From contig CANQNK010000005.1 in NCBI GenBank assembly GCA_947625195.1, forward strand, positions 1-64,000: a stretch of DNA of 64,000 nucleotides, in the 5' to 3' direction. This DNA is from an uncultured Clostridia bacterium. Its GTDB lineage: Bacteria > Bacillota > Clostridia > Oscillospirales > Ruminococcaceae. This document shows positions 1 to 64,000 of the stretch, in pieces; the first letter of the stretch is position 1, and the number at the start of each line of letters is the position of its first letter. The notes beneath the pieces were generated by a model. That model was not told where the DNA came from and searched no databases. It worked only from the letters and a program-made list of their open reading frames with translations. The position numbers and the translations under genes are program-made.

Positions 1-66
1 AGGTGAAATGACACGGGCATTTTGTACTCGGTGCGCTTCATGATATAATTTCTCCCAAATATCCAT
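1..66 (-). CDS. Cytidine deaminase-like protein, N-terminal fragment cut by window edge
   Basis: The minus strand encodes 22 residues starting MDIWEKLYHEA and running to VISP at the window edge. This resembles the start of the short cytidine deaminase-type proteins of Firmicutes, where an N-terminal helix precedes the zinc-binding deaminase fold. The start is the ATG at 64-66, just downstream of the end of the broken endonuclease gene. None of the zinc ligands fall inside the window, so the family call rests on resemblance of the N-terminus alone. Confidence 0.4.
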   Translation of the reverse strand, partial: MDIWEKLYHEAHRVQNARVISP

Positions 67-80
67 TATTCTATGCTCCT

Positions 81-820
81 TTAAAAATCCATTTCGATCA
101 TGATACCGTAATGGTCACTCGCAGCAAGATCGGTCTTTTTTGAAATCTCCGTTCCAAAGATCATGCACTTCTTTAATTCAGGCAATGCAGCAGGATACGG
201 ATTTTTTAACAATATCCAGTCAAATCGCTGATTAACCTCAATCGTATTTTTGGCTTCAGCGATACCCCAACGAGGGTTTTCACGAAAATTTAATGTAGCT
301 AATGTTTTTGTTTCACTTATCTGGGCAAAGGCTTCTGCTAAATCGAAATAATAAGTGTCAGCATCTAAAAGCGACTGTTCATTGGTCAAAGATGAATGGA
401 CGAATGCTCGGAACTGTTAAAATCGCCCATTAAAAACGTATAGTCGGCTTTGATGCTTGAGACAGTATCAGCAATCTTCACAATCGCCTTTTCCCTTAAA
501 GATGCTTTTTCCCATGGCAAATGAACATTGACGACAAGTAACGTTTTCCCTTCCAATTGTATATAAGCGGATGTAGCGTATTCAAAACCCTTTGATTTGT
601 CAATGGGATACCTACTTAGAATGGAAAGCCCTGTTTGAGCTTGCCAACAAGAATAACTATATCTGCAAAGTGATGAAAAAGAGTTATGTTTTTCGCGGTC
701 TGCTACTTACTGCAAACAGAGAATATCGGTGTCTGCTCCGACAATTTCATCAATAAGCTGTCGAAAACGCATAGGCATGCCTGCGTCACTATTCCATATA
801 TTATAGGTTGCTATTCGCAT
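81..820 (-). pseudogene. Broken endonuclease/exonuclease/phosphatase (EEP) family gene
   Basis: The gene starts at the ATG at 820 behind a good AGGAG site and reads MRIATYNIWNSD, the usual start of EEP metal-dependent phosphoesterases and nucleases. The conserved LCLQ is followed directly by TAA (707-709) where the family has the metal-binding Glu of LQE; the next residues VAD fit the family, so a GAA to TAA change explains it. The same frame continues through a GDFNSSEH active-site motif to about 395. There a frameshift moves the rest of the gene (to the C-terminal SDHYG motif and stop at 81) into another frame. With two independent lesions, one at a catalytic residue, it should make no active enzyme. 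Confidence 0.85.
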
Positions 821-957
821 ATTGATTTCTCCTATAAACGAAAAATTTGTTGATACACATAAACGCATACAACAGGCTCCCATTATTTGTACGACATGAA
901 AGCCTGCCAATATTATATTCCATTTAAGGAACAAAATCAATAGCTGCCGGTCAGTTT

Positions 958-1010
958 GCCGCTCTGTGGTCTTGCATTTTTGCAATTCCGCAGGGCGGCT
1001 TTTTTGTTTT
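958..1010 (+). terminator. Rho-independent terminator-like hairpin
   Basis: GCCGC at 958-962 opens a long arm that pairs with an arm ending GGGCGGC at about 999, and a T-rich run follows on the plus strand. No intact plus-strand gene lies immediately upstream, so it probably belonged to a lost gene of the decayed segment. Confidence 0.6.
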
Positions 1011-1053
1011 CTTGCATTCTTGCCGGATTTTTCGGTCTATTAGTGCTAGAATA

Positions 1054-1076
1054 AATCCCAGACACGCTAAAGTGAA
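1054..1076 (+). repeat. Left inverted repeat of IS3 remnant
   Basis: This 23-base segment matches the reverse complement of 1596-1618 at 17 positions, including a shared inner core TAAAGTGAA. Confidence 0.6.
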
Positions 1077-1121
1077 CAAAAAAGTAATATAATAAGTAAA
1101 AAGAACACAGGAGGAAAAGCA

Positions 1122-1500
1122 ATGGGAAAACAGCAAAAACAGTACACACAGGAATTCAAGCAAGATGCGGTAAATTACCGCAGGGAGCATCCGGAATTGT
1201 CATTAGAGGCATGCTCAAAGAATTTAGGGGTATCTCACTCAGCGCTGCACAGATGGCTTGAGGCTCGGGATAAAGACGGAAAGGTCGTCATGCGTGGATC
1301 GGGAAATTATTCAGAGGCTGCCAGTTCACCTCAATGGACTGGTGCAAGGCTTGCGATGGCTTTGAACTCAGCTATTCAAAGAAGCACTATCCGTGGGACA
1401 ACGCCTGCATAGAATCATTTCATTCGCTGATAAAGCGTGAATGGCTCAACAGATTTCTGATTCGCAATAGCGTGTATCCTAAGATCAGAAACCAGCGTTT
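1122..1500 (+). pseudogene. IS3-family transposase remnant, OrfA start joined to OrfB end
   Basis: The start at 1122 follows an AGGAGG site and reads MGKQQKQYTQEFKQDAVNYR, a typical IS3-family OrfA helix-turn-helix N-terminus, intact to about residue 63. At about 1310 the sequence jumps to a segment whose other frame reads FRGCQFTSMDW, then YPWDNACIESFHSLIKREW, the C-terminal part of the OrfB DDE integrase domain with its final catalytic Glu. The two pieces are in different frames, and the coding match ends near 1480. The bulk of OrfB is missing, so no functional transposase is made. Confidence 0.8.
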
Positions 1501-1595
1501 ATGCCGTGTCAGACAGCCTACCACATTTTTCATAGGCTCATTGTCAACAGACAGTGGAATAAATGCAGTGCCATTTTTGTGTAGTTTCACGTTTT

Positions 1596-1618
1596 TTCAC
1601 TTTAAGTTGTCCGGAATC
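1596..1618 (-). repeat. Right inverted repeat of IS3 remnant
   Basis: This is the inward-facing partner of 1054-1076, with 17 of 23 positions conserved. It marks the right end of the deleted element. Confidence 0.6.
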
Positions 1619-1710
1619 TTGACAGAGGAGCAATACAACAAAAACGGCGTAGCCACGGAAGCTGCACCGTTCAAAAAATCAAACAATAGTCAGATACAAG
1701 AACCGCCTTG

Positions 1711-1736
1711 GGGCACCTTCCTTACGGAGGGTGCCC
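1711..1736 (+). other. Strong GC-rich hairpin downstream of the IS remnant
   Basis: GGGCACCTTCC and GGAGGGTGCCC form an 11-bp stem with one wobble around a TTAC loop. No T-run follows, so it is not a clear terminator. It lies between the IS remnant and the end of pyrG. Confidence 0.4.
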
Positions 1737-1822
1737 TAAAGGTAGCTGCTTATTTTACAATTTAACTATTTGTCAACTATTGACATTGAAAAATTTTTCA
1801 CCTGTCCCGTACTATGATAATT

Positions 1823-3520
<1,698 letters not shown>

Positions 3521-3550
3521 TTAAATCTTTTACGAAATGCTTTGAAAATT

Positions 3551-3583
3551 AAAAAGCCGTGTTGATTTTTAATCAGCACGGCT
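3551..3583 (-). terminator. Terminator of the MarR-family gene
   Basis: A 13-bp stem built from AGCCGTG and CACGGCT arms with an A/T-rich apex is followed on the minus strand by a T-run. It lies just after the marR-type gene stop and ahead of the pyrG promoter. Confidence 0.85.
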
Positions 3584-3588
3584 CATGC

Positions 3589-4023
3589 TTATTTACTTTC
3601 ATTTATGTTGTTTTCAAGCTTTTCAAGCACCTTTAAGCAGATGTCTATTTCCTCCTTGGTTATACCTTTCATCATACACTTGTCTATACCGTTAGAAAAT
3701 GTCCTTATCTTTTTGTCGATCTCCTCACCCTTTTGGGTAAGTGAAACCTCCATATTTCTCATATCCGTATCACTGGTCTTTCTTGAGATTATTCCCTTTT
3801 TCTCTAGCCTGCTGAGAGATACCGAAATAGTCGGAGCTTTAAGCCGTGTCTGCCTGACTATATAAAGCTGGTTTACCGAGCTTTTTCCGGATAAGTAAAA
3901 CAGTATTCTTCTTGTAGCCGGAGATATTCCTATCTCAGCGCATTTTTCATTAAGCTTGTCGTGAAAAAGCTTTGAAACATCGTTTATTTTCGCCGTGAGC
4001 TTTGCTTGTTTCCTTTTCGCCAT
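3589..4023 (-). CDS. MarR-family transcriptional regulator
   Basis: This 144-residue protein has the size and fold pattern of MarR regulators: a helical dimerisation N-terminus, then a winged helix around LKAPTISVSLSRLEKKGII (about residues 64-82), then the wing segment DTDMRNMEVSLTQKG. MarR proteins usually repress their own gene and neighbouring stress or efflux genes, responding to small phenolic ligands or oxidants. The gene stands alone between a clear promoter and a terminator, so its targets beyond itself are not indicated. A GGGAG site supports the start at 4023. Confidence 0.85.
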   Translation of the reverse strand: MAKRKQAKLTAKINDVSKLFHDKLNEKCAEIGISPATRRILFYLSGKSSVNQLYIVRQTRLKAPTISVSLSRLEKKGIISRKTSDTDMRNMEVSLTQKGEEIDKKIRTFSNGIDKCMMKGITKEEIDICLKVLEKLENNINESK

Positions 4024-4039
4024 ATAAACCGCTCCCTTC

Positions 4040-4054
4040 TGTAAATTCTTTACA
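4040..4054. promoter_or_regulatory. Candidate MarR operator palindrome
   Basis: TGTAAA-TTC-TTTACA is a perfect inverted repeat between the promoter and the ribosome site of the marR-type gene, a position expected for autoregulation. Binding by this protein is inferred. Confidence 0.4.
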
Positions 4055-4067
4055 ATCCTTTACCATT

Positions 4068-4095
4068 ATTATAAAATAACATTTTGCAAAGTCAA
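4068..4095 (-). promoter_or_regulatory. Promoter of the MarR-family gene
   Basis: On the minus strand TTGACT (4090-4095) and TATAAT (4068-4073) are separated by 16 bases, about 45 bases upstream of the gene. Confidence 0.7.
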
Positions 4096-4112
4096 CTGAT
4101 TTCACAAAACTT

Positions 4113-5390
4113 TCACACCGATTTCATAAAACCAACCGGGTGGACTTCGTTTTGAATTCTCGTTGAAAAGCTCCTAAAATCATCGTCGCTTAAAATTATA
4201 CCTCTCGTTACACAAAGATAGCCGTACCTTTTTCTCAGGGCATCCACCGCCGTGTTAAGGCTTTTTTTCTTAAGGCTATTTTCTATGCTTTCAAACAAAG
4301 TCAGTTGTTCGCAAGAGTCTTCTCCGGTAAGATCCCCGGCATGTATGCCTATGCTTCTTATCGGCTGTCCGCCGCTTTTGGAAAACGATTCCTTGTAAAG
4401 CTCAAAGGCGGTTATAGCTATATCCTTTGCATCGTTTGTAGGAAAATGCGTGTGCCGCTGGCGGGAATAGGTATTCAAGGTCTTGCTCCTCACGCTCACC
4501 GTAATCGCCTGAGCCTTCACCTTCATATCTCGAAGCCGCATAGCGACACTTTCTGCAAGTGCATATAAAACCACCTTTACGTCGGCGTCGTTGCAAAGAT
4601 CTCTCGGAGATGTAGTCGAATTGCTTACAGACTTTACCTCGGATTTTTCTCCGTCGAAAGCCACCGGACTTTTATCCTCTCCCATGGCAAAACGCTTAAG
4701 CTTAATTCCGTTTACTCCCAACGCGCAGGTAAGCATTCTGTCGTCGGCACGAGCTAAGTCGCCTATTGTTATTACTCCACGGTTTTTAAGCCGCTCTCGT
4801 GTGTGCCTGCCGACGTATATAAGCTCGTCTGCGTTAAGTCCCCATATCTTTTCACGGAAGTTTTCTCTGGATATAACTGTAACAGCGTCGGGCTTTTTTA
4901 AATCGGAGCCGAGCTTTGCAAAAATCTTGTTAAAGCTGACCCCGACAGAAACGGTTATACCAAGCTCTTTTTTTACACGACTTCTGATCTCCTGCGCTAT
5001 TTCCTCTCCGTTTGCCTGACTTCCGTTTCTGAAAAGCCCTGTTATGTCAAGCCACGCCTCGTCAAGCCCAAACGGCTCGATCCTGTCGGTGTAATCACTG
5101 TAAATTTTTCTTGCCGCCTTTGAAAACTTAAGGTACAGGTCGTAGTGCGGCTTGCACAGTACCAGATCGGGACATTTGATCCGCGCCTCCCAGATCGCCT
5201 CTCCGGTTTTAACGCCCATTGCCTTCGCCTTTTCGTTTTTTGCAAGTATTATTCCATGGCGATCCTCTATGCTTCCCGCAACGGCAACCGCCTTTCCCCT
5301 AAGCGACGGGTTCATTCTGCATTCAATGGACGCATAGCAGTTATTTATATCTGCGTGAAGTATAACTCTTTCTTTAAATACGCTTTTCAT
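4113..5390 (-). CDS. Y-family DNA polymerase (DinB/UmuC-like)
   Basis: The 425-residue product is an error-prone translesion polymerase. The first catalytic Asp is in HADINNCYASIE near the N-terminus, and the second acidic pair is in FGLDEAWLDIT. The little-finger domain follows. A beta-clamp binding motif QLTLF lies about 55-60 residues from the C-terminus. The HADINNCYASIE form and overall length also fit the UvrX/UmuC-like group of Firmicutes, so DinB and UmuC cannot be told apart with confidence. The ribosome site is weak, which suits low expression. The promoter region holds three LexA-type boxes, so the gene is very probably part of the SOS response. Confidence 0.9.
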   Translation of the reverse strand: MKSVFKERVILHADINNCYASIECRMNPSLRGKAVAVAGSIEDRHGIILAKNEKAKAMGVKTGEAIWEARIKCPDLVLCKPHYDLYLKFSKAARKIYSDYTDRIEPFGLDEAWLDITGLFRNGSQANGEEIAQEIRSRVKKELGITVSVGVSFNKIFAKLGSDLKKPDAVTVISRENFREKIWGLNADELIYVGRHTRERLKNRGVITIGDLARADDRMLTCALGVNGIKLKRFAMGEDKSPVAFDGEKSEVKSVSNSTTSPRDLCNDADVKVVLYALAESVAMRLRDMKVKAQAITVSVRSKTLNTYSRQRHTHFPTNDAKDIAITAFELYKESFSKSGGQPIRSIGIHAGDLTGEDSCEQLTLFESIENSLKKKSLNTAVDALRKRYGYLCVTRGIILSDDDFRSFSTRIQNEVHPVGFMKSV

Positions 5391-5408
5391 TTTTTCACCA
5401 TCCGCTTA

Positions 5409-5469
5409 AAACATCTGTTCTTTAATCTATAATACCATAAGAACAAGCGTTTGTCAAGAACATTTGTTT
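5409..5469 (-). promoter_or_regulatory. SOS promoter with three LexA boxes
   Basis: The minus-strand promoter has TTGACA (5452-5457), a 17-base spacer and TATTAT (5429-5434). Three matches to the Firmicute LexA box GAAC-N4-GTTY overlap or flank it: GAACAGATGTTT read on the minus strand (5409-5420), GAACAAGCGTTT on the plus strand (5441-5452) and GAACATTTGTTT on the plus strand (5458-5469). Bound LexA would cover the -35 region, the spacer and the start region. Confidence 0.85.
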
Positions 5470-5656
5470 AACCTTGAGAAAAAATTTTTTCCATATACTT
5501 TTTCACAAAATTATCAACTAATAAATATATTATGCTCACCAACAAACTTTAAAATAAAATCACACAAACAGAAAACAACTTAAATTCTCATAAAAAACTC
5601 CTTCTTAGTAAAAGCATCCGAGCGTTTCAGTGCGCTGGGATGTTTTTATTTTTCTA
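5470..5656. other. AT-rich intergenic region between divergent genes
   Basis: Apart from the hairpin at 5613-5650, this stretch between the polymerase promoter and the degV promoter is AT-rich and has no supported gene or recognised RNA. Confidence 0.5.
5613..5650 (+). terminator. Terminator-like hairpin with T-rich tail, no gene upstream
   Basis: CATCC-GAGCG pairs with CGCT-GGATG, followed by a T-rich stretch on the plus strand. The nearest upstream plus-strand gene is absent, so it may end a small unannotated transcript or insulate degV. Confidence 0.6.
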
Positions 5657-5685
5657 TTGACAAGAAGGTATATAAATACTAAAAT
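5657..5685 (+). promoter_or_regulatory. Promoter of the degV operon
   Basis: TTGACA (5657-5662) and TAAAAT (5680-5685) are 17 bases apart. The leader then contains a perfect 8-bp hairpin (5749-5772) just ahead of the ribosome site. Confidence 0.6.
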
Positions 5686-5791
5686 ATAATCATGAAGTTT
5701 TTTACATATCCCGTAGTATCATTATAGGATAATGCGCAAAAACGCTAAAAATAAGGCAGCTTGACCTTATTTGCAGAAATGGAGAAAAATC

Positions 5792-6649
5792 ATGAAAAAA
5801 GTTGTTATTTCAGCGGACAGCACCTGTGATCTGGGCGATGAGCTTAAAGAAAAATGGGGAATTCATTACTTTCCATATCACATAAATTTAGAGGGAAAGG
5901 ATTACCTTGATAACGTGACTATTACCCCTGACTTCCTATACGCCGCTTACCGTGAGCGCAAAGCGCTTCCGAAAACCAGCGCTATAAACTCAGGCGAATA
6001 CATTGAATATTTTAAACAGTTTACCGACGAAGGGTGCGAGGTGGTTCACATAAACTTAGGCTCGGCGCTTTCTGCCTCTTACCAGAACGCGCTGATTGCG
6101 GCAAGCGAGCTTGACGGAGTTTATCCGGTCGATTCGCAAAACCTTTCAACCGGCACGGGGCTTTTGGTGCTTAAGGCGTGCAAAATGGCAAGCGATGGGC
6201 TTTCTGCAAATCAAATAGCTGATAGCCTTAAAAAACTCACTCCGTATTCCCACGCAAGCTTTGTCTTAAACACGCTTGAATTTATGAGAGCAGGTGGAAG
6301 GTGCTCCGCCGTAGCTGCGTTCGGCGCAAATCTTCTGGGAATAAAGCCGTCCATTACGGTGGATAACCGTGACGGCGGAAGAATGAGCGTAGGCAAAAAA
6401 TACCGCGGAAAATTCGATAAGGTTCTGTTAAGCTATGCAGAAGACGTGATAGCAAAGCATCCTGACTATGACGACGAGACAGTTTTTATAACCCATTCAG
6501 GAACAAGCGGCGATTATATAAGCGCTGTGAAAAAGTACCTTTTGGAAAACACATCCTTTAAAAACATCTATGTCACCAAAGCAAGCTGCACTATTTCATG
6601 CCACTGCGGCCCGGACACACTGGGAGTTCTTTTTATGACCAAAAGCTGA
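5792..6649 (+). CDS. DegV-family fatty acid-binding protein
   Basis: The 285-residue product begins MKKVVISADSTCDLG, the standard DegV start, and has the conserved FMRAGGRCS segment and the C-terminal SCHCGPDTLG. Members bind a fatty acid and, as FakB, present it to the kinase FakA for phosphorylation and entry into phospholipid synthesis; no fakA is seen here. The ATG at 5792 is preferred because GGAG lies just upstream, although an in-frame TTG occurs earlier. It is the first gene of a three-gene plus-strand operon. Confidence 0.9.
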   Translation: MKKVVISADSTCDLGDELKEKWGIHYFPYHINLEGKDYLDNVTITPDFLYAAYRERKALPKTSAINSGEYIEYFKQFTDEGCEVVHINLGSALSASYQNALIAASELDGVYPVDSQNLSTGTGLLVLKACKMASDGLSANQIADSLKKLTPYSHASFVLNTLEFMRAGGRCSAVAAFGANLLGIKPSITVDNRDGGRMSVGKKYRGKFDKVLLSYAEDVIAKHPDYDDETVFITHSGTSGDYISAVKKYLLENTSFKNIYVTKASCTISCHCGPDTLGVLFMTKS

Positions 6650-6672
6650 AAATAACATCGGAGGGTAAAGAA

Positions 6673-7317
6673 ATGATATCACACATAAAAGAAGTTATAA
6701 TCAAAGCGATTCTTGCAGGAATAATGATAGGAACCGGCGGAGCGCTGTATTTGTCAGTAGATAACAGATACATCGGATCTCTTTTGTTTGTAATAGGACT
6801 GTTTTGCATATTCTCATTCGGCTTTAACCTTTACACCGGTAAGGTAGGTTTTCTGATAAATGAAAAAAACAAGCTTAAATTCTGCGCCGACTTAGGTCTT
6901 ATCTGGATCGGAAACATCATAGGAACAGGCCTTGTAGGTCTGGGGCTGAGGCTGACCAGAGTTTCTGAGGCACTTTCAAAAACAGCTCAGAAAATGTGCG
7001 ATGTAAAGCTTAATGATGATCTTCTTTCAATCTTCATTCTTGCGGTTTTCTGCGGAATGCTAATGTACATAGCGGCATACAACTTTAAGTACGGTGAAAA
7101 CTCCGGGCAGAAATACATAGCAACTTTTATATGCGTTGTGGTGTTTATACTTTGCTCCTTTGAGCACTGCGTAGCAAATATGTTTTACTTCTGGATTTCC
7201 TATTCATTCAGCTTAAAAACGCTTTTGTATCTTGTAGTTATGACGCTCGGAAACTCTGTCGGTTCGTTTATTATTCCCGTACTTTTAAAGCTTTGCGGCA
7301 ACAAGGCGCAGGAGTGA
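6673..7317 (+). CDS. Formate/nitrite transporter-family membrane protein
   Basis: This 214-residue protein has about six hydrophobic segments. Motifs fit the FNT family of pentameric anion channels: an N-terminal AGIMIGTGGALYLSV and a central CSFEHCVANMFYF corresponding to the conserved (E/D)H-N-F region. Substrates in the family are formate, nitrite or hydrosulfide; the sequence alone does not pick one. It is slightly shorter than well-studied FNT proteins (about 250-280). A GGAGG site sits ahead of the ATG at 6673, 23 bases after degV. Confidence 0.85.
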   Translation: MISHIKEVIIKAILAGIMIGTGGALYLSVDNRYIGSLLFVIGLFCIFSFGFNLYTGKVGFLINEKNKLKFCADLGLIWIGNIIGTGLVGLGLRLTRVSEALSKTAQKMCDVKLNDDLLSIFILAVFCGMLMYIAAYNFKYGENSGQKYIATFICVVVFILCSFEHCVANMFYFWISYSFSLKTLLYLVVMTLGNSVGSFIIPVLLKLCGNKAQE

Positions 7318-8003
7318 TGGCTATTAAATTTTCAAGATCTCACGAAACGGAAATGGCACACTCATACTTTATAGGTATGCTCTTAGCGTTTTCGGGTGGA
7401 TTTATCGACGCATATACCTATCTGACGAGAGACGAGGTATTTGCTTATGCCCAGACGGGAAACATCGTTTTAATGAGTATCAACCTTGGAAAAACAAACT
7501 ATCTGCGTGCACTTTTGTATCTCATACCGATAATCACTTTTATACTCGGAGTTTTTACCGCGCTGTGGCTTAGAAAAAAATTCTCCGCTCACGGAAGACT
7601 CTGGCGGCAGATAGTTGTTTTACTTGAATCCGTTATAGTGACGGCTGTTTGTTTTATTCCCTACGGAAAATACACAAATGCTGCAGCAATAGTTCTTATA
7701 TCACTGGTGAGCGCATTACAATACGAAGCGTTTAACCGTCTCCGAGGACAGTCGTTTGCATCTACAATGTGTACCGGGAACTTAAGAAGCGGCTCTGAAA
7801 GCCTGTACCTTTATTTTGAAACCAAGGACAAGGCCTACCGCAACAAAGCGATTTTTTACTTCGGTATAATATCAGTCTTTATCCTTGGCGCTGTTATAGG
7901 AACTGTGATAACGCACTTTTTGGGATTTAAAGCCGCTTTGTTTTCTGTTTTGTTTTTGCTGGCTGCATTCATATCTTTGTTTTTTGACAAAAGCATTATT
8001 TGA
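7317..8003 (+). CDS. DUF1275 (YoaK-like) membrane protein
   Basis: The 228-residue product starts at 7317, overlapping the stop of the preceding transporter gene (TGATG), with GGAG just upstream, so the two are translationally coupled. It shows the DUF1275 pattern: FSGGFIDAYTYL and AQTGNIVLM near the N-terminus, about six membrane segments, and the ASTMCTGNLRSG segment. The biochemical function of the family is not established. Its coupling to an anion channel suggests a shared membrane or redox role, but this is inference. Confidence 0.85.
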   Translation: MAIKFSRSHETEMAHSYFIGMLLAFSGGFIDAYTYLTRDEVFAYAQTGNIVLMSINLGKTNYLRALLYLIPIITFILGVFTALWLRKKFSAHGRLWRQIVVLLESVIVTAVCFIPYGKYTNAAAIVLISLVSALQYEAFNRLRGQSFASTMCTGNLRSGSESLYLYFETKDKAYRNKAIFYFGIISVFILGAVIGTVITHFLGFKAALFSVLFLLAAFISLFFDKSII

Positions 8004-8015
8004 CTAAATACACAA

Positions 8016-8054
8016 AACCGCCGCTGAGGAAAATTTCCTCGGCGGCGGTTATTT
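8016..8054. terminator. Bidirectional terminator between convergent operons
   Basis: AACCGCCGC at 8016-8024 opens a 17-bp stem closed by GCGGCGGTT at 8042-8050, with T-rich tails on both strands. It ends the degV operon on plus and the car-dap operon on minus. Confidence 0.9.
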
Positions 8055-8134
8055 GTTTTAGCACTATTATGTAAAAGTGTTTTCTTTTAAACTATAAATT
8101 ACATTATAATTTCAGATTGATAGTAGTGAACTTG

Positions 8135-9337
8135 CTAAAACTTAAGCTTTTTAATTCTCTCACAAGCTTCCTTTGTTCTTTCGCTGTCGCCAAACGCCGT
8201 TAGTCTGAACCAGCCCTCGCCGTTTTTGCCAAAGCCCGCTCCGGGAGTTCCGACAACATTTGCCTCGGTGAGAAGCTTGTCAAAGAAATCCCAACTCTTC
8301 ATTCCGTTCGGACACTTGAGCCAGATATACGGTGAGTTTTTTCCGCCCGTGTACTTTATTCCCATTTCGTCCATAGCTGCGGCAATTACCTTTGCATTTT
8401 CCTGATAATACTTTATGTTCTCTCTGGTCTGCTCGTATCCCTCTTTTGTGAATACTGCCGCAGCTGCACACTGAACAGGATAGGAAACTCCGTTAAATTT
8501 TGAGCCCTCTCTCCTTCCCCAAAGCTGAGATATTGAAACTACTGTGCCGTCGCTTGCGATGACTGTAAGCTCATCGGGGATCACTGTATAACCGCATCTC
8601 ATTCCAGTAAAGCCGGCAGTTTTAGAAAGCGAACACATTTCTATTGCGCACCTTCTTGCGCCCTCAACGGCAAATATGCTTCTCGGTATTGCCTCATCAG
8701 TTATAAATGCCTCATACGCGGCGTCGTATATGATAATAGCGTTGTTCTTTATTGCGTAGTCTATCCACGCCTTCAGCTGATCCTTTGTGTACGCAGAGCC
8801 GGTAGGATTGTTAGGCGAACACAGATATATAAGGTCTGCGTGAACGCTTTCATCAGGCATTGCCGCAAAGCCGTTTTCTTCGTTTGAATCGGCATAAATG
8901 ACCTTTCTTCCGCTCATAAGGTTAGTGTCAACATAAACCGGATATGCGGGGTCTGTGATAAGTACGATATTGTCATCGCCAAAAATATCAACTATATTTC
9001 CGCAGTCCGACTTTGCGCCGTCGTTTATTCTTATCTCGCTAGGCTTTACTGTTACGCCAAAGCCCTCGTAATATCCGGAAACAGCCTCCTTTAAAAAATC
9101 ATATCCTGTTCCGCTGTCCTCATAACCTTTAAAGGTCTCCTTAACGCCCATTTCATCAGCGCCCTTTTTCATAGCGTCGACCACGCACTTTGCAATAGGC
9201 AAAGTCACATCTCCGATGCCCATTCTAATAATATCGGCGTCCGGGTGAGCCTCTTTATACTCATTCACCTTTTTTGCAATATTGATAAAGAGATAGTTCT
9301 TTTCAAGCTTTAAGTAATTTTCGTTAATCGTTGCCAT
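8135..9337 (-). CDS. dapL: LL-diaminopimelate aminotransferase
   Basis: The 400-residue PLP enzyme converts tetrahydrodipicolinate and glutamate to LL-diaminopimelate, replacing the succinylase or acetylase branch of lysine and peptidoglycan precursor synthesis. The N-terminus INENYLKLEKNYLF and the motif SPNNPTG are typical, and the PLP lysine lies in CSLSKTAGFTGMRCG. It sits 22 bases downstream of a gene that ends in diaminopimelate epimerase, the next enzyme of the pathway, so the operon places two consecutive steps together. A GGAAG site supports the start at 9337. Confidence 0.95.
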   Translation of the reverse strand: MATINENYLKLEKNYLFINIAKKVNEYKEAHPDADIIRMGIGDVTLPIAKCVVDAMKKGADEMGVKETFKGYEDSGTGYDFLKEAVSGYYEGFGVTVKPSEIRINDGAKSDCGNIVDIFGDDNIVLITDPAYPVYVDTNLMSGRKVIYADSNEENGFAAMPDESVHADLIYLCSPNNPTGSAYTKDQLKAWIDYAIKNNAIIIYDAAYEAFITDEAIPRSIFAVEGARRCAIEMCSLSKTAGFTGMRCGYTVIPDELTVIASDGTVVSISQLWGRREGSKFNGVSYPVQCAAAAVFTKEGYEQTRENIKYYQENAKVIAAAMDEMGIKYTGGKNSPYIWLKCPNGMKSWDFFDKLLTEANVVGTPGAGFGKNGEGWFRLTAFGDSERTKEACERIKKLKF

Positions 9338-9359
9338 TTTTAACGCTTCCTTTCATATG

Positions 9360-12300
9360 TCAGATAATAACTTCACCGTCAAATACGTTTACGGCATTTC
9401 CTGTCAGGAACACCTCTCCGTCTGAAGTGTAACGAACAGTCAGATCTCCTCCGATAAGCTTTACGGTAATATCCTCGTCTCTGCTGCAATAGCCGTTTTC
9501 ACAGGCCGCTACAACGCTTGCACACGCACCTGTTCCGCAAGCCCATGTCTCTCCGCTGCCTCTCTCCCATACCCTCATCTTGAGCGTATTCTTATCAACT
9601 ATCTGAATAAATTCTGCATTTACTCTCTCCGGGAACATAGGGTGATTTTCAAACTCAGGCCCGTATTTTTCAAGCTCAAAGGTGTCTACATTTTTAACAA
9701 ACGCAATGCAGTGTGGATTGCCCATAGAAACACAGGTTATATCCCAATCCTTATCAGCGACCTTAACGGTGCGATTCACAATCTTTTCTCCCTCAAGACT
9801 TACGGGAATCTGCTTAGGATCAAGTATCGCCTTGCCCATATCGACCTTTGCACCTACGATTTCTCCGTAATGGCGCATAAGTTCAACCTTTATGATTCCC
9901 GACAGCGTTTCAATAGTAAAATTATCCTTATCCACAAGTCCTTTGTCTCTCATAAACTTTGCGACGCACCTTATTCCGTTGCCGCACATTTTTCCTTCGC
10001 TGCCGTCAAGGTTAAACATTCTCATTTTTCCGTCTGCGACCTTTGAACGGCATATAAGTATCACGCCGTCGCCGCCGATCCCGAAGTGACGGTCTGAAAG
10101 ACGTATTGACAATCCCTCGGGATTATCTATCCTCTGGTCAAAGCAGTTAAAGTAAATGTAATCGTTTCCGCATCCGTGCATTTTTGAAAATTTGACCTTC
10201 TGCTTTTGCGTTCTCATGTCGTTAATATCAACAAGCTCAGTAGACTGTTCCGAATATTTACTCTTTATGCTTGAAACGATAGCGTTTGCCGTATCAATAG
10301 ACGTTAGACAAGGAATGTTCCTGTCCACTGTTTTTCTTCTTATCTTGACCGAGTCTCTTGAAGGCATTCTTCCCTTTGAAGAGGTGGAGATAACATAATG
10401 TATCTCTCCGCTTTCAATGAGCTTTAATGTGTTGTTTTCTCCCTCGTGGATCTTATCCACTACCTGTGCTGAAATCCCGTTTTCCTCAAGAGTTTTTGCC
10501 GTTCCTCTTGTAGCATATATCTTAAAGCCAAGATCGGCAAACTTCTTTGCGACCTCTGAAATTTCCGGCTTATCGGAATCTCTTACGGTTATAAAGACTC
10601 CGCCGTTTTTCTCAAGGGTGTAGCCCGCCGCGATAAGCCCCTTGTAAAGCGCTTCTTCAAGAGTATTTGCAAGCGCCAGAACCTCTCCCGTAGACTTCAT
10701 CTCAGGGCCTAAGTGGTTGTCTACGTCTATAAGCTTTTCAAACGAGAACACAGGAACCTTTACCGCCATATACGGAGAATGCGGATAAAGACCTGTTCCG
10801 TAGCCCATTGATTTGAGTTTTTCTCCAAGCATTGCGCGTGTTGCAAGCTCTACCATAGGAACACCCGTTACCTTTGATATATACGGAATGGTTCTTGACG
10901 AGCGGGGGTTTACCTCAATTACGTAAAGCTCTCCGTGATAGATAAGGTACTGGATATTAACAAGTCCCTTTGTTTTTAAGGAGACCGCCAGATTCTTTGA
11001 GCACTCCACGATCCTCTCTACCATTTCGTCCGGCAGATTCCATGCGGGATAAACTGCTATTGAGTCTCCCGAATGTATTCCCGCTCTCTCAACGTGTTCC
11101 ATAATTCCCGGAATGAGGATATCCTCACCGTCGCATATAGCATCAACCTCAAGCTCAGGTCCGGAAAGATATTTGTCAATAAGTATCGGATTTTCTATCT
11201 CCTGCGCAAGGATTATAGCCATATATTCTTTTATATCGTCATCGTTAAAAGCGATTATCATATTCTGACCGCCCAAAACGTATGACGGACGCATCAATAC
11301 AGGGTAGTGCAATCTGTTTGCGACCTCAAGCGCCTCTTCGGTCGTCATAACCGTAAAGCCCTGCGGACGCTTTATGCCGTGAAGCTCCAAAAGCTCATCA
11401 AAGCGCTCTCTGTCCTCAGCGGCGTCTATGCTGTCAGGCGGAGTTCCTAAAATGTTCACTCCGTTTGCCGCCATATGCTTTGTAAGCTTGATGGCCGTTT
11501 GTCCGCCGAAAGCCACAACCACTCCGTACGGTTTTTCGACATTTATTATGTTCATAACGTCTTCGTTGGTAAGCGGCTCAAAGTAAAGTCTATCCGCAGT
11601 ATCAAAGTCGGTCGAAACCGTTTCAGGGTTGTTGTTTACTATCACAACATCAAATCCCTGACGCTTGAGCGCCCAGACGCACTGAACGGAAGCATAGTCA
11701 AACTCTATTCCCTGGCCTATTCTTATAGGACCTGAGCCGAAAACGATAACCGTTTTGTTATCAGAACCTAACGTTTTTATATGATCGCTTGCCTCGTCCT
11801 CATCATCAAAGGTAGAGTAGAAATAAGGCGTCTGTGCTGCAAACTCCGCAGCACAGGTGTCAACCATTTTAAACGACGCATTTTTCGGCTTTTCTATCAC
11901 ACATCCCGAAAGATTTCTGATTACCTTGTCAAGATAACCTATTTTCTTTGCCTTAAGGTACAGTTCTTCGGTCAAAACTCCCGCCCGAAGTTCCTTCTCA
12001 ACGTCTATTATCTTTAAAAGCTTATTCAGAAACCAAGTGTCTATCTTTGTTACATCGTGTATATATTCAGGCGAAACTCCCCTGCGCAGATTTTCAAATA
12101 CTACGAAAAGCCTTTCGTCGTTGCAGCTTCCAAGCCTTTCCTTTACCTTTTCATCTGAAAGTGCCATAAGGGGCTCACTCAACAGGCTGTCGTGTCCTAT
12201 CTCTGCTCCTCTTACCGCTTTCATAACAGCCTGCTCAAAGGTAGTGCCTATTGCCATAACCTCTCCCGTGGCCTTCATCTGAGTTCCTAGCGTTCTCTTT

Positions 12301-13409
12301 GCGTAAACGAACTTGTCAAACGGCCACTTTGGAAGCTTTACTACAACATAGTCAAGCGCCGGCTCAAAGCAGGCATACGTCTTTCCTGTTACCGCATTTT
12401 TTATTTCATCAAGCGTATAGCCTATCGCGATCTTTGCCGCAACCTTTGCTATAGGATAACCGGTGGCCTTTGAAGCAAGCGCCGAAGAACGCGAAACTCT
12501 CGGGTTTACCTCAATTACCGCGTACTCAAAGCTGTCCGGGTTGAGCGCAAACTGACAGTTGCAGCCGCCCTCGACCTCAAGAGCGTCAATTATTTTAAGC
12601 GCCGCCGAACGCAGCATCTGATATTCCTTATCTGCAAGTGTTACCGTAGGCGCTATAACTATCGAATCTCCCGTATGTACTCCCACCGGGTCAAAGTTCT
12701 CCATTGAGCAGACAGTGATAACGTTTCCCTTGCTGTCTCTCATCACCTCAAACTCTATTTCCTTCCAGCCCGCAATGCACTTTTCCACAAGCACCTGCGT
12801 TATAGGGGAAAGATACAGTCCGTTTCTGGTAATGTCTCTCAGCTCCGTCTCATTGTTTACTATACCTCCGCCCGTTCCGCCGAGTGTGAATGCCGGGCGT
12901 ATTATTAACGGATAGCCTATGCCCTCTTCATTTGCAAACGCTACGGCGTCCTCAACAGTATTTACAACCTTTGATGGAATGCACGGCTGTCCTATAGACT
13001 CCATAGTATCCTTAAACATCTGTCTGTCTTCTGCCTTGTCTATTGTTTCTGGTCTTGCACCTAAAAGCTTTACGTTGTACTGATCCAAAAAGCCTTCCTT
13101 TGCAAGCTCCATAGACAGGGTAAGTCCCGTTTGTCCTCCCAGTGTGGAGAGCAGACTGTCAGGGCGCTCTTTTTTGATGATCCTCTTTACGGTTTCAAGC
13201 GTCAGCGGCTCTATGTAAATTTTATCAGCCATTGCCTTATCCGTCATAATAGTTGCCGGGTTTGAGTTTATAAGTATTACCTCAAGTCCCTCTTCCTTCA
13301 GCGCACGGCAAGCCTGAGTTCCCGCATAGTCAAACTCTGCCGCCTGCCCTATAACTATCGGTCCGGAACCGATCACAAGCACTCTTTTAAGGTCTTTATT
13401 TAAAGGCAT
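9360..13409 (-). CDS. carB-dapF: Carbamoyl phosphate synthase large subunit fused to diaminopimelate epimerase
   Basis: This 1349-residue open frame joins two full-length enzymes. Residues 1-1064 are CarB: two ATP-grasp halves, the first starting at KDLKRVLVIGSGPIVIGQA and the second near NKTVIVFGSGPIRIGQG, then the MGS-like allosteric domain ending near ELVDIND. From residue 1065 (ATG at 10217) a complete 285-residue DapF follows, with both catalytic cysteines in MCGNGIRC (about residue 1142) and WACGTGACAS (about residue 1291). No stop, frameshift or convincing ribosome site lies at the junction. CarB makes carbamoyl phosphate for arginine and pyrimidines with CarA; DapF converts LL- to meso-diaminopimelate, the product of neighbouring dapL being its substrate. 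The start at 13409 is chosen for the AAGGAAA site; an in-frame TTG lies 21 bases upstream. An internal start at 10217 giving free DapF remains possible. Confidence 0.93.
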   Translation of the reverse strand: MPLNKDLKRVLVIGSGPIVIGQAAEFDYAGTQACRALKEEGLEVILINSNPATIMTDKAMADKIYIEPLTLETVKRIIKKERPDSLLSTLGGQTGLTLSMELAKEGFLDQYNVKLLGARPETIDKAEDRQMFKDTMESIGQPCIPSKVVNTVEDAVAFANEEGIGYPLIIRPAFTLGGTGGGIVNNETELRDITRNGLYLSPITQVLVEKCIAGWKEIEFEVMRDSKGNVITVCSMENFDPVGVHTGDSIVIAPTVTLADKEYQMLRSAALKIIDALEVEGGCNCQFALNPDSFEYAVIEVNPRVSRSSALASKATGYPIAKVAAKIAIGYTLDEIKNAVTGKTYACFEPALDYVVVKLPKWPFDKFVYAKRTLGTQMKATGEVMAIGTTFEQAVMKAVRGAEIGHDSLLSEPLMALSDEKVKERLGSCNDERLFVVFENLRRGVSPEYIHDVTKIDTWFLNKLLKIIDVEKELRAGVLTEELYLKAKKIGYLDKVIRNLSGCVIEKPKNASFKMVDTCAAEFAAQTPYFYSTFDDEDEASDHIKTLGSDNKTVIVFGSGPIRIGQGIEFDYASVQCVWALKRQGFDVVIVNNNPETVSTDFDTADRLYFEPLTNEDVMNIINVEKPYGVVVAFGGQTAIKLTKHMAANGVNILGTPPDSIDAAEDRERFDELLELHGIKRPQGFTVMTTEEALEVANRLHYPVLMRPSYVLGGQNMIIAFNDDDIKEYMAIILAQEIENPILIDKYLSGPELEVDAICDGEDILIPGIMEHVERAGIHSGDSIAVYPAWNLPDEMVERIVECSKNLAVSLKTKGLVNIQYLIYHGELYVIEVNPRSSRTIPYISKVTGVPMVELATRAMLGEKLKSMGYGTGLYPHSPYMAVKVPVFSFEKLIDVDNHLGPEMKSTGEVLALANTLEEALYKGLIAAGYTLEKNGGVFITVRDSDKPEISEVAKKFADLGFKIYATRGTAKTLEENGISAQVVDKIHEGENNTLKLIESGEIHYVISTSSKGRMPSRDSVKIRRKTVDRNIPCLTSIDTANAIVSSIKSKYSEQSTELVDINDMRTQKQKVKFSKMHGCGNDYIYFNCFDQRIDNPEGLSIRLSDRHFGIGGDGVILICRSKVADGKMRMFNLDGSEGKMCGNGIRCVAKFMRDKGLVDKDNFTIETLSGIIKVELMRHYGEIVGAKVDMGKAILDPKQIPVSLEGEKIVNRTVKVADKDWDITCVSMGNPHCIAFVKNVDTFELEKYGPEFENHPMFPERVNAEFIQIVDKNTLKMRVWERGSGETWACGTGACASVVAACENGYCSRDEDITVKLIGGDLTVRYTSDGEVFLTGNAVNVFDGEVII

Positions 13410-13446
13410 AATCCATTTCCTTTCTGACAAAAATTTCCAGTACTAA

Positions 13447-14523
13447 TTACTTATTTGCGTCTATCATATCCATAAATTTATCAAACAGAAATCCAGTATC
13501 AAGCGGCCCCCCACAAGCCTCAGGGTGAAACTGCACCGAAAACGCCGGCATATATTCGTATTCTACCCCCTCGCAGGTTCCGTCGTTTGCGTTAAAAAAG
13601 CTCTCGGTCGCACCGTCAGGAAGCGTATCGGAAACTACCGCATAGCCGTGATTCTGGCTGGTTATATAAACCCTTCCCGTATCCTTATATGACGCCGGCT
13701 GGTTAGCTCCTCTGTGTCCGTACTTAAGCTTTTCTGTCTTTGCCCCCTGAGAAAGCGCTAACAGCTGATGACCAAGACAAATCCCGAATATAGGAATGTT
13801 AAAACCGCACATAATTTTAAGTTCATTTATTATCTCGGTGTTTTCAGCGGGATCTCCCGGTCCGTTTGAAAGCATTATACCGTCCGGAGAAAGCTCTTTT
13901 ACTCTGCTTGCAGGCGTTAAAGCCGGAAGCACCGTTACCTCGCACCCTCTTTTCTGAAGCTCACGGCAGATATTCGCCTTAGCGCCGTAATCCATAAGGC
14001 ACACTTTGCGCTTTATCTCCCCCTCGGCAGGCATGACCGTTTCCTCCTTGCAGGTAGTGTTCTCAACTGCGTTTAATATACGATAGTTTTTTAGCTCGGT
14101 CATACCGAAGTCTGTCGTTCCCTCCATAACTATTTTTCCGTTCATAACTCCTGATTCACGCACGATCTTCGTGAGGGCTCTTGTGTCTATTCCGTATAGT
14201 CCGACAATTCCCGACTGCTTTAAAAAAGTGTCAAGATCTCCCTCACAACGAAAGTTTGAAGGTTCCTGACACCAATCTCTTACAATATATCCTTTTACAT
14301 ACGGACGAGCGCTTTCAAAATCGGAAGGAATAACTCCGTAATTTCCGATAAGAGGAAATGTCTGAACAACGATCTGCCCGTAATAACTCGGGTCTGTCAA
14401 GGTCTCCAAATAACCGGTCATTGCTGTTGTGAAAACAATTTCTCCAACAGTTTCTCCGGTTTTTCCAAAGCTTTTACCCTCGAAAATAGTCCCGTTTTCA
14501 AGTATCAAGTACGCTTTCTGCAC
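13447..14523 (-). CDS. carA: Carbamoyl phosphate synthase small subunit
   Basis: The 358-residue glutamine amidotransferase subunit supplies ammonia to CarB. The N-terminal half has the CarA pattern (FTTAMTGYLETLTDPSY), and the class I amidotransferase domain has the nucleophile motif FGICLGHQLLALSQGAK and the downstream FHPEACGGP. The start is a GTG at 14523 behind AGGGG. It is the first gene of carA / carB-dapF / dapL, with a 37-base gap to the fusion gene and its own promoter upstream. Confidence 0.96.
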   Translation of the reverse strand: MQKAYLILENGTIFEGKSFGKTGETVGEIVFTTAMTGYLETLTDPSYYGQIVVQTFPLIGNYGVIPSDFESARPYVKGYIVRDWCQEPSNFRCEGDLDTFLKQSGIVGLYGIDTRALTKIVRESGVMNGKIVMEGTTDFGMTELKNYRILNAVENTTCKEETVMPAEGEIKRKVCLMDYGAKANICRELQKRGCEVTVLPALTPASRVKELSPDGIMLSNGPGDPAENTEIINELKIMCGFNIPIFGICLGHQLLALSQGAKTEKLKYGHRGANQPASYKDTGRVYITSQNHGYAVVSDTLPDGATESFFNANDGTCEGVEYEYMPAFSVQFHPEACGGPLDTGFLFDKFMDMIDANK

Positions 14524-14578
14524 AAGAAAATCCCCTTTCCTTAAACTATAAATAATTATGTGTGATGTTATCTCATTT

Positions 14579-14607
14579 ATTATACAACAATTTTTTTCGT
14601 TTGTCTG
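14579..14607 (-). promoter_or_regulatory. Promoter of the carA operon
   Basis: On the minus strand CAGACA (14602-14607), a 17-base spacer and a perfect TATAAT (14579-14584) lie about 55 bases upstream of carA. This separates the car-dap operon from the nitrogen operon before it. Confidence 0.6.
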
Positions 14608-14618
14608 TAAAAAATCTG

Positions 14619-15188
14619 TTAATTTTCATACGTCTTAATAATCTGTGCTGCAATCTGATATTTTGTAACTCTTTTGTCCATTGCCTGCTTCTCTATATAT
14701 CTGTGCGCCTGAGCCTCGCTGTAGCTTAAATACTGCATAAGCGCAAACTTTGCTCTGTTTATAACCCTCATTTCCTCTATCTTTTTCTGAAGCTTGTTAT
14801 TTTCCTGCTTAAGGCCTAAAAGCCGATTTCTTGTGGCGCTTATACATCTGAGCGACTGCGCAAATAGCAGTCTGTTTACAGGTTTTGAAACGCTTAACGC
14901 ACCTATCGACTCAAGCTTTGCGCTTACATCATCAAAGTGATCCGCTTTTACGATCATAAGGCAGCTTGAAAGGGAATCTCGGACTACTATTTCGGCAAGC
15001 TCATAGCCGAATTCATCGGAAAGAGGTGCGTTAATAAGGACAAGATCGTATTCGTTTTTTGCAAGCGCACGTTTCGCGTCCGTGCCACTTTTTGACATTG
15101 ATACGCTCATATGCCCAAGCTCTCTTAGCAAAGGAACCAGAGCATCCGCCGCCTTTTCATTGCTGGATACTATCAAAACGCTTTCCAA
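14619..15188 (-). CDS. ANTAR-domain response regulator (RNA-binding antiterminator)
   Basis: The 189-residue product has a receiver-like N-terminal half (about 1-120) and, after a coiled-coil linker around LKQENNKLQKKIEEM, a C-terminal ANTAR domain with the conserved alanine- and aromatic-rich helices (INRAKFALMQYLSYSEAQA, then HRYIEKQAMD). ANTAR proteins bind paired RNA hairpins with hexanucleotide loops and prevent formation of terminators. Here the gene is the last in the glutamate synthase-glutamine synthetase operon, so nitrogen genes are the likely targets. The receiver may be degenerate: the usual Asp could not be assigned with certainty. The start is TTG at 15188, fixed by a strong GGGAGG site. 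Confidence 0.9.
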   Translation of the reverse strand: MESVLIVSSNEKAADALVPLLRELGHMSVSMSKSGTDAKRALAKNEYDLVLINAPLSDEFGYELAEIVVRDSLSSCLMIVKADHFDDVSAKLESIGALSVSKPVNRLLFAQSLRCISATRNRLLGLKQENNKLQKKIEEMRVINRAKFALMQYLSYSEAQAHRYIEKQAMDKRVTKYQIAAQIIKTYEN

Positions 15189-15285
15189 TTCGCACCACCT
15201 CCCCGATATAAATTATTTTTGCTTTCTAATTGTCCCTGATCAAACGCTTTCGTCAAAGACATAAAGACATCTCATACAAGTAAAA

Positions 15286-16602
15286 TCAGAGCGTATAAAA
15301 ATAATTCTCCGTTTCAAAAATCTCTTTATCCTTAGCTTCGTCATACTTTTGCTGCTGTTCAGAGCCTATATCAACATACGCGTCAATCACCCTTTTGTCA
15401 AGATAGCTGCCTATAAATCTGCTTTCGGCCGCAAGCTTTCCCGCTTGATATAAATCCTCAGGGAATTTATCAAGCTTAACTAAGCTATGATTTCCCGACT
15501 TCTGAATATCCACGTTAACAGGGCGCATAAGCTCCTCATTGTTTTCAATTCCCTCCACGCACGCGTAAATTATAAGCGCAAGCACAATGTACGGATTGCA
15601 GGCGCAGTCAGGTGAGCGAAGAACTATTTTTGCGGATCCGTCTGCCGATACGGGGACACGTATAAGCTGAGCCAGATTTTTAGTGCTCCACGAAATATGC
15701 TCAGGCACTTTGAACGCTCCGAAGCGCTTATAGCTGTTGACAGTCGGGTTTGCAAAAACGGTCATATCCTTTATTCTGTTTAGAATTCCGGCGATCATGT
15801 TTGCCTGAAAACGGTTTTTCTCAGGCGCAAAGCTTTTAAAAATATTGCTGCGGTTTTTATATGCTTTTATACTTATGTGAAGTCCGCTGCCCTGTTTGTC
15901 GTCAAACGGTTTTGGCATAAACGTAGCATACAAGCCGTTTGTATCTGAAATGTTTTTTACAACCGACTTGAAGGTTATAAAGTTGTCCGCCGCTTTAAGC
16001 GGAGGCGAAAACTGAAAGTCTATCTCATTGTGTCCTGGTCCGCCCTCATGTCGTGATGAGTCGGGAGAAAAATCCATCTGCTCTAACGCAAGGCATATTT
16101 CGCGGCGTATGTTTTCTCCTCTGTCACGAGGAGCCGCATCCATGTATCCCGCATTATCATGAGGAATTTTCGTAGGGTTGCCCTCGTCATCGCACTTGAA
16201 CAGATAGAATTCGCAGGAGGTTTGAAACTCAAAGGTGATTCCTTTCTTTGCGGCGTAATCCACCGCGGTTTTTAATATATCCCGTGAGCAGGCGGCGAAT
16301 TTGCTTTTATCTGCATTTTTTATGTCGCAGATAAGTCTTGCAACGCCCCCGTGGTGAGGCCTCCACGGCAGGATCGAAAGCGTGGAAGCGTCCGGCAGCA
16401 AAAGAAGATCGTCCTGAGCGCACAAAAGCCCCCTCTGATAAGAAGCGTCTATCGAAAAGCCCTCTGCAAACGCTTTTGCAAGCTCTGAGCTGTTTAACGA
16501 GATATTTCTCTGAAAGCCGAAAATATCCGAAAACTGAAGCTTTACAAACTTAACGTCGTTTTCCTCAACGTACTGAAGCACATCCGTTTCTGTATAAATC
16601 AT
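15286..16602 (-). CDS. glnA: Type I glutamine synthetase family protein
   Basis: The 438-residue enzyme has class I motifs: the beta-grasp N-terminus (VKFVKLQFSDIFG), the catalytic GPGHNEIDFQF, FMPKPFDDKQGSGLH, NSYKRFGAFKVPE and the C-terminal LRSPDCACNPY. It joins glutamate and ammonia to form glutamine. The C-terminus does not show the usual adenylylation-site region (NLYDLPPE), so regulation by adenylylation is unlikely. It sits between the glutamate synthase pieces and the ANTAR gene, preceded by its own terminator-like hairpin. Since a type III enzyme is also present nearby, this copy may be specialised. A GGAGG site supports the start. Confidence 0.92.
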   Translation of the reverse strand: MIYTETDVLQYVEENDVKFVKLQFSDIFGFQRNISLNSSELAKAFAEGFSIDASYQRGLLCAQDDLLLLPDASTLSILPWRPHHGGVARLICDIKNADKSKFAACSRDILKTAVDYAAKKGITFEFQTSCEFYLFKCDDEGNPTKIPHDNAGYMDAAPRDRGENIRREICLALEQMDFSPDSSRHEGGPGHNEIDFQFSPPLKAADNFITFKSVVKNISDTNGLYATFMPKPFDDKQGSGLHISIKAYKNRSNIFKSFAPEKNRFQANMIAGILNRIKDMTVFANPTVNSYKRFGAFKVPEHISWSTKNLAQLIRVPVSADGSAKIVLRSPDCACNPYIVLALIIYACVEGIENNEELMRPVNVDIQKSGNHSLVKLDKFPEDLYQAGKLAAESRFIGSYLDKRVIDAYVDIGSEQQQKYDEAKDKEIFETENYFYTL

Positions 16603-16620
16603 ACTAACCTCCTATACTTA

Positions 16621-16654
16621 AAAATAAGGGGAGTGATTAAAAAACCAATCCCCT
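16621..16654 (-). terminator. Intra-operon terminator/attenuator ahead of glnA
   Basis: On the minus strand GGGGATTGG pairs with TCACTCCCC around a T-rich loop (one mismatch) and is followed by TTATTTTT. It lies between the GXGXG gene stop and the glnA ribosome site, so it could end most transcripts from the glutamate synthase genes or be subject to antitermination. Confidence 0.75.
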
Positions 16655-16707
16655 GTATTTTAGATACATATGATGGCAAAATTTTGGTCAATACTATTTT
16701 ACCATAT

Positions 16708-17430
16708 TTAATTCGCCGTGTAAAGCCGTTTGTAAGGATTTTTTGTGTCAGGAGTCAAAACATAGAATTTTGAGTTCAACACATCCTGCTTTTTCACCTT
16801 GAACTTTCTGCAAAATGAAGTGATATAACCGCTAATCTGTGCCAAATCCTCGGCCGTCGCCTCCTCTGCCTTAACCTGCTTTGGAAGGTCATACGGCAGT
16901 TTATCGGTTCGTAAGTATATCCTTCCGCCGTGCATCCCCGTTCCGCAGAAATTGCCTACAATGCTTTCTCCTTCATAACCAAGTCCTAAAACGATTATAT
17001 ATCCGCCTGCCTGGTATTCGCCAAGAAAGCTTCCTGCTTTTCCTCCGATAATGAGCGCAGGGGTTTTATCCATATAGCTTTTCATATGTATTCCCGCACG
17101 GTAACCGGCGCTGTCGCGAACATAGATTGCTCCGCCTCTCATCGCGTATCCCGTGGCGTCTCCTGAGGAACCGTAAATCGTTATTACGCCGTCGTTCATC
17201 GTATCTCCCGTTGCGTCCTGAGCGTTTCCGTTAACGGTTATGTTACATCCGTCAAGATAAGCGCCAAGCGCATTTCCCGGGGTGCCGTTTATCGTTACAT
17301 CCGTGCCTTTTCTGCCTGCGGCGATATACCTCTGGCCGAGGCAGTTAACTATCGTCACCGGCTCCTTTTTGCAAGCCTTTATCTTTTTGTTAAGCAACTG
17401 AAAATGCATTTCTCCCGCTGATATCTTCAT
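16708..17430 (-). CDS. Glutamate synthase GXGXG (alpha-subunit C-terminal) domain protein
   Basis: The 240-residue protein corresponds to the right-handed beta-helix domain found at the C-terminus of bacterial GltB. Repeating turns with GNALGAYLDGCNITVNGNAQ and GDATGYAMRGG show the GXGXG pattern. In split (archaeal-type) glutamate synthase this domain is a separate structural subunit. It is the fifth glutamate synthase gene of the operon, 15 bases after the FAD-dependent oxidoreductase gene, and GGAG precedes the ATG. Confidence 0.93.
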   Translation of the reverse strand: MKISAGEMHFQLLNKKIKACKKEPVTIVNCLGQRYIAAGRKGTDVTINGTPGNALGAYLDGCNITVNGNAQDATGDTMNDGVITIYGSSGDATGYAMRGGAIYVRDSAGYRAGIHMKSYMDKTPALIIGGKAGSFLGEYQAGGYIIVLGLGYEGESIVGNFCGTGMHGGRIYLRTDKLPYDLPKQVKAEEATAEDLAQISGYITSFCRKFKVKKQDVLNSKFYVLTPDTKNPYKRLYTAN

Positions 17431-17445
17431 ATTTTCCCCATCTCC

Positions 17446-18672
17446 TTATTTCGCCAGAAATTCGCTTCTCTTCTTCTTTGAAAAAGCCATAAGCTGCGGC
17501 TTTTCTTTTATAAGCTCAAAATCGATAGTAGTAAGGTCTGTCTTGTTTTTTATAAGGCTAGTATAAATTCCGGCTCTCATAACATCGCCTATCATTATAA
17601 AGCCCATCAGTCGGTTGTCCTTATAAAACAGCTTTTTATAGTTTTCTCCGTCAAGCGCTTCATAGGTCTGACCTACATAGTCCCCTGCTGTTATCATATG
17701 ATATCCGAAAAAGCCTATCGCGTTCATCGGAATGGCGTTTTCGTAAAGCTTTGTGCCGCCCGCCATATTTATTCCCGCAGTTTCTCCCTGCATATAAGCA
17801 TTCGGCAGAAGCGCCATAACCTTCATATCTCCCGTTGCACAGTCGGCTGACTCTGTACAGTCGCCGGCAGCGTAGATATCCTTTATTGATGTTTCGCACT
17901 TGTTATTCGTAATTATCGCTCTGTGGCATTTTCCGTCTATGTCCTTTACAAGGGAAATATTCGGACGAACGCCCACAGCAATTACCACTACATCAAAATC
18001 AACGGTCTTTTTGCTTTTAAGCACCACCTTATCCTTTTCAAACTTTTCTACGCTGTCCTTAAGGTGAAATTTAACTCCCTTTGACTCAAGAAATTTCTTT
18101 ACAAGGTCAGAGCCCGTTTCATCGAGAATAGAAGGTAAAATTCTGTCCGCAAGGTCAACTACGTCAACCGTTGCCACCTTGTCTAATATTCCCTCAACGC
18201 ATTTAAGTCCGATAAGTCCCGCTCCGACAACCAGCGCCTTGGTATCCTTTTTAAGTGTCTTGTCAAGAGCTTTTGCATCGTCAAGAGTCATAAAGCTGAA
18301 TCTGTTTTTTACGTTCTCCAAGCCTTCCATAGGAGGCACAAACGGGTTAGATCCCGTAGCTACCAAAAGCTTTTCATACTGTATTTTTTCTCCGCTTTTA
18401 AGCGTTACGGTCTTTTGCTTTTTGTCTATCTCGGTTACGGTTTCGCCGAGCCTTTTTGTAACCTTATTTTTTTTGTAAAAGTCGTTCGGGCGATACTTCA
18501 TCCTCTGCTCGTCGGTTTTTCCGTATAAAAGATACGAAATAAGCGGTCTTGAATATGTGTGGTGCGGCTCTGACGCTATAAGGGTGATCTCTCCCTTTTG
18601 ATCCACCTGTCTTATTCCCTCAACGCAGCCTATCGCCGCAGCAGAGTTTCCTATAATAACATACTTTGACAT
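17446..18672 (-). CDS. FAD/NAD(P)-dependent oxidoreductase of the glutamate synthase operon
   Basis: The 408-residue flavoprotein has an N-terminal Rossmann-type FAD site (MSKYVIIGNSAAAIGC), a second nucleotide site (ALVVGAGLIGLKCVEG) and a C-terminal FAD motif (DIYAAGDCTES). It belongs to the NADH-rubredoxin or nitrite reductase-type family and probably delivers electrons through the adjacent ferredoxin to the glutamate synthase core. The ATG at 18672 is preferred over upstream starts because GGGGGCGG lies 5' of it and it avoids overlap with the ferredoxin gene. Confidence 0.9.
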   Translation of the reverse strand: MSKYVIIGNSAAAIGCVEGIRQVDQKGEITLIASEPHHTYSRPLISYLLYGKTDEQRMKYRPNDFYKKNKVTKRLGETVTEIDKKQKTVTLKSGEKIQYEKLLVATGSNPFVPPMEGLENVKNRFSFMTLDDAKALDKTLKKDTKALVVGAGLIGLKCVEGILDKVATVDVVDLADRILPSILDETGSDLVKKFLESKGVKFHLKDSVEKFEKDKVVLKSKKTVDFDVVVIAVGVRPNISLVKDIDGKCHRAIITNNKCETSIKDIYAAGDCTESADCATGDMKVMALLPNAYMQGETAGINMAGGTKLYENAIPMNAIGFFGYHMITAGDYVGQTYEALDGENYKKLFYKDNRLMGFIMIGDVMRAGIYTSLIKNKTDLTTIDFELIKEKPQLMAFSKKKRSEFLAK

Positions 18673-18688
18673 ACTTTTCCGCCCCCTA

Positions 18689-19117
18689 TTACTTTTCCTC
18701 AAAAACTATCGCCTTATTAGGGCAGCCTGCAACACAGGCGGGCGTTCCCGAGGAGTTATTCATACAAAGCTCACACTTCTGAATAGCACCTGTTTCAGAC
18801 GGAACAATAGCTCCGTACGGACAGGTCAGAATACAGGTATAACAGCCCACGCACTTGTCCTTGTCTATCTGTATAACGCCGTCGTTTACGGACAAAGCAC
18901 CCGTAATACAGCTCTTTGTGCACAAAGGCTCCTCGCAGTGTCGGCATGAAACCGCAAACGAGATCCCGCCTCTCTCCTCAATCCGTATCCTCGGATTTAT
19001 CGTGACATTCTTAAGCGCCTTTACCATGCTGTCCTTTCCGGAGTTTGCAAATGCACAGTAATATTCGCAAAGGTGACACCCAAGACACCACTTTTCATTT
19101 ACATAAATACGCTTCAT
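18689..19117 (-). CDS. Four-cluster-type 4Fe-4S ferredoxin subunit
   Basis: The 142-residue protein carries several iron-sulfur cysteine groups: CLGCHLCEYYC, CRHCEEPLCTKSC, CVGCYTCILTCP and CELC followed by CVAGCP. This resembles HycB-like electron transfer subunits. Its position between the flavoprotein and the FMN-binding core suggests it passes electrons between them. A strong GGGAGGGG site precedes the ATG at 19117, with 20 bases to the upstream gene. Confidence 0.92.
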   Translation of the reverse strand: MKRIYVNEKWCLGCHLCEYYCAFANSGKDSMVKALKNVTINPRIRIEERGGISFAVSCRHCEEPLCTKSCITGALSVNDGVIQIDKDKCVGCYTCILTCPYGAIVPSETGAIQKCELCMNNSSGTPACVAGCPNKAIVFEEK

Positions 19118-19137
19118 CAGCCTTCCCCTCCCTTGAA

Positions 19138-20643
19138 TTATTCGCCTGCGTGCTTGATTCCGAGTATCGACAGTTCTTTTTCGGTAAGTCCGATACCTCT
19201 TAGCATCAGGCGGTTGCCTCTGAGCGATTCGATGGAGTTAATGCCCATACCGCCCATTATTTCTTTAATTTCGTGATTCCAAGCGGTTACAAGATTTACA
19301 AGCCGCTTGTATCCTATATCGGGGTTAAGCCTCCTTACCAGCTCCGGCCGCTGTGTGGCTATTCCCCAATTGCAGTTGCCCTTCTGACAGCTTCTGCAAA
19401 GGTGACAGCCAAGCGCCATAAGCGCGCTTGTTGCAATATATACAGCGTCTGCGCCAAGAGCTATTGCCTTAACAACGTCTGCCGAGGAACGAATAGATCC
19501 ACCGACAACGATAGATACGTTGTTTCTTATTCCCTCTTCTCTCAAGCGCTGATCAACCGCCGCAAGGGCAAGCTCTATCGGAATTCCTACATTATCTCTT
19601 ATTCTGGTCGGCGCTGCTCCCGTACCGCCGCGATATCCGTCTATCGCGATGATGTCAGCCCCGCCTCTGGCAATACCTGAGGCTATTGCCGCTACGTTAT
19701 GTACCGCCGCGATCTTTACTATCACGGGCTTTTTATAGTCTGAAGCTTCTTTAAGCGAATAAACAAGCTGTCTGAGATCCTCAATTGAATAAATATCGTG
19801 GTGCGGTGCGGGAGATATAGCGTCAGAGCCCTCGGGAATCATTCTCGTTCTTGATATGTCCTCCCGAACCTTGATACCCGGAAGGTGTCCGCCTATTCCG
19901 GGCTTTGCGCCCTGTCCCATTTTTATCTCGATAGCCGCTCCCGCATTCAGATAATCCTTATGTACGCCGAATCTTCCGGATGCCACCTGAACTATCGTGT
20001 TTGCACCATACTTATAAAAATCCTCGTGAAGTCCGCCCTCACCGGTGTTGTAGAAAGTTCCCAGCTCCTTAGCCGCCCTTGCCAGGGATTCGTGAGCGTT
20101 GTAGCTTATAGAACCGTAGCTCATTGCAGAAAACATGATCGGAACCTCAAGCTTAAGCTGCGGAGGGAGATTGTTCTTTATCTCTCCCTTTGAGTTAAAC
20201 TCAACCTTGCCGGGCTTTGCTCCTAAAAACACCTTCGTCTCCATAGGCTCTCTCAGCGGGTCGATAGGCGGGTTTGTTACCTGAGACGCGTTTATAAGCA
20301 TCTTATCCCAATAAATAGGATACTTCTTCGGATTTCCCATTGAGGAAAGCAAAACTCCTCCCGTGCCTGCCTGACGATATATCTCGGCAATATGCTCGCC
20401 TGTCCAGTTTGCGTTTTCCTTGAAGGTGTGGTCGGTTTTCACTATCTTAAGCGCCCTTGTCGGGCAAAGCGAAACGCACCTGTGGCAGTTTACGCACTTT
20501 GCGCTGTCGCACATCATCATCTCAAGCTCCGCGTCATACCAGTGAGCCTCGTTTGCGCACTGTCTTTCACACACGCGGCAGCATATACATTTATCCCTAT
20601 CCCTTTTAATTTCGTATTCAGGATATAAAAAATCAATTGCCAT
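19138..20643 (-). CDS. Glutamate synthase FMN-binding core with N-terminal ferredoxin domain
   Basis: The 501-residue product is the catalytic glutamate synthase piece that reduces 2-oxoglutarate plus ammonia to glutamate. Residues about 15-65 form a ferredoxin-like domain (CICCRVCERQC and CVNCHRCVSLCP). The rest is the TIM-barrel FMN domain with GQGAKPGIGGHLPG, IDGYRGGTGAAPT and a 3Fe-4S-type cysteine motif (CHLCRSCQKGNC). The amidotransferase and GXGXG domains of classic GltB are encoded by separate genes in the same operon, as in archaeal-type enzymes. GAGG precedes the start. Confidence 0.95.
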   Translation of the reverse strand: MAIDFLYPEYEIKRDRDKCICCRVCERQCANEAHWYDAELEMMMCDSAKCVNCHRCVSLCPTRALKIVKTDHTFKENANWTGEHIAEIYRQAGTGGVLLSSMGNPKKYPIYWDKMLINASQVTNPPIDPLREPMETKVFLGAKPGKVEFNSKGEIKNNLPPQLKLEVPIMFSAMSYGSISYNAHESLARAAKELGTFYNTGEGGLHEDFYKYGANTIVQVASGRFGVHKDYLNAGAAIEIKMGQGAKPGIGGHLPGIKVREDISRTRMIPEGSDAISPAPHHDIYSIEDLRQLVYSLKEASDYKKPVIVKIAAVHNVAAIASGIARGGADIIAIDGYRGGTGAAPTRIRDNVGIPIELALAAVDQRLREEGIRNNVSIVVGGSIRSSADVVKAIALGADAVYIATSALMALGCHLCRSCQKGNCNWGIATQRPELVRRLNPDIGYKRLVNLVTAWNHEIKEIMGGMGINSIESLRGNRLMLRGIGLTEKELSILGIKHAGE

Positions 20644-20658
20644 AATTTTTTCTCCTCT

Positions 20659-21756
20659 TTACTTACTGCTTTTATACGAATCTAGTGTGACTATCACAGG
20701 CTCTCCGCCTCTGGGCGACCAGAGCTTATCCAGCTCAGGCTCAATAATTCTTATCGCACATTCCTCGCTTGCCATATATACCATATCGTCCTTTTCGCCT
20801 ATAACCATCGATCTAAGCTTTAGCCTGTCGTTAAGCGCCATCAGTCCGCCTTCAAAGCCCAGAATTATTGAAAACGGCCCTGTTATCAGAAGCCCCGGAA
20901 AAGCGCTTCTTAAATATGTAAGCTTATCTTTTTGCGCTTTCGGCATATTTTCAATGGTTGACCAGAACGGCGCTGCAATAACGCTTGCAGCATCGCTTAA
21001 AGAAAGCCTTTGCTTTCTCAGCAAATAGTCTATGATGTAAGTGATGACCTCGGTATCAGTCTGAAGAGTACATTTATATCCGTACATTTCAATATCTCTT
21101 CTGTTTGCGTCGTAGCTTGAGATCTCTCCGTTGTGAACTATTGAGTAATCAAGCATCGCAAACGGGTGAGCACCTCCCCACCAGCCGGGAGTGTTTGTCG
21201 GGTATCTTCCGTGAGCAGTCCATGCATATCCGTCGTATTCCTCGAGTCTGAAATAATCTCCGACATCCTCCGGATATCCTACCGCCTTAAACACGCCCAT
21301 ATTCTTTCCGCAGGAGAAAACATAAGCGCCGTCTATCTGCGAATTTATCCTGATAACGCTTCTGGATACAAACTCCTTTTCGTCAAGATGGCTGTCGGTA
21401 AGCTTGGTCGGCAGCGGATTTACAAAGTATCTCCATATAAGCGGCTCTGCCGTTATCTTGCTGCTGGGCCTTACCGGAATCTTCGACAGGTTTATGATGT
21501 CAAAATGGCGGTCAAGGAACCTTTCGCATTCCTCTCTTGCCTGATTTCCGTCGTAAAAAACGTGAAAGGCGTAAAGGTCCTTGTACTGCGGATAGATGCC
21601 GTAGCCCGCAAAGCCTCCTCCCAGACCGTTAGACCGATCGTGCATAGTTGCAATGCTCTTGACAATTATCTCTCCGTTTATCTTCTTGCCGCTCTTTGAG
21701 ATAACTCCCGAAATAGCGCAGCCGGACGGAATTCTCACCTGTCCCTCTTTAAGCAT
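20659..21756 (-). CDS. Glutamate synthase class II amidotransferase domain protein
   Basis: The 365-residue protein is a class II (Ntn-type) glutamine amidotransferase corresponding to the N-terminal domain of GltB. The likely nucleophile is Cys13 (SGCAISGV), which would need removal of a short propeptide. Further motifs are AWTAHGRYPTNTPGWWGGAHPF, given here only for position (about 176-197), and SIVHNGEISSYDANR. It releases ammonia from glutamine for the FMN core. It is the first gene of the operon, with GGAGGAGAG ahead of the ATG and a roughly 190-base structured leader. Confidence 0.93.
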   Translation of the reverse strand: MLKEGQVRIPSGCAISGVISKSGKKINGEIIVKSIATMHDRSNGLGGGFAGYGIYPQYKDLYAFHVFYDGNQAREECERFLDRHFDIINLSKIPVRPSSKITAEPLIWRYFVNPLPTKLTDSHLDEKEFVSRSVIRINSQIDGAYVFSCGKNMGVFKAVGYPEDVGDYFRLEEYDGYAWTAHGRYPTNTPGWWGGAHPFAMLDYSIVHNGEISSYDANRRDIEMYGYKCTLQTDTEVITYIIDYLLRKQRLSLSDAASVIAAPFWSTIENMPKAQKDKLTYLRSAFPGLLITGPFSIILGFEGGLMALNDRLKLRSMVIGEKDDMVYMASEECAIRIIEPELDKLWSPRGGEPVIVTLDSYKSSK

Positions 21757-21891
21757 TACTCTCTCCTCCTTATAAATTATGTGATCTTTTAAAAATAAAA
21801 AGTGCGCTCACCCAAAAGCTCTTTAACCGCTCCGTCATATTTATAAAATAGTATACCTGATACCTATAAAATATGCGGAGGCAAGAAAGCC

Positions 21892-21941
21892 TTTTATGAA
21901 CGCCTTTGTTCTCATAAAATTCTTATCACGCTGTCATGCGT
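21892..21941 (-). promoter_or_regulatory. Two-hairpin leader with AAAGGC hexaloop (candidate ANTAR target)
   Basis: Read on the minus strand, the transcript should begin with a small hairpin ACGC-ATGACA-GCGT (21928-21941). A second follows: TTTTAT, a bulged GA, GAAC, loop AAAGGC, GTTC, ATAAAA (21892-21919). The second loop has the A1 and G4 expected of ANTAR-bound hexaloops; the first has A1 but not G4. No clear terminator overlaps the second hairpin here, so the regulatory role is tentative. Confidence 0.45.
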
Positions 21942-21948
21942 CTAAAAT

Positions 21949-21977
21949 ATATTATCACAAATAACTCTTCTTGTCAA
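21949..21977 (-). promoter_or_regulatory. Promoter of the glutamate synthase operon
   Basis: On the minus strand TTGACA (21972-21977) and TAATAT (21949-21954) are 17 bases apart. The expected start near 21942 gives a leader of about 185 bases. Confidence 0.75.
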
Positions 21978-22238
21978 CCCTTTTTTGAATATAAGTTGCT
22001 GTATAAATTCATTTTTCCTTTTTTATCGTCATATTACTCAAAATCAAACGGGTAAATTTGCAGGATTGCCAGTCATAACTTGCAAAATGTTTTCGACAAT
22101 ATGCATAATATCTTTCGTGTATGAATAAACGGCATTAACAAAAAGCTTGTTTTTTAGCAAATGTGTATTAAATCCTTAAACCATTTGTTTTGATTGTTAT
22201 GCTTTTTCTACAAATCTCCGAAAAAAAGAAAAAAAGTC
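21978..22238. other. Divergent intergenic region between nitrogen operons
   Basis: About 260 AT-rich bases separate the two divergent promoters. No gene or further structured element was recognised in it; the space could hold activator sites. Confidence 0.4.
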
Positions 22239-22267
22239 TTGACAAATTGACAGCTTGAGAATATACT
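22239..22267 (+). promoter_or_regulatory. Promoter of the type III glutamine synthetase gene
   Basis: TTGACA (22239-22244) and TATACT (22262-22267) are separated by 17 bases. The expected transcription start near 22275 lies only a few bases upstream of the leader hairpin. Confidence 0.8.
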
Positions 22268-22278
22268 AAGTATTGTAA

Positions 22279-22326
22279 ACAGCAAAGGCGCTGTGAGCAA
22301 ATTAAATGCTCGCAGTGTCTTTTTTA
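22279..22326 (+). promoter_or_regulatory. Attenuator leader: AAAGGC hexaloop overlapping a terminator
   Basis: ACAGC-AAAGGC-GCTGT forms a 5-bp hairpin with a hexaloop that has A1 and G4. Its 3' half is also the start of a 13-bp terminator stem (22287-22299 with 22307-22319), followed by six T residues. The two structures are mutually exclusive, the layout expected of ANTAR-controlled antitermination. Only one hexaloop hairpin is visible, whereas described ANTAR targets have two. Confidence 0.6.
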
Positions 22327-22355
22327 TTTAATTTATACGAATGGAGGACTTAGCA

Positions 22356-24437
22356 ATGAGCAGCATTCCGGAGATATTCGGAGAAAACGTGTTTAACCTT
22401 AAGGTTATGAAGGCACGGCTTCCGAAGGAAACATTCAAGGCTCTGAAAAAGACTATCGAGGATGGCACTCCGCTTGACACCAACGTAGCAAACGTAGTGG
22501 CAAACGCTATGAAAGACTGGGCTATCGAAAAAGGCGCTACCCACTTTACTCACTGGTTCCAGCCGATGACAGGTATCACGGCTGAAAAGCACGACAGCTT
22601 TATTTCGCCCTCGGCAGACGGTCAGGTGATTATGGAGTTTTCAGGCAAAGAGCTTATAAAGGGAGAGCCTGACGCTTCTTCGTTCCCGTCAGGAGGACTG
22701 AGAGCTACATTTGAGGCAAGAGGCTATACCGCGTGGGACCCGACCTCATACGCATTTATAAAGGACGGATCGCTTTGCATTCCGACAGCTTTCTGTTCAT
22801 ACACCGGCGAGGCGCTTGACAAGAAAACTCCTCTTTTGCGCTCTATGGAGGCAGTAAACAAATCTGCTCTTAAGATTTTAAAGCTTTTCGGCAGCGACGC
22901 CAAGAGAGTAACCTCAACCGTTGGAGCAGAGCAGGAATACTTCATCATTGAAAGAGAAGATTACGCAAAGAGAAAAGACCTTATATATACAGGCAGAACC
23001 CTTTACGGTGCACCCGCTCCTAAGGGTCAGGAGCTTGAGGATCACTACTTCGGCTCTGTAAAGATGAGAATTTCAGCTTATATGAAAGACCTTGACGAAG
23101 AGCTGTGGAAACTCGGCATCATGGCAAAGACCAAGCATAACGAGGTCGCTCCTGCCCAGCACGAGCTTGCACCTATCTTCTCAACCACAAATATCGCAAC
23201 CGACCACAACCAGCTTATGATGGAGGCTATGAGAAAGGTCGCAAAGAAGCACGGCTTCAAGTGTCTGCTTCACGAAAAGCCCTTTGCGGGAGTAAATGGC
23301 TCCGGCAAGCACAACAACTGGTCTATTTCAACCGATACAGGCGTAAACTTGCTTGAACCGGGAAAAACCCCGGCTGAAAACGCTCAGTTTTTAACATTCC
23401 TTGTTGCAGTTATCAAGGCAGTAAATGAGTACCAGGATCTCTTGCGTATGTCAGTTGCAACGGCAGGAAACGACCATCGTCTCGGTGCGAACGAGGCTCC
23501 TCCGGCAATCATCTCAATGTTCCTCGGTGATGAGCTTACGGCTATTCTGGAGGCTATCAAGGACGACAAGCAGTATGCCGGACACGGCTCGGGAGAAATG
23601 CAGATAGGCGTAGATGTTCTGCCAAGCTTCCCGATAGACAACACCGACAGAAACAGAACTTCGCCTTTTGCTTTCACGGGTAATAAGTTTGAGTTCAGAA
23701 TGCCGGGTTCAAAGCTCTCTGTCGCAGGACCTAACACTGTACTTAATACAATAGTTGCAGAGGCTCTTGATGAGTTCTATGAAGTTTTGAAAGACGCTGA
23801 AGACTTTAACGCTACGCTTCATGAGCTTATCAAGAAGACAATAAATGAAAACTGGAACATAATCTTTAACGGCGACGGATACAGCGCAGAGTGGCCTGTT
23901 CTTGCTGAGAAGAGAGGACTGTTAAATCTAAGATCCACTCCGGAGGCAATCCCTCACTTTGCAGATCCCAAAAACGTAAAGGTATTCACAAAGCACGGAG
24001 TTTATACCGAAACTGAGATACACTCCCGCATTGAGATACTTCTTGAGGAGTACGTAAAGATTCTTAATATAGAAGCCCTGACAATGATAGATATGGCTAA
24101 AAAGGATATTCTTCCGGCTATTTCGACCTATGTCAAGGAGCTTGGCAAGACCGCAAAGCTTGCTAAGGAATGCGGCGCTGAAGCTAAGTTTGAGATTGAA
24201 GTCGTTAAGAAGCTTTCCGCGCTTGAAAGCGAGATCTATGAGAAGCTTACAAACCTTGAGACAATCACGGCAGACGCAGCGGGCATTACCGATATTCAGG
24301 ATAAGGCAAACTTCTATCACGATGAAGTGTTTACCGCAATGGGCGAACTGAGAGCTCCCGCAGATGAGGCGGAAAAGCTCTGCGGAGAAAAGTACTGGCC
24401 GTATCCGACATACGGAAAGATGTTGTTCTACGTATAA
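22356..24437 (+). CDS. glnN: Type III glutamine synthetase
   Basis: The 693-residue enzyme is the large GSIII form found in Bacteroidetes, cyanobacteria and some Clostridia. Signatures include [19 protein letters not shown], the catalytic [16 protein letters not shown] and [12 protein letters not shown]. It assimilates ammonia into glutamine. The ATG at 22356 is chosen because the GGAGG at 22343-22347 lies inside an upstream in-frame ATG codon context, which rules that earlier start out. Expression is probably controlled by the terminator-bearing leader. An ammonium transporter-PII fusion follows. Confidence 0.97.
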
Positions 24438-24472
24438 AATCGAACAGATAACTTAATAAACAATGTACAATG

Positions 24473-24530
24473 AAGTGCAGATCCCCAAGGCAGACTATTG
24501 CCTTTTACGGGATTTGCACTTTTATTTTTA
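24473..24530 (+). terminator. Terminator/attenuator between glnN and the Amt-PII gene
   Basis: AAGTGCAGATCCC (24473-24485) pairs with GGGATTTGCACTT (24509-24521), and a T-rich run follows. Its loop contains a second hairpin, AAGGCA-GACTAT-TGCCTT. It may simply end glnN or may attenuate read-through into the transporter gene. Confidence 0.85.
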
Positions 24531-24550
24531 TCAAAAAGGGAGAGATTTTT

Positions 24551-26320
24551 ATGACACTATTTGCAGACAATGTTCTAGAAGGCGTGTCAGAGCTTATCGA
24601 TCAGATCGACGGTACGATCTTCGGCGTATGGTTTCTGATCGGCGCTGCACTCGTGTTCTGGATGCAGGCGGGCTTTGCTATGGTAGAAACAGGTTTCACC
24701 AGAGCAAAAAATGCCGGAAACATTATAATGAAGAACCTGATGGACTTCTGTATAGGTACTGTCATGTTCATCATCATCGGCTTCAGCCTTTTGCTCGGCG
24801 AAGATCTGGTCGGCTTTATCGGAAAGCCGGGATTTGATATCCTGACAAACTACAAGGACTTTGACTGGTCAAACTTCGTATTTAACCTTGTTTTCTGCGC
24901 TACAACCGCAACTATCGTTTCGGGAGCAATGGCGGAAAGAACAAAGTTCCTTTCTTACTGCGTATACTCAGCCGTCATCTCAGGACTTATCTACCCGATC
25001 GAGGCTCACTGGATCTGGGGCGGCGGCTGGCTTTCAAAGTTCGGTTTTCATGATTTCGCAGGCTCCTGCGCAATCCATATGGTAGGCGGAATCGCGGCTT
25101 TAGTCGGTGCTGCAATTCTCGGACCGCGTATAGGAAAATTTACAAAAGGCAAGGACGGAAAGATAAAGGTTCACGCATTTCCCGGACACAATCTTACGAT
25201 AGGCGCTTTGGGCGTGTTCATTCTGTGGCTGGGCTGGTATGGATTCAACGGTGCTGCCGCAACCAGCGTAGATCAGTTAGGCTCCATCTTTGTTACCACC
25301 ACAATTGCTCCGTCAGTTGCAACGGTAACCTGCATGATCTTCACTTGGATAAAATACGGAAAGCCTGACGTTTCAATGTGCTTGAACGCATCGCTCGCCG
25401 GACTTGTAGCTGTTACCGCAGGCTGCGATGTAGTGGATGCAACGGGCTCGTTTATTATCGGAGTAGTTGCCGGACTGTTGGTAGTATTCGGCGTTTGGCT
25501 GCTCGACAATGTTTTCCACGTAGACGATCCGGTAGGCGCGGTTGCAGTTCATATGATGAACGGTATCTGGGGTACTCTGGCAGTAGGACTTTTCGCAACA
25601 GGTACAACTCCTGGATACAGCCTTGATATTAAAGGTCTTTTCTATGGCGGAGGATTTGAGCTATTAGGAAAGCAGGCTCTGGGCGTACTTACAGTTGGTG
25701 CTTGGGCAACCATCACTATGATCATCGTTTTCTTTGCAATCAAAGCAACGGTAGGTCTCCGCGCTTCACGCGAGGAGGAGATCATCGGTCTTGACGCTAC
25801 TGAGCACGGTCTCGCTTCCTCCTATGCAGATTTTGCGCCGGCAATTGAGATCACTTCTGCGACCATTGAGCATACCTCCTCTATCCCCGAGCCTTCGATA
25901 CCGCTGAAGCCGAAGGTTCCTGTTGAGAAGGCTGTTGAGGTTGAAAGCTATGTTGCTCCGGGCAGCGATAAGATATCAAAAGTTGTCGTTATATGCAAGA
26001 ATCAGATGCTTAACACTCTGCTTTCGGCGTTTGAGTCTATCTCTGTAACTGGCGTTACAGTAACCAATGTACTCGGTATGGGTATGCAGAAGGGACAGCC
26101 GGAATACTACCGTGGAGTTGAGGTAGAAGCAAATCTGCTTCCGAAGACAAAGGTAGAGGTAGTAGTTTGCAAAGTGCCGGTTCAGAAGGTTATCGATACT
26201 GCTAAGGCGGCTCTTTATACTGGTCATATCGGCGACGGTAAGATATTCGTATACCCTGTTGATGAGGTTGTAAAGGTAAGAACCGGAGAAATAGGCTACG
26301 ACGCTTTGCAGGACGACTAA
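24551..26320 (+). CDS. Ammonium transporter fused to a PII signalling domain
   Basis: Residues 1 to about 425 are an Amt channel with about 11 membrane segments and typical motifs (AGFAMVETGFTRAKNAGNI, FAGSCAIHMVGG, AVAVHMMNGIWGT). A linker of roughly 60 residues rich in Pro, Glu and Val leads to a PII (GlnK) domain at about 480-589. That domain has the T-loop segment QKGQPEYYRGVEV, with the modifiable Tyr context YRG, and the C-terminal signature GDGKIFVYPVDEVVKVRTGE. Fusing the inhibitor to the channel should let 2-oxoglutarate and nucleotide state gate ammonium uptake directly. Amt-PII fusions are known. The ATG at 24551 follows GGGAGAG. Confidence 0.95.
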   Translation: MTLFADNVLEGVSELIDQIDGTIFGVWFLIGAALVFWMQAGFAMVETGFTRAKNAGNIIMKNLMDFCIGTVMFIIIGFSLLLGEDLVGFIGKPGFDILTNYKDFDWSNFVFNLVFCATTATIVSGAMAERTKFLSYCVYSAVISGLIYPIEAHWIWGGGWLSKFGFHDFAGSCAIHMVGGIAALVGAAILGPRIGKFTKGKDGKIKVHAFPGHNLTIGALGVFILWLGWYGFNGAAATSVDQLGSIFVTTTIAPSVATVTCMIFTWIKYGKPDVSMCLNASLAGLVAVTAGCDVVDATGSFIIGVVAGLLVVFGVWLLDNVFHVDDPVGAVAVHMMNGIWGTLAVGLFATGTTPGYSLDIKGLFYGGGFELLGKQALGVLTVGAWATITMIIVFFAIKATVGLRASREEEIIGLDATEHGLASSYADFAPAIEITSATIEHTSSIPEPSIPLKPKVPVEKAVEVESYVAPGSDKISKVVVICKNQMLNTLLSAFESISVTGVTVTNVLGMGMQKGQPEYYRGVEVEANLLPKTKVEVVVCKVPVQKVIDTAKAALYTGHIGDGKIFVYPVDEVVKVRTGEIGYDALQDD

Positions 26321-26381
26321 ACATAAGTACAAGGGACTTATACACTCTTAAATCAAGCCCCCATCCCACTTATAAATTATG

Positions 26382-26423
26382 GCAAAACACATTCGGGTTT
26401 ACATTGACTCGGGTGTGTTTTGC
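26382..26423 (+). terminator. Hairpin downstream of the Amt-PII gene
   Basis: GCAAAACACA at 26382 pairs with TGTGTTTTGC ending at 26423, extended by wobble pairs to 17 bp. The T-run is poor, so it is a weak plus-strand terminator or an mRNA end stabiliser. Confidence 0.5.
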
Positions 26424-26430
26424 TGTTAAA

Positions 26431-26459
26431 AACCCGCAGAAGCATTGCCTCTGCGGGTT
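26431..26459 (-). terminator. Terminator of the metF-CPBP operon
   Basis: AACCCGCAGA and TCTGCGGGTT form a perfect 10-bp stem. On the minus strand a TTTTT run follows, so it ends the convergent minus-strand operon. Confidence 0.8.
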
Positions 26460-26519
26460 TATCAAATGAATTCTCTGCTCCGTCATATAATGGCGAACTT
26501 TTTGTCTTAGTTTTATATC

Positions 26520-27542
26520 CTACGAGTTTGCTGCAATTATTCCGCTTATTATTCCGTATATCAGGTACAAAGTATACAAAAGCAACGGAATATTAAGCGC
26601 CACAGTCTTTATCCTTTCGGGATAGCTAAGATCATGAATGTCCTCCTGAATTTTAAATGAATACATATTTCTTGTAATGACAAACACTCCTATCAGCAAA
26701 ACGGAATAAAGCAGCACAAAATAAATCACGGTTATTACCTTTGAGCCAACCGCATTTCCAATGTTTGAAATAAGCGGCAGGGAATTATTTAGCATATGAA
26801 CTATTATTGACGGCACAATCGAGCCGTATTTTACATCTACCGCAGCAAATACTATTCCGCAAACAAAAGCTCCTAAAAACTGTGTTAGGTTTCCGTGCAT
26901 AAGACCAAATAGTGCAGCGGAAACAACAATAGCAAGCTTTTTTCCGTAAGGCGCAATGGTTTTTAAAACAATCCCCCTGAAAACAAACTCCTCCGCAATC
27001 GGGGCGACTATAAGCAGATACAGTATCTCAAAAGCCACAGCCGATACGGTCGGGTTATCTATGGAGAAATCCGCCTCAGGTATGATCGTTCCCTTCTCAG
27101 AGAGAAAATTAGTGATGTAGTTTACAATAGTGGTTATTATGTTGTTTAAAACCAACACTACCGGAAAAGCCAGAAACGCACCTTTCACGCCGTTCTTATC
27201 CTCAAGCTTTAGTGTGCTTAGAAGTTTTATGCCCATAAGCCTTGCTGTAATTAAGGTAAGCACTAAAGCCGCCAAAACTACGCAGCAGGAGAAAAACATA
27301 GAAAACGAGGTATAGGACGAAAAGTTATCCTTATTTGTCAGATAAGCGTTTATCCTTACTGCATCAAATGTAACGTCCGAGGTTTTCATCCAGTAATAAA
27401 GATATAAAAACGCTTTTTTTGTGTAAGTAAAAAAGATTATACTGTATAAAAGCAACAAAATTCCGAGCTTTGAAGCGTTCATTCTAAGCCCGTGCTTTTC
27501 AATATCCTTAGGTAAAAGCGAAGAACTGCTATAAAAATCCAT
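26520..27542 (-). CDS. CPBP-family intramembrane metalloprotease
   Basis: The 340-residue membrane protein has about eight hydrophobic segments. It carries the CPBP (CAAX protease and bacteriocin-processing) motifs: EEFVFRG with the glutamate pair, then FGLMHGN and HMLNN supplying metal-binding residues. Family members cleave within membranes or act in bacteriocin maturation or immunity; the substrate is unknown. It lies 17 bases downstream of metF and probably shares its transcript, although no functional link is apparent. AGAGG precedes the ATG. Confidence 0.88.
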   Translation of the reverse strand: MDFYSSSSLLPKDIEKHGLRMNASKLGILLLLYSIIFFTYTKKAFLYLYYWMKTSDVTFDAVRINAYLTNKDNFSSYTSFSMFFSCCVVLAALVLTLITARLMGIKLLSTLKLEDKNGVKGAFLAFPVVLVLNNIITTIVNYITNFLSEKGTIIPEADFSIDNPTVSAVAFEILYLLIVAPIAEEFVFRGIVLKTIAPYGKKLAIVVSAALFGLMHGNLTQFLGAFVCGIVFAAVDVKYGSIVPSIIVHMLNNSLPLISNIGNAVGSKVITVIYFVLLYSVLLIGVFVITRNMYSFKIQEDIHDLSYPERIKTVALNIPLLLYTLYLIYGIISGIIAANS

Positions 27543-27559
27543 ACCGCGTTACCTCTTTG

Positions 27560-28426
27560 TTACCGCATTGAATCGATAGCAGAAAAAATTCTGTTTGCAA
27601 CCAACGGATTATTCATTGTATATAAATGTATACCGTCTGCTCCGTTTGAAATAAGGTCGACTATCTGGTCAACTGCATATGCTATTCCGGCATCAAATAG
27701 TGCCTGAGGGTTATCTGCAAACCTGCTCATAATCTTTGTAAACTTTCTGGGCAGGCTTGCTCCGCACATTGAAACCATACGCTCAATCTGTCCAATATTG
27801 ACCACCGGCATAATTCCCGCCTCTATCGGCACTTTTATTCCGGCTATTCTCACGCGTTCCATAAAAGTATAAAATGCGCTGTTATCAAAAAAAAGCTGAG
27901 ATATAAGATGCTGTGCACCGGCCTCAACCTTTTTCTTTAGTGCAAAAATATCTTCAACAGGTCCTTCAGCCTCAGTATGAACCTCAGGATAGCAGGCGCC
28001 GCTTATTTCAAAGCTGTGTCCGCTGTTTTTTATATACTCAATCAAATCGCTTGCGTATTTAAAATCATTTTTTGGAGCAACGCCCTCTATTTTATCTCCC
28101 CTCAAGGCAAGAATGTTTTCAATACCGCATTCCTTAAGTTTCTTGAGTATATAATCAATATCTCCCTTTTCTGAATTAACACATGTGAGATGTGCAATAG
28201 CAGGCATATTATACCTTTCCTCTATTACCCTGCATATTTCAAAGGTGGATAAATCCGCTGTGTTTCCGCCGGCACCATAGGTAACCGAAATAAAGTCAGG
28301 CTTAACTGCCTTTATACCATCAAGCGTCTTGTATATAGTGCTTACATCTTCCATCGTCTTTTTTGGAGGGAAGACCTCAAGCGAAAAAACCGTTTTTTCT
28401 CCGTTAAACAATGATGATATTTTCAA
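27560..28426 (-). CDS. metF: Methylenetetrahydrofolate reductase
   Basis: The 288-residue flavoprotein reduces 5,10-methylenetetrahydrofolate to 5-methyltetrahydrofolate for methionine synthesis. Typical motifs are the N-terminal VFSLEVFPPKK and PDFISVTYGAGGNT, and the central NILALRGD. Length matches the bacterial catalytic domain without a regulatory extension. The start is TTG at 28426 preceded by AGGATGG; no ATG lies close by in frame. It is transcribed away from htpG. Confidence 0.93.
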   Translation of the reverse strand: MKISSLFNGEKTVFSLEVFPPKKTMEDVSTIYKTLDGIKAVKPDFISVTYGAGGNTADLSTFEICRVIEERYNMPAIAHLTCVNSEKGDIDYILKKLKECGIENILALRGDKIEGVAPKNDFKYASDLIEYIKNSGHSFEISGACYPEVHTEAEGPVEDIFALKKKVEAGAQHLISQLFFDNSAFYTFMERVRIAGIKVPIEAGIMPVVNIGQIERMVSMCGASLPRKFTKIMSRFADNPQALFDAGIAYAVDQIVDLISNGADGIHLYTMNNPLVANRIFSAIDSMR

Positions 28427-28528
28427 ATCAGTTCCATCCTTTCCGTATCAATAAATTTATTTTATACTCTATGTAAGATGTAATTGTGACTAAATTGTAA
28501 ATAAAGTGTGTACTTTTTAGGCAAATAC

Positions 28529-28556
28529 TTGATTTTTTTACCTGCGGCGTTATAAT
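28529..28556 (+). promoter_or_regulatory. Promoter of htpG
   Basis: TTGATT (28529-28534), a 16-base spacer and TATAAT (28551-28556) lie immediately upstream of the CIRCE element. Confidence 0.8.
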
Positions 28557-28560
28557 GTAA

Positions 28561-28587
28561 TTAGCACTCGACGCAGTAGAGTGCTAA
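28561..28587 (+). promoter_or_regulatory. CIRCE operator (HrcA binding site)
   Basis: TTAGCACTC, nine bases, GAGTGCTAA is a perfect match to the CIRCE consensus. Placed at the transcription start, it would let HrcA repress htpG until heat shock. Confidence 0.97.
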
Positions 28588-28610
28588 TTACATGAAAGGA
28601 ATCAGGAAAA

Positions 28611-30488
28611 ATGGAAACAAAGGAATTTAAAGCAGAATCAAAAAGACTTCTAGAAATGATGATAAACTCAATTTACACGCACAAGGAAATTTTTCTGCGT
28701 GAGCTTATTTCAAACGCCAGCGATGCTATCGACAAGCTGTACTTTAAATCACTTACAGATTCTTCCGTAGGTCTTAAAAAGGACGATTTTGAAATCTTTA
28801 TCACTCTTGACAAGGATAACCGTACCCTTACTATCAGCGACAACGGAATAGGAATGACCAAGGAGGAGCTTGAAAACAACCTTGGAACGATTGCAAAGAG
28901 CGGCTCTCTTTCGTTTAAGTCCGATAACGAGCTGGGCGAAGATGTTGATATAATCGGTCAGTTCGGCGTTGGTTTTTACTCAGCTTTCATGGTGGCAAAA
29001 GAGGTTGAGGTGAAAAGCAAGGCATTCGGCGAAAACGAAGCTTACGTATGGAGATCAGAGGGCGTTTCGGGATACACGATAGATACCTGTGAAAAGTCCG
29101 ACGCGGGAACGGTAATCACTCTTAAAATCAAGGACAATACAGACGACGAAAACTACGACGAGTTTTTAGAGCAGTACAAGATCGAATCACTTGTCAAAAA
29201 GTATTCTGACTATATCCGCTTTCCCATTAAGATGGAGGTTGAAACGCCTCACTTTGAAGAGGGCAAAGAAACTACTTACACCAAAGAGATAAAGACCTTA
29301 AACAGTATGGTCCCTATCTGGAAGAAAAACAAATCGGAGCTTAAGGACGAGGACTACAATGCCTTCTACTCCGACAAATTTATGGATTATCAGCCGCCGA
29401 TCTCTCACGTTCATTCTAAGAATGAGGGTACTGCGACCTACGACGCTCTGTTGTTTATCCCCTCAAAGGCGCCGTACAACTACTATTCAAAAAATTATGA
29501 AAAGGGACTTCAGCTTTATTCAAGCGGCGTTATGATCATGGAAAGCTGCTCTGATCTTCTTCCTGATTACTTCAGCTTTGTAAAGGGACTTGTCGATTCA
29601 CAGGATCTTTCGCTAAATATATCCAGAGAGATGCTTCAGCACGACCGGCAGCTTAAAATCATTGCAAGAAACATTGAAAAGTCGATAAAGAATGAGCTTT
29701 TAAAGATGCTCAAGAACCGCCGCGAGGACTATGAAAAGTTCTTTAAGGAATTCGGTCTTCAGATAAAGTTCGGAATTTACCAGTCGTTCGGTGCAGCCAA
29801 GGACACCCTTGAAGAGCTTTTGATGTTTACATCCTCGTTTGAAAACAAGCCTGTGACACTCTCTGAATACGTATCAAGAATGGCGCAGGATCAGAAGTAC
29901 ATCTATTACGCGTGCGGTGACAGTACGGCAAGAATTGATATGCTTCCTCAGGCAGAGGCGGTAAAGGACAAGGGATATGAGCTTCTGTACTTCACCGACG
30001 ATGTTGACGAGTTTGCGATAAAAATGCTAGGAAACTACAAGGAGAAGGAATTTAAGTCGATAAGCGCAAGCGACCTTGACCTTTCTACTGAGACTGAAAA
30101 GGAAGAAGCCAAGAAAAAATCAGAAGACTCAAAGAAAATGTTTGAGCATATGAAAAAACACCTCGGCGACAAAGTCTGCGATGTAAGACTTTCAAACAAG
30201 CTAAAAACTCACCCGGTTTGCCTGACCGCAGACGGAGAGGTTTCTCTTGAAATGGAAAAGGTATTAAATACGATGCCAAACGCCGACGCAAACATAAAAA
30301 GCCGTAAGGCGCTGGAGATAAACCCCGAGCACCCGATATTTGAAAAGCTGAAATCCCTTTTTGAGAGCGATAAGGACAAGCTTGATCTGTATACAGAGCT
30401 TCTTTACGATCAGGCTCTCCTGATCGAGGGAATCGACATTGAAAACCCACTTGACTTTTCAAACAAAATCTGCTCTTTGATGATCTAA
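28611..30488 (+). CDS. htpG: Molecular chaperone HtpG (Hsp90)
   Basis: The 625-residue chaperone starts [17 protein letters not shown] and has the GHKL ATPase motifs: the Asn in [22 protein letters not shown] and [11 protein letters not shown]. The middle domain contains the conserved LNISREMLQ. It refolds client proteins in an ATP cycle in the cytoplasm. AGGAATCAGG acts as the ribosome site. Control by CIRCE (class I heat shock) is indicated by the perfect operator; in Bacillus subtilis htpG is not a CIRCE gene, so the arrangement differs from that model. Confidence 0.97.
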
Positions 30489-30523
30489 GCTTATATAAAC
30501 AAATCCAAATCGTGATTTATAAA

Positions 30524-30594
30524 AAACCCCCGTTATCAGACAATGCGGTGTAATAAAATACACCACAAAAATGTCTGATGAAGGGGGATTTTAA
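30524..30594. terminator. Large bidirectional terminator after htpG
   Basis: AACCCCC with TCAGACA pairs with TGTCTGA and GGGGG across the region, and an internal GGTGTA-TACACC hairpin sits at the tip. A/T runs flank both sides, so it can end htpG on plus and the YjbR-like gene on minus. Confidence 0.85.
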
Positions 30595-30941
30595 TTATCT
30601 CGCTTTGATTTTTTTGTCGACATCGTCAGCTCAAAGCTGTGATTAACAAGGTTTTTTATAAGCTCGTCAGATGCGTCACCCTGAAGCTCCACGGTATTCC
30701 AGTGCACCTTGTTCATATGATATGCCGGATAGATGCTTTTGTAATTGTCCCTTAAAAACTGAGATTGCAGCGGATCACACTTTAGATTCACCACATACCT
30801 GCCGCTTAGGCACATAATAAGGGCATACCACTTTTTATTTGATTTGTGTCTTGCAACTATGCTGTCATCATCTTCAAACGGACAGTCCACCGACGAATTT
30901 TCAAAGGTGTTAAAGTAATCAATAAGCTCATCTTTTGTCAA
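30591..30941 (-). CDS. MmcQ/YjbR-family protein
   Basis: The 116-residue protein matches the small YjbR/CyaY-like fold family: an N-terminal helix (ELIDYFNTF), the segment CPFEDDDSIVARHKSNKKWYAL and the C-terminal YPAYHMNKVHWNTV. Family members are described as DNA-binding by structure but have no firm role. The start is TTG at 30941 with AGGAC upstream. It stands alone between two terminators. Confidence 0.85.
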   Translation of the reverse strand: MTKDELIDYFNTFENSSVDCPFEDDDSIVARHKSNKKWYALIMCLSGRYVVNLKCDPLQSQFLRDNYKSIYPAYHMNKVHWNTVELQGDASDELIKNLVNHSFELTMSTKKSKRDN

Positions 30942-31000
30942 AAAATCACTGTCCTATCTGACTTTATGTAAATCTGTTTTTAATTCATCTTAAAAGAAAC

Positions 31001-31028
31001 TCAGGGTGCAGAAATTTCTGCGCCCTGA
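31001..31028 (-). terminator. Terminator of the ilv operon
   Basis: TCAGGGTGCAGAAA and TTTCTGCGCCCTGA form a 14-bp stem (one wobble), followed by a T-rich tail on the minus strand, just after ilvC. Confidence 0.9.
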
Positions 31029-31038
31029 ATTTTTATGG

Positions 31039-32076
<1,038 letters not shown>

Positions 32077-32118
32077 TTAGAGTTTTATAGTTAGAGATTT
32101 ACATAATCTCACATCAAC

Positions 32119-32147
32119 ATAATATTTTACAAGTATTATATTTACAA
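32119..32147 (-). promoter_or_regulatory. Possible internal promoter of ilvC
   Basis: In the 110-base gap before ilvC the minus strand has TTGTAA (32142-32147), 17 bases and TATTAT (32119-32124). The region is very AT-rich, so chance matches are possible. Confidence 0.4.
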
Positions 32148-32165
32148 TTTGTGAATAAACATTAC

Positions 32166-32672
32166 TTATTTTTTTAACGTCATAGTTTCCGCACCCTTTT
32201 GAATAGCGATCGTTCCGGTTCTCACCTCTTCAAGGACCCCATAGGGCTTGGTTATCTCCTCAAATCTCAAAACGTTCGGGTATGTATCCGCAAGCAAAAG
32301 TGTCATGGTTGTCTGAGAAATATCTATAACGCTGGCGCCTGTGATATCCGCAATGGTAAGAATCTCGCTTCGCTTTTCAAGCGGAACAGACAGCTTTATC
32401 AAAACAAGCTGACGCTCCAACTTTTCGCCCTTTTTCAATGTCCTTACCTTTATTACTTCGACAAGCTTGTTAAGCTGCTTTTCAACCTGCTCGACCGTAT
32501 GCTCGTCCCCAGAGACGATTATGGTTATCCTTGATATTTGTGGATCGTCCGTTACTCCCACTGCAAGGCTGTCGATGTTAAAGCCTCTGCGTGAAAACAG
32601 CCCCGATATTCTTGATAAAACTCCTGCATGGTTTTCCACCAAAACAGAGATCGTGTGTTTCATTTCATTCAT
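32166..32672 (-). CDS. ilvN: Acetolactate synthase small (regulatory) subunit
   Basis: The 168-residue protein has an N-terminal ACT domain (HTISVLVENHAGVLSRISGLF, about residues 6-26) followed by the small-subunit C-terminal domain. It binds valine and controls the catalytic subunit. It lies 18 bases downstream of ilvB. The start at 32672 is chosen for the GGGAGG site; a second in-frame ATG three codons later is too far from it. Confidence 0.95.
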   Translation of the reverse strand: MNEMKHTISVLVENHAGVLSRISGLFSRRGFNIDSLAVGVTDDPQISRITIIVSGDEHTVEQVEKQLNKLVEVIKVRTLKKGEKLERQLVLIKLSVPLEKRSEILTIADITGASVIDISQTTMTLLLADTYPNVLRFEEITKPYGVLEEVRTGTIAIQKGAETMTLKK

Positions 32673-32690
32673 TGTATGTTCCTCCCAAAA

Positions 32691-34310
32691 TCAGAGCGTG
32701 CTTTCAAAATCGTCCACCGCACACTCGATAACGCACGGTCCGCTTTGCTTAATAAGCTCAAAAGCTTTATGCATACTCTTCTCGTCACTTACTCTTACGC
32801 CCTTAATGCCGTAAGCCTCTGCAAGTTTTATGAAATCCGGAGACCCCTCAAGCGATACAGCAATAAGTCTGCCGCCGTAAGCCTTATCCTGAACCTCCCT
32901 CACCATGCCGAGGTAGTTGTTTTTCATAACGATAACCTTTATATCGGCTCCGTGCTGAACCGCCGTAGCAAGCTCCATAAACGACATCTGAAAGCCTCCG
33001 TCGCCGCATACCGCCAAAACCTCTGACTTTTTATCAGCAAGCTTTGCTCCTATCGCAGCAGGAACAGCATACCCCATTGTGCCCATTCCACCACTTGTGA
33101 GAAAGCGTCCTTTTTTTATTTTATAATGGGTTGCCGTCCATATCTGGTTCTGACCAACATCTGCGACGACGTGGGTGTTTTCTCCCATAACGTCGCTTAA
33201 ATGGCAGATAAACTCCTTCGGATTAACTCTGCCCTTTTTCGGTTTTTTAAACTCCGGGGCTATGTCAAATTCTTTGATCTCGCCTATCCAGTCGGCATGG
33301 CTCATCTCAGGCGCATCCTTTAAAATCTGCAAAACGACAGTTTTAACATCGCCTACCAGAGGAATATCCGCCTTTATGTTTTTGCCTATTTCCGCAGGAT
33401 CTATATCTATATGTATTATCCTGGTGTTTTTCTCGACAAAGGAAGGGTTTGATATTGCTCTGTCGCCAACCCTTGCTCCTACAAGCAGCAACACATCACA
33501 CTCTGATACGGCTCTGTTTGCCGTCTTAGAGCCGTGCATACCGAGCATTCCGAAAAACCTCTCATCGTCCGACTCAAAAACCGATATGCCCATCATGGTT
33601 GTTACCACCGGAAGGTCAAAACGCTTAGCAAGCTCTCTGACCTCCTTCTGAGCGTTTGAAAGAAAAACTCCTCCGCCTACGCATAAAAGCGGCTTTTTCG
33701 CATCCTTTATCTCTTTTATAACGCGCTTTACCTGAAGAGCGTTTCCCTTACTTGTAGGCTTATAGCTTCTTATTTCAGCCGATCTCGGATATGAAAACTC
33801 TATCATCTGGTTCTGAACGTCCATCGGAACATCTATAAGCACAGGACCCGGTCTTCCTGAGCCTGCCAGATAAAACGCCTCTTTAAAAATTCTGCCTATC
33901 TGTAAGCCGTCCTTTACCAAATACGTATGCTTTATAAAAGGAGCCGCCGAGCCGGTGATATCTGCCTCCTGAAATGCATCGGAGCCGATCTGCTCTGAGT
34001 TCACCTGCCCGGTTATACAAACGACCGGAACGCTGTCGGCATAAGCGGTTGCGATGGCTGTAAGAAGGTTTGTGGCGCCCGGGCCGCTTGTTGCGATACA
34101 CACAGCAGGCTTACCGGTAATTCTCGCATAGCCGTTTGCCGCATGACCGCCGTTAGCCTCGTGTCTTACAAGCACACTTTTTATATCGCTTTTGTAAAGC
34201 TCATCATAAAACGGACAGATAGCCGCACCGGGATATCCAAAGACGACCTTAATGCCCTCTGCCCTTAAACACTCCACCATAGCTTCGCTAACCTTGATTT
34301 TATCCGCCAT
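32691..34310 (-). CDS. ilvB: Acetolactate synthase large (catalytic) subunit
   Basis: The 539-residue thiamine diphosphate enzyme condenses pyruvate, or pyruvate and 2-oxobutyrate, in the first step of branched-chain amino acid synthesis. The catalytic Glu lies in VRHEANGGHAANGYARITG, followed by TSGPGATNLLTAIATAYADS, and the diphosphate/metal motif is CGDGGFQMSFMELATAVQ with a downstream Asn. The ATG at 34310 is chosen because GGAGG precedes it and a consensus promoter lies 34-62 bases upstream; the frame stays open further but that part would not be transcribed. Confidence 0.95.
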   Translation of the reverse strand: MADKIKVSEAMVECLRAEGIKVVFGYPGAAICPFYDELYKSDIKSVLVRHEANGGHAANGYARITGKPAVCIATSGPGATNLLTAIATAYADSVPVVCITGQVNSEQIGSDAFQEADITGSAAPFIKHTYLVKDGLQIGRIFKEAFYLAGSGRPGPVLIDVPMDVQNQMIEFSYPRSAEIRSYKPTSKGNALQVKRVIKEIKDAKKPLLCVGGGVFLSNAQKEVRELAKRFDLPVVTTMMGISVFESDDERFFGMLGMHGSKTANRAVSECDVLLLVGARVGDRAISNPSFVEKNTRIIHIDIDPAEIGKNIKADIPLVGDVKTVVLQILKDAPEMSHADWIGEIKEFDIAPEFKKPKKGRVNPKEFICHLSDVMGENTHVVADVGQNQIWTATHYKIKKGRFLTSGGMGTMGYAVPAAIGAKLADKKSEVLAVCGDGGFQMSFMELATAVQHGADIKVIVMKNNYLGMVREVQDKAYGGRLIAVSLEGSPDFIKLAEAYGIKGVRVSDEKSMHKAFELIKQSGPCVIECAVDDFESTL

Positions 34311-34343
34311 TAAAAGCCGCCTCCTTTTCATAATATCTTTAAT

Positions 34344-34372
34344 ATTATACATCTTTTTAAAACTTATGTCAA
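34344..34372 (-). promoter_or_regulatory. Consensus promoter of the ilv operon
   Basis: On the minus strand TTGACA (34367-34372), a 17-base spacer and TATAAT (34344-34349) are all consensus. The resulting leader is under 30 bases, too short for a T-box or peptide attenuator. Confidence 0.85.
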
Positions 34373-34636
34373 TGGTGAACACCGTACCAAAAGCATAAAC
34401 CGCCGCCGATGCTGCCGACATCAACAGCTTAATCAAACGCCTGATCCTCACGTATATAAAGGGCCCCCATTTGCCGCGTAAAACCTGTAATGTGCAGTTG
34501 ACGTGTGATTTATAAAACAATTCTGCTCACGCTTTTTCTGTCCCGCGTTGTGCCAATATACGTCTGACCGTATTTATTCTTACGGATAAAGTGATATATA
34601 TCGTCTTTTTTGACCTTACACCTCAAATGTTAAAAA
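34373..34636. other. Intergenic region upstream of the ilv promoter
   Basis: No supported gene is seen in this 264-base stretch. A 38-codon minus-strand frame (34510-34626) starting at TTG lacks a ribosome site and was not called. Confidence 0.4.
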
Positions 34637-34658
34637 AGAGGCCGGAGCACCGACCTCT
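34637..34658. terminator. Terminator of the small membrane protein gene
   Basis: AGAGG-C-CGG and CCG-A-CCTCT form a stem around AGCA with T-runs on both strands. It directly follows the minus-strand small gene. Confidence 0.8.
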
Positions 34659-34679
34659 AAAAAAGTTTAAATCACGCTT

Positions 34680-34829
34680 CTACATAATACCGCACTCGTC
34701 GTAATCCTTCCACTTTTCATAATAAGCCTTGTTGCTCATAAGCTTATATACAAACAGGGAAACAGAGACCACGACCAAAACCAGTGCGCCCATAATCGTC
34801 CAGAAGCCCTTATCGATTTTGTTCTCCAT
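34680..34829 (-). CDS. Small single-pass membrane protein (49 aa), unknown function
   Basis: A 49-residue protein begins MENKIDKGFWTIMG, crosses the membrane once (about residues 11-30, rich in Leu and Val) and ends in a charged, tyrosine-rich tail (YYEKWKDYDECGIM). GGAGAA lies seven bases before the ATG and a terminator follows 22 bases after the stop, so it looks like a complete monocistronic gene. No family was recognised. Confidence 0.7.
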   Translation of the reverse strand: MENKIDKGFWTIMGALVLVVVSVSLFVYKLMSNKAYYEKWKDYDECGIM

Positions 34830-34960
34830 AATAAATTCTCCTCTCACTTGCCTATATCTTTATTTAAATTCATTTTACCACACTTTTTTTAACATGTCAA
34901 CCATGAATACTTTATTTCATTTTTGCATATGTATTATCAAACAGACATAAGGAGAAAAAT

Positions 34961-36151
34961 ATGGACAACCTAAAAAAGTACGCCATAAAGGCTGCGGCTA
35001 TTATACTGAGCGCCGTTTGCCTGCCGGCAATAATTTTCGGAAAAATAAATATTCTGCCAGGCTTTGCCGATGCTTTTGCGGATGCCTGCCGCTCGTCAGC
35101 AGCTCTTAGCTTTGGTGATAATACGGCAGTTTTCAAAGAGATAAGCAACGTCATAAACCAAAAGGTTATAAACACTCCGTCCACCGACTACGGAAAAATT
35201 AAGATAAACAACAACTCCCCTATTGCCATTGATATGGCGCCGAATGAAACGCAGGCTCAGACCAATACCGATAAAGTTCCGCTTAAAATCTACAAAGACG
35301 ACGGAGTTGCGCTTGAAAATCCGATACCGTACCCGGATCCTCAGGATGAGAACTGCGGCCCTATTGAGCGGGCGACCTACGGGGTTTATACAGACCCAAG
35401 CTTTCTTACTCTTGACAGCGGCGGTCAGATACGAAACTGCACCGATCTTTCAAACGACTATCTCTTAGAAGAAAGCCGCAAATCCCCCGACTTTGAAATA
35501 GACAAAAACACAGACGCCCCACAGGTTCTCATTTATCATACCCACACCACAGAAAGTTATGAGCCCTATACCCGTGATTTTTACGATACCGTGTTTTACT
35601 CAAAGACTACGGATGAGAAAAAGAATATGGTTGAAGTTGGCGAAAAAATATGCGAAGAGCTCGGCAAAAACGGTATAGGCTATGTTCACGCAAAGACAAT
35701 TCACGACTACCCAGACTACAACTCCGCCTATGACTTAAGCTATGCGACAGTATCTTCTATTCTTAAGGAATATCCTACTATAAAGGTGGTTCTTGATATT
35801 CACAGAGACGCCATTGAACGTTCCGACGGGACAAGAATAGCTCCGGTTTGCGATGTTAACGGAAAAAGCGCAGCCCAGCTGATGATAATTTCCTGCGCAG
35901 ACGACGGAAGCGGATACGTTCCCGATTATATAAAAAACTTTCACCTTGCTTCAGCTCTTCAGTCGCAGCTTGAAGACGATTACCCTGACCTCGCAAGGCC
36001 GGTGCTTTTCGACTATCGAAACTACAATCAAAGTCTTTCCCCCGGCGCTCTTCTTATCGAAATAGGAAGTCATGGAAATTCTTTGGAAGAAGCCTTTTAC
36101 ACCGGTGAACTTTTGGGAAAATCTCTGTCAAAGCTGCTGCTGTCGCTGTAA
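34961..36151 (+). CDS. spoIIP: Stage II sporulation protein P (peptidoglycan amidase)
   Basis: The 396-residue protein has an N-terminal signal/membrane segment (about 8-25), a variable region, and then the SpoIIP N-acetylmuramoyl-L-alanine amidase domain. Its metal-binding motifs are VLIYHTHTTESYEPY, LDIHRDA and LLIEIGSHGNS, with the family-typical ARPVLFDYRNYNQSL. In sporulating Firmicutes it acts with SpoIID and SpoIIM to remove septal peptidoglycan during engulfment. Its presence implies sporulation ability or descent from a spore former. AAGGAG precedes the ATG; no gpr is adjacent, unlike in many Clostridia and Bacilli. Confidence 0.93.
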   Translation: MDNLKKYAIKAAAIILSAVCLPAIIFGKINILPGFADAFADACRSSAALSFGDNTAVFKEISNVINQKVINTPSTDYGKIKINNNSPIAIDMAPNETQAQTNTDKVPLKIYKDDGVALENPIPYPDPQDENCGPIERATYGVYTDPSFLTLDSGGQIRNCTDLSNDYLLEESRKSPDFEIDKNTDAPQVLIYHTHTTESYEPYTRDFYDTVFYSKTTDEKKNMVEVGEKICEELGKNGIGYVHAKTIHDYPDYNSAYDLSYATVSSILKEYPTIKVVLDIHRDAIERSDGTRIAPVCDVNGKSAAQLMIISCADDGSGYVPDYIKNFHLASALQSQLEDDYPDLARPVLFDYRNYNQSLSPGALLIEIGSHGNSLEEAFYTGELLGKSLSKLLLSL

Positions 36152-36159
36152 GCAGAAAA

Positions 36160-36186
36160 ACGGCCGCTTCACTGCGGTCGTTTTTA
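36160..36186 (+). terminator. Terminator of spoIIP
   Basis: ACGGCCGC and GCGGTCGT pair (one wobble) around TTCACT, followed by TTTTT. Confidence 0.9.
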
Positions 36187-36376
36187 ATATGTTCGGCACT
36201 ACTCCTTAAAAACAGATCTGGTTTGCGTTTTTACAAAAACGCCTGTTATTTGACCCGGAAACTTTTTCCCCTTGTCAAAATCTATTTTATAAAATATATG
36301 TAAAACCCAAAACCTAAATAGAGTATATTTAAAATAGAAATTAAGTTTGTGCTTTTAATAAAAAGCTCAACTTGGG

Positions 36377-36405
36377 TTGAAAAATTTATCGAATTATGTT
36401 AGTAT
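36377..36405 (+). promoter_or_regulatory. Promoter of the PAP2-M15 gene
   Basis: TTGAAA (36377-36382), a 17-base spacer and TAGTAT (36400-36405) precede the gene. The leader contains a small hairpin, TCCCG...CGGGA (36423-36440). Confidence 0.55.
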
Positions 36406-36473
36406 GATTTAAGTAATGACGTTCCCGACAATAAACGGGATGTATCACTTTACGCTTTGAAAGGATCTTTATA

Positions 36474-37613
36474 ATGGAGCTTATAAATAATATAGATATG
36501 TTTTTTATAAACACAGCCCTTGATATGAGAAACAGCACTCTAAGCTTTTTTCTAAGCATTATCACCACAGCGGCAGACTCCGGCATTTTCTGGATAATCC
36601 TGGGGGTTACGCTGCTTATATTCCGGCGGACCAGAAAAATAGGCTTTTTTGTTTTAGTAAGTCTGCTTTTTACCTGGCTGTTAAACGAAGCGCTTAAAAA
36701 CACCATCTGCCGACCAAGGCCATACGACACTTACCCGTGGATAACCACCGTGATACCGCCGCTTTCAAACTACTCGTTCCCATCTGGACACGCATCGTCT
36801 TCCTTTGCGGCGGCCACCGCGATTTTTCTTTTCAATAAAAAAGCAGGCGTATGGACATATTTCGCGGCTGCTTTGGTTGCGATATCCAGAGTGTATTTCT
36901 GTGTTCACTATTCAACTGATGTTCTTGCTGGCGCTGCCGAGGGCATTTTAGTGGCAGTTATAATTATAAAGCTTATCTACCCTGTCATAAATAAAAAATA
37001 TCGCTCTTACCTTTATAAAAGCGATAAAAAATACACCGTCTGCGAGGGCTTTTCGGCTTTTCCCATAAGCAGCGATGTTTTTGCGAGAATAAACGGCATA
37101 TCCTATCGGCCAAACGACAAGATAACTATAGATATGCTTCATTACCTTAAACTTCGTTACATAGGATTTGACGGGCTTGAGCACGATGGAGAAATGATCG
37201 TAAACCGCCTTATTTCAAAAAAGACCCTGAGGATTTTCAAGCGGCTTTACGATAAAGGCTATATGATCGAAAAAATACGGCTTATTGATGAATACGGCGC
37301 AGACGATGAAAAAAGTATGACTGACAACAACTCCTCGGCATTTTGCTTTCGCACCATTGCAAACAGTAAAACTCTTTCAAACCACGCTCTGGGACTTGCA
37401 ATAGACATAAACCCCCTTTACAATCCATACATACAAAACGGGCGTGTTTTGCCCTTTGCGGCTGAAAAATATGCCGATAGAAGCGCTGACTTTCCGCACA
37501 AGATCACAAAGAACGATTACGCCGTAAAGCTTTTTAAATCATACGGCTTTACGTGGGGAGGAGATTGGCAAAACGGCTCTAAGGACTATCAGCATTTTGA
37601 TATTAAGGTTTAA
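36474..37613 (+). CDS. PAP2-family membrane phosphatase fused to an M15-type peptidase
   Basis: Residues 1 to about 172 are a PAP2 lipid phosphatase with about five or six membrane segments and all three active-site blocks: KNTICRPRP, FPSGHASSSF and SRVYFCVHYSTDV. Such proteins include BcrC-like undecaprenyl diphosphate phosphatases. After a short linker, residues about 190-379 resemble the M15 D-alanyl-D-alanine or endolysin-like peptidases: the zinc ligands are in SNHALGLAIDIN and the final QHFDIK, with WGGDW before it. Both active sites would face outside the membrane, coupling lipid-carrier recycling with cell-wall peptide trimming; that coupling is inference. The ATG at 36474 follows AAAGGA. 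Confidence 0.88.
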   Translation: MELINNIDMFFINTALDMRNSTLSFFLSIITTAADSGIFWIILGVTLLIFRRTRKIGFFVLVSLLFTWLLNEALKNTICRPRPYDTYPWITTVIPPLSNYSFPSGHASSSFAAATAIFLFNKKAGVWTYFAAALVAISRVYFCVHYSTDVLAGAAEGILVAVIIIKLIYPVINKKYRSYLYKSDKKYTVCEGFSAFPISSDVFARINGISYRPNDKITIDMLHYLKLRYIGFDGLEHDGEMIVNRLISKKTLRIFKRLYDKGYMIEKIRLIDEYGADDEKSMTDNNSSAFCFRTIANSKTLSNHALGLAIDINPLYNPYIQNGRVLPFAAEKYADRSADFPHKITKNDYAVKLFKSYGFTWGGDWQNGSKDYQHFDIKV

Positions 37614-37631
37614 CAGATCAAATAAAGACAA

Positions 37632-37678
37632 AAAGGCAGCACAGAAAACATTTCTGCTCTCTGTGCTGCCTTTCTTTA
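37632..37678. terminator. Terminator of the PAP2-M15 gene
   Basis: AAAGGCAGCACAGA and TCTGTGCTGCCTTT form a perfect 14-bp stem with T-rich flanks. Confidence 0.9.
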
Positions 37679-37753
37679 TTCTCAAATTCAAAATCGCACA
37701 TTCGTATAACGAAAATCTCTTTGCTATAATACAGGCAAAGTGGGTTAAACGAT

Positions 37754-37945
37754 ATGCGAGAGCCAAAATACCACATAGCATTGGACGGAGATGAACGGAG
37801 AAATGTCATCGATATTCTGAATAGCCTACGAAATAAGCTGATTGCGGCAGGAAAGTACGCTGACGCCGTGGATGACATTCTCTTAAAAGTTGCAAATGCA
37901 CTAATCAAAAAATTCAAAACAAAGTACAGGGAGGCACAAAGCTGA
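37754..37945 (+). CDS. Small mobile-element-type protein
   Basis: The 63-residue product (MREPKYHIALDGDERRNVID, then AGKYADAVDDILLKV and a basic C-terminus) resembles short accessory proteins common in Firmicute conjugative and transposable elements. The function of that family is not known to me. There is no strong ribosome site, and the following reading frames are a broken tnpV, so this may itself be an unexpressed relic. Confidence 0.55.
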   Translation: MREPKYHIALDGDERRNVIDILNSLRNKLIAAGKYADAVDDILLKVANALIKKFKTKYREAQS

Positions 37946-38195
37946 AAAGAGTTTATTTGAGCAAATGACGGGAAATATGAAAGGCAGGGCGATTATCTGT
38001 TCCCCTGCCTGCCGTACCGGCGCAAGAAAAGTTTTCCCGTCTGGTAAAGGAATATGCCGACAGGCAAGGTGTGTCAGAAAAGTTAAAAGCGGATGATCCT
38101 TCCGAACTGTACGAATAATGAACAATATACGAAATGCTGTGGAGAAAATCATCAATGCCGAATTGATTTATGTAAAAAGCTTAATAGTTGAATAA
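37942..38195 (+). pseudogene. Degenerate TnpV-like transposon protein
   Basis: Three short frames together match a TnpV-type protein: SLFEQMTG near 37950, then VPLPAVPAQEKFSRLVKEYADRQG at about 38008-38080 in another frame, and MNNIRNAVEKIINAELIYV at about 38118-38175 in a third. The expected central section (the conserved GVWGQRHL part) is missing, so at least one internal deletion and two frame changes have occurred. It overlaps the stop of the preceding small gene, as in intact elements. Confidence 0.7.
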
Positions 38196-38493
38196 TTAAG
38201 AATACTACAAAATCACACTGACCAAATTACTCGCATGACATTGAAAATAGTCTTTAAGACCCAACCGAGTTCACTCAATGAATTTTATCATTGTGGGCGC
38301 TCACTCACGTATATACGGCATGAATGACAAACCAGTATCCTTGCAATCGTGATTACTGCAAGCCCGCATAATAAAAAGCCATTCGCAACAAGCAGATTGT
38401 ACATAAATAATTTGGAAAATATTCACTTTCGCAGCCTTGCTTTCTTCTGACAGACGAAGTATAATATTTTTATAGACATACTGGAGGTGCACC
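38196..38493. other. Non-coding stretch of the accessory island with one promoter
   Basis: About 300 bases carry no supported gene. At the right end TTGCTT (38437-38442), 17 bases and TATAAT (38460-38465) form a plausible plus-strand promoter, followed by GGAGGTG ahead of the chimeric frame. Confidence 0.5.
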
Positions 38494-38893
38494 ATGGAAT
38501 ACATCACATTGAATAACGGAATCAAAATGCCTATGGAGGGCTTCGGCGTCTTTCAGATGCGCGACCAGGCAGAGTGCGAGCAGGCGGTTCTGGACGCCAT
38601 TAGCGTGGGGTATCGGCTAATCGACACGGCGGCGTCTTACGGAAACGAAGAAGCGGTCGGCGCTGCCGGGAAGAATATCACAGAGTTTTCCGGCATCATG
38701 TCCAACCCCACCTACGCCAAAGTGCAGGAGGGCGCTCGACTTGCACGCGAGAATGAAATTGATTTCATTTTAGCCTTGGGCGGCGGCAGCGTCATCGACT
38801 GGTGGCGGTGTTCGTCTCAATGGTGAATATGTTCCTGTGCAAGCGATTAAAATTGATGAGGCATTAAAGGCAATCCCAATGCCGGAGTCATAA
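38494..38893 (+). pseudogene. Chimeric relic: aldo-keto reductase start, iron alcohol dehydrogenase middle, unknown tail
   Basis: Residues 1 to about 57 are the start of an aldo-keto reductase ([19 protein letters not shown], then [15 protein letters not shown] with the catalytic Asp and Tyr). Without a stop, residues about 58-105 continue as part of an iron-containing alcohol dehydrogenase ([24 protein letters not shown]). The frame then ends in WWRCSSQW. From about 38802 a different frame reads [19 protein letters not shown] to a stop at 38893, the tail of a third, unrecognised protein. Two deletion joints explain it. The promoter and GGAGGTG site are intact, so a 110-residue chimera could still be made, but it lacks any complete active site. 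Confidence 0.8.
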
Positions 38894-38904
38894 AGGATGT
38901 ATAT

Positions 38905-39582
38905 ATGAAGCAACTGAAAGAAAAAGAATTCGAGGAATTTCAGCAGTACCTCTATAACAAGGCGCATGGGTACATTTGTACGCCGGATACGCTGGAACTA
39001 ATATGCGGCGGGAACGACAGCGAGCCGGAGCAAATCGGGAAACAGGTGCTTGAGATGAGGGGTAGGATGCGTAACGAGCATATCTCCCACATGACGAGCG
39101 ATAAGCATAAAAAGTATGTAATCCGCAGCCTTCGCAAGGGTGAAACCGAACTGCTGAAGGACTTCTTGTATGAAGCAATCTTCATACCAAAGGGAGCGGA
39201 GCCACCTATGCGGGATATCATCGAGAAGCCGGAACTGCATGTGTACACGGATGATTTCGGTACCCGGAAAGGCGATAATTGTTTGGTGGCTGATTTCGGT
39301 GGCAAGGTGGTCGGAGCGGTCTGGACGAGGATCATGAACGATTACGGTCATGTAGATGATGACACTCCGTCCTTCGCCATTTCGCTTTACAAGGAATATC
39401 GCGGTCAGGGCATCGGCTCACAGCTTATGGTGAAGATGCTCGAACTGCTGAAATGGCAGGGATATGAACGGGCATCCTTGGCAGTGCAGAAAGCAAACTA
39501 CGCCGTGAAAATGTATAAGGATGTCGGATTTAAGATTGTTGATGAGAATGCCGAAGAATACATTATGGTGTGCGAATTATGA
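38905..39582 (+). CDS. GNAT-family N-acetyltransferase
   Basis: In this 225-residue protein, about residues 70-225 form a GNAT domain: KYVIRSLRKGETELLKDFL at its start, the acetyl-CoA loop YRGQGIGSQLMVKML, and the final YKDVGFKIVDENAEEYIMV. The first roughly 60 residues (with HGYICTPDTLELICGG) do not belong to the usual domain and may be a fused relic or an unusual N-terminal extension. The acceptor substrate is unknown. It lies in the accessory island, and base composition appears more GC-rich than its flanks. Confidence 0.8.
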   Translation: MKQLKEKEFEEFQQYLYNKAHGYICTPDTLELICGGNDSEPEQIGKQVLEMRGRMRNEHISHMTSDKHKKYVIRSLRKGETELLKDFLYEAIFIPKGAEPPMRDIIEKPELHVYTDDFGTRKGDNCLVADFGGKVVGAVWTRIMNDYGHVDDDTPSFAISLYKEYRGQGIGSQLMVKMLELLKWQGYERASLAVQKANYAVKMYKDVGFKIVDENAEEYIMVCEL

Positions 39583-39609
39583 TTAGAATCAAGGAGGTCA
39601 GTTAAGGTT

Positions 39610-40461
39610 ATGAATCTTAAAATTGCACTGCTCCAATTACTTCCAGGTGGAAGTTTGGTGGAACAGCTGAATATAGGTAAAAACGCTTGCACAAGGGCGA
39701 AAGATATGGGCGCAGATATTGCTTTGTTCCCAGAAATGTGGAGTGACGGCTATTTTCTGCCGCAGGAAGAAGATGCTGTGGACAAATTGGCTATTACGAC
39801 AGACAGTGAATTTATTCTATCATTCGGTGAGCTTGCGAAAGAACTACAGATGGCAATAGGAATCACGCTTCTGGAAAAACACAATCCGAAACCGCTCAAT
39901 TCCCTTATTCTTTTTGACAGAAGCGGAAAAGAAAGGTTGCATTACTCCAAGGTTCATACATGCGCCTTTGATGATGAAAAGGTTCTTTCACCGGGTAACG
40001 GTTTTCGTGTAACGGATCTGGACGTAGGTGGTGGAACTGTGAAGATAGGTTCCATAATCTGCTTTGACAGAGAGTTTCCAGAAAGTGCAAGAATCCTTAT
40101 GTTGAATGGGGCAGAGGTTATACTTGCACCGAATGCCTGTCCGATGGAGATAAATAGGCTTTCTGCTTTGAGAACGAGAGCCTATGAAAATAAGGTTGCT
40201 GTAGTCACCTGCAATTATCCAAAGGGACAGCCTGACTGTAATGGACACTCAACAGTATTTGATGGTGTCGCATGGTTACGCGATGAACCGGGGGTACGGG
40301 ATATGTGTATTCTTGAAGCATCTGAGGAAGAAGGCATTTACCTTGCTGAAATTGATATGGACATGCTACGGGATTATAGAGAACATGAGGTGCTGGGAAG
40401 TAAATATCGTCACCCGGAGACCTACAGAATACTTGTAGCGGAGGACCAGAGGAATGCTTGA
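39610..40461 (+). CDS. Carbon-nitrogen hydrolase (nitrilase superfamily)
   Basis: The 283-residue protein has the nitrilase Glu-Lys-Cys triad: Glu in ALFPEMWSDGY (about residue 43), Lys in HYSKVHTCAFDDE and Cys in SIICFDREFPESAR. Members hydrolyse amides or nitriles, for example carbamoylputrescine or omega-amides; the substrate cannot be read from sequence. AAGGAGG precedes the ATG. It ends eight bases into a broken acetyltransferase frame, a tight spacing suggesting the pair was once an operon. Confidence 0.88.
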   Translation: MNLKIALLQLLPGGSLVEQLNIGKNACTRAKDMGADIALFPEMWSDGYFLPQEEDAVDKLAITTDSEFILSFGELAKELQMAIGITLLEKHNPKPLNSLILFDRSGKERLHYSKVHTCAFDDEKVLSPGNGFRVTDLDVGGGTVKIGSIICFDREFPESARILMLNGAEVILAPNACPMEINRLSALRTRAYENKVAVVTCNYPKGQPDCNGHSTVFDGVAWLRDEPGVRDMCILEASEEEGIYLAEIDMDMLRDYREHEVLGSKYRHPETYRILVAEDQRNA

Positions 40462-40541
40462 AACGAAACGCTTAATTCTGCGCCGCTGGGAAGAAAGTGA
40501 TGCGGAGGGATTTATACAAATACGCCAGCAATCCCGATGTA
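40454..40541 (+). pseudogene. Truncated GNAT acetyltransferase
   Basis: The frame opens MLETKRLILRRWEESDAE, a typical RimJ-like GNAT start. After a one-base insertion near 40507 the family pattern continues in another frame as LYKYASNPDVGTIAR. It is then cut by a serine recombinase fragment on the other strand. Less than a fifth of the domain remains. Confidence 0.75.
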
Positions 40542-40705
40542 GGGACGATTGCCAGATGACCTTTCGGTATTTGTCGTTGCTGTGCCAGACCTTTGAGCCG
40601 TACCATGAGCCGCATTGTCCGCATTTTATCTTGCCGGAGAAATCGTGGACTCCGCTGTGTCTGTTCTTCCCGGAGCAGCATTTCTCAAGCTCTATCTGCA
40701 CACGG
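40541..40705 (-). pseudogene. Serine recombinase fragment (zinc-ribbon segment)
   Basis: The minus strand reads VQIELEKCCSGKNRH and then FSGKIKCGQCGSWYGSKVWH with NDKYRKVIWQ. This matches the recombinase zinc-ribbon region of large serine recombinases from Clostridial mobile elements. Only about 55 codons survive, with neither the catalytic resolvase domain nor the C-terminus. Confidence 0.75.
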
Positions 40706-40759
40706 TGGAAAGCGGGAAAACCCGCAGGAATTCAAATTTGTGGCATGACAAAAAGATAC

Positions 40760-40787
40760 GGTGCAGCGCCCTTTCCGGCTCTGCACC
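40760..40787. other. Inverted repeat at the edge of the accessory island
   Basis: GGTGCAG and CTGCACC form a 7-bp stem extended by GCC and GGC. It lies between the recombinase fragment and the end of secA and lacks a T-run. Confidence 0.4.
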
Positions 40788-40865
40788 ATATCCCCTACAT
40801 AATTACTTACTTATCTGGCGTTCCATAAAAAAGGAACTGCCTTTTTTGCTAATTGGTTATTTTTC

Positions 40866-43589
40866 CTACCTTCCGCAGCAGTGCTTGTATTTTTTGCCGC
40901 TTCCGCAAGGACAAGGATCGTTTCTTCCAACCTTCTTTTTAACAGTTCTGCCACCTGAAACAGAGCCGTCTCCCCTGATTGGATTTGCCTTAAGTACCTG
41001 CTCGCGCTTAGGTTCCTCCTGTGTTCTCACCTTAACTGTAAACAGCATTCTTATGGTGTCCTCACATATAGAAGCTATCATAGCATCGAACATATCAAAG
41101 CCCTCTATACGATACTCGACCACCGGGTTTTTGTTTCCGTAAGCTCTTAAGCTTATTCCGCGTTTTAACTCGTCCATATCGTCTATATGAGCCATCCACT
41201 TGGTATCAACTACCTTTAAGAGAATAATTCTCTCAAGCTCTCTTAGTATCTTAGGAGTAAGCTCCTCCTCGCGCTTTGCATATTTTTCTAGCGCACGCTG
41301 ATTGAGCATATCGATAATTTCCTGCTTTGTAACCGAATCAAGCTCAACTGCATCATACCTGAAATCCTCATCGGTCGTGATAAGCCCCATAAGGTGCTCT
41401 CTTAAGCCGTTTAAATTCCAGTTGTCGTGAACATCCTCGTCAACTATATACGTGTTTACTGAATCGGTCACATAGTCGGTGATCATCTTCAGAATGTGGT
41501 CGTGAATATCCTCGCCCTCGAGAACCATAGAACGCTGCGAGTATATGATCTCTCTTTGCGTGTTCATAACGTCGTCGTAGTTCAATACGTTCTTTCTTAT
41601 GTTAAAGTTTCTTCCCTCTACCTTTTTCTGAGAGGATTCTATTACGTTTGAAAGCATCTTAGACTGTATCGGCATATCTTCATCCACTCTTAATGTGTTC
41701 ATCATAGAGTGTATTCTCTCGCCGCCGAACAGTCTCATAAGGTCGTCCTCAAGCGAAAGGTAGAATATAGAGCCGCCCTCATCGCCCTGACGTCCGGCAC
41801 GTCCTCTTAACTGGTTATCGATTCGCCTTGATTCGTGTCGCTCAGTACCGATTATCATAAGTCCGCCGGCGTCCTTTACGTCTTTTGCCTTTTCTCTGCA
41901 CTCTTCGCTGTATTTGCTGTAAAGCTCACGATACTTTTCACGAACGGATAAAACCTCCTCGTTATCCGTCTCAGCAAAGCCGGTGGCCTCGTTTATAATA
42001 TCCTCGTCGATCTCCATTTTCTTAAGGTCGGATTTTGCAAGGTACTCGGCGTTTCCGCCAAGCATAATATCGGTACCACGTCCCGCCATGTTGGTCGCAA
42101 TTGTAACAGCGCCGAACTTGCCCGCCTGCGCAACGATCTCCGCCTCACGCGCGTGCTGCTTTGCGTTTAATACGTTATGCTTTATACCTCTGTTTTTAAG
42201 CATTCTTGACAAAATCTCAGACTTTTCTATTGAAATGGTTCCGACAAGCACCGGCTGTCCTTTTTCGTGACACTCGACGATTTTTTCAATTACAGCATTA
42301 AACTTTGCCTTTTCTGTTTTGTAAACCATATCAGGATAGTCTATTCTGATAAGAGGTTTGTTCGTAGGGACCTCTATTACGTCCAGCTTGTAGATTTCCT
42401 TAAACTCGTCCTCTTCCGTCATCGCAGTACCGGTCATACCCGAAAGCTTTTTGTAAAGACGGAAATAGTTCTGAAAAGTAATAGTAGCTATTGTCTTCGA
42501 CTCGTGGGCAACCTTTACTCCCTCTTTGGCCTCAATAGCCTGATGAAGTCCGTCGTTAAAGCGCCTTCCAAACATGAGTCGTCCGGTAAATTCGTCTACA
42601 ATTATGACCTCGCCGTCTTTTACAACGTAGTCTATATCGCGCTTCATAACACCGTTCGCCTTAAGAGCCTGATTTATGTGGTGAAGCAGCGTAACGTTTT
42701 CCGAATCCATAAGGTTTTCAAGGTTAAACGCCTTTTCCGCCTTTTTTACACCGCTCTTGGTTATGGTTGCGGTCTTTGCCTTTTCATCAATGATGTAATC
42801 GCCCTCAACCTCGTCGTTATCCGCCTTAGTATCAAGCTCAACGACCTTGGTCGGAGTAAGAGATTTTGCAAAACGGTCTGCTATCGTGTAAAGCTCGGTA
42901 GATTTGTCTCCTCTTCCGGAAATGATAAGAGGAGTCCTAGCCTCATCTATAAGTATAGAGTCCACCTCGTCCACGATCGCAAAGGCGTGTTCTCTTTGGA
43001 CCTTGTCCTTTTTGTAGATGACCATATTATCCCTAAGATAGTCAAATCCAAATTCGTTGTTGGTTCCATAAGTTATATCGCAGGCATACGCCGCTCTTCT
43101 CTCGTCGTTGTTGAGGTCGTGAAGAATACAGCCTATGCTGAGCCCCATAAAGCGGTAAACCTTTCCCATTTCCTCACTCTGGAACTTAGCAAGATAGTCG
43201 TTTACGGTTACAACGTGAACCCCCCTGCCGCTAAGAGCATTGAGGTAAGAGGCAAGGCACGCCACAAGCGTTTTACCTTCACCTGTTTTCATCTCAGCTA
43301 TTCTTCCCTGATGTAAAACTATCGCACCGATAATCTGTACTGGGAACGGCCTTTTTCCAAGGACTCTGTCAGCCGCTTCCCGGCAGGCCGCCAGCGCCTC
43401 CGGCAGAATGTCGTCAAGCGTTTCAAGATTTTCAAGCCTTGTCTTGAACTCACCGGTTTTAGCCTTTAGCTGTGCATCTGTTAAAGCCTTATATTCATCT
43501 TCAAGAGAAAGCACTTTATTTAAAATAGGATCTATTCTCTTGAGCTCTTTTTTACTGTAATTTCCGAAAATTTTATCCATCAAGCTCAT
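40866..43589 (-). CDS. secA: Preprotein translocase ATPase SecA
   Basis: The 907-residue motor drives protein export through SecYEG. Walker A lies in [13 protein letters not shown] and the DEAD-like box is [28 protein letters not shown] and [10 protein letters not shown] mark the second helicase half. The C-terminal zinc motif [18 protein letters not shown], used for SecB or ribosome contact in other species, is complete. Length is normal. GGGTGG precedes the ATG at 43589 and a good promoter lies about 70 bases upstream. Confidence 0.98.
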
Positions 43590-43655
43590 TGTTAACTTTC
43601 CACCCTTTAAAATATTCAGTATAACCCAATCTTATGTCGCAGTTATACAAAGTAT

Positions 43656-43684
43656 ATTATACTACAACAATAACAATAAGTCAA
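43656..43684 (-). promoter_or_regulatory. Promoter of secA
   Basis: On the minus strand TTGACT (43679-43684), 17 bases and TATAAT (43656-43661). Confidence 0.8.
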
Positions 43685-43730
43685 ATTTTTTTAAGAAATA
43701 TGTATTACCTCACTTAAATATCATATGATA

Positions 43731-43759
43731 TTGACACCCGCCAAATAAAATAATATAAT
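43731..43759 (+). promoter_or_regulatory. Full-consensus promoter of the 132-residue helical protein gene
   Basis: TTGACA (43731-43736), a 17-base spacer and TATAAT (43754-43759) match the sigma-A consensus exactly, and AAGGAGG (43777-43783) follows. This predicts high expression. Confidence 0.9.
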
Positions 43760-43791
43760 ATTATAAAGATATTTATAAGGAGGCTGAGGTT

Positions 43792-44190
43792 ATGTCATTC
43801 GACAAAGACAAGTTTCTTAGCGGTTTAAAGGATTTTTCCAGTAAGGCTGGAGAAAAAATATCCGATGGCGCAAAAGCCGGCGTCAGGATAGCAAAGGAAA
43901 ACGCACCTAAGGTTGCAGATATGGCAAAAAAAGGTGCTGACAAAACTGTGAAGTTTGCTAAGGAAAACGCTCCGAAGGTTAAAAGCTTTGCAAAAGATGT
44001 AAAAGATGAATTGGTTGATGCAGGAGTACAGGTAAAAGATTTTGCTAAAACAAAATACAGTGAACACAAAAACAGAAATAATATAAAAGTCTATTCAACA
44101 AAAGATGTGATAAACTATGAAGATGAAAAAGACGACTCATCTTTTAATTCATCGGATACAGAAGCTAGCCAAAGCGACGATAACAAATAG
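43792..44190 (+). CDS. Lysine- and alanine-rich amphipathic helical protein, unknown function
   Basis: The 132-residue product has no signal peptide or membrane segment. About residues 8-95 are a chain of amphipathic helix repeats with KENAPKV occurring twice (AKENAPKVADMAK and AKENAPKVKSFAK), similar in composition to YtxH, LEA or phasin-like proteins. The C-terminal 35 residues are acidic and serine-rich and probably disordered. No family was recognised with confidence. A full-consensus promoter and perfect ribosome site point to an abundant protein; surface or lipid association is only a suggestion from the helix character. Confidence 0.8.
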   Translation: MSFDKDKFLSGLKDFSSKAGEKISDGAKAGVRIAKENAPKVADMAKKGADKTVKFAKENAPKVKSFAKDVKDELVDAGVQVKDFAKTKYSEHKNRNNIKVYSTKDVINYEDEKDDSSFNSSDTEASQSDDNK

Positions 44191-44381
44191 TTAAAAAGCT
44201 TTATTCTGTCATCATTGGCTTGCATAATTTAAATACTGTTATTCTGTAAAAGCCGGAAGGTGTATAAACATTTTCCGGTTAAATTTTTAGTTATTATATC
44301 TGTGACGATACTTAAGTCTTAGCTGAACCTAAGACAGTACAGAATACTTATATCATGTATTGTATATTCATTGAATTTGTG

Positions 44382-44401
44382 CTATACTATCAAGAGTGAT
44401 A
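44382..44401 (+). promoter_or_regulatory. Candidate TetR promoter and operator
   Basis: A TATACT hexamer near 44383-44388 is followed by the inverted repeat TATCA-AGAG-TGATA (44388-44401), just upstream of the tetR-type gene. Both assignments are tentative. Confidence 0.35.
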
Positions 44402-44424
44402 TGTTAAGTATAAGGAGAAACACA

Positions 44425-44994
44425 ATGGCCAGTTTTACTAAAAGCGCAATAAAGGACTCTTTCTTAAAGCTTCTGAACGACCGCCCCCTTTCTCAGATAA
44501 CCGTTAAAGATATAGCATACAACTGTGGCGTAAACAGAAACACTTTTTACTACTATTTTTCCGATATTCCACAGCTTATAGAAGAAATTTTTACAGAAGA
44601 CTTTGAATCTATCATTTTAAGGTATCCTACCGTAGAAAAAATTGAGGACTGCCTTGAAGCAGTTATAGATTCCGCATTATCAAAAAAACGAGCGGTGCTT
44701 CACATATATAATTCCGTGAACCGTGAGATATACGAGCAGTACCTTTGGAATGTATGCGATCATGTTATAAGCAAATACATATATACTATCCTTGACGGCC
44801 GCAAAATAAATGACAGCGATATTAAGGTTATAGAAAAGTATCTTGAAAGCGTTGGCTTTGGAATCATTTCCGGTTGGCTTAGGACCGGTATGAGCGATGA
44901 TATCCGCAGCACACTTGTACGCATTTGTGAAATAAAAAAAGGAACGGTAGAAGAAATGATCTCGCGCTGTGAGATAAATCAAACTGAACAATAA
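44425..44994 (+). CDS. TetR-family transcriptional regulator
   Basis: The 189-residue protein has an N-terminal TetR helix-turn-helix (about residues 5-50) with SQITVKDIAYNCGVNRNTFYYYF, and an all-helical ligand domain. The ATG at 44425 is preferred because AAGGAG lies just upstream, though an in-frame extension exists. It directly precedes an RND-type transporter gene, the usual arrangement for a local efflux repressor, but a terminator separates them. Confidence 0.9.
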   Translation: MASFTKSAIKDSFLKLLNDRPLSQITVKDIAYNCGVNRNTFYYYFSDIPQLIEEIFTEDFESIILRYPTVEKIEDCLEAVIDSALSKKRAVLHIYNSVNREIYEQYLWNVCDHVISKYIYTILDGRKINDSDIKVIEKYLESVGFGIISGWLRTGMSDDIRSTLVRICEIKKGTVEEMISRCEINQTEQ

Positions 44995-45028
44995 CATACC
45001 GACGCTTTCAAAAATTCAGACATATGAC

Positions 45029-45065
45029 AGTCCTGTGCCTAAAAATCAGACACAGGACTTTTTTT
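45029..45065 (+). terminator. Terminator of the TetR gene
   Basis: AGTCCTGTG and CACAGGACT form a 9-bp stem followed by TTTTTTT. Confidence 0.9.
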
Positions 45066-45121
45066 GCCTATTTTCAAGAGAATAAATTCAGAATACAATG
45101 TTAAGAGAGCTTTATTAAGAT

Positions 45122-45134
45122 GCGTTCTGAACGC
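45122..45134. promoter_or_regulatory. Perfect palindrome upstream of the MMPL gene
   Basis: GCGTTC-T-GAACGC lies about 60 bases before the transporter start and may be the TetR operator. It differs from the repeat in front of tetR itself. Confidence 0.4.
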
Positions 45135-45193
45135 CTATGAGTATCGCAAAAGGCTGAATTTTATAAAATAAGCGGAAAGGACAGGTAAAGAAT

Positions 45194-47296
45194 ATGCAAT
45201 TTTCAAAGGCGGTCGTAAAATACCGCATACCGATTGTTGTCATCGCACTTATTCTACTGATACCTTCGGTACTTGGAATTATCGGAACAAGGATCAACTA
45301 TGATATGCTCACCTATCTGCCTGAGGACACCGAAACGGTCATAGGTCAGAATGAGCTTCTTGAGGATTTTGGAAAAGGTGCGTTTTCTTTTATTATCGTA
45401 GAAGATATGTCGGTCGATGATGTAGCCGCGCTTAAGGCTAAAGTCGAAAAGGTAGACCATGTTGAAACGGTTCTATGGTATGATTCGATCGCGGATATTT
45501 CAGTTCCTATGGAGCTTCTGCCGGATGATATCTACAACGAGTTCAACAAAGAAAACGCAACAATGATGGCGGTGTTCTTTGACACCTCAACATCTTCCGA
45601 TATCACTATGGACGCTATAAGGGATATTCGACATATAACAGGGAAACAGTGCTTCGTATCGGGAATGTCCGCACTTGTTACTGACCTTAAAGACCTGTGC
45701 GAAAAGGAAGAGCCTATTTATGTAGGTATAGCTGTGGCTTTAGCGTGCGTAGTTATGCTTATTCTTCTTGACAGCTGGCTTGTGCCTTTTGTATTTCTCG
45801 CAAGCATAGGTATGATGATACTGATAAATCTCGGCACAAATTATTTTATGGGGGAAATATCCTACATAACAAAAGCGCTTTCAGCAGTTTTGCAGCTTGC
45901 CGTTACTATGGATTACTCGATCTTCCTCTGGCATAGCTACAACGAACAGCGAGGGCGGTATGACAACCACAAATATGCTATGTCAGTTGCAATAAAGGAA
46001 ACTCTTTCGTCTATCGTCGGCAGCTCAATAACTACGGTCGCAGGATTTATTGCGCTTTGCTTTATGAGCTTTACAATGGGCCGTGACCTGGGAATTGTAA
46101 TGGCAAAAGGCGTAATTTTAGGCGTGTTAGGCTGCGTTACTGTTCTGCCCTCAATGATACTTATTCTCGACAAGCCTTTGCAGAAAACAAGACATAGATC
46201 TCTTATACCAAATCTGAAAGGTTTTACTAATATAATTGTTCGTGTTTTCCCTGTATTTTTAGTGATATTCGCATTACTGATACCTCCTGCATATTACGGT
46301 TACAGCAAAACAAACGATGAGGTTTACTACGATTTAGCCGAGTGTCTTCCGAAAGATATGGAATATGCTATAGCAAACAGCAAGCTGTCAGAAGAATTTG
46401 ATATAGCGTCCACTCATATGATGCTGATTAACTCCGACCTTTCACCAAGAACCGTACGCGCCATGACTGACGAAATTGAGCAGGTAGACGGTGTAAAATA
46501 TGTCCTTGGACTGGAATCTGTGATTGGATCTCGGGTACCTGAGGATATATTGCCGGATTCAGTTACAAGGATCTTAAAAAGCGATAAGTGGGAGCTTCTT
46601 CTAATCAATTCCGAATATAAAGTGGCAAGCGATGCAGTTGGCGAACAGATCGACTCACTGAATGCCATTATAAAAAAGTATGACAAGAGCGGTATGCTTA
46701 TCGGCGAAGCTCCCTGCATGAAAGATATGATAGATACCACCTCTCACGATTTTAAGGTAGTAAATACAATTTCAATAATCGCAATTTTCTTGATAATCGC
46801 TTTTGTAGAAAGAAGTATTTCTTTGCCGTTTATACTTATTTCTGTGATAGAAGTCGCTATTTTTATAAATCTGGGACTTCCTCACTATCTTGGGCAAAGC
46901 TTACCGTTCATAGCTCCTATATGCATAAGTACCATACAGCTCGGCGCAACTGTTGACTACGCAATTTTGATGACGACGCGTTATAAGTCCGAACGAGCTC
47001 GAGGGCACAACAAAAATAAGGCTGCCCAAATAGCTCTGACAACATCTATACCATCTATAATAGTATCAGGAATGGGACTGTTCGCAGCAACATTCGGTGT
47101 TGCAGTTTATTCAGATATAGATATGATCGGATCTATGTGTATGCTGATGGCAAGAGGAGCTATCATAAGTATGCTTGCCGTAATTCTGATATTGCCTGCA
47201 CTACTGCTGTTGTTTGATAAAGTGATCTGTGCCACAACATTCGGAATGAAAGCGATAAATAAATCAAAAAATGTAAAGGAGTTAGTTGCAAAATGA
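45194..47296 (+). CDS. RND/MMPL-family membrane transporter
   Basis: The 700-residue protein consists of two similar halves. Each has one N-terminal membrane helix, an extracytoplasmic loop domain of about 120-170 residues and five further helices. The second-half segments QLAVTMDYSIFLWH and STIQLGATVDYAILMTTR are the paired transmembrane motifs with Asp typical of MMPL and hydrophobe/amphiphile exporters energised by protons. Substrates of such Gram-positive transporters are often lipids or amphiphilic drugs; none is indicated here. The next gene starts at its last codons (ATGA overlap), so the two products are probably made in step. Confidence 0.93.
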   Translation: MQFSKAVVKYRIPIVVIALILLIPSVLGIIGTRINYDMLTYLPEDTETVIGQNELLEDFGKGAFSFIIVEDMSVDDVAALKAKVEKVDHVETVLWYDSIADISVPMELLPDDIYNEFNKENATMMAVFFDTSTSSDITMDAIRDIRHITGKQCFVSGMSALVTDLKDLCEKEEPIYVGIAVALACVVMLILLDSWLVPFVFLASIGMMILINLGTNYFMGEISYITKALSAVLQLAVTMDYSIFLWHSYNEQRGRYDNHKYAMSVAIKETLSSIVGSSITTVAGFIALCFMSFTMGRDLGIVMAKGVILGVLGCVTVLPSMILILDKPLQKTRHRSLIPNLKGFTNIIVRVFPVFLVIFALLIPPAYYGYSKTNDEVYYDLAECLPKDMEYAIANSKLSEEFDIASTHMMLINSDLSPRTVRAMTDEIEQVDGVKYVLGLESVIGSRVPEDILPDSVTRILKSDKWELLLINSEYKVASDAVGEQIDSLNAIIKKYDKSGMLIGEAPCMKDMIDTTSHDFKVVNTISIIAIFLIIAFVERSISLPFILISVIEVAIFINLGLPHYLGQSLPFIAPICISTIQLGATVDYAILMTTRYKSERARGHNKNKAAQIALTTSIPSIIVSGMGLFAATFGVAVYSDIDMIGSMCMLMARGAIISMLAVILILPALLLLFDKVICATTFGMKAINKSKNVKELVAK

Positions 47297-49500
47297 AAAA
47301 ATCAATAACAAAAGCCATTGCTGTAAGCCTTTGTGCCGCTATCGCTGTAAGCGGCGTAGTATATACCTCCTATGCCATGACTTCAGATGCTGACCAAACG
47401 GAAAAAGTACAAAAAACATCCGTCACAACTAAAGATGAGAATAATGCTGAGTCAAAAGATGAAATGGTTTATGTGCTTTCAGGAGCGGACGGAGGCGTTA
47501 AAAAAATAATCGTAAGCGACTGGATAAAAAACGCCCTTAAAAGTAAGACCATTAACGACAAGACAGAACTGACCGATATAGAAAATGTAGGCGGGAGCGA
47601 AAGCTATACGCAGAAAAGTGACAGTTCCATTGTCTGGGACGCACAAGGCAACGATATTTACTATCAGGGAAATATAAAAAAGGATCTGCCGGTGAATATG
47701 TCTGTTACATACAAGTTGGACGGAAAAAAAGTACCTCCCTCTGAGCTTATCGGAAAGAGCGGAAAAGTAACTATCCGCTATGATTACACCAATCAGCAAT
47801 ACGAATACATTGAGATAGACGGAAAAAAAGAAAAAATATATGTGCCATTCGCAGTGCTTACCGGCGTTGTGCTGGATAACGATGTGTTTAGAAATGTAGA
47901 AGTAACAGGTGGAAAGCTTATCAACGACGGCAGCCGCACAGCTGTCATAGGTATCGCCTTACCCGGATTGCAGGAAAACCTGGCTGTTGCCGATGACAAA
48001 TTTGATATTCCCGATTATGTAGAGATAACTGCTGACGCAAAAAATTTTGAACTTGGTATGACTCTTACTATTGCGACAAACCAGCTCTTTAATGAGTTAG
48101 ACACGGAAAGCTTCAAGTCCATAGACGGCCTTACCGGATCAATGGGAGAGCTGAGTGAATCGATGGATAAACTGCTCAACGGTTCATCAGGGCTTTACGA
48201 CGGTCTTTCTGATCTTCTTGAAAGCTTTGGAGAACTATCCGGCGGAATCGACAAGCTTTCTTCAGGAACAGGCGAACTCAAATCCGGTGCAGGTGATTTG
48301 AACACAGGCGCCCGCAAACTTCAGACCGGAGCGTCTCAGTTAAAGGATGGATTGGATACACTTGTTTCTAACAACGATTCTCTTAACGGCGGTGCAAAAC
48401 AGGTTTTTGATACTCTGCTCTCGTCTGCAAGCGAACAACTTGCCTCCGCAGGTTTAAAAGTTCCGGCATTAACAATAGACAATTATTCCGAGACTTTAAA
48501 CGGTGTGATTGCGTCGCTTGATAAAAGTGCCGTTTATGAAAAAGCGCTTGCAACAGTTAAAGCGGCAGTGGAAGAAAAACGTCCCTATATTGAAGAGCAA
48601 GTCTCTGCTGTGATAAAGGAGCAAGTGACAGAAAAAGTAACGGCAGCTGTCAGAGAACAGGTTACCGAAAAGGTAACACAAGCGGTTCGGGATACAGTTG
48701 AAGAACAGGTCATAAAATCTGCCGTGAATATGGATAAAAACAGCTACGATAAAGCAATTGCCGACGGTTCCATTGATGGGGCAACACAAACTGCGATCAA
48801 AGCCGCCATTGAACAGCAAATGGAAAGCGAACAGATATCACAGACTATCCATACACAAACAGACGCACAAATGTCATCACAGCCTGTTACGGATACTATC
48901 GCCGAAAAAACAAACGAACAGATGAACAGTGACAGCATAAAGAAAACCGCTGCACAAAATGTTGAAGAACAGGTACAAAAAGCTATTTCAGAAAATATGT
49001 CGTCAGCTGAAGTGCAAGCTCAACTTGCCTCCGCTTCAGAGGGTGCAAAATCAGTAATTTCACTGAAAGCTTCCTTAGACAGCTATAACGCATTTTATCT
49101 CGGACTTAAGTCATATACTGACGGAGTTTCGCAGGCTGCCGCAGGTGCAAAAGAACTCAAAGCAGGCACTGACGAGCTTAAAGCTGGAACAGATAAGCTT
49201 TGCGCAGGAGCTAATGAGCTGAACGCCGGTATTCTTACACTTAAACAAAACATACCCGCGTTCACTAATGGCATCACACAACTTAGCGACGGTGCGAAGC
49301 AGCTTTCCGATGGACTCAGCAAGTTAAACAAGCAGGGCATACAAAAGATGATCGACGCAGTTGACGGAGACCTTAACGGTTTGGTAACAAGACTGCGTGC
49401 CACAAAGGAAGTATCTAAAAACTATAAGACATTTTCATGTGAAAACAAAGACATAAGCGGTCAGGTTAAATTCATTTATCGAACCGAACCCATAGAGTAA
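47293..49500 (+). CDS. Secreted X-X-X-Leu-X-X-Gly heptad-repeat protein
   Basis: The 735-residue protein has a signal peptide (AIAVSLCAAIAVSGVVYTSY). An N-terminal beta-rich domain follows (about 60-265). Two blocks of XXXLXXG heptads lie near residues 275-355 and 615-690 (for example SGIDKLSSGTGELKSGAGDL). Between them is a long charged helical section with repeats of REQVTEKVT. These features match the extracytoplasmic part of YhgE/Pip-type proteins and of heptad proteins paired with MMPL transporters, but no C-terminal membrane helices are present. It overlaps the transporter gene by four bases and is likely its extracellular partner. Confidence 0.88.
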   Translation: MKKSITKAIAVSLCAAIAVSGVVYTSYAMTSDADQTEKVQKTSVTTKDENNAESKDEMVYVLSGADGGVKKIIVSDWIKNALKSKTINDKTELTDIENVGGSESYTQKSDSSIVWDAQGNDIYYQGNIKKDLPVNMSVTYKLDGKKVPPSELIGKSGKVTIRYDYTNQQYEYIEIDGKKEKIYVPFAVLTGVVLDNDVFRNVEVTGGKLINDGSRTAVIGIALPGLQENLAVADDKFDIPDYVEITADAKNFELGMTLTIATNQLFNELDTESFKSIDGLTGSMGELSESMDKLLNGSSGLYDGLSDLLESFGELSGGIDKLSSGTGELKSGAGDLNTGARKLQTGASQLKDGLDTLVSNNDSLNGGAKQVFDTLLSSASEQLASAGLKVPALTIDNYSETLNGVIASLDKSAVYEKALATVKAAVEEKRPYIEEQVSAVIKEQVTEKVTAAVREQVTEKVTQAVRDTVEEQVIKSAVNMDKNSYDKAIADGSIDGATQTAIKAAIEQQMESEQISQTIHTQTDAQMSSQPVTDTIAEKTNEQMNSDSIKKTAAQNVEEQVQKAISENMSSAEVQAQLASASEGAKSVISLKASLDSYNAFYLGLKSYTDGVSQAAAGAKELKAGTDELKAGTDKLCAGANELNAGILTLKQNIPAFTNGITQLSDGAKQLSDGLSKLNKQGIQKMIDAVDGDLNGLVTRLRATKEVSKNYKTFSCENKDISGQVKFIYRTEPIE

Positions 49501-49553
49501 TCGCGCACAAGGTAACATCAGTCTATATACGTATGTCGTTCGTTACACGCATA

Positions 49554-49597
49554 AAACACGACCAATCAGGGTAATACCGATTGGTCGTGTTTATTTT
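49554..49597 (+). terminator. Terminator of the MMPL module
   Basis: AAACACGACCAATC and GATTGGTCGTGTTT form a perfect 14-bp stem with an 11-base loop and a T-rich tail. Confidence 0.92.
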
Positions 49598-49670
49598 CCT
49601 GTTACGTTTTAATTATTAAATCCTCACTGCCATTGCCATTTTGGTAATAAATTTTAACCGGATCAAGCTC

Positions 49671-50324
49671 TTAATTCAAAGCTTTATTTTTCATCTTTTT
49701 ATCGCCGTAAGCACAAATTTCTAAAAGGCAGCAGCCTTCGCACCTTTCACCTCTTGCCTTGCAGGTATCCCTGCCGAATATCACAAGCCTGTGGCAAAAG
49801 TCATTCCCCTCGTCAGGGGGAATAACCTTTCTCAAGTCATCCTCCACCTTTTCGGGCTGGGTATTTTTAGTCAGCCCAAGCCTTGAGCATATTCTTATGC
49901 AGTGAGTGTCTGTCACGATTGCAGGCTTGTGATAAATATCCCCTACAATAAGATTTGCGGTCTTGCGTCCGATGCCGCTGAGCTTTGTAAGCTCCTCTAT
50001 GGTTTCGGGCAGAATATAGTTATATTCATCTCTCAGCTGAATGCACATCTCTTTTATGCTTTTGGCCTTCGTCTTATAAAGTCCGCATGGCTTTATAATT
50101 TTCTCTATCTCGCTTACATCCGCGTCTGCAAAATCATCTATGGACTTAAAACGAGAAAACAAGTCTTTTGTAACAATATTTACCCTCGCATCTGTGCACT
50201 GAGCAGAAAGCCGTGTGGCAATAAGCAGCTCATGCGGCTTTTTATATTCAAGTGAACACACAGCGTCGGGATATTTATTCTTTAAAAGTTCAACCGCCTT
50301 TATTGCTCTTTGATTTTTCGTCAT
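49671..50324 (-). CDS. nth: Endonuclease III
   Basis: The 217-residue base-excision repair enzyme removes oxidised pyrimidines and cuts the DNA backbone. The helix-hairpin-helix LSGIGRKTANLIVGD contains the catalytic Lys, and the Asp lies in VTDTHCIRICSRLGL. The C-terminal 4Fe-4S cluster cysteines follow the standard C-X6-C-X2-C-X5-C spacing (CKARGERCEGCCLLEIC). The ATG at 50324 has a GAGGA site. Confidence 0.96.
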   Translation of the reverse strand: MTKNQRAIKAVELLKNKYPDAVCSLEYKKPHELLIATRLSAQCTDARVNIVTKDLFSRFKSIDDFADADVSEIEKIIKPCGLYKTKAKSIKEMCIQLRDEYNYILPETIEELTKLSGIGRKTANLIVGDIYHKPAIVTDTHCIRICSRLGLTKNTQPEKVEDDLRKVIPPDEGNDFCHRLVIFGRDTCKARGERCEGCCLLEICAYGDKKMKNKALN

Positions 50325-50356
50325 ATAAATCAGTCCTCATTAAAGCCTCAATCTAA

Positions 50357-51058
50357 TTACCATTCAATCGTCTCAACCGATACGGGATTATCATTTATTG
50401 CAACCTTGCTCACCCTTGCGTTTTTAAGGGTGATAACTCTGTCGGCCATAGGCGCGATCGCCGAATTGTGAGTGATAACTATTACCGTCATTCCCTGATT
50501 TCGGCAGGTATCCTGCAAAAGCTTAAGTATTGTTTTTCCTGTGTTGTAGTCTAGCGCTCCGGTAGGCTCATCGCACAGAAGAAGCTTCGGATTTTTCGCC
50601 AGAGCTCTTGCAATAGATACCCTCTGCTGCTCTCCGCCTGAAAGCTGTGCAGGAAAATTGTTTATTCTATCCTCAAGCCCTACTTCCTTTAAAACTTCCT
50701 CAGCATCCTTGGTATTTTTACAGATCTGAGTTGCAAGCTCAACATTTTCCTTAGCGGTAAGGTTGTTTATAAGGTTGTAAAACTGAAAAACAAACCCCAC
50801 GTCGTCCCTGCGGTATGTAATAAGTCTTTTTTTAGAAAATTTTACGATGTCCTCGCCATCGACAATAATCTGTCCCCCGTCACAGGTATCCATCCCGCCG
50901 AGCATATTTAAAACCGTTGTCTTACCAGCGCCGGATGCACCGACTATTACCGAGAACTCGCCCCTTTCTATTTCAAACGAAACGCCGTTTGACGCGTGGA
51001 TGTCAACCTCGCCCATTTTATACGTTTTGTAAACGTCTTTAAACTCAACAAATGCCAT
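50357..51058 (-). CDS. ABC transporter ATP-binding protein (MacB/LolD type)
   Basis: The 233-residue ATPase has Walker [10 protein letters not shown], the Q-loop FVFQFYNL, signature LSGGEQQRV and Walker [13 protein letters not shown]. It belongs to the class that works with large FtsX-type permeases in export or mechanotransmission. The only matching permease is at 52519-55278, separated from it by ychF and a small gene on the same strand, so the pair probably functions together. The start lies at 51058. Confidence 0.92.
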
Positions 51059-51203
51059 AGTCTTCCTGCCTTAAATCAAATCACATATTTTTACTCAGCT
51101 ATCTGTGCCGCTTATTGTCAAATTCGATCAACATATTATATTATTTCATTTGATAGTATGTTTGCGTGCCATTTTGCCCAATAGAGCATATAAGCTTAAG
51201 GGA

Positions 51204-52298
51204 TCACACATTGAACCTGAAAAGAACGATATCTCCGTCCTGCATAACGTATTCCTTTCCCTCAAGCCTTACCAAGCCCTTCTCCTTAGCGTGAGCCATA
51301 CTGCCGCACTTCATAAGGTCATCAAAGGAGACCACTTCTGCACGGATAAAGCCCTTTTCAAAGTCCGTGTGGATTTTTCCCGCTGCCTGAGGAGCTTTCG
51401 TACCTCTGGTGATGGTCCACGCTCTAACCTCAGGCTCTCCTGCGGTTAGGAAGGATATAAGCCCTAAAAGCGCATATCCCTCTTTTATGATTCTGTTAAG
51501 GCCTGATATCTCAAGTCCCAGATCGCTTAAAAACATCTGCTTGTCCTCTTCGGACATATCCGCTATTTCCGCTTCTATCTGAGCACATACAGGAAGCACT
51601 GCCGATGCGGATTTTTCGGCGATTTCTTTTACCACGCAGTAGTGCTTGTTTGAAGCTATGTCGTTTACAAAATCGCTTTCAGACATATTTGCTGCATAGA
51701 TAACTGGCTTTAAAGATAAAAGCGGAGTTTCCTTTACCCACTCCTGCTCGTCCTCTGTAAAGTTAAACGACCTTGCAGGCTTTCCCTCTTCAAGATGCTC
51801 TTTAAGCCTTTCAAGAAAATCTTCTACAGCTATGAGCGATTTATCGCCTTTCATAGCTTTTCTGGTCCTGTCAAGCCTTCTTTCAAGCATCTCAAGATCG
51901 GAAAAAATAAGCTCAAGCTCTATCGTTTCAATGTCACGCGCAGGGTCTATACTTCCGTCCACGTGAACTATATTGTCGTCCTCAAAGCACCTTACAACGT
52001 GAACGACAGCGTCCACCTCTCTGATGTTAGACAAAAACTTGTTGCCGAGTCCCTCTCCCTTTGAAGCGCCCTTTACAAGTCCTGCGATGTCCACAAATTC
52101 AAGTGTTGCGGGAGTAAACTTTTTCGGGTTATACATATCCCTCAGCTTTTCAAGCCTTTCGTCAGGAACAGAAACTATTCCCACGTTTGGCTCTATTGTG
52201 CAAAAAGGATAGTTTGCCGATTCTGCTCCCGCGTTTGTCAGAGCATTGAAAAGCGTTGATTTTCCTACATTCGGAAGTCCTACCATACCAAGTTTCAT
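51204..52298 (-). CDS. ychF: Ribosome-associated nucleotide-binding protein YchF
   Basis: The 364-residue protein is an Obg-related P-loop NTPase with G1 [10 protein letters not shown]3 [10 protein letters not shown] and the altered G4 NMSE that favours ATP over GTP in this family. A coiled-coil insert and C-terminal TGS domain follow ([19 protein letters not shown]). It binds ribosomes and is linked to stress tolerance in other bacteria. GGAAAG precedes the ATG at 52298. Confidence 0.97.
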
Positions 52299-52335
52299 TT
52301 TAAAAGCTTTCCTTTCTGATTGTAAATTTAGTTAA

Positions 52336-52494
52336 TTAGCCGTCAGCTTTACCGCTTGTATCACATTTGACGCTATTGTTATTGTTTTCTATACTTACGC
52401 CGTTTTCTGTGGGAGCTATCAAAACTCCCAGCAAAAAGCCAACAAGGAACAGCGAAAGGCCCTTCCAAAAATAGCTTACTTTGCGTTTTTCCAT
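52336..52494 (-). CDS. Small single-pass membrane protein (52 aa), unknown function
   Basis: A 52-residue protein begins MEKRKVSYFWKGLSLF, has one hydrophobic helix (about residues 10-28, ending FLLGVLIAP) and a hydrophilic Asn-rich tail with NNNNS. GGAGGGG lies seven bases before the ATG. It sits 24 bases after the large ABC permease gene on the same strand and may be an accessory subunit. The helix followed by Pro and a polar tail outside recalls the small helper subunits seen beside FtsX-type permeases, but no family was recognised. Confidence 0.7.
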   Translation of the reverse strand: MEKRKVSYFWKGLSLFLVGFLLGVLIAPTENGVSIENNNNSVKCDTSGKADG

Positions 52495-52518
52495 TAAATC
52501 CCCTCCAATCAAAATACA

Positions 52519-55278
52519 TTACTCAACAGATTTAAGCGACTGAACCATTTTTATTTTTCTCAGCTTAAAGAACAGCACAAAGTTTACAACTACCGCAAAC
52601 AAAACGGTAAGCGCCGCCGCCAGCGGAAAAGCCCACCAGACAAGACTTCTATCAAACATAACAAGGTCTATCTCCGCGGTCGTTACAACGAATCTGTGAA
52701 GAAAAACTCCAAGTACAAATCCAAGCAGTATTCCGATAGCTGTGGAAACGGCATTTTCGCGGTAGATATACGCAGATACCTCTCCGTCGTAAAATCCCAG
52801 CACCTTTATTGTGGCGATCTCTCTCACACGCTCGGTAATGTTTATGTTCGCAAGATTATAAAGCACAACGATTGCCAGTGCCGCCGCGCATATAATAAGA
52901 ACCCATATTATTATGTCAAGACTTTGCATACTGTCGTTAAAGCTTTTCGCGGTATCTTCAAGATAGCTAATTCCAAGGTAATCTTCGGACGCTATCATTC
53001 CGCTTGCAAGCCCGTCTTTATCGGCGCTGCCTTTTAAATTTATCAATACGGTATTAAACCTTGCCTCTTCGCCAAATACCTTTTTATACGTTTGGGGCGA
53101 CATATAAACATAGTGCATAGCGTAATTTTCAGCTATTGCGTCAACTTTCACCTTAACAGTTTCGGTACCCTTTGAAAGGGTAATGCTGTCACCGGTCTTG
53201 ACCTTTAAAAGCTTTGAGAGCTTGTTTGTTATCACAGCGCCGCCTGACGACAGCTTACAATTCTTGCCGCTTGATACTGACTTAAGAGAAATATAATCGT
53301 TTAGCTTTTCAGGGTTTTGCGGTACCGATACGCTTACGCTTTGCCTTAAGTCGTTAGCCTTGGCATCAAAGCTTTGGCTTGACTGCAAAAGATACCGAGA
53401 AATTTCTCCGTAGTCAGAAAGCGACTTTTCAATATCACCGGAGCTTTTCAGCTTATCCGTGTTCACCGCTGCCGCGCCGTCGTATAAAAACACTTCCTTA
53501 AACTGCTTGTCGGCTATAGCGGATATAGAATTTTTAAGCCCAAAGCCGGTGATTACCAATGCGGTACATCCGGCAATTCCTACAACAGACATGAGGAATC
53601 TTTTTTTGTAGCGCAAAAGATTTCTTACCGTTACCTTAGATAAAAACGAAAGCCGGTTCCAAATAAACGGAATTTTTTCCAGAATAACTCTTTTTCCTGC
53701 CGGCGGAGTTTTTGGGCGCATGATCTGACTGGGCTGATGGATAAGTACGTTTTTTAGTGTAACAGCTACCGCGCTTACGGTGACCGTCAACGCGCATACC
53801 GTGCACAGTATATAATAATCCCACTTAAACGGCGTGTCCACCATAGGAAGATTATAAAGAATTTTGTATGCGTTAAAAATCACGACCGGAAAAACCCTCA
53901 GCCCTATAATTATTCCGATTGTGCTTCCAAGAACAGTTGCTATGCAGGCATAAATGATATATTTTAAGGCTATCTTTGCTCCGCTGTACCCGAGTGCTTT
54001 GTACGTACCTATCTGTGTTCTCTGCTCATCTACCATTCTGGTCATTGTTGTAAGGCACACAAGCGCCGCAACGATTATAAAAAATACAGGAAACACCTTT
54101 GCAATATTGTCAACTCTGTTGCTGTCCTCATCATAAGAGGAATAGTCAGCGCTGTCGAACCGATCTGATGTATAGATCTGCGGCTTTGCGATTTCATCAA
54201 GCTGCTGCTCTGCGGAAGCTATCTGAAGCCTTGCCGTGACAAGCTCATTCTCCATTTCCGACAATACGTTATTATTGTTGCTTCGCCTTGCTTCAAGCAG
54301 CATTCTGACTCTGTCAAGCGTGCTTGCGGCCGTTTTATATTCCGCACTGTCAGGTGAAAGCTTTGATATCTGCGCCTGAAGGCTTTTCTCAAGATACGAA
54401 AGCGAGTTATTATCAGAATCAAGCAGGTTTTCGTAAGCCTTTGCTTCTTTTTTTAAGGAATCTATTCTGTCCTGAGCCTTCTCCTTTAAAGATAAATAAC
54501 GCTCGTTTACGCTTTCTATAAATGCAGACTCCACTTTTTTGGAAAACGTTGAAACCTTTTTCTTGTACTCGTCCGAAAAAGGCTCAAGGTCACAAAGCCC
54601 GTCAAAGGTAACGTACATTTCAGTATAATAATCTGAAACAAAGTCCTCCTCTGAGATAAAAATATTGCTGTCAACGCTTCCCTGGCCGACATTTGTCTTG
54701 TCACGCTCATACCCTATATAAGCGGGGGAATAAGCAATTCCGACAATTTTATACTCGTCGTGCTTTAAGCTTTCAGATAGCTTCAGAGATTCGTCAGGCT
54801 CTATAAGCTTGATCGTTTCGCCTATCCTAAAGGTATCGGGTGAGCTTATCTTTTTCTCAATTACGCACTCCCCGCTTTTTTCTGGAAGTCTGCCCTCCTC
54901 AAGAACAAGCTTGTTAAGATCATTTTCGTCCGAGACGTTAGACTTAGCCTTATATGAAATTGCTTTTAATATTATATTTTTGCCCTTATAAGAATAAAAA
55001 ACATCCTTTGAATATCCCGGCATAACTCCCTTTACTCCGTCAATCCCGACAAGCCTTTCAACATCCTCATACTTTACGCCGTAATTGGATCTCAACGTTA
55101 AATCTGCAAGGTTGTTTTCGTTAAAATAACGCCATGCCGAGTCCTTCATATCGGGCATAGTTGCTTTAATGCCCGCAAAAAAACCGCAGCCCAGCGCTAT
55201 TATTACAAAAATCGACATAAAACGTCCGAAAGAGTTTTTTATTTCTAAAAAGGTGTCTTTAATCAGTGCGCTTTTCAT
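52519..55278 (-). CDS. Large FtsX/MacB-type ABC transporter permease
   Basis: The 919-residue membrane protein has an N-terminal helix, an extracytoplasmic domain (about 45-240), a long coiled coil (about 250-370, charged heptads), an FtsX domain with three helices (about 395-510), a second N-terminal-like helix near 560 followed by an extracellular domain, and a second FtsX domain at about 790-919. This duplicated layout is common in Firmicute exporters. The ATPase partner is likely the gene at 50357-51058. The coiled-coil insert suggests contact with cell-wall or partner proteins. The ribosome site is GGATAGGATGG. Confidence 0.9.
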   Translation of the reverse strand: MKSALIKDTFLEIKNSFGRFMSIFVIIALGCGFFAGIKATMPDMKDSAWRYFNENNLADLTLRSNYGVKYEDVERLVGIDGVKGVMPGYSKDVFYSYKGKNIILKAISYKAKSNVSDENDLNKLVLEEGRLPEKSGECVIEKKISSPDTFRIGETIKLIEPDESLKLSESLKHDEYKIVGIAYSPAYIGYERDKTNVGQGSVDSNIFISEEDFVSDYYTEMYVTFDGLCDLEPFSDEYKKKVSTFSKKVESAFIESVNERYLSLKEKAQDRIDSLKKEAKAYENLLDSDNNSLSYLEKSLQAQISKLSPDSAEYKTAASTLDRVRMLLEARRSNNNNVLSEMENELVTARLQIASAEQQLDEIAKPQIYTSDRFDSADYSSYDEDSNRVDNIAKVFPVFFIIVAALVCLTTMTRMVDEQRTQIGTYKALGYSGAKIALKYIIYACIATVLGSTIGIIIGLRVFPVVIFNAYKILYNLPMVDTPFKWDYYILCTVCALTVTVSAVAVTLKNVLIHQPSQIMRPKTPPAGKRVILEKIPFIWNRLSFLSKVTVRNLLRYKKRFLMSVVGIAGCTALVITGFGLKNSISAIADKQFKEVFLYDGAAAVNTDKLKSSGDIEKSLSDYGEISRYLLQSSQSFDAKANDLRQSVSVSVPQNPEKLNDYISLKSVSSGKNCKLSSGGAVITNKLSKLLKVKTGDSITLSKGTETVKVKVDAIAENYAMHYVYMSPQTYKKVFGEEARFNTVLINLKGSADKDGLASGMIASEDYLGISYLEDTAKSFNDSMQSLDIIIWVLIICAAALAIVVLYNLANINITERVREIATIKVLGFYDGEVSAYIYRENAVSTAIGILLGFVLGVFLHRFVVTTAEIDLVMFDRSLVWWAFPLAAALTVLFAVVVNFVLFFKLRKIKMVQSLKSVE

Positions 55279-55323
55279 ACCATCCTATCCCGATAATCAA
55301 AATTAAACTTAGGCAAGATGAAT

Positions 55324-56328
55324 CTACCTTGCATCAACAAAGCCAACCTTTCTGTAAACCTTTGTAAGGGTTTTCTGCGTAATGCTCATCGCACGTGCTG
55401 CGCCCTCGGTATAGCACTCTTTAAGATACTGCTTATCCTCCATAAGGCTTGAGTGCTTTTCTCTTATCGGAGCAAGGTGATCAGCAACCGTTTCACCTAC
55501 CGCAAGTTTAAACTCGCCGTAGCCTTTTCCGTCAAATTCCCTTTCAGTTTCTTGTATACTTTTTCCCGTTATAACCGAGTAAATGGTTATGAGATTGTTT
55601 ATTCCGTCCTTGCCATCAGCGTACTTCACCTCAGAACCCGAGTCGGTAACCGCTTTTTTAAACTTTCTTATAACCGTATCCTTATCGTCAAGAACATAAA
55701 CGCTGCCGTTTTGATTCTCGTCCGATTTGCTCATCTTTTTTGTGGGATCAGTAAGGGATTTTATCTTCTGACCTACCTTTGGAATATAAGCCTCGGGAAC
55801 AGTGAAAAATTCTCCGTGGGTGTGGTTAAAGCGCTGAGCGATATTTCTCGCAAGTTCAAGGTGCTGTTTCTGGTCTACACCTATCGGAACCAAGTCAGCG
55901 TTATATGCCAGAATATCTGCCGCCATAAGCACGGGATAGGTAAAAAGTCCGGCGTTTACGTTATCTGTGTGCTTTGCCGATTTATCCTTAAACTGCGTCA
56001 TTCTTGAAAGTTCACCAAACTGAGTGTAGCAGGACAAAACCCAGCTGAGTTCCGCGTGGCACTTATTGTGACTTTGGAAAAAAACGACCGATCTCTGCGG
56101 ATCAATTCCGCAGGCGATAAGCAACGCATAAGCGGAAAGAGAATTTTTCCTAAGCTCTGCCGGCACCTGCTTTACCGTTATTGAATGAAGGTCTACTATT
56201 GAGTAAACGCAGTTGTAGTCGTTCTGAAGCGTTCCCCAGTTTCTTACCGCTCCTATGTAATTTCCCAGAGTAAAAGAGTTCCCCGTGGGCTGGATCCCGC
56301 TGAAAATAAGCTTTTTTTCGTTGTTCAT
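55324..56328 (-). CDS. trpS: Tryptophanyl-tRNA synthetase
   Basis: The 334-residue class I synthetase charges tRNA-Trp. The HIGH-type signature is GNSFTLGNYIGA and the second signature is KKMSKSDENQNGS. Length and the C-terminal helical part are typical of bacterial TrpRS. GGAGAAA precedes the ATG at 56328. The gene follows an unusual structured leader with a terminator-like hairpin directly upstream. Confidence 0.96.
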   Translation of the reverse strand: MNNEKKLIFSGIQPTGNSFTLGNYIGAVRNWGTLQNDYNCVYSIVDLHSITVKQVPAELRKNSLSAYALLIACGIDPQRSVVFFQSHNKCHAELSWVLSCYTQFGELSRMTQFKDKSAKHTDNVNAGLFTYPVLMAADILAYNADLVPIGVDQKQHLELARNIAQRFNHTHGEFFTVPEAYIPKVGQKIKSLTDPTKKMSKSDENQNGSVYVLDDKDTVIRKFKKAVTDSGSEVKYADGKDGINNLITIYSVITGKSIQETEREFDGKGYGEFKLAVGETVADHLAPIREKHSSLMEDKQYLKECYTEGAARAMSITQKTLTKVYRKVGFVDAR

Positions 56329-56349
56329 TTCAATTTCTCCTTAAATACC

Positions 56350-56388
56350 AAAATACAAAACATCGACCTTTCGCAATCAAAAGCCGAT
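56350..56388 (-). terminator. Terminator-like hairpin in the trpS leader
   Basis: On the minus strand ATCGGCTTT pairs with AAAGGTCGAT (one bulge), followed by TTTTGTATTTT. It stands about 22 bases before the trpS start, the position of an attenuator. Confidence 0.7.
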
Positions 56389-56420
56389 ATTCCTCTCAAT
56401 AATAATCGTCACCCTTTAAT

Positions 56421-56541
56421 CAACACGCGGCCTTGGGTGTTGGCCCCTTAGTCCTTCAGCAAATGATCGTGTATAACACTGAAAAACAGGATACTGCCCC
56501 GCCTCTTAAGTTGTGAGGGGCATATAGCCGCGGTTATTACC
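56421..56541 (-). ncRNA. Structured leader or small RNA upstream of trpS
   Basis: The minus strand can form a closing stem (AACCGCGGC at 56527-56535 with GCCGCGTGTT at 56422-56431), a GC-rich hairpin (56495-56522) and a bulged hairpin with TTCAG/CTGAA (56450-56493). A perfect alternative hairpin CAACAC...GTGTTG (56421-56442) uses the same bases as the closing stem. A TATACT hexamer at 56548-56553 may mark the start, but its -35 is weak. Conserved T-box sequences were looked for and not found; the RNA class is unidentified. Confidence 0.5.
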
Positions 56542-56570
56542 AGACTTAGTATATTTCATAGTAAGCAAGA

Positions 56571-57764
56571 TTATTCTCCGAACATTTCCTTTGAAAGCCT
56601 GCCGATCTTCTCGCAGCCAAGCACTATTTCCTCATCGGTCGGCGTTGAAAAATTAAGCCTAAACGACGAGGTCTTTTCGGTCTCACTAACTAAAAACGCC
56701 GTTCCAGGCACGACCGCAACCTTATATTCCTCAACCGCTCTTTTGCAAAATGTCATCATATCGCAGTCATTGGGAAGGGTGCACCAAATAAAAAGCCCGC
56801 CCTGAGGTCTGGTGTATTTCAGCTTTGAAGAAAAGTTCTTTTCTATCTGCGAGAGCATCAAGGAGCACTTGTGTCTGTAAATTTCACGAAGCTTTGATAA
56901 ATGCTTATCCATATCACATTCGTTTAAAAACCTGTCCGCCAGAACCTGCGCCCAGATATTTGTGTGAACGTCTGAAACCTGCTTGCAGACTATCATCTTT
57001 GAAACGATCTCCTTAGGCGCAGAGGTGTACCCCACTCTTATTCCCGGGGCCAGAACCTTTGAAAATGTTCCCGAGTATATAACTCTGCCATACTTATCCA
57101 TACTCTTTATTGAGGGAATATCCTCCCCATCAAATCTTAAATCTCCGTACGGATTATCCTCAAGTATAACGGTGTCGTATTCTTCTGCAAGTCTTAAAAC
57201 CTCAACCCTTTTTTCATAGCTCATTGTAAGCCCCGTAGGATTTTGAAAATTAGGGATAAGATAAATAAGCTTTACCTTCTTTGACTTTAAAACTTCTTCA
57301 AGCTTTTCAAGGTTTATTCCGTCATTAGACAGCTCAACTCCCACAAGGTCTACGTTATAAGACTTAAAAGCATTAAGCGAACCTATAAACGAAGGCGCCT
57401 CACACACAATAGTATCGCTCTCGTCGCACAGGACCTTAGCCGCAAGCTCGTTCGCCTGCTGTGCGCCTGATGTAATTATGAGCTCGTCCCTTTCCCTATC
57501 AAAGCAGCCGTCCTTTTCAAGGCGGGCCTTTAATGTGTTCCTTAGCGGAGTATACCCCTCAGTGATAGAATACTGAAGCGCAAGAATAGGATCGCTTTTG
57601 AAAATCTCTCTTGATATTCTCTCAATTTCATCAACAGGAAAAGCCTCCGGCGCAGGATTTCCCGCCGCAAAAGAAATAACCTTAGGGTCGCTTGTAAACT
57701 TGAGTATCTCTCTTATTGCCGAAGCCTGAAGCCCCGATACCTTTTTTGAAAACTCAAAACTCAT
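56571..57764 (-). CDS. PLP-dependent aminotransferase, class I/II
   Basis: The 397-residue protein resembles the LysN/2-aminoadipate and MocR-like aminotransferase group. It starts with FSKKVSGLQASAIREILKF and FAAGNPAPEAFP, has the PNFQNPTG motif and the PLP-binding lysine in SGTFSKVLAPGIRVGY. Likely substrates are aromatic or branched-chain amino acids or 2-aminoadipate; sequence alone does not decide. The start at 57764 is chosen for AAGGAG and the conserved N-terminus. It precedes the trpS leader on the same strand. Confidence 0.9.
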   Translation of the reverse strand: MSFEFSKKVSGLQASAIREILKFTSDPKVISFAAGNPAPEAFPVDEIERISREIFKSDPILALQYSITEGYTPLRNTLKARLEKDGCFDRERDELIITSGAQQANELAAKVLCDESDTIVCEAPSFIGSLNAFKSYNVDLVGVELSNDGINLEKLEEVLKSKKVKLIYLIPNFQNPTGLTMSYEKRVEVLRLAEEYDTVILEDNPYGDLRFDGEDIPSIKSMDKYGRVIYSGTFSKVLAPGIRVGYTSAPKEIVSKMIVCKQVSDVHTNIWAQVLADRFLNECDMDKHLSKLREIYRHKCSLMLSQIEKNFSSKLKYTRPQGGLFIWCTLPNDCDMMTFCKRAVEEYKVAVVPGTAFLVSETEKTSSFRLNFSTPTDEEIVLGCEKIGRLSKEMFGE

Positions 57765-57816
57765 ATCTTTTTCTCCTTTTACCTTAATATATCTCCGTGC
57801 GCTTATAATCAATGTA

Positions 57817-57845
57817 ATTATACCATAACTTTGTAAGATTTACAA
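57817..57845 (-). promoter_or_regulatory. Promoter of the aminotransferase gene
   Basis: On the minus strand TTGTAA (57840-57845), 17 bases and TATAAT (57817-57822). Confidence 0.75.
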
Positions 57846-57873
57846 TACATTTTTCCTCAATTTAAGGCAAAAG

Positions 57874-57900
57874 AAAAAGCGTCCAGCATTAGACGCTTTT
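57874..57900 (-). terminator. Terminator of the L,D-transpeptidase gene
   Basis: AAAAGCGTC and GACGCTTTT pair around an eight-base loop, with T-rich sequence following on the minus strand. Confidence 0.88.
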
Positions 57901-57906
57901 GAATAT

Positions 57907-59790
57907 TTAATAATACATAATAACAACGGTACCTATCGGTATGTTATTAAAGATATACTGCGCAGAATCCCAAGAAACTCCTACGCAACCGTGAGAGCCC
58001 GCCCATTTGTATCTGTCTCCTCCATATGAGGTATGCCATGTTGCGTCGTGAATTCCTATGCTTCTGACCGAGATATAGTTCCAGAAACTGCACTCTGACT
58101 GATATTGCCCCTCGCTGGTTCTGCCCTCCATCTTTTTATTTTGCTCCTTCATCCAGAGCTGATATATTCCCGGATATGTCATTCTCTCTTTTGTGGGAAG
58201 TCCCGATACAACTCCGCATTCAAAAACCTTTTTGCCGTCTTGATAGTACCAAAGCGTTTGATTGGTAAGGTCAACCTCAACATAGGAGTTTATGCGTGAA
58301 AGGTCGGTTATAACGTCAGCCTCGTCCGACTTGTCGTGCTTTACCTGTCCCATAGTATCGTAATAATATCCGCCGTTGTGATAATAAATTGGCTCAAGCT
58401 TAGTGCTTTCTCCCGACTTAAACGCATCGGCAATAGCCTTTGCCGTTTCATCAGCATCAAGCATATACCCGAAAATTGCGTCCTTTTGCCCGAAATAGTC
58501 GTCCTGGGAGTTTATCTCGATCTCTCCCTGAAGAGTGGACTTAAACCTTCTGGTTTTGTGAAGAGTATCATATTTTTTCCTTAGACCGTCCACCCATTTC
58601 CAAATAATCTCTTCGTTTATGGTATAGCTTCCATCGTCCTTAATGTCAAAAGCATCCTCAATATCATTGTAAGTAAGCTTCTCGGTTGTATAGTCAAAAT
58701 CAAGCTCAACGGTAACATCAAAAATCTTGTTAAGCGCACTTAGTTTGGATTCAAGATCAGACGAGACCACAGACGGCTTTAAATAGCAGTCCTCTTTTTC
58801 AAGGTCTACCTCCTGCGTCTGCGAGTTTACCGCCGCTATTGCAGCTTTTACGGTTTTATCAATATCAACCGCCGTGCCCTCCTTCTCGGACTCAATTTTA
58901 AACTTTCCGTCGCTTCCGCGAACGATTTTGGCGTTGGTGGGCTGCTTTGTTCCAAAGCTTGCGTTAACAACCTGTTCTTTAAGCTTTTCTTCATCATAAG
59001 CTCCCGAAAGATTTACGTTTATTTTGGTATCCTTAAAGAAATTCAAAAAGTACAGATAGTTATTTTCATTGTCAAGCTGTTTTGATACCAGCTCTGAAGT
59101 ATTAAATTCATATCCGAATTTGTCGTAAGGAATTGTAACGGAGGTTCCGTCGTTTTTAAGGAAAACAAGCTTGTTCAAGTGATTTCCATTCATCTCGATC
59201 GTTTGTACAGCCTGCTCTGAGGTCATTCCGGAAACATTCACACCGTTTATGTAGGTGTTTGGCAAAAACTGATCCTTTGTCATTATCAGGCCCGTTACAT
59301 ACGCTCCTGCCAAAAGGATTATCACTATTCCTACTATAAACAGCACGGCGGTCTTTCCCCTGCCGTTTTTACTTTTGATCTTATAATGCTTGTCGGCGCG
59401 GCGTATCGCTTTTTCATCAAGCTCAAACTGAGAGTCTTTAATTGCGGGCTTGCTTTCCTGCGGCTCTTGTTCCGATTTTTGCGAGCTATCGTTTTGCGGC
59501 TGTTCATTCGCTTTGCTTTGATTCTCTGCTGCATCCGGCGAAGCCAGAACTATTCCCAGATCGTCCCCCTTATCGTTATCGATAAGAGAGCTTTTTATCA
59601 TATCCGCGATCTGCTCTTTGCTCTTCGGCTCTGACGACAAGGTACTCTGCGCATCAGAAACGCTTTCCGACGCTTTCTGAGCCGCTTCGTCTTTTTTACC
59701 AAACAATCTCTCTTTTTCCTGCTTATATCTGTTTACCTGAGCGATTATCTCTTCTATATCATCGCCGGTGTCTTTATAACCATCACTCAT
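57907..59790 (-). CDS. L,D-transpeptidase with peptidoglycan-binding domain
   Basis: The 627-residue protein has a long charged, probably disordered cytoplasmic N-terminus (about 1-140), one membrane helix (about 149-171, AVLFIVGIVIILLAGAYVTG), a PG_binding_4-type extracellular region with repeats, and a C-terminal YkuD domain. The catalytic motif is SHGCVGVS with the upstream IGIHDATWH. It forms 3-3 cross-links in peptidoglycan that resist most penicillins. Meso-diaminopimelate from the dapL/dapF genes in this window is the usual acceptor residue. It stands alone with promoter and terminator. Confidence 0.93.
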   Translation of the reverse strand: MSDGYKDTGDDIEEIIAQVNRYKQEKERLFGKKDEAAQKASESVSDAQSTLSSEPKSKEQIADMIKSSLIDNDKGDDLGIVLASPDAAENQSKANEQPQNDSSQKSEQEPQESKPAIKDSQFELDEKAIRRADKHYKIKSKNGRGKTAVLFIVGIVIILLAGAYVTGLIMTKDQFLPNTYINGVNVSGMTSEQAVQTIEMNGNHLNKLVFLKNDGTSVTIPYDKFGYEFNTSELVSKQLDNENNYLYFLNFFKDTKINVNLSGAYDEEKLKEQVVNASFGTKQPTNAKIVRGSDGKFKIESEKEGTAVDIDKTVKAAIAAVNSQTQEVDLEKEDCYLKPSVVSSDLESKLSALNKIFDVTVELDFDYTTEKLTYNDIEDAFDIKDDGSYTINEEIIWKWVDGLRKKYDTLHKTRRFKSTLQGEIEINSQDDYFGQKDAIFGYMLDADETAKAIADAFKSGESTKLEPIYYHNGGYYYDTMGQVKHDKSDEADVITDLSRINSYVEVDLTNQTLWYYQDGKKVFECGVVSGLPTKERMTYPGIYQLWMKEQNKKMEGRTSEGQYQSECSFWNYISVRSIGIHDATWHTSYGGDRYKWAGSHGCVGVSWDSAQYIFNNIPIGTVVIMYY

Positions 59791-59843
59791 CAGGCATTTC
59801 CTTTCCGTTTAGTTGTCCGTTTATTTTATTGCTCTTACACATA

Positions 59844-59872
59844 ATTATACTATATCTTTTTTTATATTTCAA
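59844..59872 (-). promoter_or_regulatory. Promoter of the L,D-transpeptidase gene
   Basis: On the minus strand TTGAAA (59867-59872), 17 bases and TATAAT (59844-59849). Confidence 0.8.
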
Positions 59873-59915
59873 TACAATTTCTATGGATTCTCACATAATT
59901 TTTACTCGTGATTCC

Positions 59916-60419
59916 TTACTTGTTTTGGTAAGCCTTTACGATTTCTCCTGTGTAGAATGTGTGAAAATCTCCCGTCGGATAAATTTCCTTCTTGATGCTT
60001 TCATCAAAAAACTCCGCTTTCGACTGATCCATTGCAAAAAGCTTTCTGCAAACAAGCACCAACGATGCCTGTTCATACATAACAGTGGCGTCGCTGAATT
60101 TTGCGGTTACGCCTTCAACACTGGTTTTATCAACATCTCTTCCGCTGTTAGACCCAAGATAAGCGAGAGTTTTTTTGTACTTATCATCAAAAAACGACAC
60201 GGTGAAATATTCACTTTTATTCAAAAACTCCTTTGTGTATCTCTGCGGTCGAACTACGGTAAGAAATACGGGCTTGTTAAACATAACGCCCATATATCCC
60301 CAGCTTATTGTCATAGAGTTGTAGCCGTTTTCATTTCCCGCCATAAGCAATGCCCAGTCATCGCCTATTTTCTTAAACGGATTTAAGTCTGTTTTTTTAA
60401 TATCAATTTCTGTAAACAT
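59916..60419 (-). CDS. Flavin reductase-like protein
   Basis: The 167-residue protein matches the FMN-binding split-barrel flavoredoxin/flavin reductase group: NSMTISWGYMGVMFNKPVF near residue 35 and an RPQRYTKEFL segment. It probably binds FMN and transfers electrons from a reduced pyridine nucleotide or ferredoxin. GGAGG precedes the ATG. It is separated by 54 bases from the DUF4364 gene upstream and may be the last gene of the aro cluster transcript. Confidence 0.87.
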   Translation of the reverse strand: MFTEIDIKKTDLNPFKKIGDDWALLMAGNENGYNSMTISWGYMGVMFNKPVFLTVVRPQRYTKEFLNKSEYFTVSFFDDKYKKTLAYLGSNSGRDVDKTSVEGVTAKFSDATVMYEQASLVLVCRKLFAMDQSKAEFFDESIKKEIYPTGDFHTFYTGEIVKAYQNK

Positions 60420-60473
60420 AACAGTTCCTCCAATAAAAAGTTTAAAAATACTTATCTAAAACGAAAATTGTGT

Positions 60474-61037
60474 TTACTTCTCCTCATTTTCAATAACAAA
60501 ATCCAAAACCCTTGAATAAAACTCCGAAGGATTTGACAAAATCTTTTCTTTTATAAATTCCGCCGATGCCGTATCGGGAGCAAACAGCGTAAGGTCAATA
60601 AGTGACTCGGAATTATCAGTGCATACAAAATGCACTGACGCACCCCTTTGTTTCTGCTCAATATCGCATTTTACATTTCCCGCCTTAAGACGTGCAAAAA
60701 AACGAAGCCCCGCCGCTAAAATCTTATCCCGAAAACTTTTCGGCACGATTCCCTTGAACTCATCGGCAGACTGCCTTGCGACCTCAGACATCTCCACATA
60801 GCTTTTCCCATCCGACTGATTTACATATAAAAGCTCGTTTTGATAAAGCTCCTCAAGCGCCTCGACAAATAAAAAGTAGTTTATAACTCCGTCCCCGGTT
60901 ACAATTTCTGTAAGCTGATTCTGCGTTACAGGACGATTGATCTGCTTTAAAAAATAGCAAATCAATATCTTTATTGCGTATTTGTCGGTGAGGTTCAACA
61001 TATTTTCCGTTACATATTTTTCAAAGTTCTGATCCAT
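60474..61037 (-). CDS. DUF4364-family protein
   Basis: The 187-residue protein matches the Clostridial DUF4364 family: an N-terminal winged-helix-like part (LTDKYAIKILICYFLKQIN, then VTQNQLTEIVTGDG) and a C-terminal mixed domain. The winged-helix part hints at nucleic acid binding, but no function is established. It starts 12 bases after aroC, so it is probably cotranscribed. AGAGAAG precedes the ATG. Confidence 0.82.
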   Translation of the reverse strand: MDQNFEKYVTENMLNLTDKYAIKILICYFLKQINRPVTQNQLTEIVTGDGVINYFLFVEALEELYQNELLYVNQSDGKSYVEMSEVARQSADEFKGIVPKSFRDKILAAGLRFFARLKAGNVKCDIEQKQRGASVHFVCTDNSESLIDLTLFAPDTASAEFIKEKILSNPSEFYSRVLDFVIENEEK

Positions 61038-61049
61038 AGTCTTCTCTCT

Positions 61050-62144
61050 TTATCTAAAATTCGGATAATCAAGCATATGCCCCAATAGCGCTATGTTTAC
61101 CGCCGCCTCAACACACGGCACCGCACGCGGAACCACGCAGGGGTCGTGTCTGCCCTTTATCTCAAGCGTTTCGTTTTTCATTGCCGAATAATCCACCGTC
61201 TGCTGCGGCCGTGAGATAGACGGCGTTGGCTTAAACGCCACTCTCAGCATTATCGGCATTCCGGAGGATATTCCGCCTAAAATCCCTCCGTGAAAGTTAG
61301 TTCTGGTAACTACGTGACCGTTTTCATCAACGTAAAACTCGTCGTTATTTTCACTGCCGAGCATCTTTGCGCAGTTAAAGCCCGCGCCGAATTCAAGACC
61401 CTTTACTGCGGGAATTCCGAAAATAAGCTGCGCTATTGAATTTTCAAGTCCCTCAAAAATAGGCGAACCCACTCCCGCAGGGACGTTTATCGCAATGCAC
61501 TCAACAATTCCGCCGACAGAATCCTGACACCTTCTCGCCTTGTCGATATCCTCTGTCATACGATCGCCCTTTTTGTCGTCGATAACCGGAAACTCCTTGG
61601 TCTTTATCTTCATAATCTGCTCACGGTTGGTTCTTATAGGGTCAAAGCTCTTATCCTTGATCCCGTGAATCTCCAGAATATGCGCTCCCGTATGTATTCC
61701 GCGGCGCGAAAGGATCTGTCCCGCAACAGCGCCTGCAAAAACCAGCGGAGCGGTAAGTCTTCCCGAAAAATGTCCTCCGCCTCTTGCGTCGTTAAACCCG
61801 CCGTATCTAACCGCACCGGTATAGTCGGCGTGTCCGGGTCTGGCAAGCCTAGAAAGATTAGAATAGTCGTTAGAATGCTGGTCGGTATTCTGAATAAGCG
61901 CACACAGCGGAGTTCCTGTTGTTTTACCGTTGAAAAAGCCCGACATTATCTGGGGCATATCGCTTTCTCTTCTCTGTGTAGAGGTCTTTGACTTTTTAGG
62001 CGCCCTTCTGGACATAAAGTGCATTAGCTCGTTTAAGTCTATATACTCTCCCGCCGGAAGATTGTCTATCACAACTCCGATTGCCGGGCCGTGGCTTTCT
62101 CCGAAAATTGAAATGTTAAAATTATGGTTCCATACTGACGCCAT
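61050..62144 (-). CDS. aroC: Chorismate synthase
   Basis: The 364-residue enzyme makes chorismate from 5-enolpyruvylshikimate 3-phosphate using reduced FMN. Signatures are FGESHGPAIGVVIDNLPAG, RPGHADYTGAVRYG followed by ARGGGHFSGRLTAP, and the C-terminal GRHDPCVVPRAVPC. Length is normal. It follows the NUDIX gene by 22 bases. CGGAGG precedes the ATG. Confidence 0.97.
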   Translation of the reverse strand: MASVWNHNFNISIFGESHGPAIGVVIDNLPAGEYIDLNELMHFMSRRAPKKSKTSTQRRESDMPQIMSGFFNGKTTGTPLCALIQNTDQHSNDYSNLSRLARPGHADYTGAVRYGGFNDARGGGHFSGRLTAPLVFAGAVAGQILSRRGIHTGAHILEIHGIKDKSFDPIRTNREQIMKIKTKEFPVIDDKKGDRMTEDIDKARRCQDSVGGIVECIAINVPAGVGSPIFEGLENSIAQLIFGIPAVKGLEFGAGFNCAKMLGSENNDEFYVDENGHVVTRTNFHGGILGGISSGMPIMLRVAFKPTPSISRPQQTVDYSAMKNETLEIKGRHDPCVVPRAVPCVEAAVNIALLGHMLDYPNFR

Positions 62145-62166
62145 TTTATTTTACCTCCGTATTTTA

Positions 62167-62634
62167 TTATCTTATGCAAAAGCGTTTTCCTGCTGCAAAG
62201 TCATCTATTATATCCTTATGCTGCCTGCAAAAAATCTCCGGCAGCTTATTTGCGTTAAAGTATTTAATATCCAGTGTTTCCTTGCCGTCGATCTTAAGCT
62301 TGCCTGATTTGACGCTTGCGCAAAACGCAACAACTATTACCTGCGCCTTATCTCCGTTTTTATACTCAGCAAAGTATTTTGAATAAACTCCCTGCAAGTA
62401 ATCTATCTCCACGGTAAACCCCGTTTCCTCAAAAACCTCTCTTACCGCGGCTTCTTCAGCCGACTCGGAAAGCTCCATAATGCCGCCGGGCAAGCCCCAT
62501 TTTCCGTTGTTACGCTGCTGCAATAAGATATCTTTGCTTTCATTTTGTATAATACAGCAGGAGGCGACAAGCATAACCTCTCTTTTTCCTACCATATTTC
62601 TAAGATACTTTACATAGTCAGGCACGGCATTCAC
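62167..62634 (-). CDS. NUDIX hydrolase
   Basis: The roughly 155-residue protein has a complete Nudix box, GGIMELSESAEEAAVREV followed by FEETGF, so it should hydrolyse a nucleoside diphosphate derivative. It overlaps the end of aroA. Two GTG starts are possible (62634 and 62625); the second has the better spaced GAGGTG site. Its placement between aroA and aroC is unexpected for shikimate synthesis and may be only transcriptional. Confidence 0.9.
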   Translation of the reverse strand: MNAVPDYVKYLRNMVGKREVMLVASCCIIQNESKDILLQQRNNGKWGLPGGIMELSESAEEAAVREVFEETGFTVEIDYLQGVYSKYFAEYKNGDKAQVIVVAFCASVKSGKLKIDGKETLDIKYFNANKLPEIFCRQHKDIIDDFAAGKRFCIR

Positions 62635-63854
62635 CTCGCCCTGCCGTTCAATTTGTTATACACGTCAAAAAAGTCGGGATACGATTTTCTTACACACTCA
62701 GCGCCCGTGATCGTAAGCACATCCGTGCATTTTATCGCCGCTATCGCCATGCTCATAGCGATCCTGTGGTCGTTAAAGGAATCAACTTTACCGCCCGACA
62801 GGCTTTTTACCCCTTCTATAACCAGACTGTCGTCGTAAGCCTTTACCCTTCCGCCCAGACTGTTTATACACTCTGCAACAGCAGATAAGCGGTCGCTTTC
62901 TTTTATGCGAAGCCTTGCGACATTTTTGATTTCGCTTTTGCCATCTGCGAAAGAAGCCAGCACTGTGAGTATGGGAACAAGGTCGGGTACATCAGAGCAG
63001 TCAAGAGAAAACGGCTTTATCCTCTTTTCTTTTCCGTCACCGACAACACAAGTACTGCATATCTCAGCTATTTTTTTGTCGCCCTGAACGCTCGACTTGT
63101 TAAGACCATTTATTTTAATATCGCTCCCCAGAGCATTTGCAACGTAAAAAAACGCCGCCTGAGAGTAATCTCCCTCTATTGTCTGATTACTTGCCAAAAG
63201 CTGAGTACCATTGATCTCCCAACCGAAGTCAAGCTTCTTTATATCAGCACCGAATCTCTTCAAGCAGTCTGTCGTTATATCGACATAAGGCTTTGACTGC
63301 AAGGGAGAAAGCATTTTTATCCTGCTTTTTCCGTCAGTCAGCGTAAGCGCAAAAATAAGGCCGGTTACAAACTGGCTTGATATGTCTCCCTCAAGCTCAT
63401 ATTCACCGCTGTGAAGCCTGCCGTTTACGGAAAACGGCATTGTGCCGTTGTAATCAAAAACAACTCCTTTTTTGGTAAGCTCTCTTAAATAAGGCGTTAT
63501 CGGCCTCTCAGGAAGCTTTCCCCTACCCGAAAACTCAGCGCTTACACCAAGAGCCGCTGCAATCGGTATTAAAAATCTTAAGGTAGAGCCCGACTCACAG
63601 CAGTCTATCTGTGCGGAGTCTGACGGATTTTCAATTCCGAAAATTATTGCAGAATCGCCGTTGATCTCAATTTTTGCACCTAGGGCTGACATAGCGTTTA
63701 CGGTAGCCTCAATATCCTTTGAACAGCTTACATTTGAAATTACGCTTTTGCCTCTTGCAAGCGCAGCGCAAATGATAAGTCGGTGCGCGACGCTCTTAGA
63801 CGGAGGTACCCGTACCTCACCCGAAAGCAAACGCGGAGTTATAGCAACATCCAT
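62631..63854 (-). CDS. aroA: 3-phosphoshikimate 1-carboxyvinyltransferase (EPSP synthase)
   Basis: The 407-residue enzyme joins phosphoenolpyruvate and shikimate 3-phosphate. Motifs are PPSKSVAHRLIICAALA at the N-terminus, ESGSTLRFLIPIAAALG, GRGKLPERPITPY and DSFNDHRIAMSMAIAA. It is somewhat shorter than the E. coli enzyme (427) but complete. The LIPIAAALG context has Ala where class I glyphosate-sensitive enzymes commonly have GTAMRPL, so inhibitor sensitivity cannot be inferred simply. It lies 15 bases after aroB. Confidence 0.96.
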   Translation of the reverse strand: MDVAITPRLLSGEVRVPPSKSVAHRLIICAALARGKSVISNVSCSKDIEATVNAMSALGAKIEINGDSAIIFGIENPSDSAQIDCCESGSTLRFLIPIAAALGVSAEFSGRGKLPERPITPYLRELTKKGVVFDYNGTMPFSVNGRLHSGEYELEGDISSQFVTGLIFALTLTDGKSRIKMLSPLQSKPYVDITTDCLKRFGADIKKLDFGWEINGTQLLASNQTIEGDYSQAAFFYVANALGSDIKINGLNKSSVQGDKKIAEICSTCVVGDGKEKRIKPFSLDCSDVPDLVPILTVLASFADGKSEIKNVARLRIKESDRLSAVAECINSLGGRVKAYDDSLVIEGVKSLSGGKVDSFNDHRIAMSMAIAAIKCTDVLTITGAECVRKSYPDFFDVYNKLNGRAR

Positions 63855-63869
63855 AAAAACCTCTGTTTT

Positions 63870-64000
63870 CTATTTCATATTAAGTATTATTTTTTCAATT
63901 TCTGATTTGTCAATCGCAACAGCCCAAGCATCGCCGAACTGCTTAACCTTTCCTAATCCGTCCTGAAGGACAAAACGCAGCTTGCCGTCACGCACCTTTT
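63870..64000 (-). CDS. aroB: 3-dehydroquinate synthase, C-terminal fragment
   Basis: The last 42 codons of a minus-strand gene enter from the window edge: KVRDGKLRFVLQDGLGKV, then a tail ending EIEKIILNMK. The KxRDGKLRFVLxDGIG pattern is typical of the C-terminus of AroB, which closes the first ring of the shikimate pathway. The position directly before aroA supports this. Confidence 0.8.
   Translation of the reverse strand, partial: KVRDGKLRFVLQDGLGKVKQFGDAWAVAIDKSEIEKIILNMK

Follow-up and report, generated by a model that had tools for sequence, protein, structure and literature searches.

A widespread CarB-DapF fusion in Clostridia with frequent loss of a catalytic cysteine from the DapF domain

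The fused carB-dapF gene and its neighbours

The window, a stretch of 64,000 nucleotides from the genome of an uncultured Clostridia bacterium, contains a reading frame in which carB, encoding the large subunit of carbamoyl phosphate synthase (CPS), continues directly into dapF, encoding diaminopimelate (DAP) epimerase (Table 1). Read from the ATG at 13409 to the stop codon at 9362-9360, the frame encodes 1349 amino acids, while an alternative upstream TTG start would yield a product of 1356 amino acids. The CarB half matched the full-length CarB model TIGR01369 with 1450.8 bits (cut-off 1027; residues 4-1046), and the DapF half matched the full-length equivalog model TIGR00652 with 294.5 bits (cut-off 114.65; residues 1073-1347). 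The Cys73/Cys217 thiol pair of DapF was complete. Frame and profile matches thus bore out the preliminary description of this locus as a one-frame CarB-DapF protein with both cysteines and without a stop or added linker; its placement of dapL beside the fusion was likewise upheld by the profile match of that gene.

Table 1. Positions of the fused gene, its parts and its neighbours in the window.
Feature	Position	Strand	Basis or remark
dapL, LL-diaminopimelate aminotransferase, makes the epimerase substrate	8135..9337	-	TIGR03542, 511.7 bits
Fused carB-dapF gene: CarB residues 1-1068, then DapF 1069-1349	9360..13409	-	One open frame, no stop between
DapF part, complete; usual residue at all ten ligand-contact positions examined	9363..10205	-	Profile matches and alignment
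Second catalytic cysteine codon (residue 1291, Cys217 equivalent)	9537..9539	-	
First catalytic cysteine codon (residue 1142, Cys73 equivalent; lost in many fused relatives)	9984..9986	-	
Joint ELVDINDMRTQKQ: last CarB residues, DapF at once after	10200..10238	-	Includes an ATG (10217-10215) as codon 1065
CarB part, made up of two CPSase ATP-grasp halves, the oligomerisation domain and the MGS allosteric domain	10206..13409	-	Pfam, NCBIfam
MGS-like allosteric domain, residues 950-1036 (Pfam limits)	10302..10562	-	Pfam
carA, CPS small subunit, directly upstream of the fused gene	13447..14523	-	TIGR01368, 446.2 bits
ANTAR-domain protein resembling a response regulator, upstream of carA	14619..15188	-	

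An adjacent gene for the glutaminase subunit, taken as a mark of CarB membership, was present as carA, which also lay upstream of the fusion in 38 of the 40 relatives fetched with flanks. The ANTAR response-regulator-like gene was found upstream of carA in several relatives too.

At the joint, the protein sequence in the window reads ...STELVDINDMRTQKQKVKFSKMHGCGNDY, and the motif ELVDIN was strongly conserved among fused proteins. The length of the joint is nearly invariant: two marks on either side of it were 35 residues apart in 171 of 175 scorable proteins (180 unique). AlphaFold confidence at the joint was low (model residues 112-120 under 50), so that packing of DapF on the MGS domain cannot be claimed. 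An internal start yielding a separate DapF was rejected as a general rule. Of 178 unique fused genes, 163 had a start codon close to the joint, but only 20 had a Shine-Dalgarno-like stretch before one, as compared with 29 of 35 scorable CarB starts. Among 146 scored sequences, the codon equivalent to M1065 of the window specified Met 112 times, Leu 32 times and Lys twice. In the window, a ribosome-binding-site-like stretch was not found before the ATG at 10217; a Shine-Dalgarno-like stretch does precede the start of dapL.

Distribution and origin of the fusion

Judged by frame length, the fusion was present in 14 of 15 genomes of the window's genus, the window included, and in 32 of the 61 genomes of the relatives set. 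In the fifteenth genome of the genus (G009), the frame begins at a contig end. The search of related genomes proposed in the preliminary description also recovered such frames at higher ranks, with at least 48 of 197 genomes at the level of the order, at least 41 of 293 at that of the class and 15 of 249 at that of the phylum (E up to 1e-120), single-contig genomes among them. All 40 frames fetched with flanks contained both halves in one frame. The 80 fused genomes that were tabulated represent 68 genera and 35 families (families counted from the table). The initial list comprised 99 fused genomes, of which 19, for the most part close kin, are not in these tables; in seven of the 80 the fused frame is truncated at a contig end, split or interrupted by a stop (G028, G164, G242, G272, G342, G397 and G501). 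The fusion is an old, conserved architecture and not an oddity of one genome. Consistent with the preliminary description, a described CarB-DapF protein was not found in searches of the open-licence literature.

In a DapF tree of 156 of 191 sequences (under 85% identity), the fusion state fits one change (support 82). In the CarB tree, the 40 fused among 70 sequences form one clade (support 100). This CarB tree comprised 40 chosen fused and 30 unfused sequences; a second one comprised 31 and 39, with eleven far unfused sequences omitted. A single fusion event fits the trees of both halves. Since unfused CarB and standalone DapF were sampled mainly from best-scoring matches, the numbers of secondary losses and of degenerate standalone copies may be too low. 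Nesting within the fused clade was found for one of the 39 unfused CarB sequences sampled; the CarB of genome G038 nests there and ends at the joint, its DapF domain having been lost. In two further genomes, G269 and G459, dapF follows carB directly and in frame, separated from it by a stop. These were rejected as representatives of an ancestral operon because their CarB, at 50% and 44% identity, respectively, falls in a distant group; that of G459 is a fragment only and is in no tree. The pair thus demonstrates that carB-dapF adjacency occurs, but not that it was ancestral.

Loss of Cys73 and sources of meso-DAP

The fused copies were the only CarB and the only DapF found in the window's genome, in which meso-DAP dehydrogenase (Ddh) was not found. 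The genome contains dapB, a MurE of the DNPR type and a LysA-like frame that scores just under the cut-off. The single CarB and DapF, the lack of a Ddh match and the type of MurE together strongly indicate that the window protein should carry out both reactions, functioning as CPS large subunit and as DAP epimerase alike.

Among the fused relatives, the Cys73/Cys217 pair was complete in 25 of 80 genomes, while Cys73 was absent in 54 and Cys217 alone in one. Among sequences under 85% identity, Cys73 was lost in 64 of 119 fused domains but in none of 37 standalone DapF sequences, and Cys217 was retained in 116 of the 119 fused sequences. In the 54 Cys73-lost domains, the replacing residue was mostly Ala (41), followed by Gly (6) and Ser (5), and a recurrent Ser-to-Asn change occurred near Cys217 in 39. 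Ligand contacts were scored by carrying over, by alignment, those of the Anabaena DapF complex as given in the available excerpt of PMC12039745. Retention in the same 54 domains was high for Asn64 (54), Asn157 and Gly218 (53 each), Asn75, Asn190, Glu208 and Thr219 (52 each), Gly74, Arg209 and Cys217 (50 each) and lower for Asn11 (44). Widespread loss of Cys73 from the fused DapF, mostly with Cys217 and the ligand pocket kept, is the new observation of this study.

Mean entropy over ten ligand sites was 0.25 in Cys73-lost domains and 0.00 in intact ones. The former value compares with 1.34 over the whole domain, and none of 20,000 random ten-site sets was as low. Median dN/dS was 0.09 in Cys73-lost pairs (16 unsaturated of 26) and 0.046 in intact pairs (23 unsaturated of 33). 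The Cys73-lost domain is therefore under purifying selection, although the looser pocket and the roughly twofold higher dN/dS make some relaxation possible. Relatives of the window protein thus show one mark of a pseudoenzyme regulatory domain: a catalytic residue is lost, while fold and pocket remain under purifying selection. Persistence of the domain under selection after loss of a catalytic residue suggests that the second half may have become a sensor or regulator.

Of the 55 fused genomes lacking a catalytic cysteine, 54 had an alternative source of meso-DAP: 42 had a second DapF, and 12 Ddh alone. In the remaining one, G041, the Cys217 position was changed and an alternative source was not found. 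Such a source was also present in 16 of the 25 genomes with both cysteines. This association was significant over the 80 genomes in a Fisher test that ignores kinship (p 7e-5). An independent-pairs test on the tree of the CarB part, with six supported pairs, was not significant (any alternative, on average 0.8 pairs the same way and 0.4 the other; standalone DapF alone, 1.2 and 1.6). Draft genomes underlie the absences, and four of the 80 are less than 90% complete (G015, G036, G047 and G060). The ability to make DAP, considered as a condition for keeping the domain, did not discriminate, as dapB occurred in 77 of the 79 fused genomes tested and also in the domain-less G038.

The nucleotide-site positions of the MGS domain in the window (K947, just outside the Pfam limits, T967, T970, K986, S1008, S1010 and R1014) match the type that unfused Clostridia usually have. 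Among the fused relatives, one clade of 40 showed changes at the Lys954, Lys993, Arg1020 and Arg1030 positions, while Thr974, Thr977 and Thr1042 of the same domain were unchanged. Outside this clade, the MGS site of the 15 cysteine-losing genomes was mostly ordinary, which indicates that cysteine loss and MGS change are not always coupled.

Possible roles of the fused domain and comparison with known systems

The reading to which we assign about an even chance, on the strength of these sequence comparisons, is that the fusion is a bifunctional enzyme in which the epimerase half has turned repeatedly into a regulatory domain that lacks catalysis and probably binds DAP. The sequences show a carB gene that was read through once into the following dapF, in a common ancestor of many Clostridia, with the fusion kept ever since. 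Forms with both cysteines, including that of the window, would still combine a working CPS large subunit with a DAP epimerase. The pattern among fused domains shows that Cys73 was lost several times, nearly always alongside another source of meso-DAP (separate DapF or Ddh), while the domain persisted with most of the ligand pocket and at the exact same distance from the MGS domain. This retention points to a second, non-catalytic role of the DapF domain in CPS. The most likely such role would be that of a ligand-responsive domain that binds DAP, closes and alters CPS via the rigid joint to MGS. The supply of carbamoyl phosphate, for arginine and for UMP and hence UDP-MurNAc, would thereby be balanced against DAP, which is built from aspartate that pyrimidines also need and which combines with UDP-MurNAc at the MurE step. 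The putative link suggested in the preliminary description, between cell-wall and lysine supply and nucleotide and arginine status, gains indirect support from the recurrent loss of one catalytic cysteine with retention of the domain, the almost constant joint length and the altered MGS effector site of one large clade. More tentatively, the fused DapF may be a DAP sensor, an allosteric domain derived from an enzyme, through which cell-wall precursor status sets pyrimidine and arginine flux, and which in the one large clade replaces the altered MGS nucleotide site.

Purifying selection and a nearly invariant joint would equally be expected of a structural part. DapFs known so far are dimers, and a dimerising domain that stabilises or orders the CPS oligomer, with ligand binding irrelevant, is a possible though somewhat doubtful alternative. 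Structure alone does not predict repeated change at one catalytic residue, and the ligand contacts were retained in the Cys73-lost set, although such sites rank among the most conserved of the fold anyway. It is unlikely that the single-cysteine domain acquired another activity, such as amino acid elimination or dehydration, although the proline-racemase fold has single-cysteine members with such reactions, trans-3-hydroxyproline dehydratases were among the fold-search matches, and both the persistence of Cys217 and the nearby Ser-to-Asn change would agree with it. The usual replacements of Cys73, Ala or Gly, would seldom supply a new acid-base group, and the MGS changes would be left unexplained.

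Chance fixation of a lost stop codon between neighbours, with DapF as a passenger that gives equal expression, would be an easy step given the in-frame arrangement in G269 and G459, and the domain was indeed lost in G038. That many lineages have kept the domain after losing Cys73, together with the dN/dS of about 0.09, the fixed joint length and the rarity of unfused CarB within the fused clade, makes such a neutral origin improbable. Pairing of the Cys73-lost domain with a separate DapF, which would bring the latter to CPS, matches the 42 cysteine-losing genomes with a second copy but cannot be general, as 13 of the 55 have none (12 of these with Ddh); we consider it very improbable. A sequencing or assembly error that removed a stop, named in the preliminary description as what would undo the finding, has a negligible chance, as the same frame recurs in independent assemblies, single-contig genomes included, and nothing was found in its favour.

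The fusion is a conserved link, in gut bacteria, between two essential pathways, nucleotide and arginine synthesis and the provision of DAP for the cell wall. Its intact, Cys73-lost and domain-less natural forms provide a series for studying how an enzyme becomes a regulatory domain. For annotation, it is relevant that all 80 fused genomes have a DapF match over the cut-off while 54 lack Cys73 in the fused domain; metabolic models should not treat high-scoring DapF matches without a catalytic cysteine as epimerases.

The window protein shares with known CarB (TIGR01369; E. coli chains 1a9x, 1bxr and 1ce8) the full domain order and MGS effector positions of the usual type, but bears a C-terminal DapF of 281 residues; the clade of 40 relatives also differs in its nucleotide site. 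With DapF (TIGR00652; 2otn, 9mro) it shares the complete fold, both cysteines and the ligand contacts, but it is fused, and most of the listed fused relatives lack Cys73. A precedent for regulation by a DapF without its cysteines is provided by E. coli DapF, which continues to bind RppH and to stimulate it after replacement of both cysteines (PMC4227774; complex 6d13 was among the fold matches). In that system the proteins are separate and the partner is another enzyme, and the available excerpt of the source describes no ligand dependence. The bifunctional DapF/glutamate racemase of NF038284 is a further DapF-family relative with a second function; membership of the window protein in that family was rejected (109.6 bits, cut-off 350). 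CPS is joined to other enzymes in one chain in CAD and other multienzyme fusions. CAD joins consecutive steps of one pathway, whereas the partner in CarB-DapF belongs to the lysine and cell-wall pathway.

Occurrence and expected function of the fused frame

The fused frame comprised 1349 codons plus a stop. Residues 1-1068 of its product corresponded to a full carbamoyl phosphate synthetase (CPS) large subunit and residues 1069-1349 to a full DAP epimerase, and no stop codon was present at the joint. The preliminary description of two complete halves in one uninterrupted frame was correct, including its coordinates.

Features with coordinates (L, fetched locus; G, searched genome)
Feature	Source	Coordinates	Remark
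Fused carB-dapF	window	13409-9360 (-)	single open frame
carA	window		upstream of fused gene
dapL	window		downstream of fused gene, adjoining
Glutamine synthetase-like gene, ANTAR-domain response regulator	window	14619-16602	ahead of carA
Stand-alone GXGXG-domain protein	window	16708-17430	adjoins flavin oxidoreductase-like gene
Unfused CarB	L293 (G038)	2441-5650	ends at joint
Fused gene, standalone second dapF directly after	L078	2400-7518
Fused gene, standalone second dapF directly after	L126	1565-6607
Fused gene, standalone second dapF directly after	L131	2-3823
Insertion of ~215 residues mid-protein in CarB part	L077 (G217)	3032-7753	imperfect MNPSLTSSGSGEEG-like repeats
In-frame TAG in fused DapF	L243 (G028)	964-5013	ahead of second cysteine

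An assembly or sequencing error, which the same description had named as a possible source of the fusion, was not borne out, since the frame recurred in many genomes, including the single-contig genomes G672 and G695. Judged by frame length, the fusion occurred in 32 of 61 genomes of a relatives set; these 32 include 14 of the 15 genomes from the genus to which the window belongs, with the window's genome itself counted, while in the fifteenth (G009) the frame begins at a contig end. The fusion was also present in samples of the order (at least 48 of 197 genomes), the class (at least 41 of 293, with frames below 1200 residues in 4 of these 41) and the phylum (15 of 249, E up to 1e-120); these samples overlap with each other and with the relatives set (G000 and G054, for example, recur in several). 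Both halves lay in one frame in all 40 fused loci fetched with flanks, and carA was located upstream in 38 of them, the exceptions being L081 and L094 (the latter at a contig end). When named genomes were scanned with an alignment of DapF and MGS, the allosteric C-terminal domain of CarB, the best 80 of at least 594 pattern matches were kept, and all 80 spanned the joint. These included the isolates Ruminococcus sp. FC2018, Neglectibacter sp. X58 and Gemmiger sp. An120, as well as a few MAGs labelled as other phyla (Treponema, Synergistaceae; labels taken as given). The CarB-DapF fusion is neither an error nor unique to the window's genome. Searches confined to open-licence literature listed no paper whose title or opening abstract lines deal with a CarB-DapF protein.

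Pairs similar to the glutamine synthetase-like/ANTAR pair of the window were observed near carA in L063, L064, L078, L082, L083, L086 and L095. In genome G342 (contig C31), CarB seemingly occupied two frames, one of 741 residues and one of 644 that also carried DapF, reflecting a frameshift or a true split.

In the window's genome (given as 99.98% complete), no CarB or DapF other than the fused one was found, and a search for meso-DAP dehydrogenase (Ddh) found none. The genome contained dapB, a LysA-like frame scoring 282.5 bits (slightly below the cut-off of 297.9) and a MurE with a DNPR motif, which we take to mark DAP-adding MurE enzymes. The window's DapF half retained the pocket residues and both catalytic cysteines, Cys73 and Cys217 (residues 1142 and 1291). 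We strongly infer that the window protein is bifunctional, acting as CPS large subunit and DAP epimerase. MGS and DapF were modelled together with AlphaFold (mean pLDDT 90, pTM 0.70; model residues 112-120 at the joint below 50). The DapF half of the model matched solved DapF structures (TM by target length 0.84 for 2otn and 0.93 for 9mro), and the model says nothing sure on DapF/MGS packing.

Origin of the fusion and the joint

Trees were built by a quick method with SH-aLRT as the sole support measure. The 40 fused sequences formed one clade (support 100) in a CarB tree of 70 sequences, and the fused state required one change (support 82) in a DapF tree of 156 sequences with cysteine columns masked. 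At the level of sequence phylogeny, these results showed a single origin of the fusion. In a larger neighbourhood sample, one of 39 unfused CarBs (L293) nested inside the fused clade, and a search of its genome, G038, found no DapF; this case is probably a natural secondary loss of the DapF domain.

VDITKI forms the C-terminus of several sister CarBs that are not fused, whereas fused ones read VDINxMR and then continue, as expected from stop read-through into a downstream dapF. The ELVDIN stretch at the joint was strongly conserved and 35 residues separated the MGS DTA motif from the first DapF strand in 171 of 175 scorable proteins (180 unique), which is not what a free linker would show.

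CPS and DAP genes were linked a second time in a distant CarB group with unfused genes, ordered carA-carB-dapF-dapL in G269 (L244/L279) and carA-carB-dapL in L275. In G459 (L245), a carB fragment abuts dapF.

Cysteine loss and selection in the fused DapF domain

Among 119 fused sequences (<85% identity), the Cys73 position held Cys in 55, Ala in 38, Gly in 14, Ser in 11 and Phe in 1, and Cys217 was retained in 116. Both cysteines were retained in 37/37 standalone DapFs, drawn mainly from best-scoring matches, which favours well-kept ones. On the DapF tree, 19 changes were needed to account for loss of Cys73, five or more of them on well-supported branches; the CarB-part tree needed nine (at least six, with the G041 case counted as loss), and in it one clade of 40 was changed throughout. 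Available excerpts name Cys73, His159, Glu208 and Cys217 as the DapF catalytic set (PMC3581254) and report that replacing the two E. coli DapF cysteines with Ala abolished epimerisation (PMC4227774), and that either single cysteine change nearly abolished activity of the related racemase PddB (PMC8225329).

Ligand contacts named in the available part of PMC12039745 were transferred by alignment (H. influenzae numbers). All ten positions were invariant in 25 intact domains; in 54 Cys73-lost domains, Asn64 was kept in 54, Asn157 and Gly218 in 53, Asn75, Asn190, Glu208 and Thr219 in 52, Gly74 and Arg209 in 50 and Asn11 in 44. Within ERGSGET, the Ser found in most intact forms was Asn in 39 of these 54. 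By a simple counting method, with motif-based pair classes matching the alignment in 150/151, median dN/dS was 0.09 (highest 0.30; 16 unsaturated of 26 pairs) for Cys73-lost and 0.046 (23 of 33) for intact pairs, and the median DapF/CarB dN ratio was 1.81 versus 1.63. These values indicated clear purifying selection, perhaps somewhat relaxed, on Cys73-lost domains. Taken as sequence comparisons, the data showed that Cys73 was lost repeatedly while the domain stayed under selection. The interrupted fused copy of G028, a genome with another DapF, is possibly decaying or an error.

DapF and Ddh matches above curated cut-offs were counted in 80 fused genomes, absences resting on draft genomes. The 25 genomes with both cysteines comprised 6 with a second DapF, 10 with Ddh only and 9 with neither; the corresponding numbers for the 55 genomes with at least one changed cysteine were 42, 12 and 1. 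This single genome, G041, was changed at Cys217; among Cys73-lost genomes, the 12 that lacked a second DapF all had Ddh. Ignoring kinship, Fisher tests associated cysteine loss with any alternative (p 7e-5) and with a second DapF (p 1.6e-5); a kinship-aware pair test was not significant (six supported pairs, few informative). The pattern, with one exception in 55, perhaps rests on six to nine independent losses.

Possible role of the fused domain

MGS positions were numbered by alignment to E. coli CarB. Lys954, Thr1017 and Arg1020 are presumably effector-site positions. An excerpt of PMC6245113 describes Thr977 and Lys993 as crucial for UMP. The 25 intact genomes had the usual Clostridia residues at all five positions, as did 15 further Cys-losing genomes apart from one or two exceptions at each site. 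The clade of 40 retained Lys954 in 6, Lys993 in 9, Arg1020 in 3 and Arg1030 in none (His in 39), together with Thr974 in 40, Thr977 in 39 and the ornithine residue Thr1042 in 40; 26 unfused CarBs retained Lys954 in 26, Lys993 in 19, Arg1020 in 24 and Arg1030 in 26. Given the changed nucleotide-site residues, ordinary nucleotide control was probably lost in this clade.

We infer a non-catalytic role for the fused DapF domain, which would most likely be to regulate CPS in response to DAP. The main rival interpretation is that the domain serves as a scaffold. DAP-dependent regulation would make metabolic sense, since UMP is a source of UDP-MurNAc, to which MurE adds DAP, and aspartate feeds DAP and pyrimidines alike.
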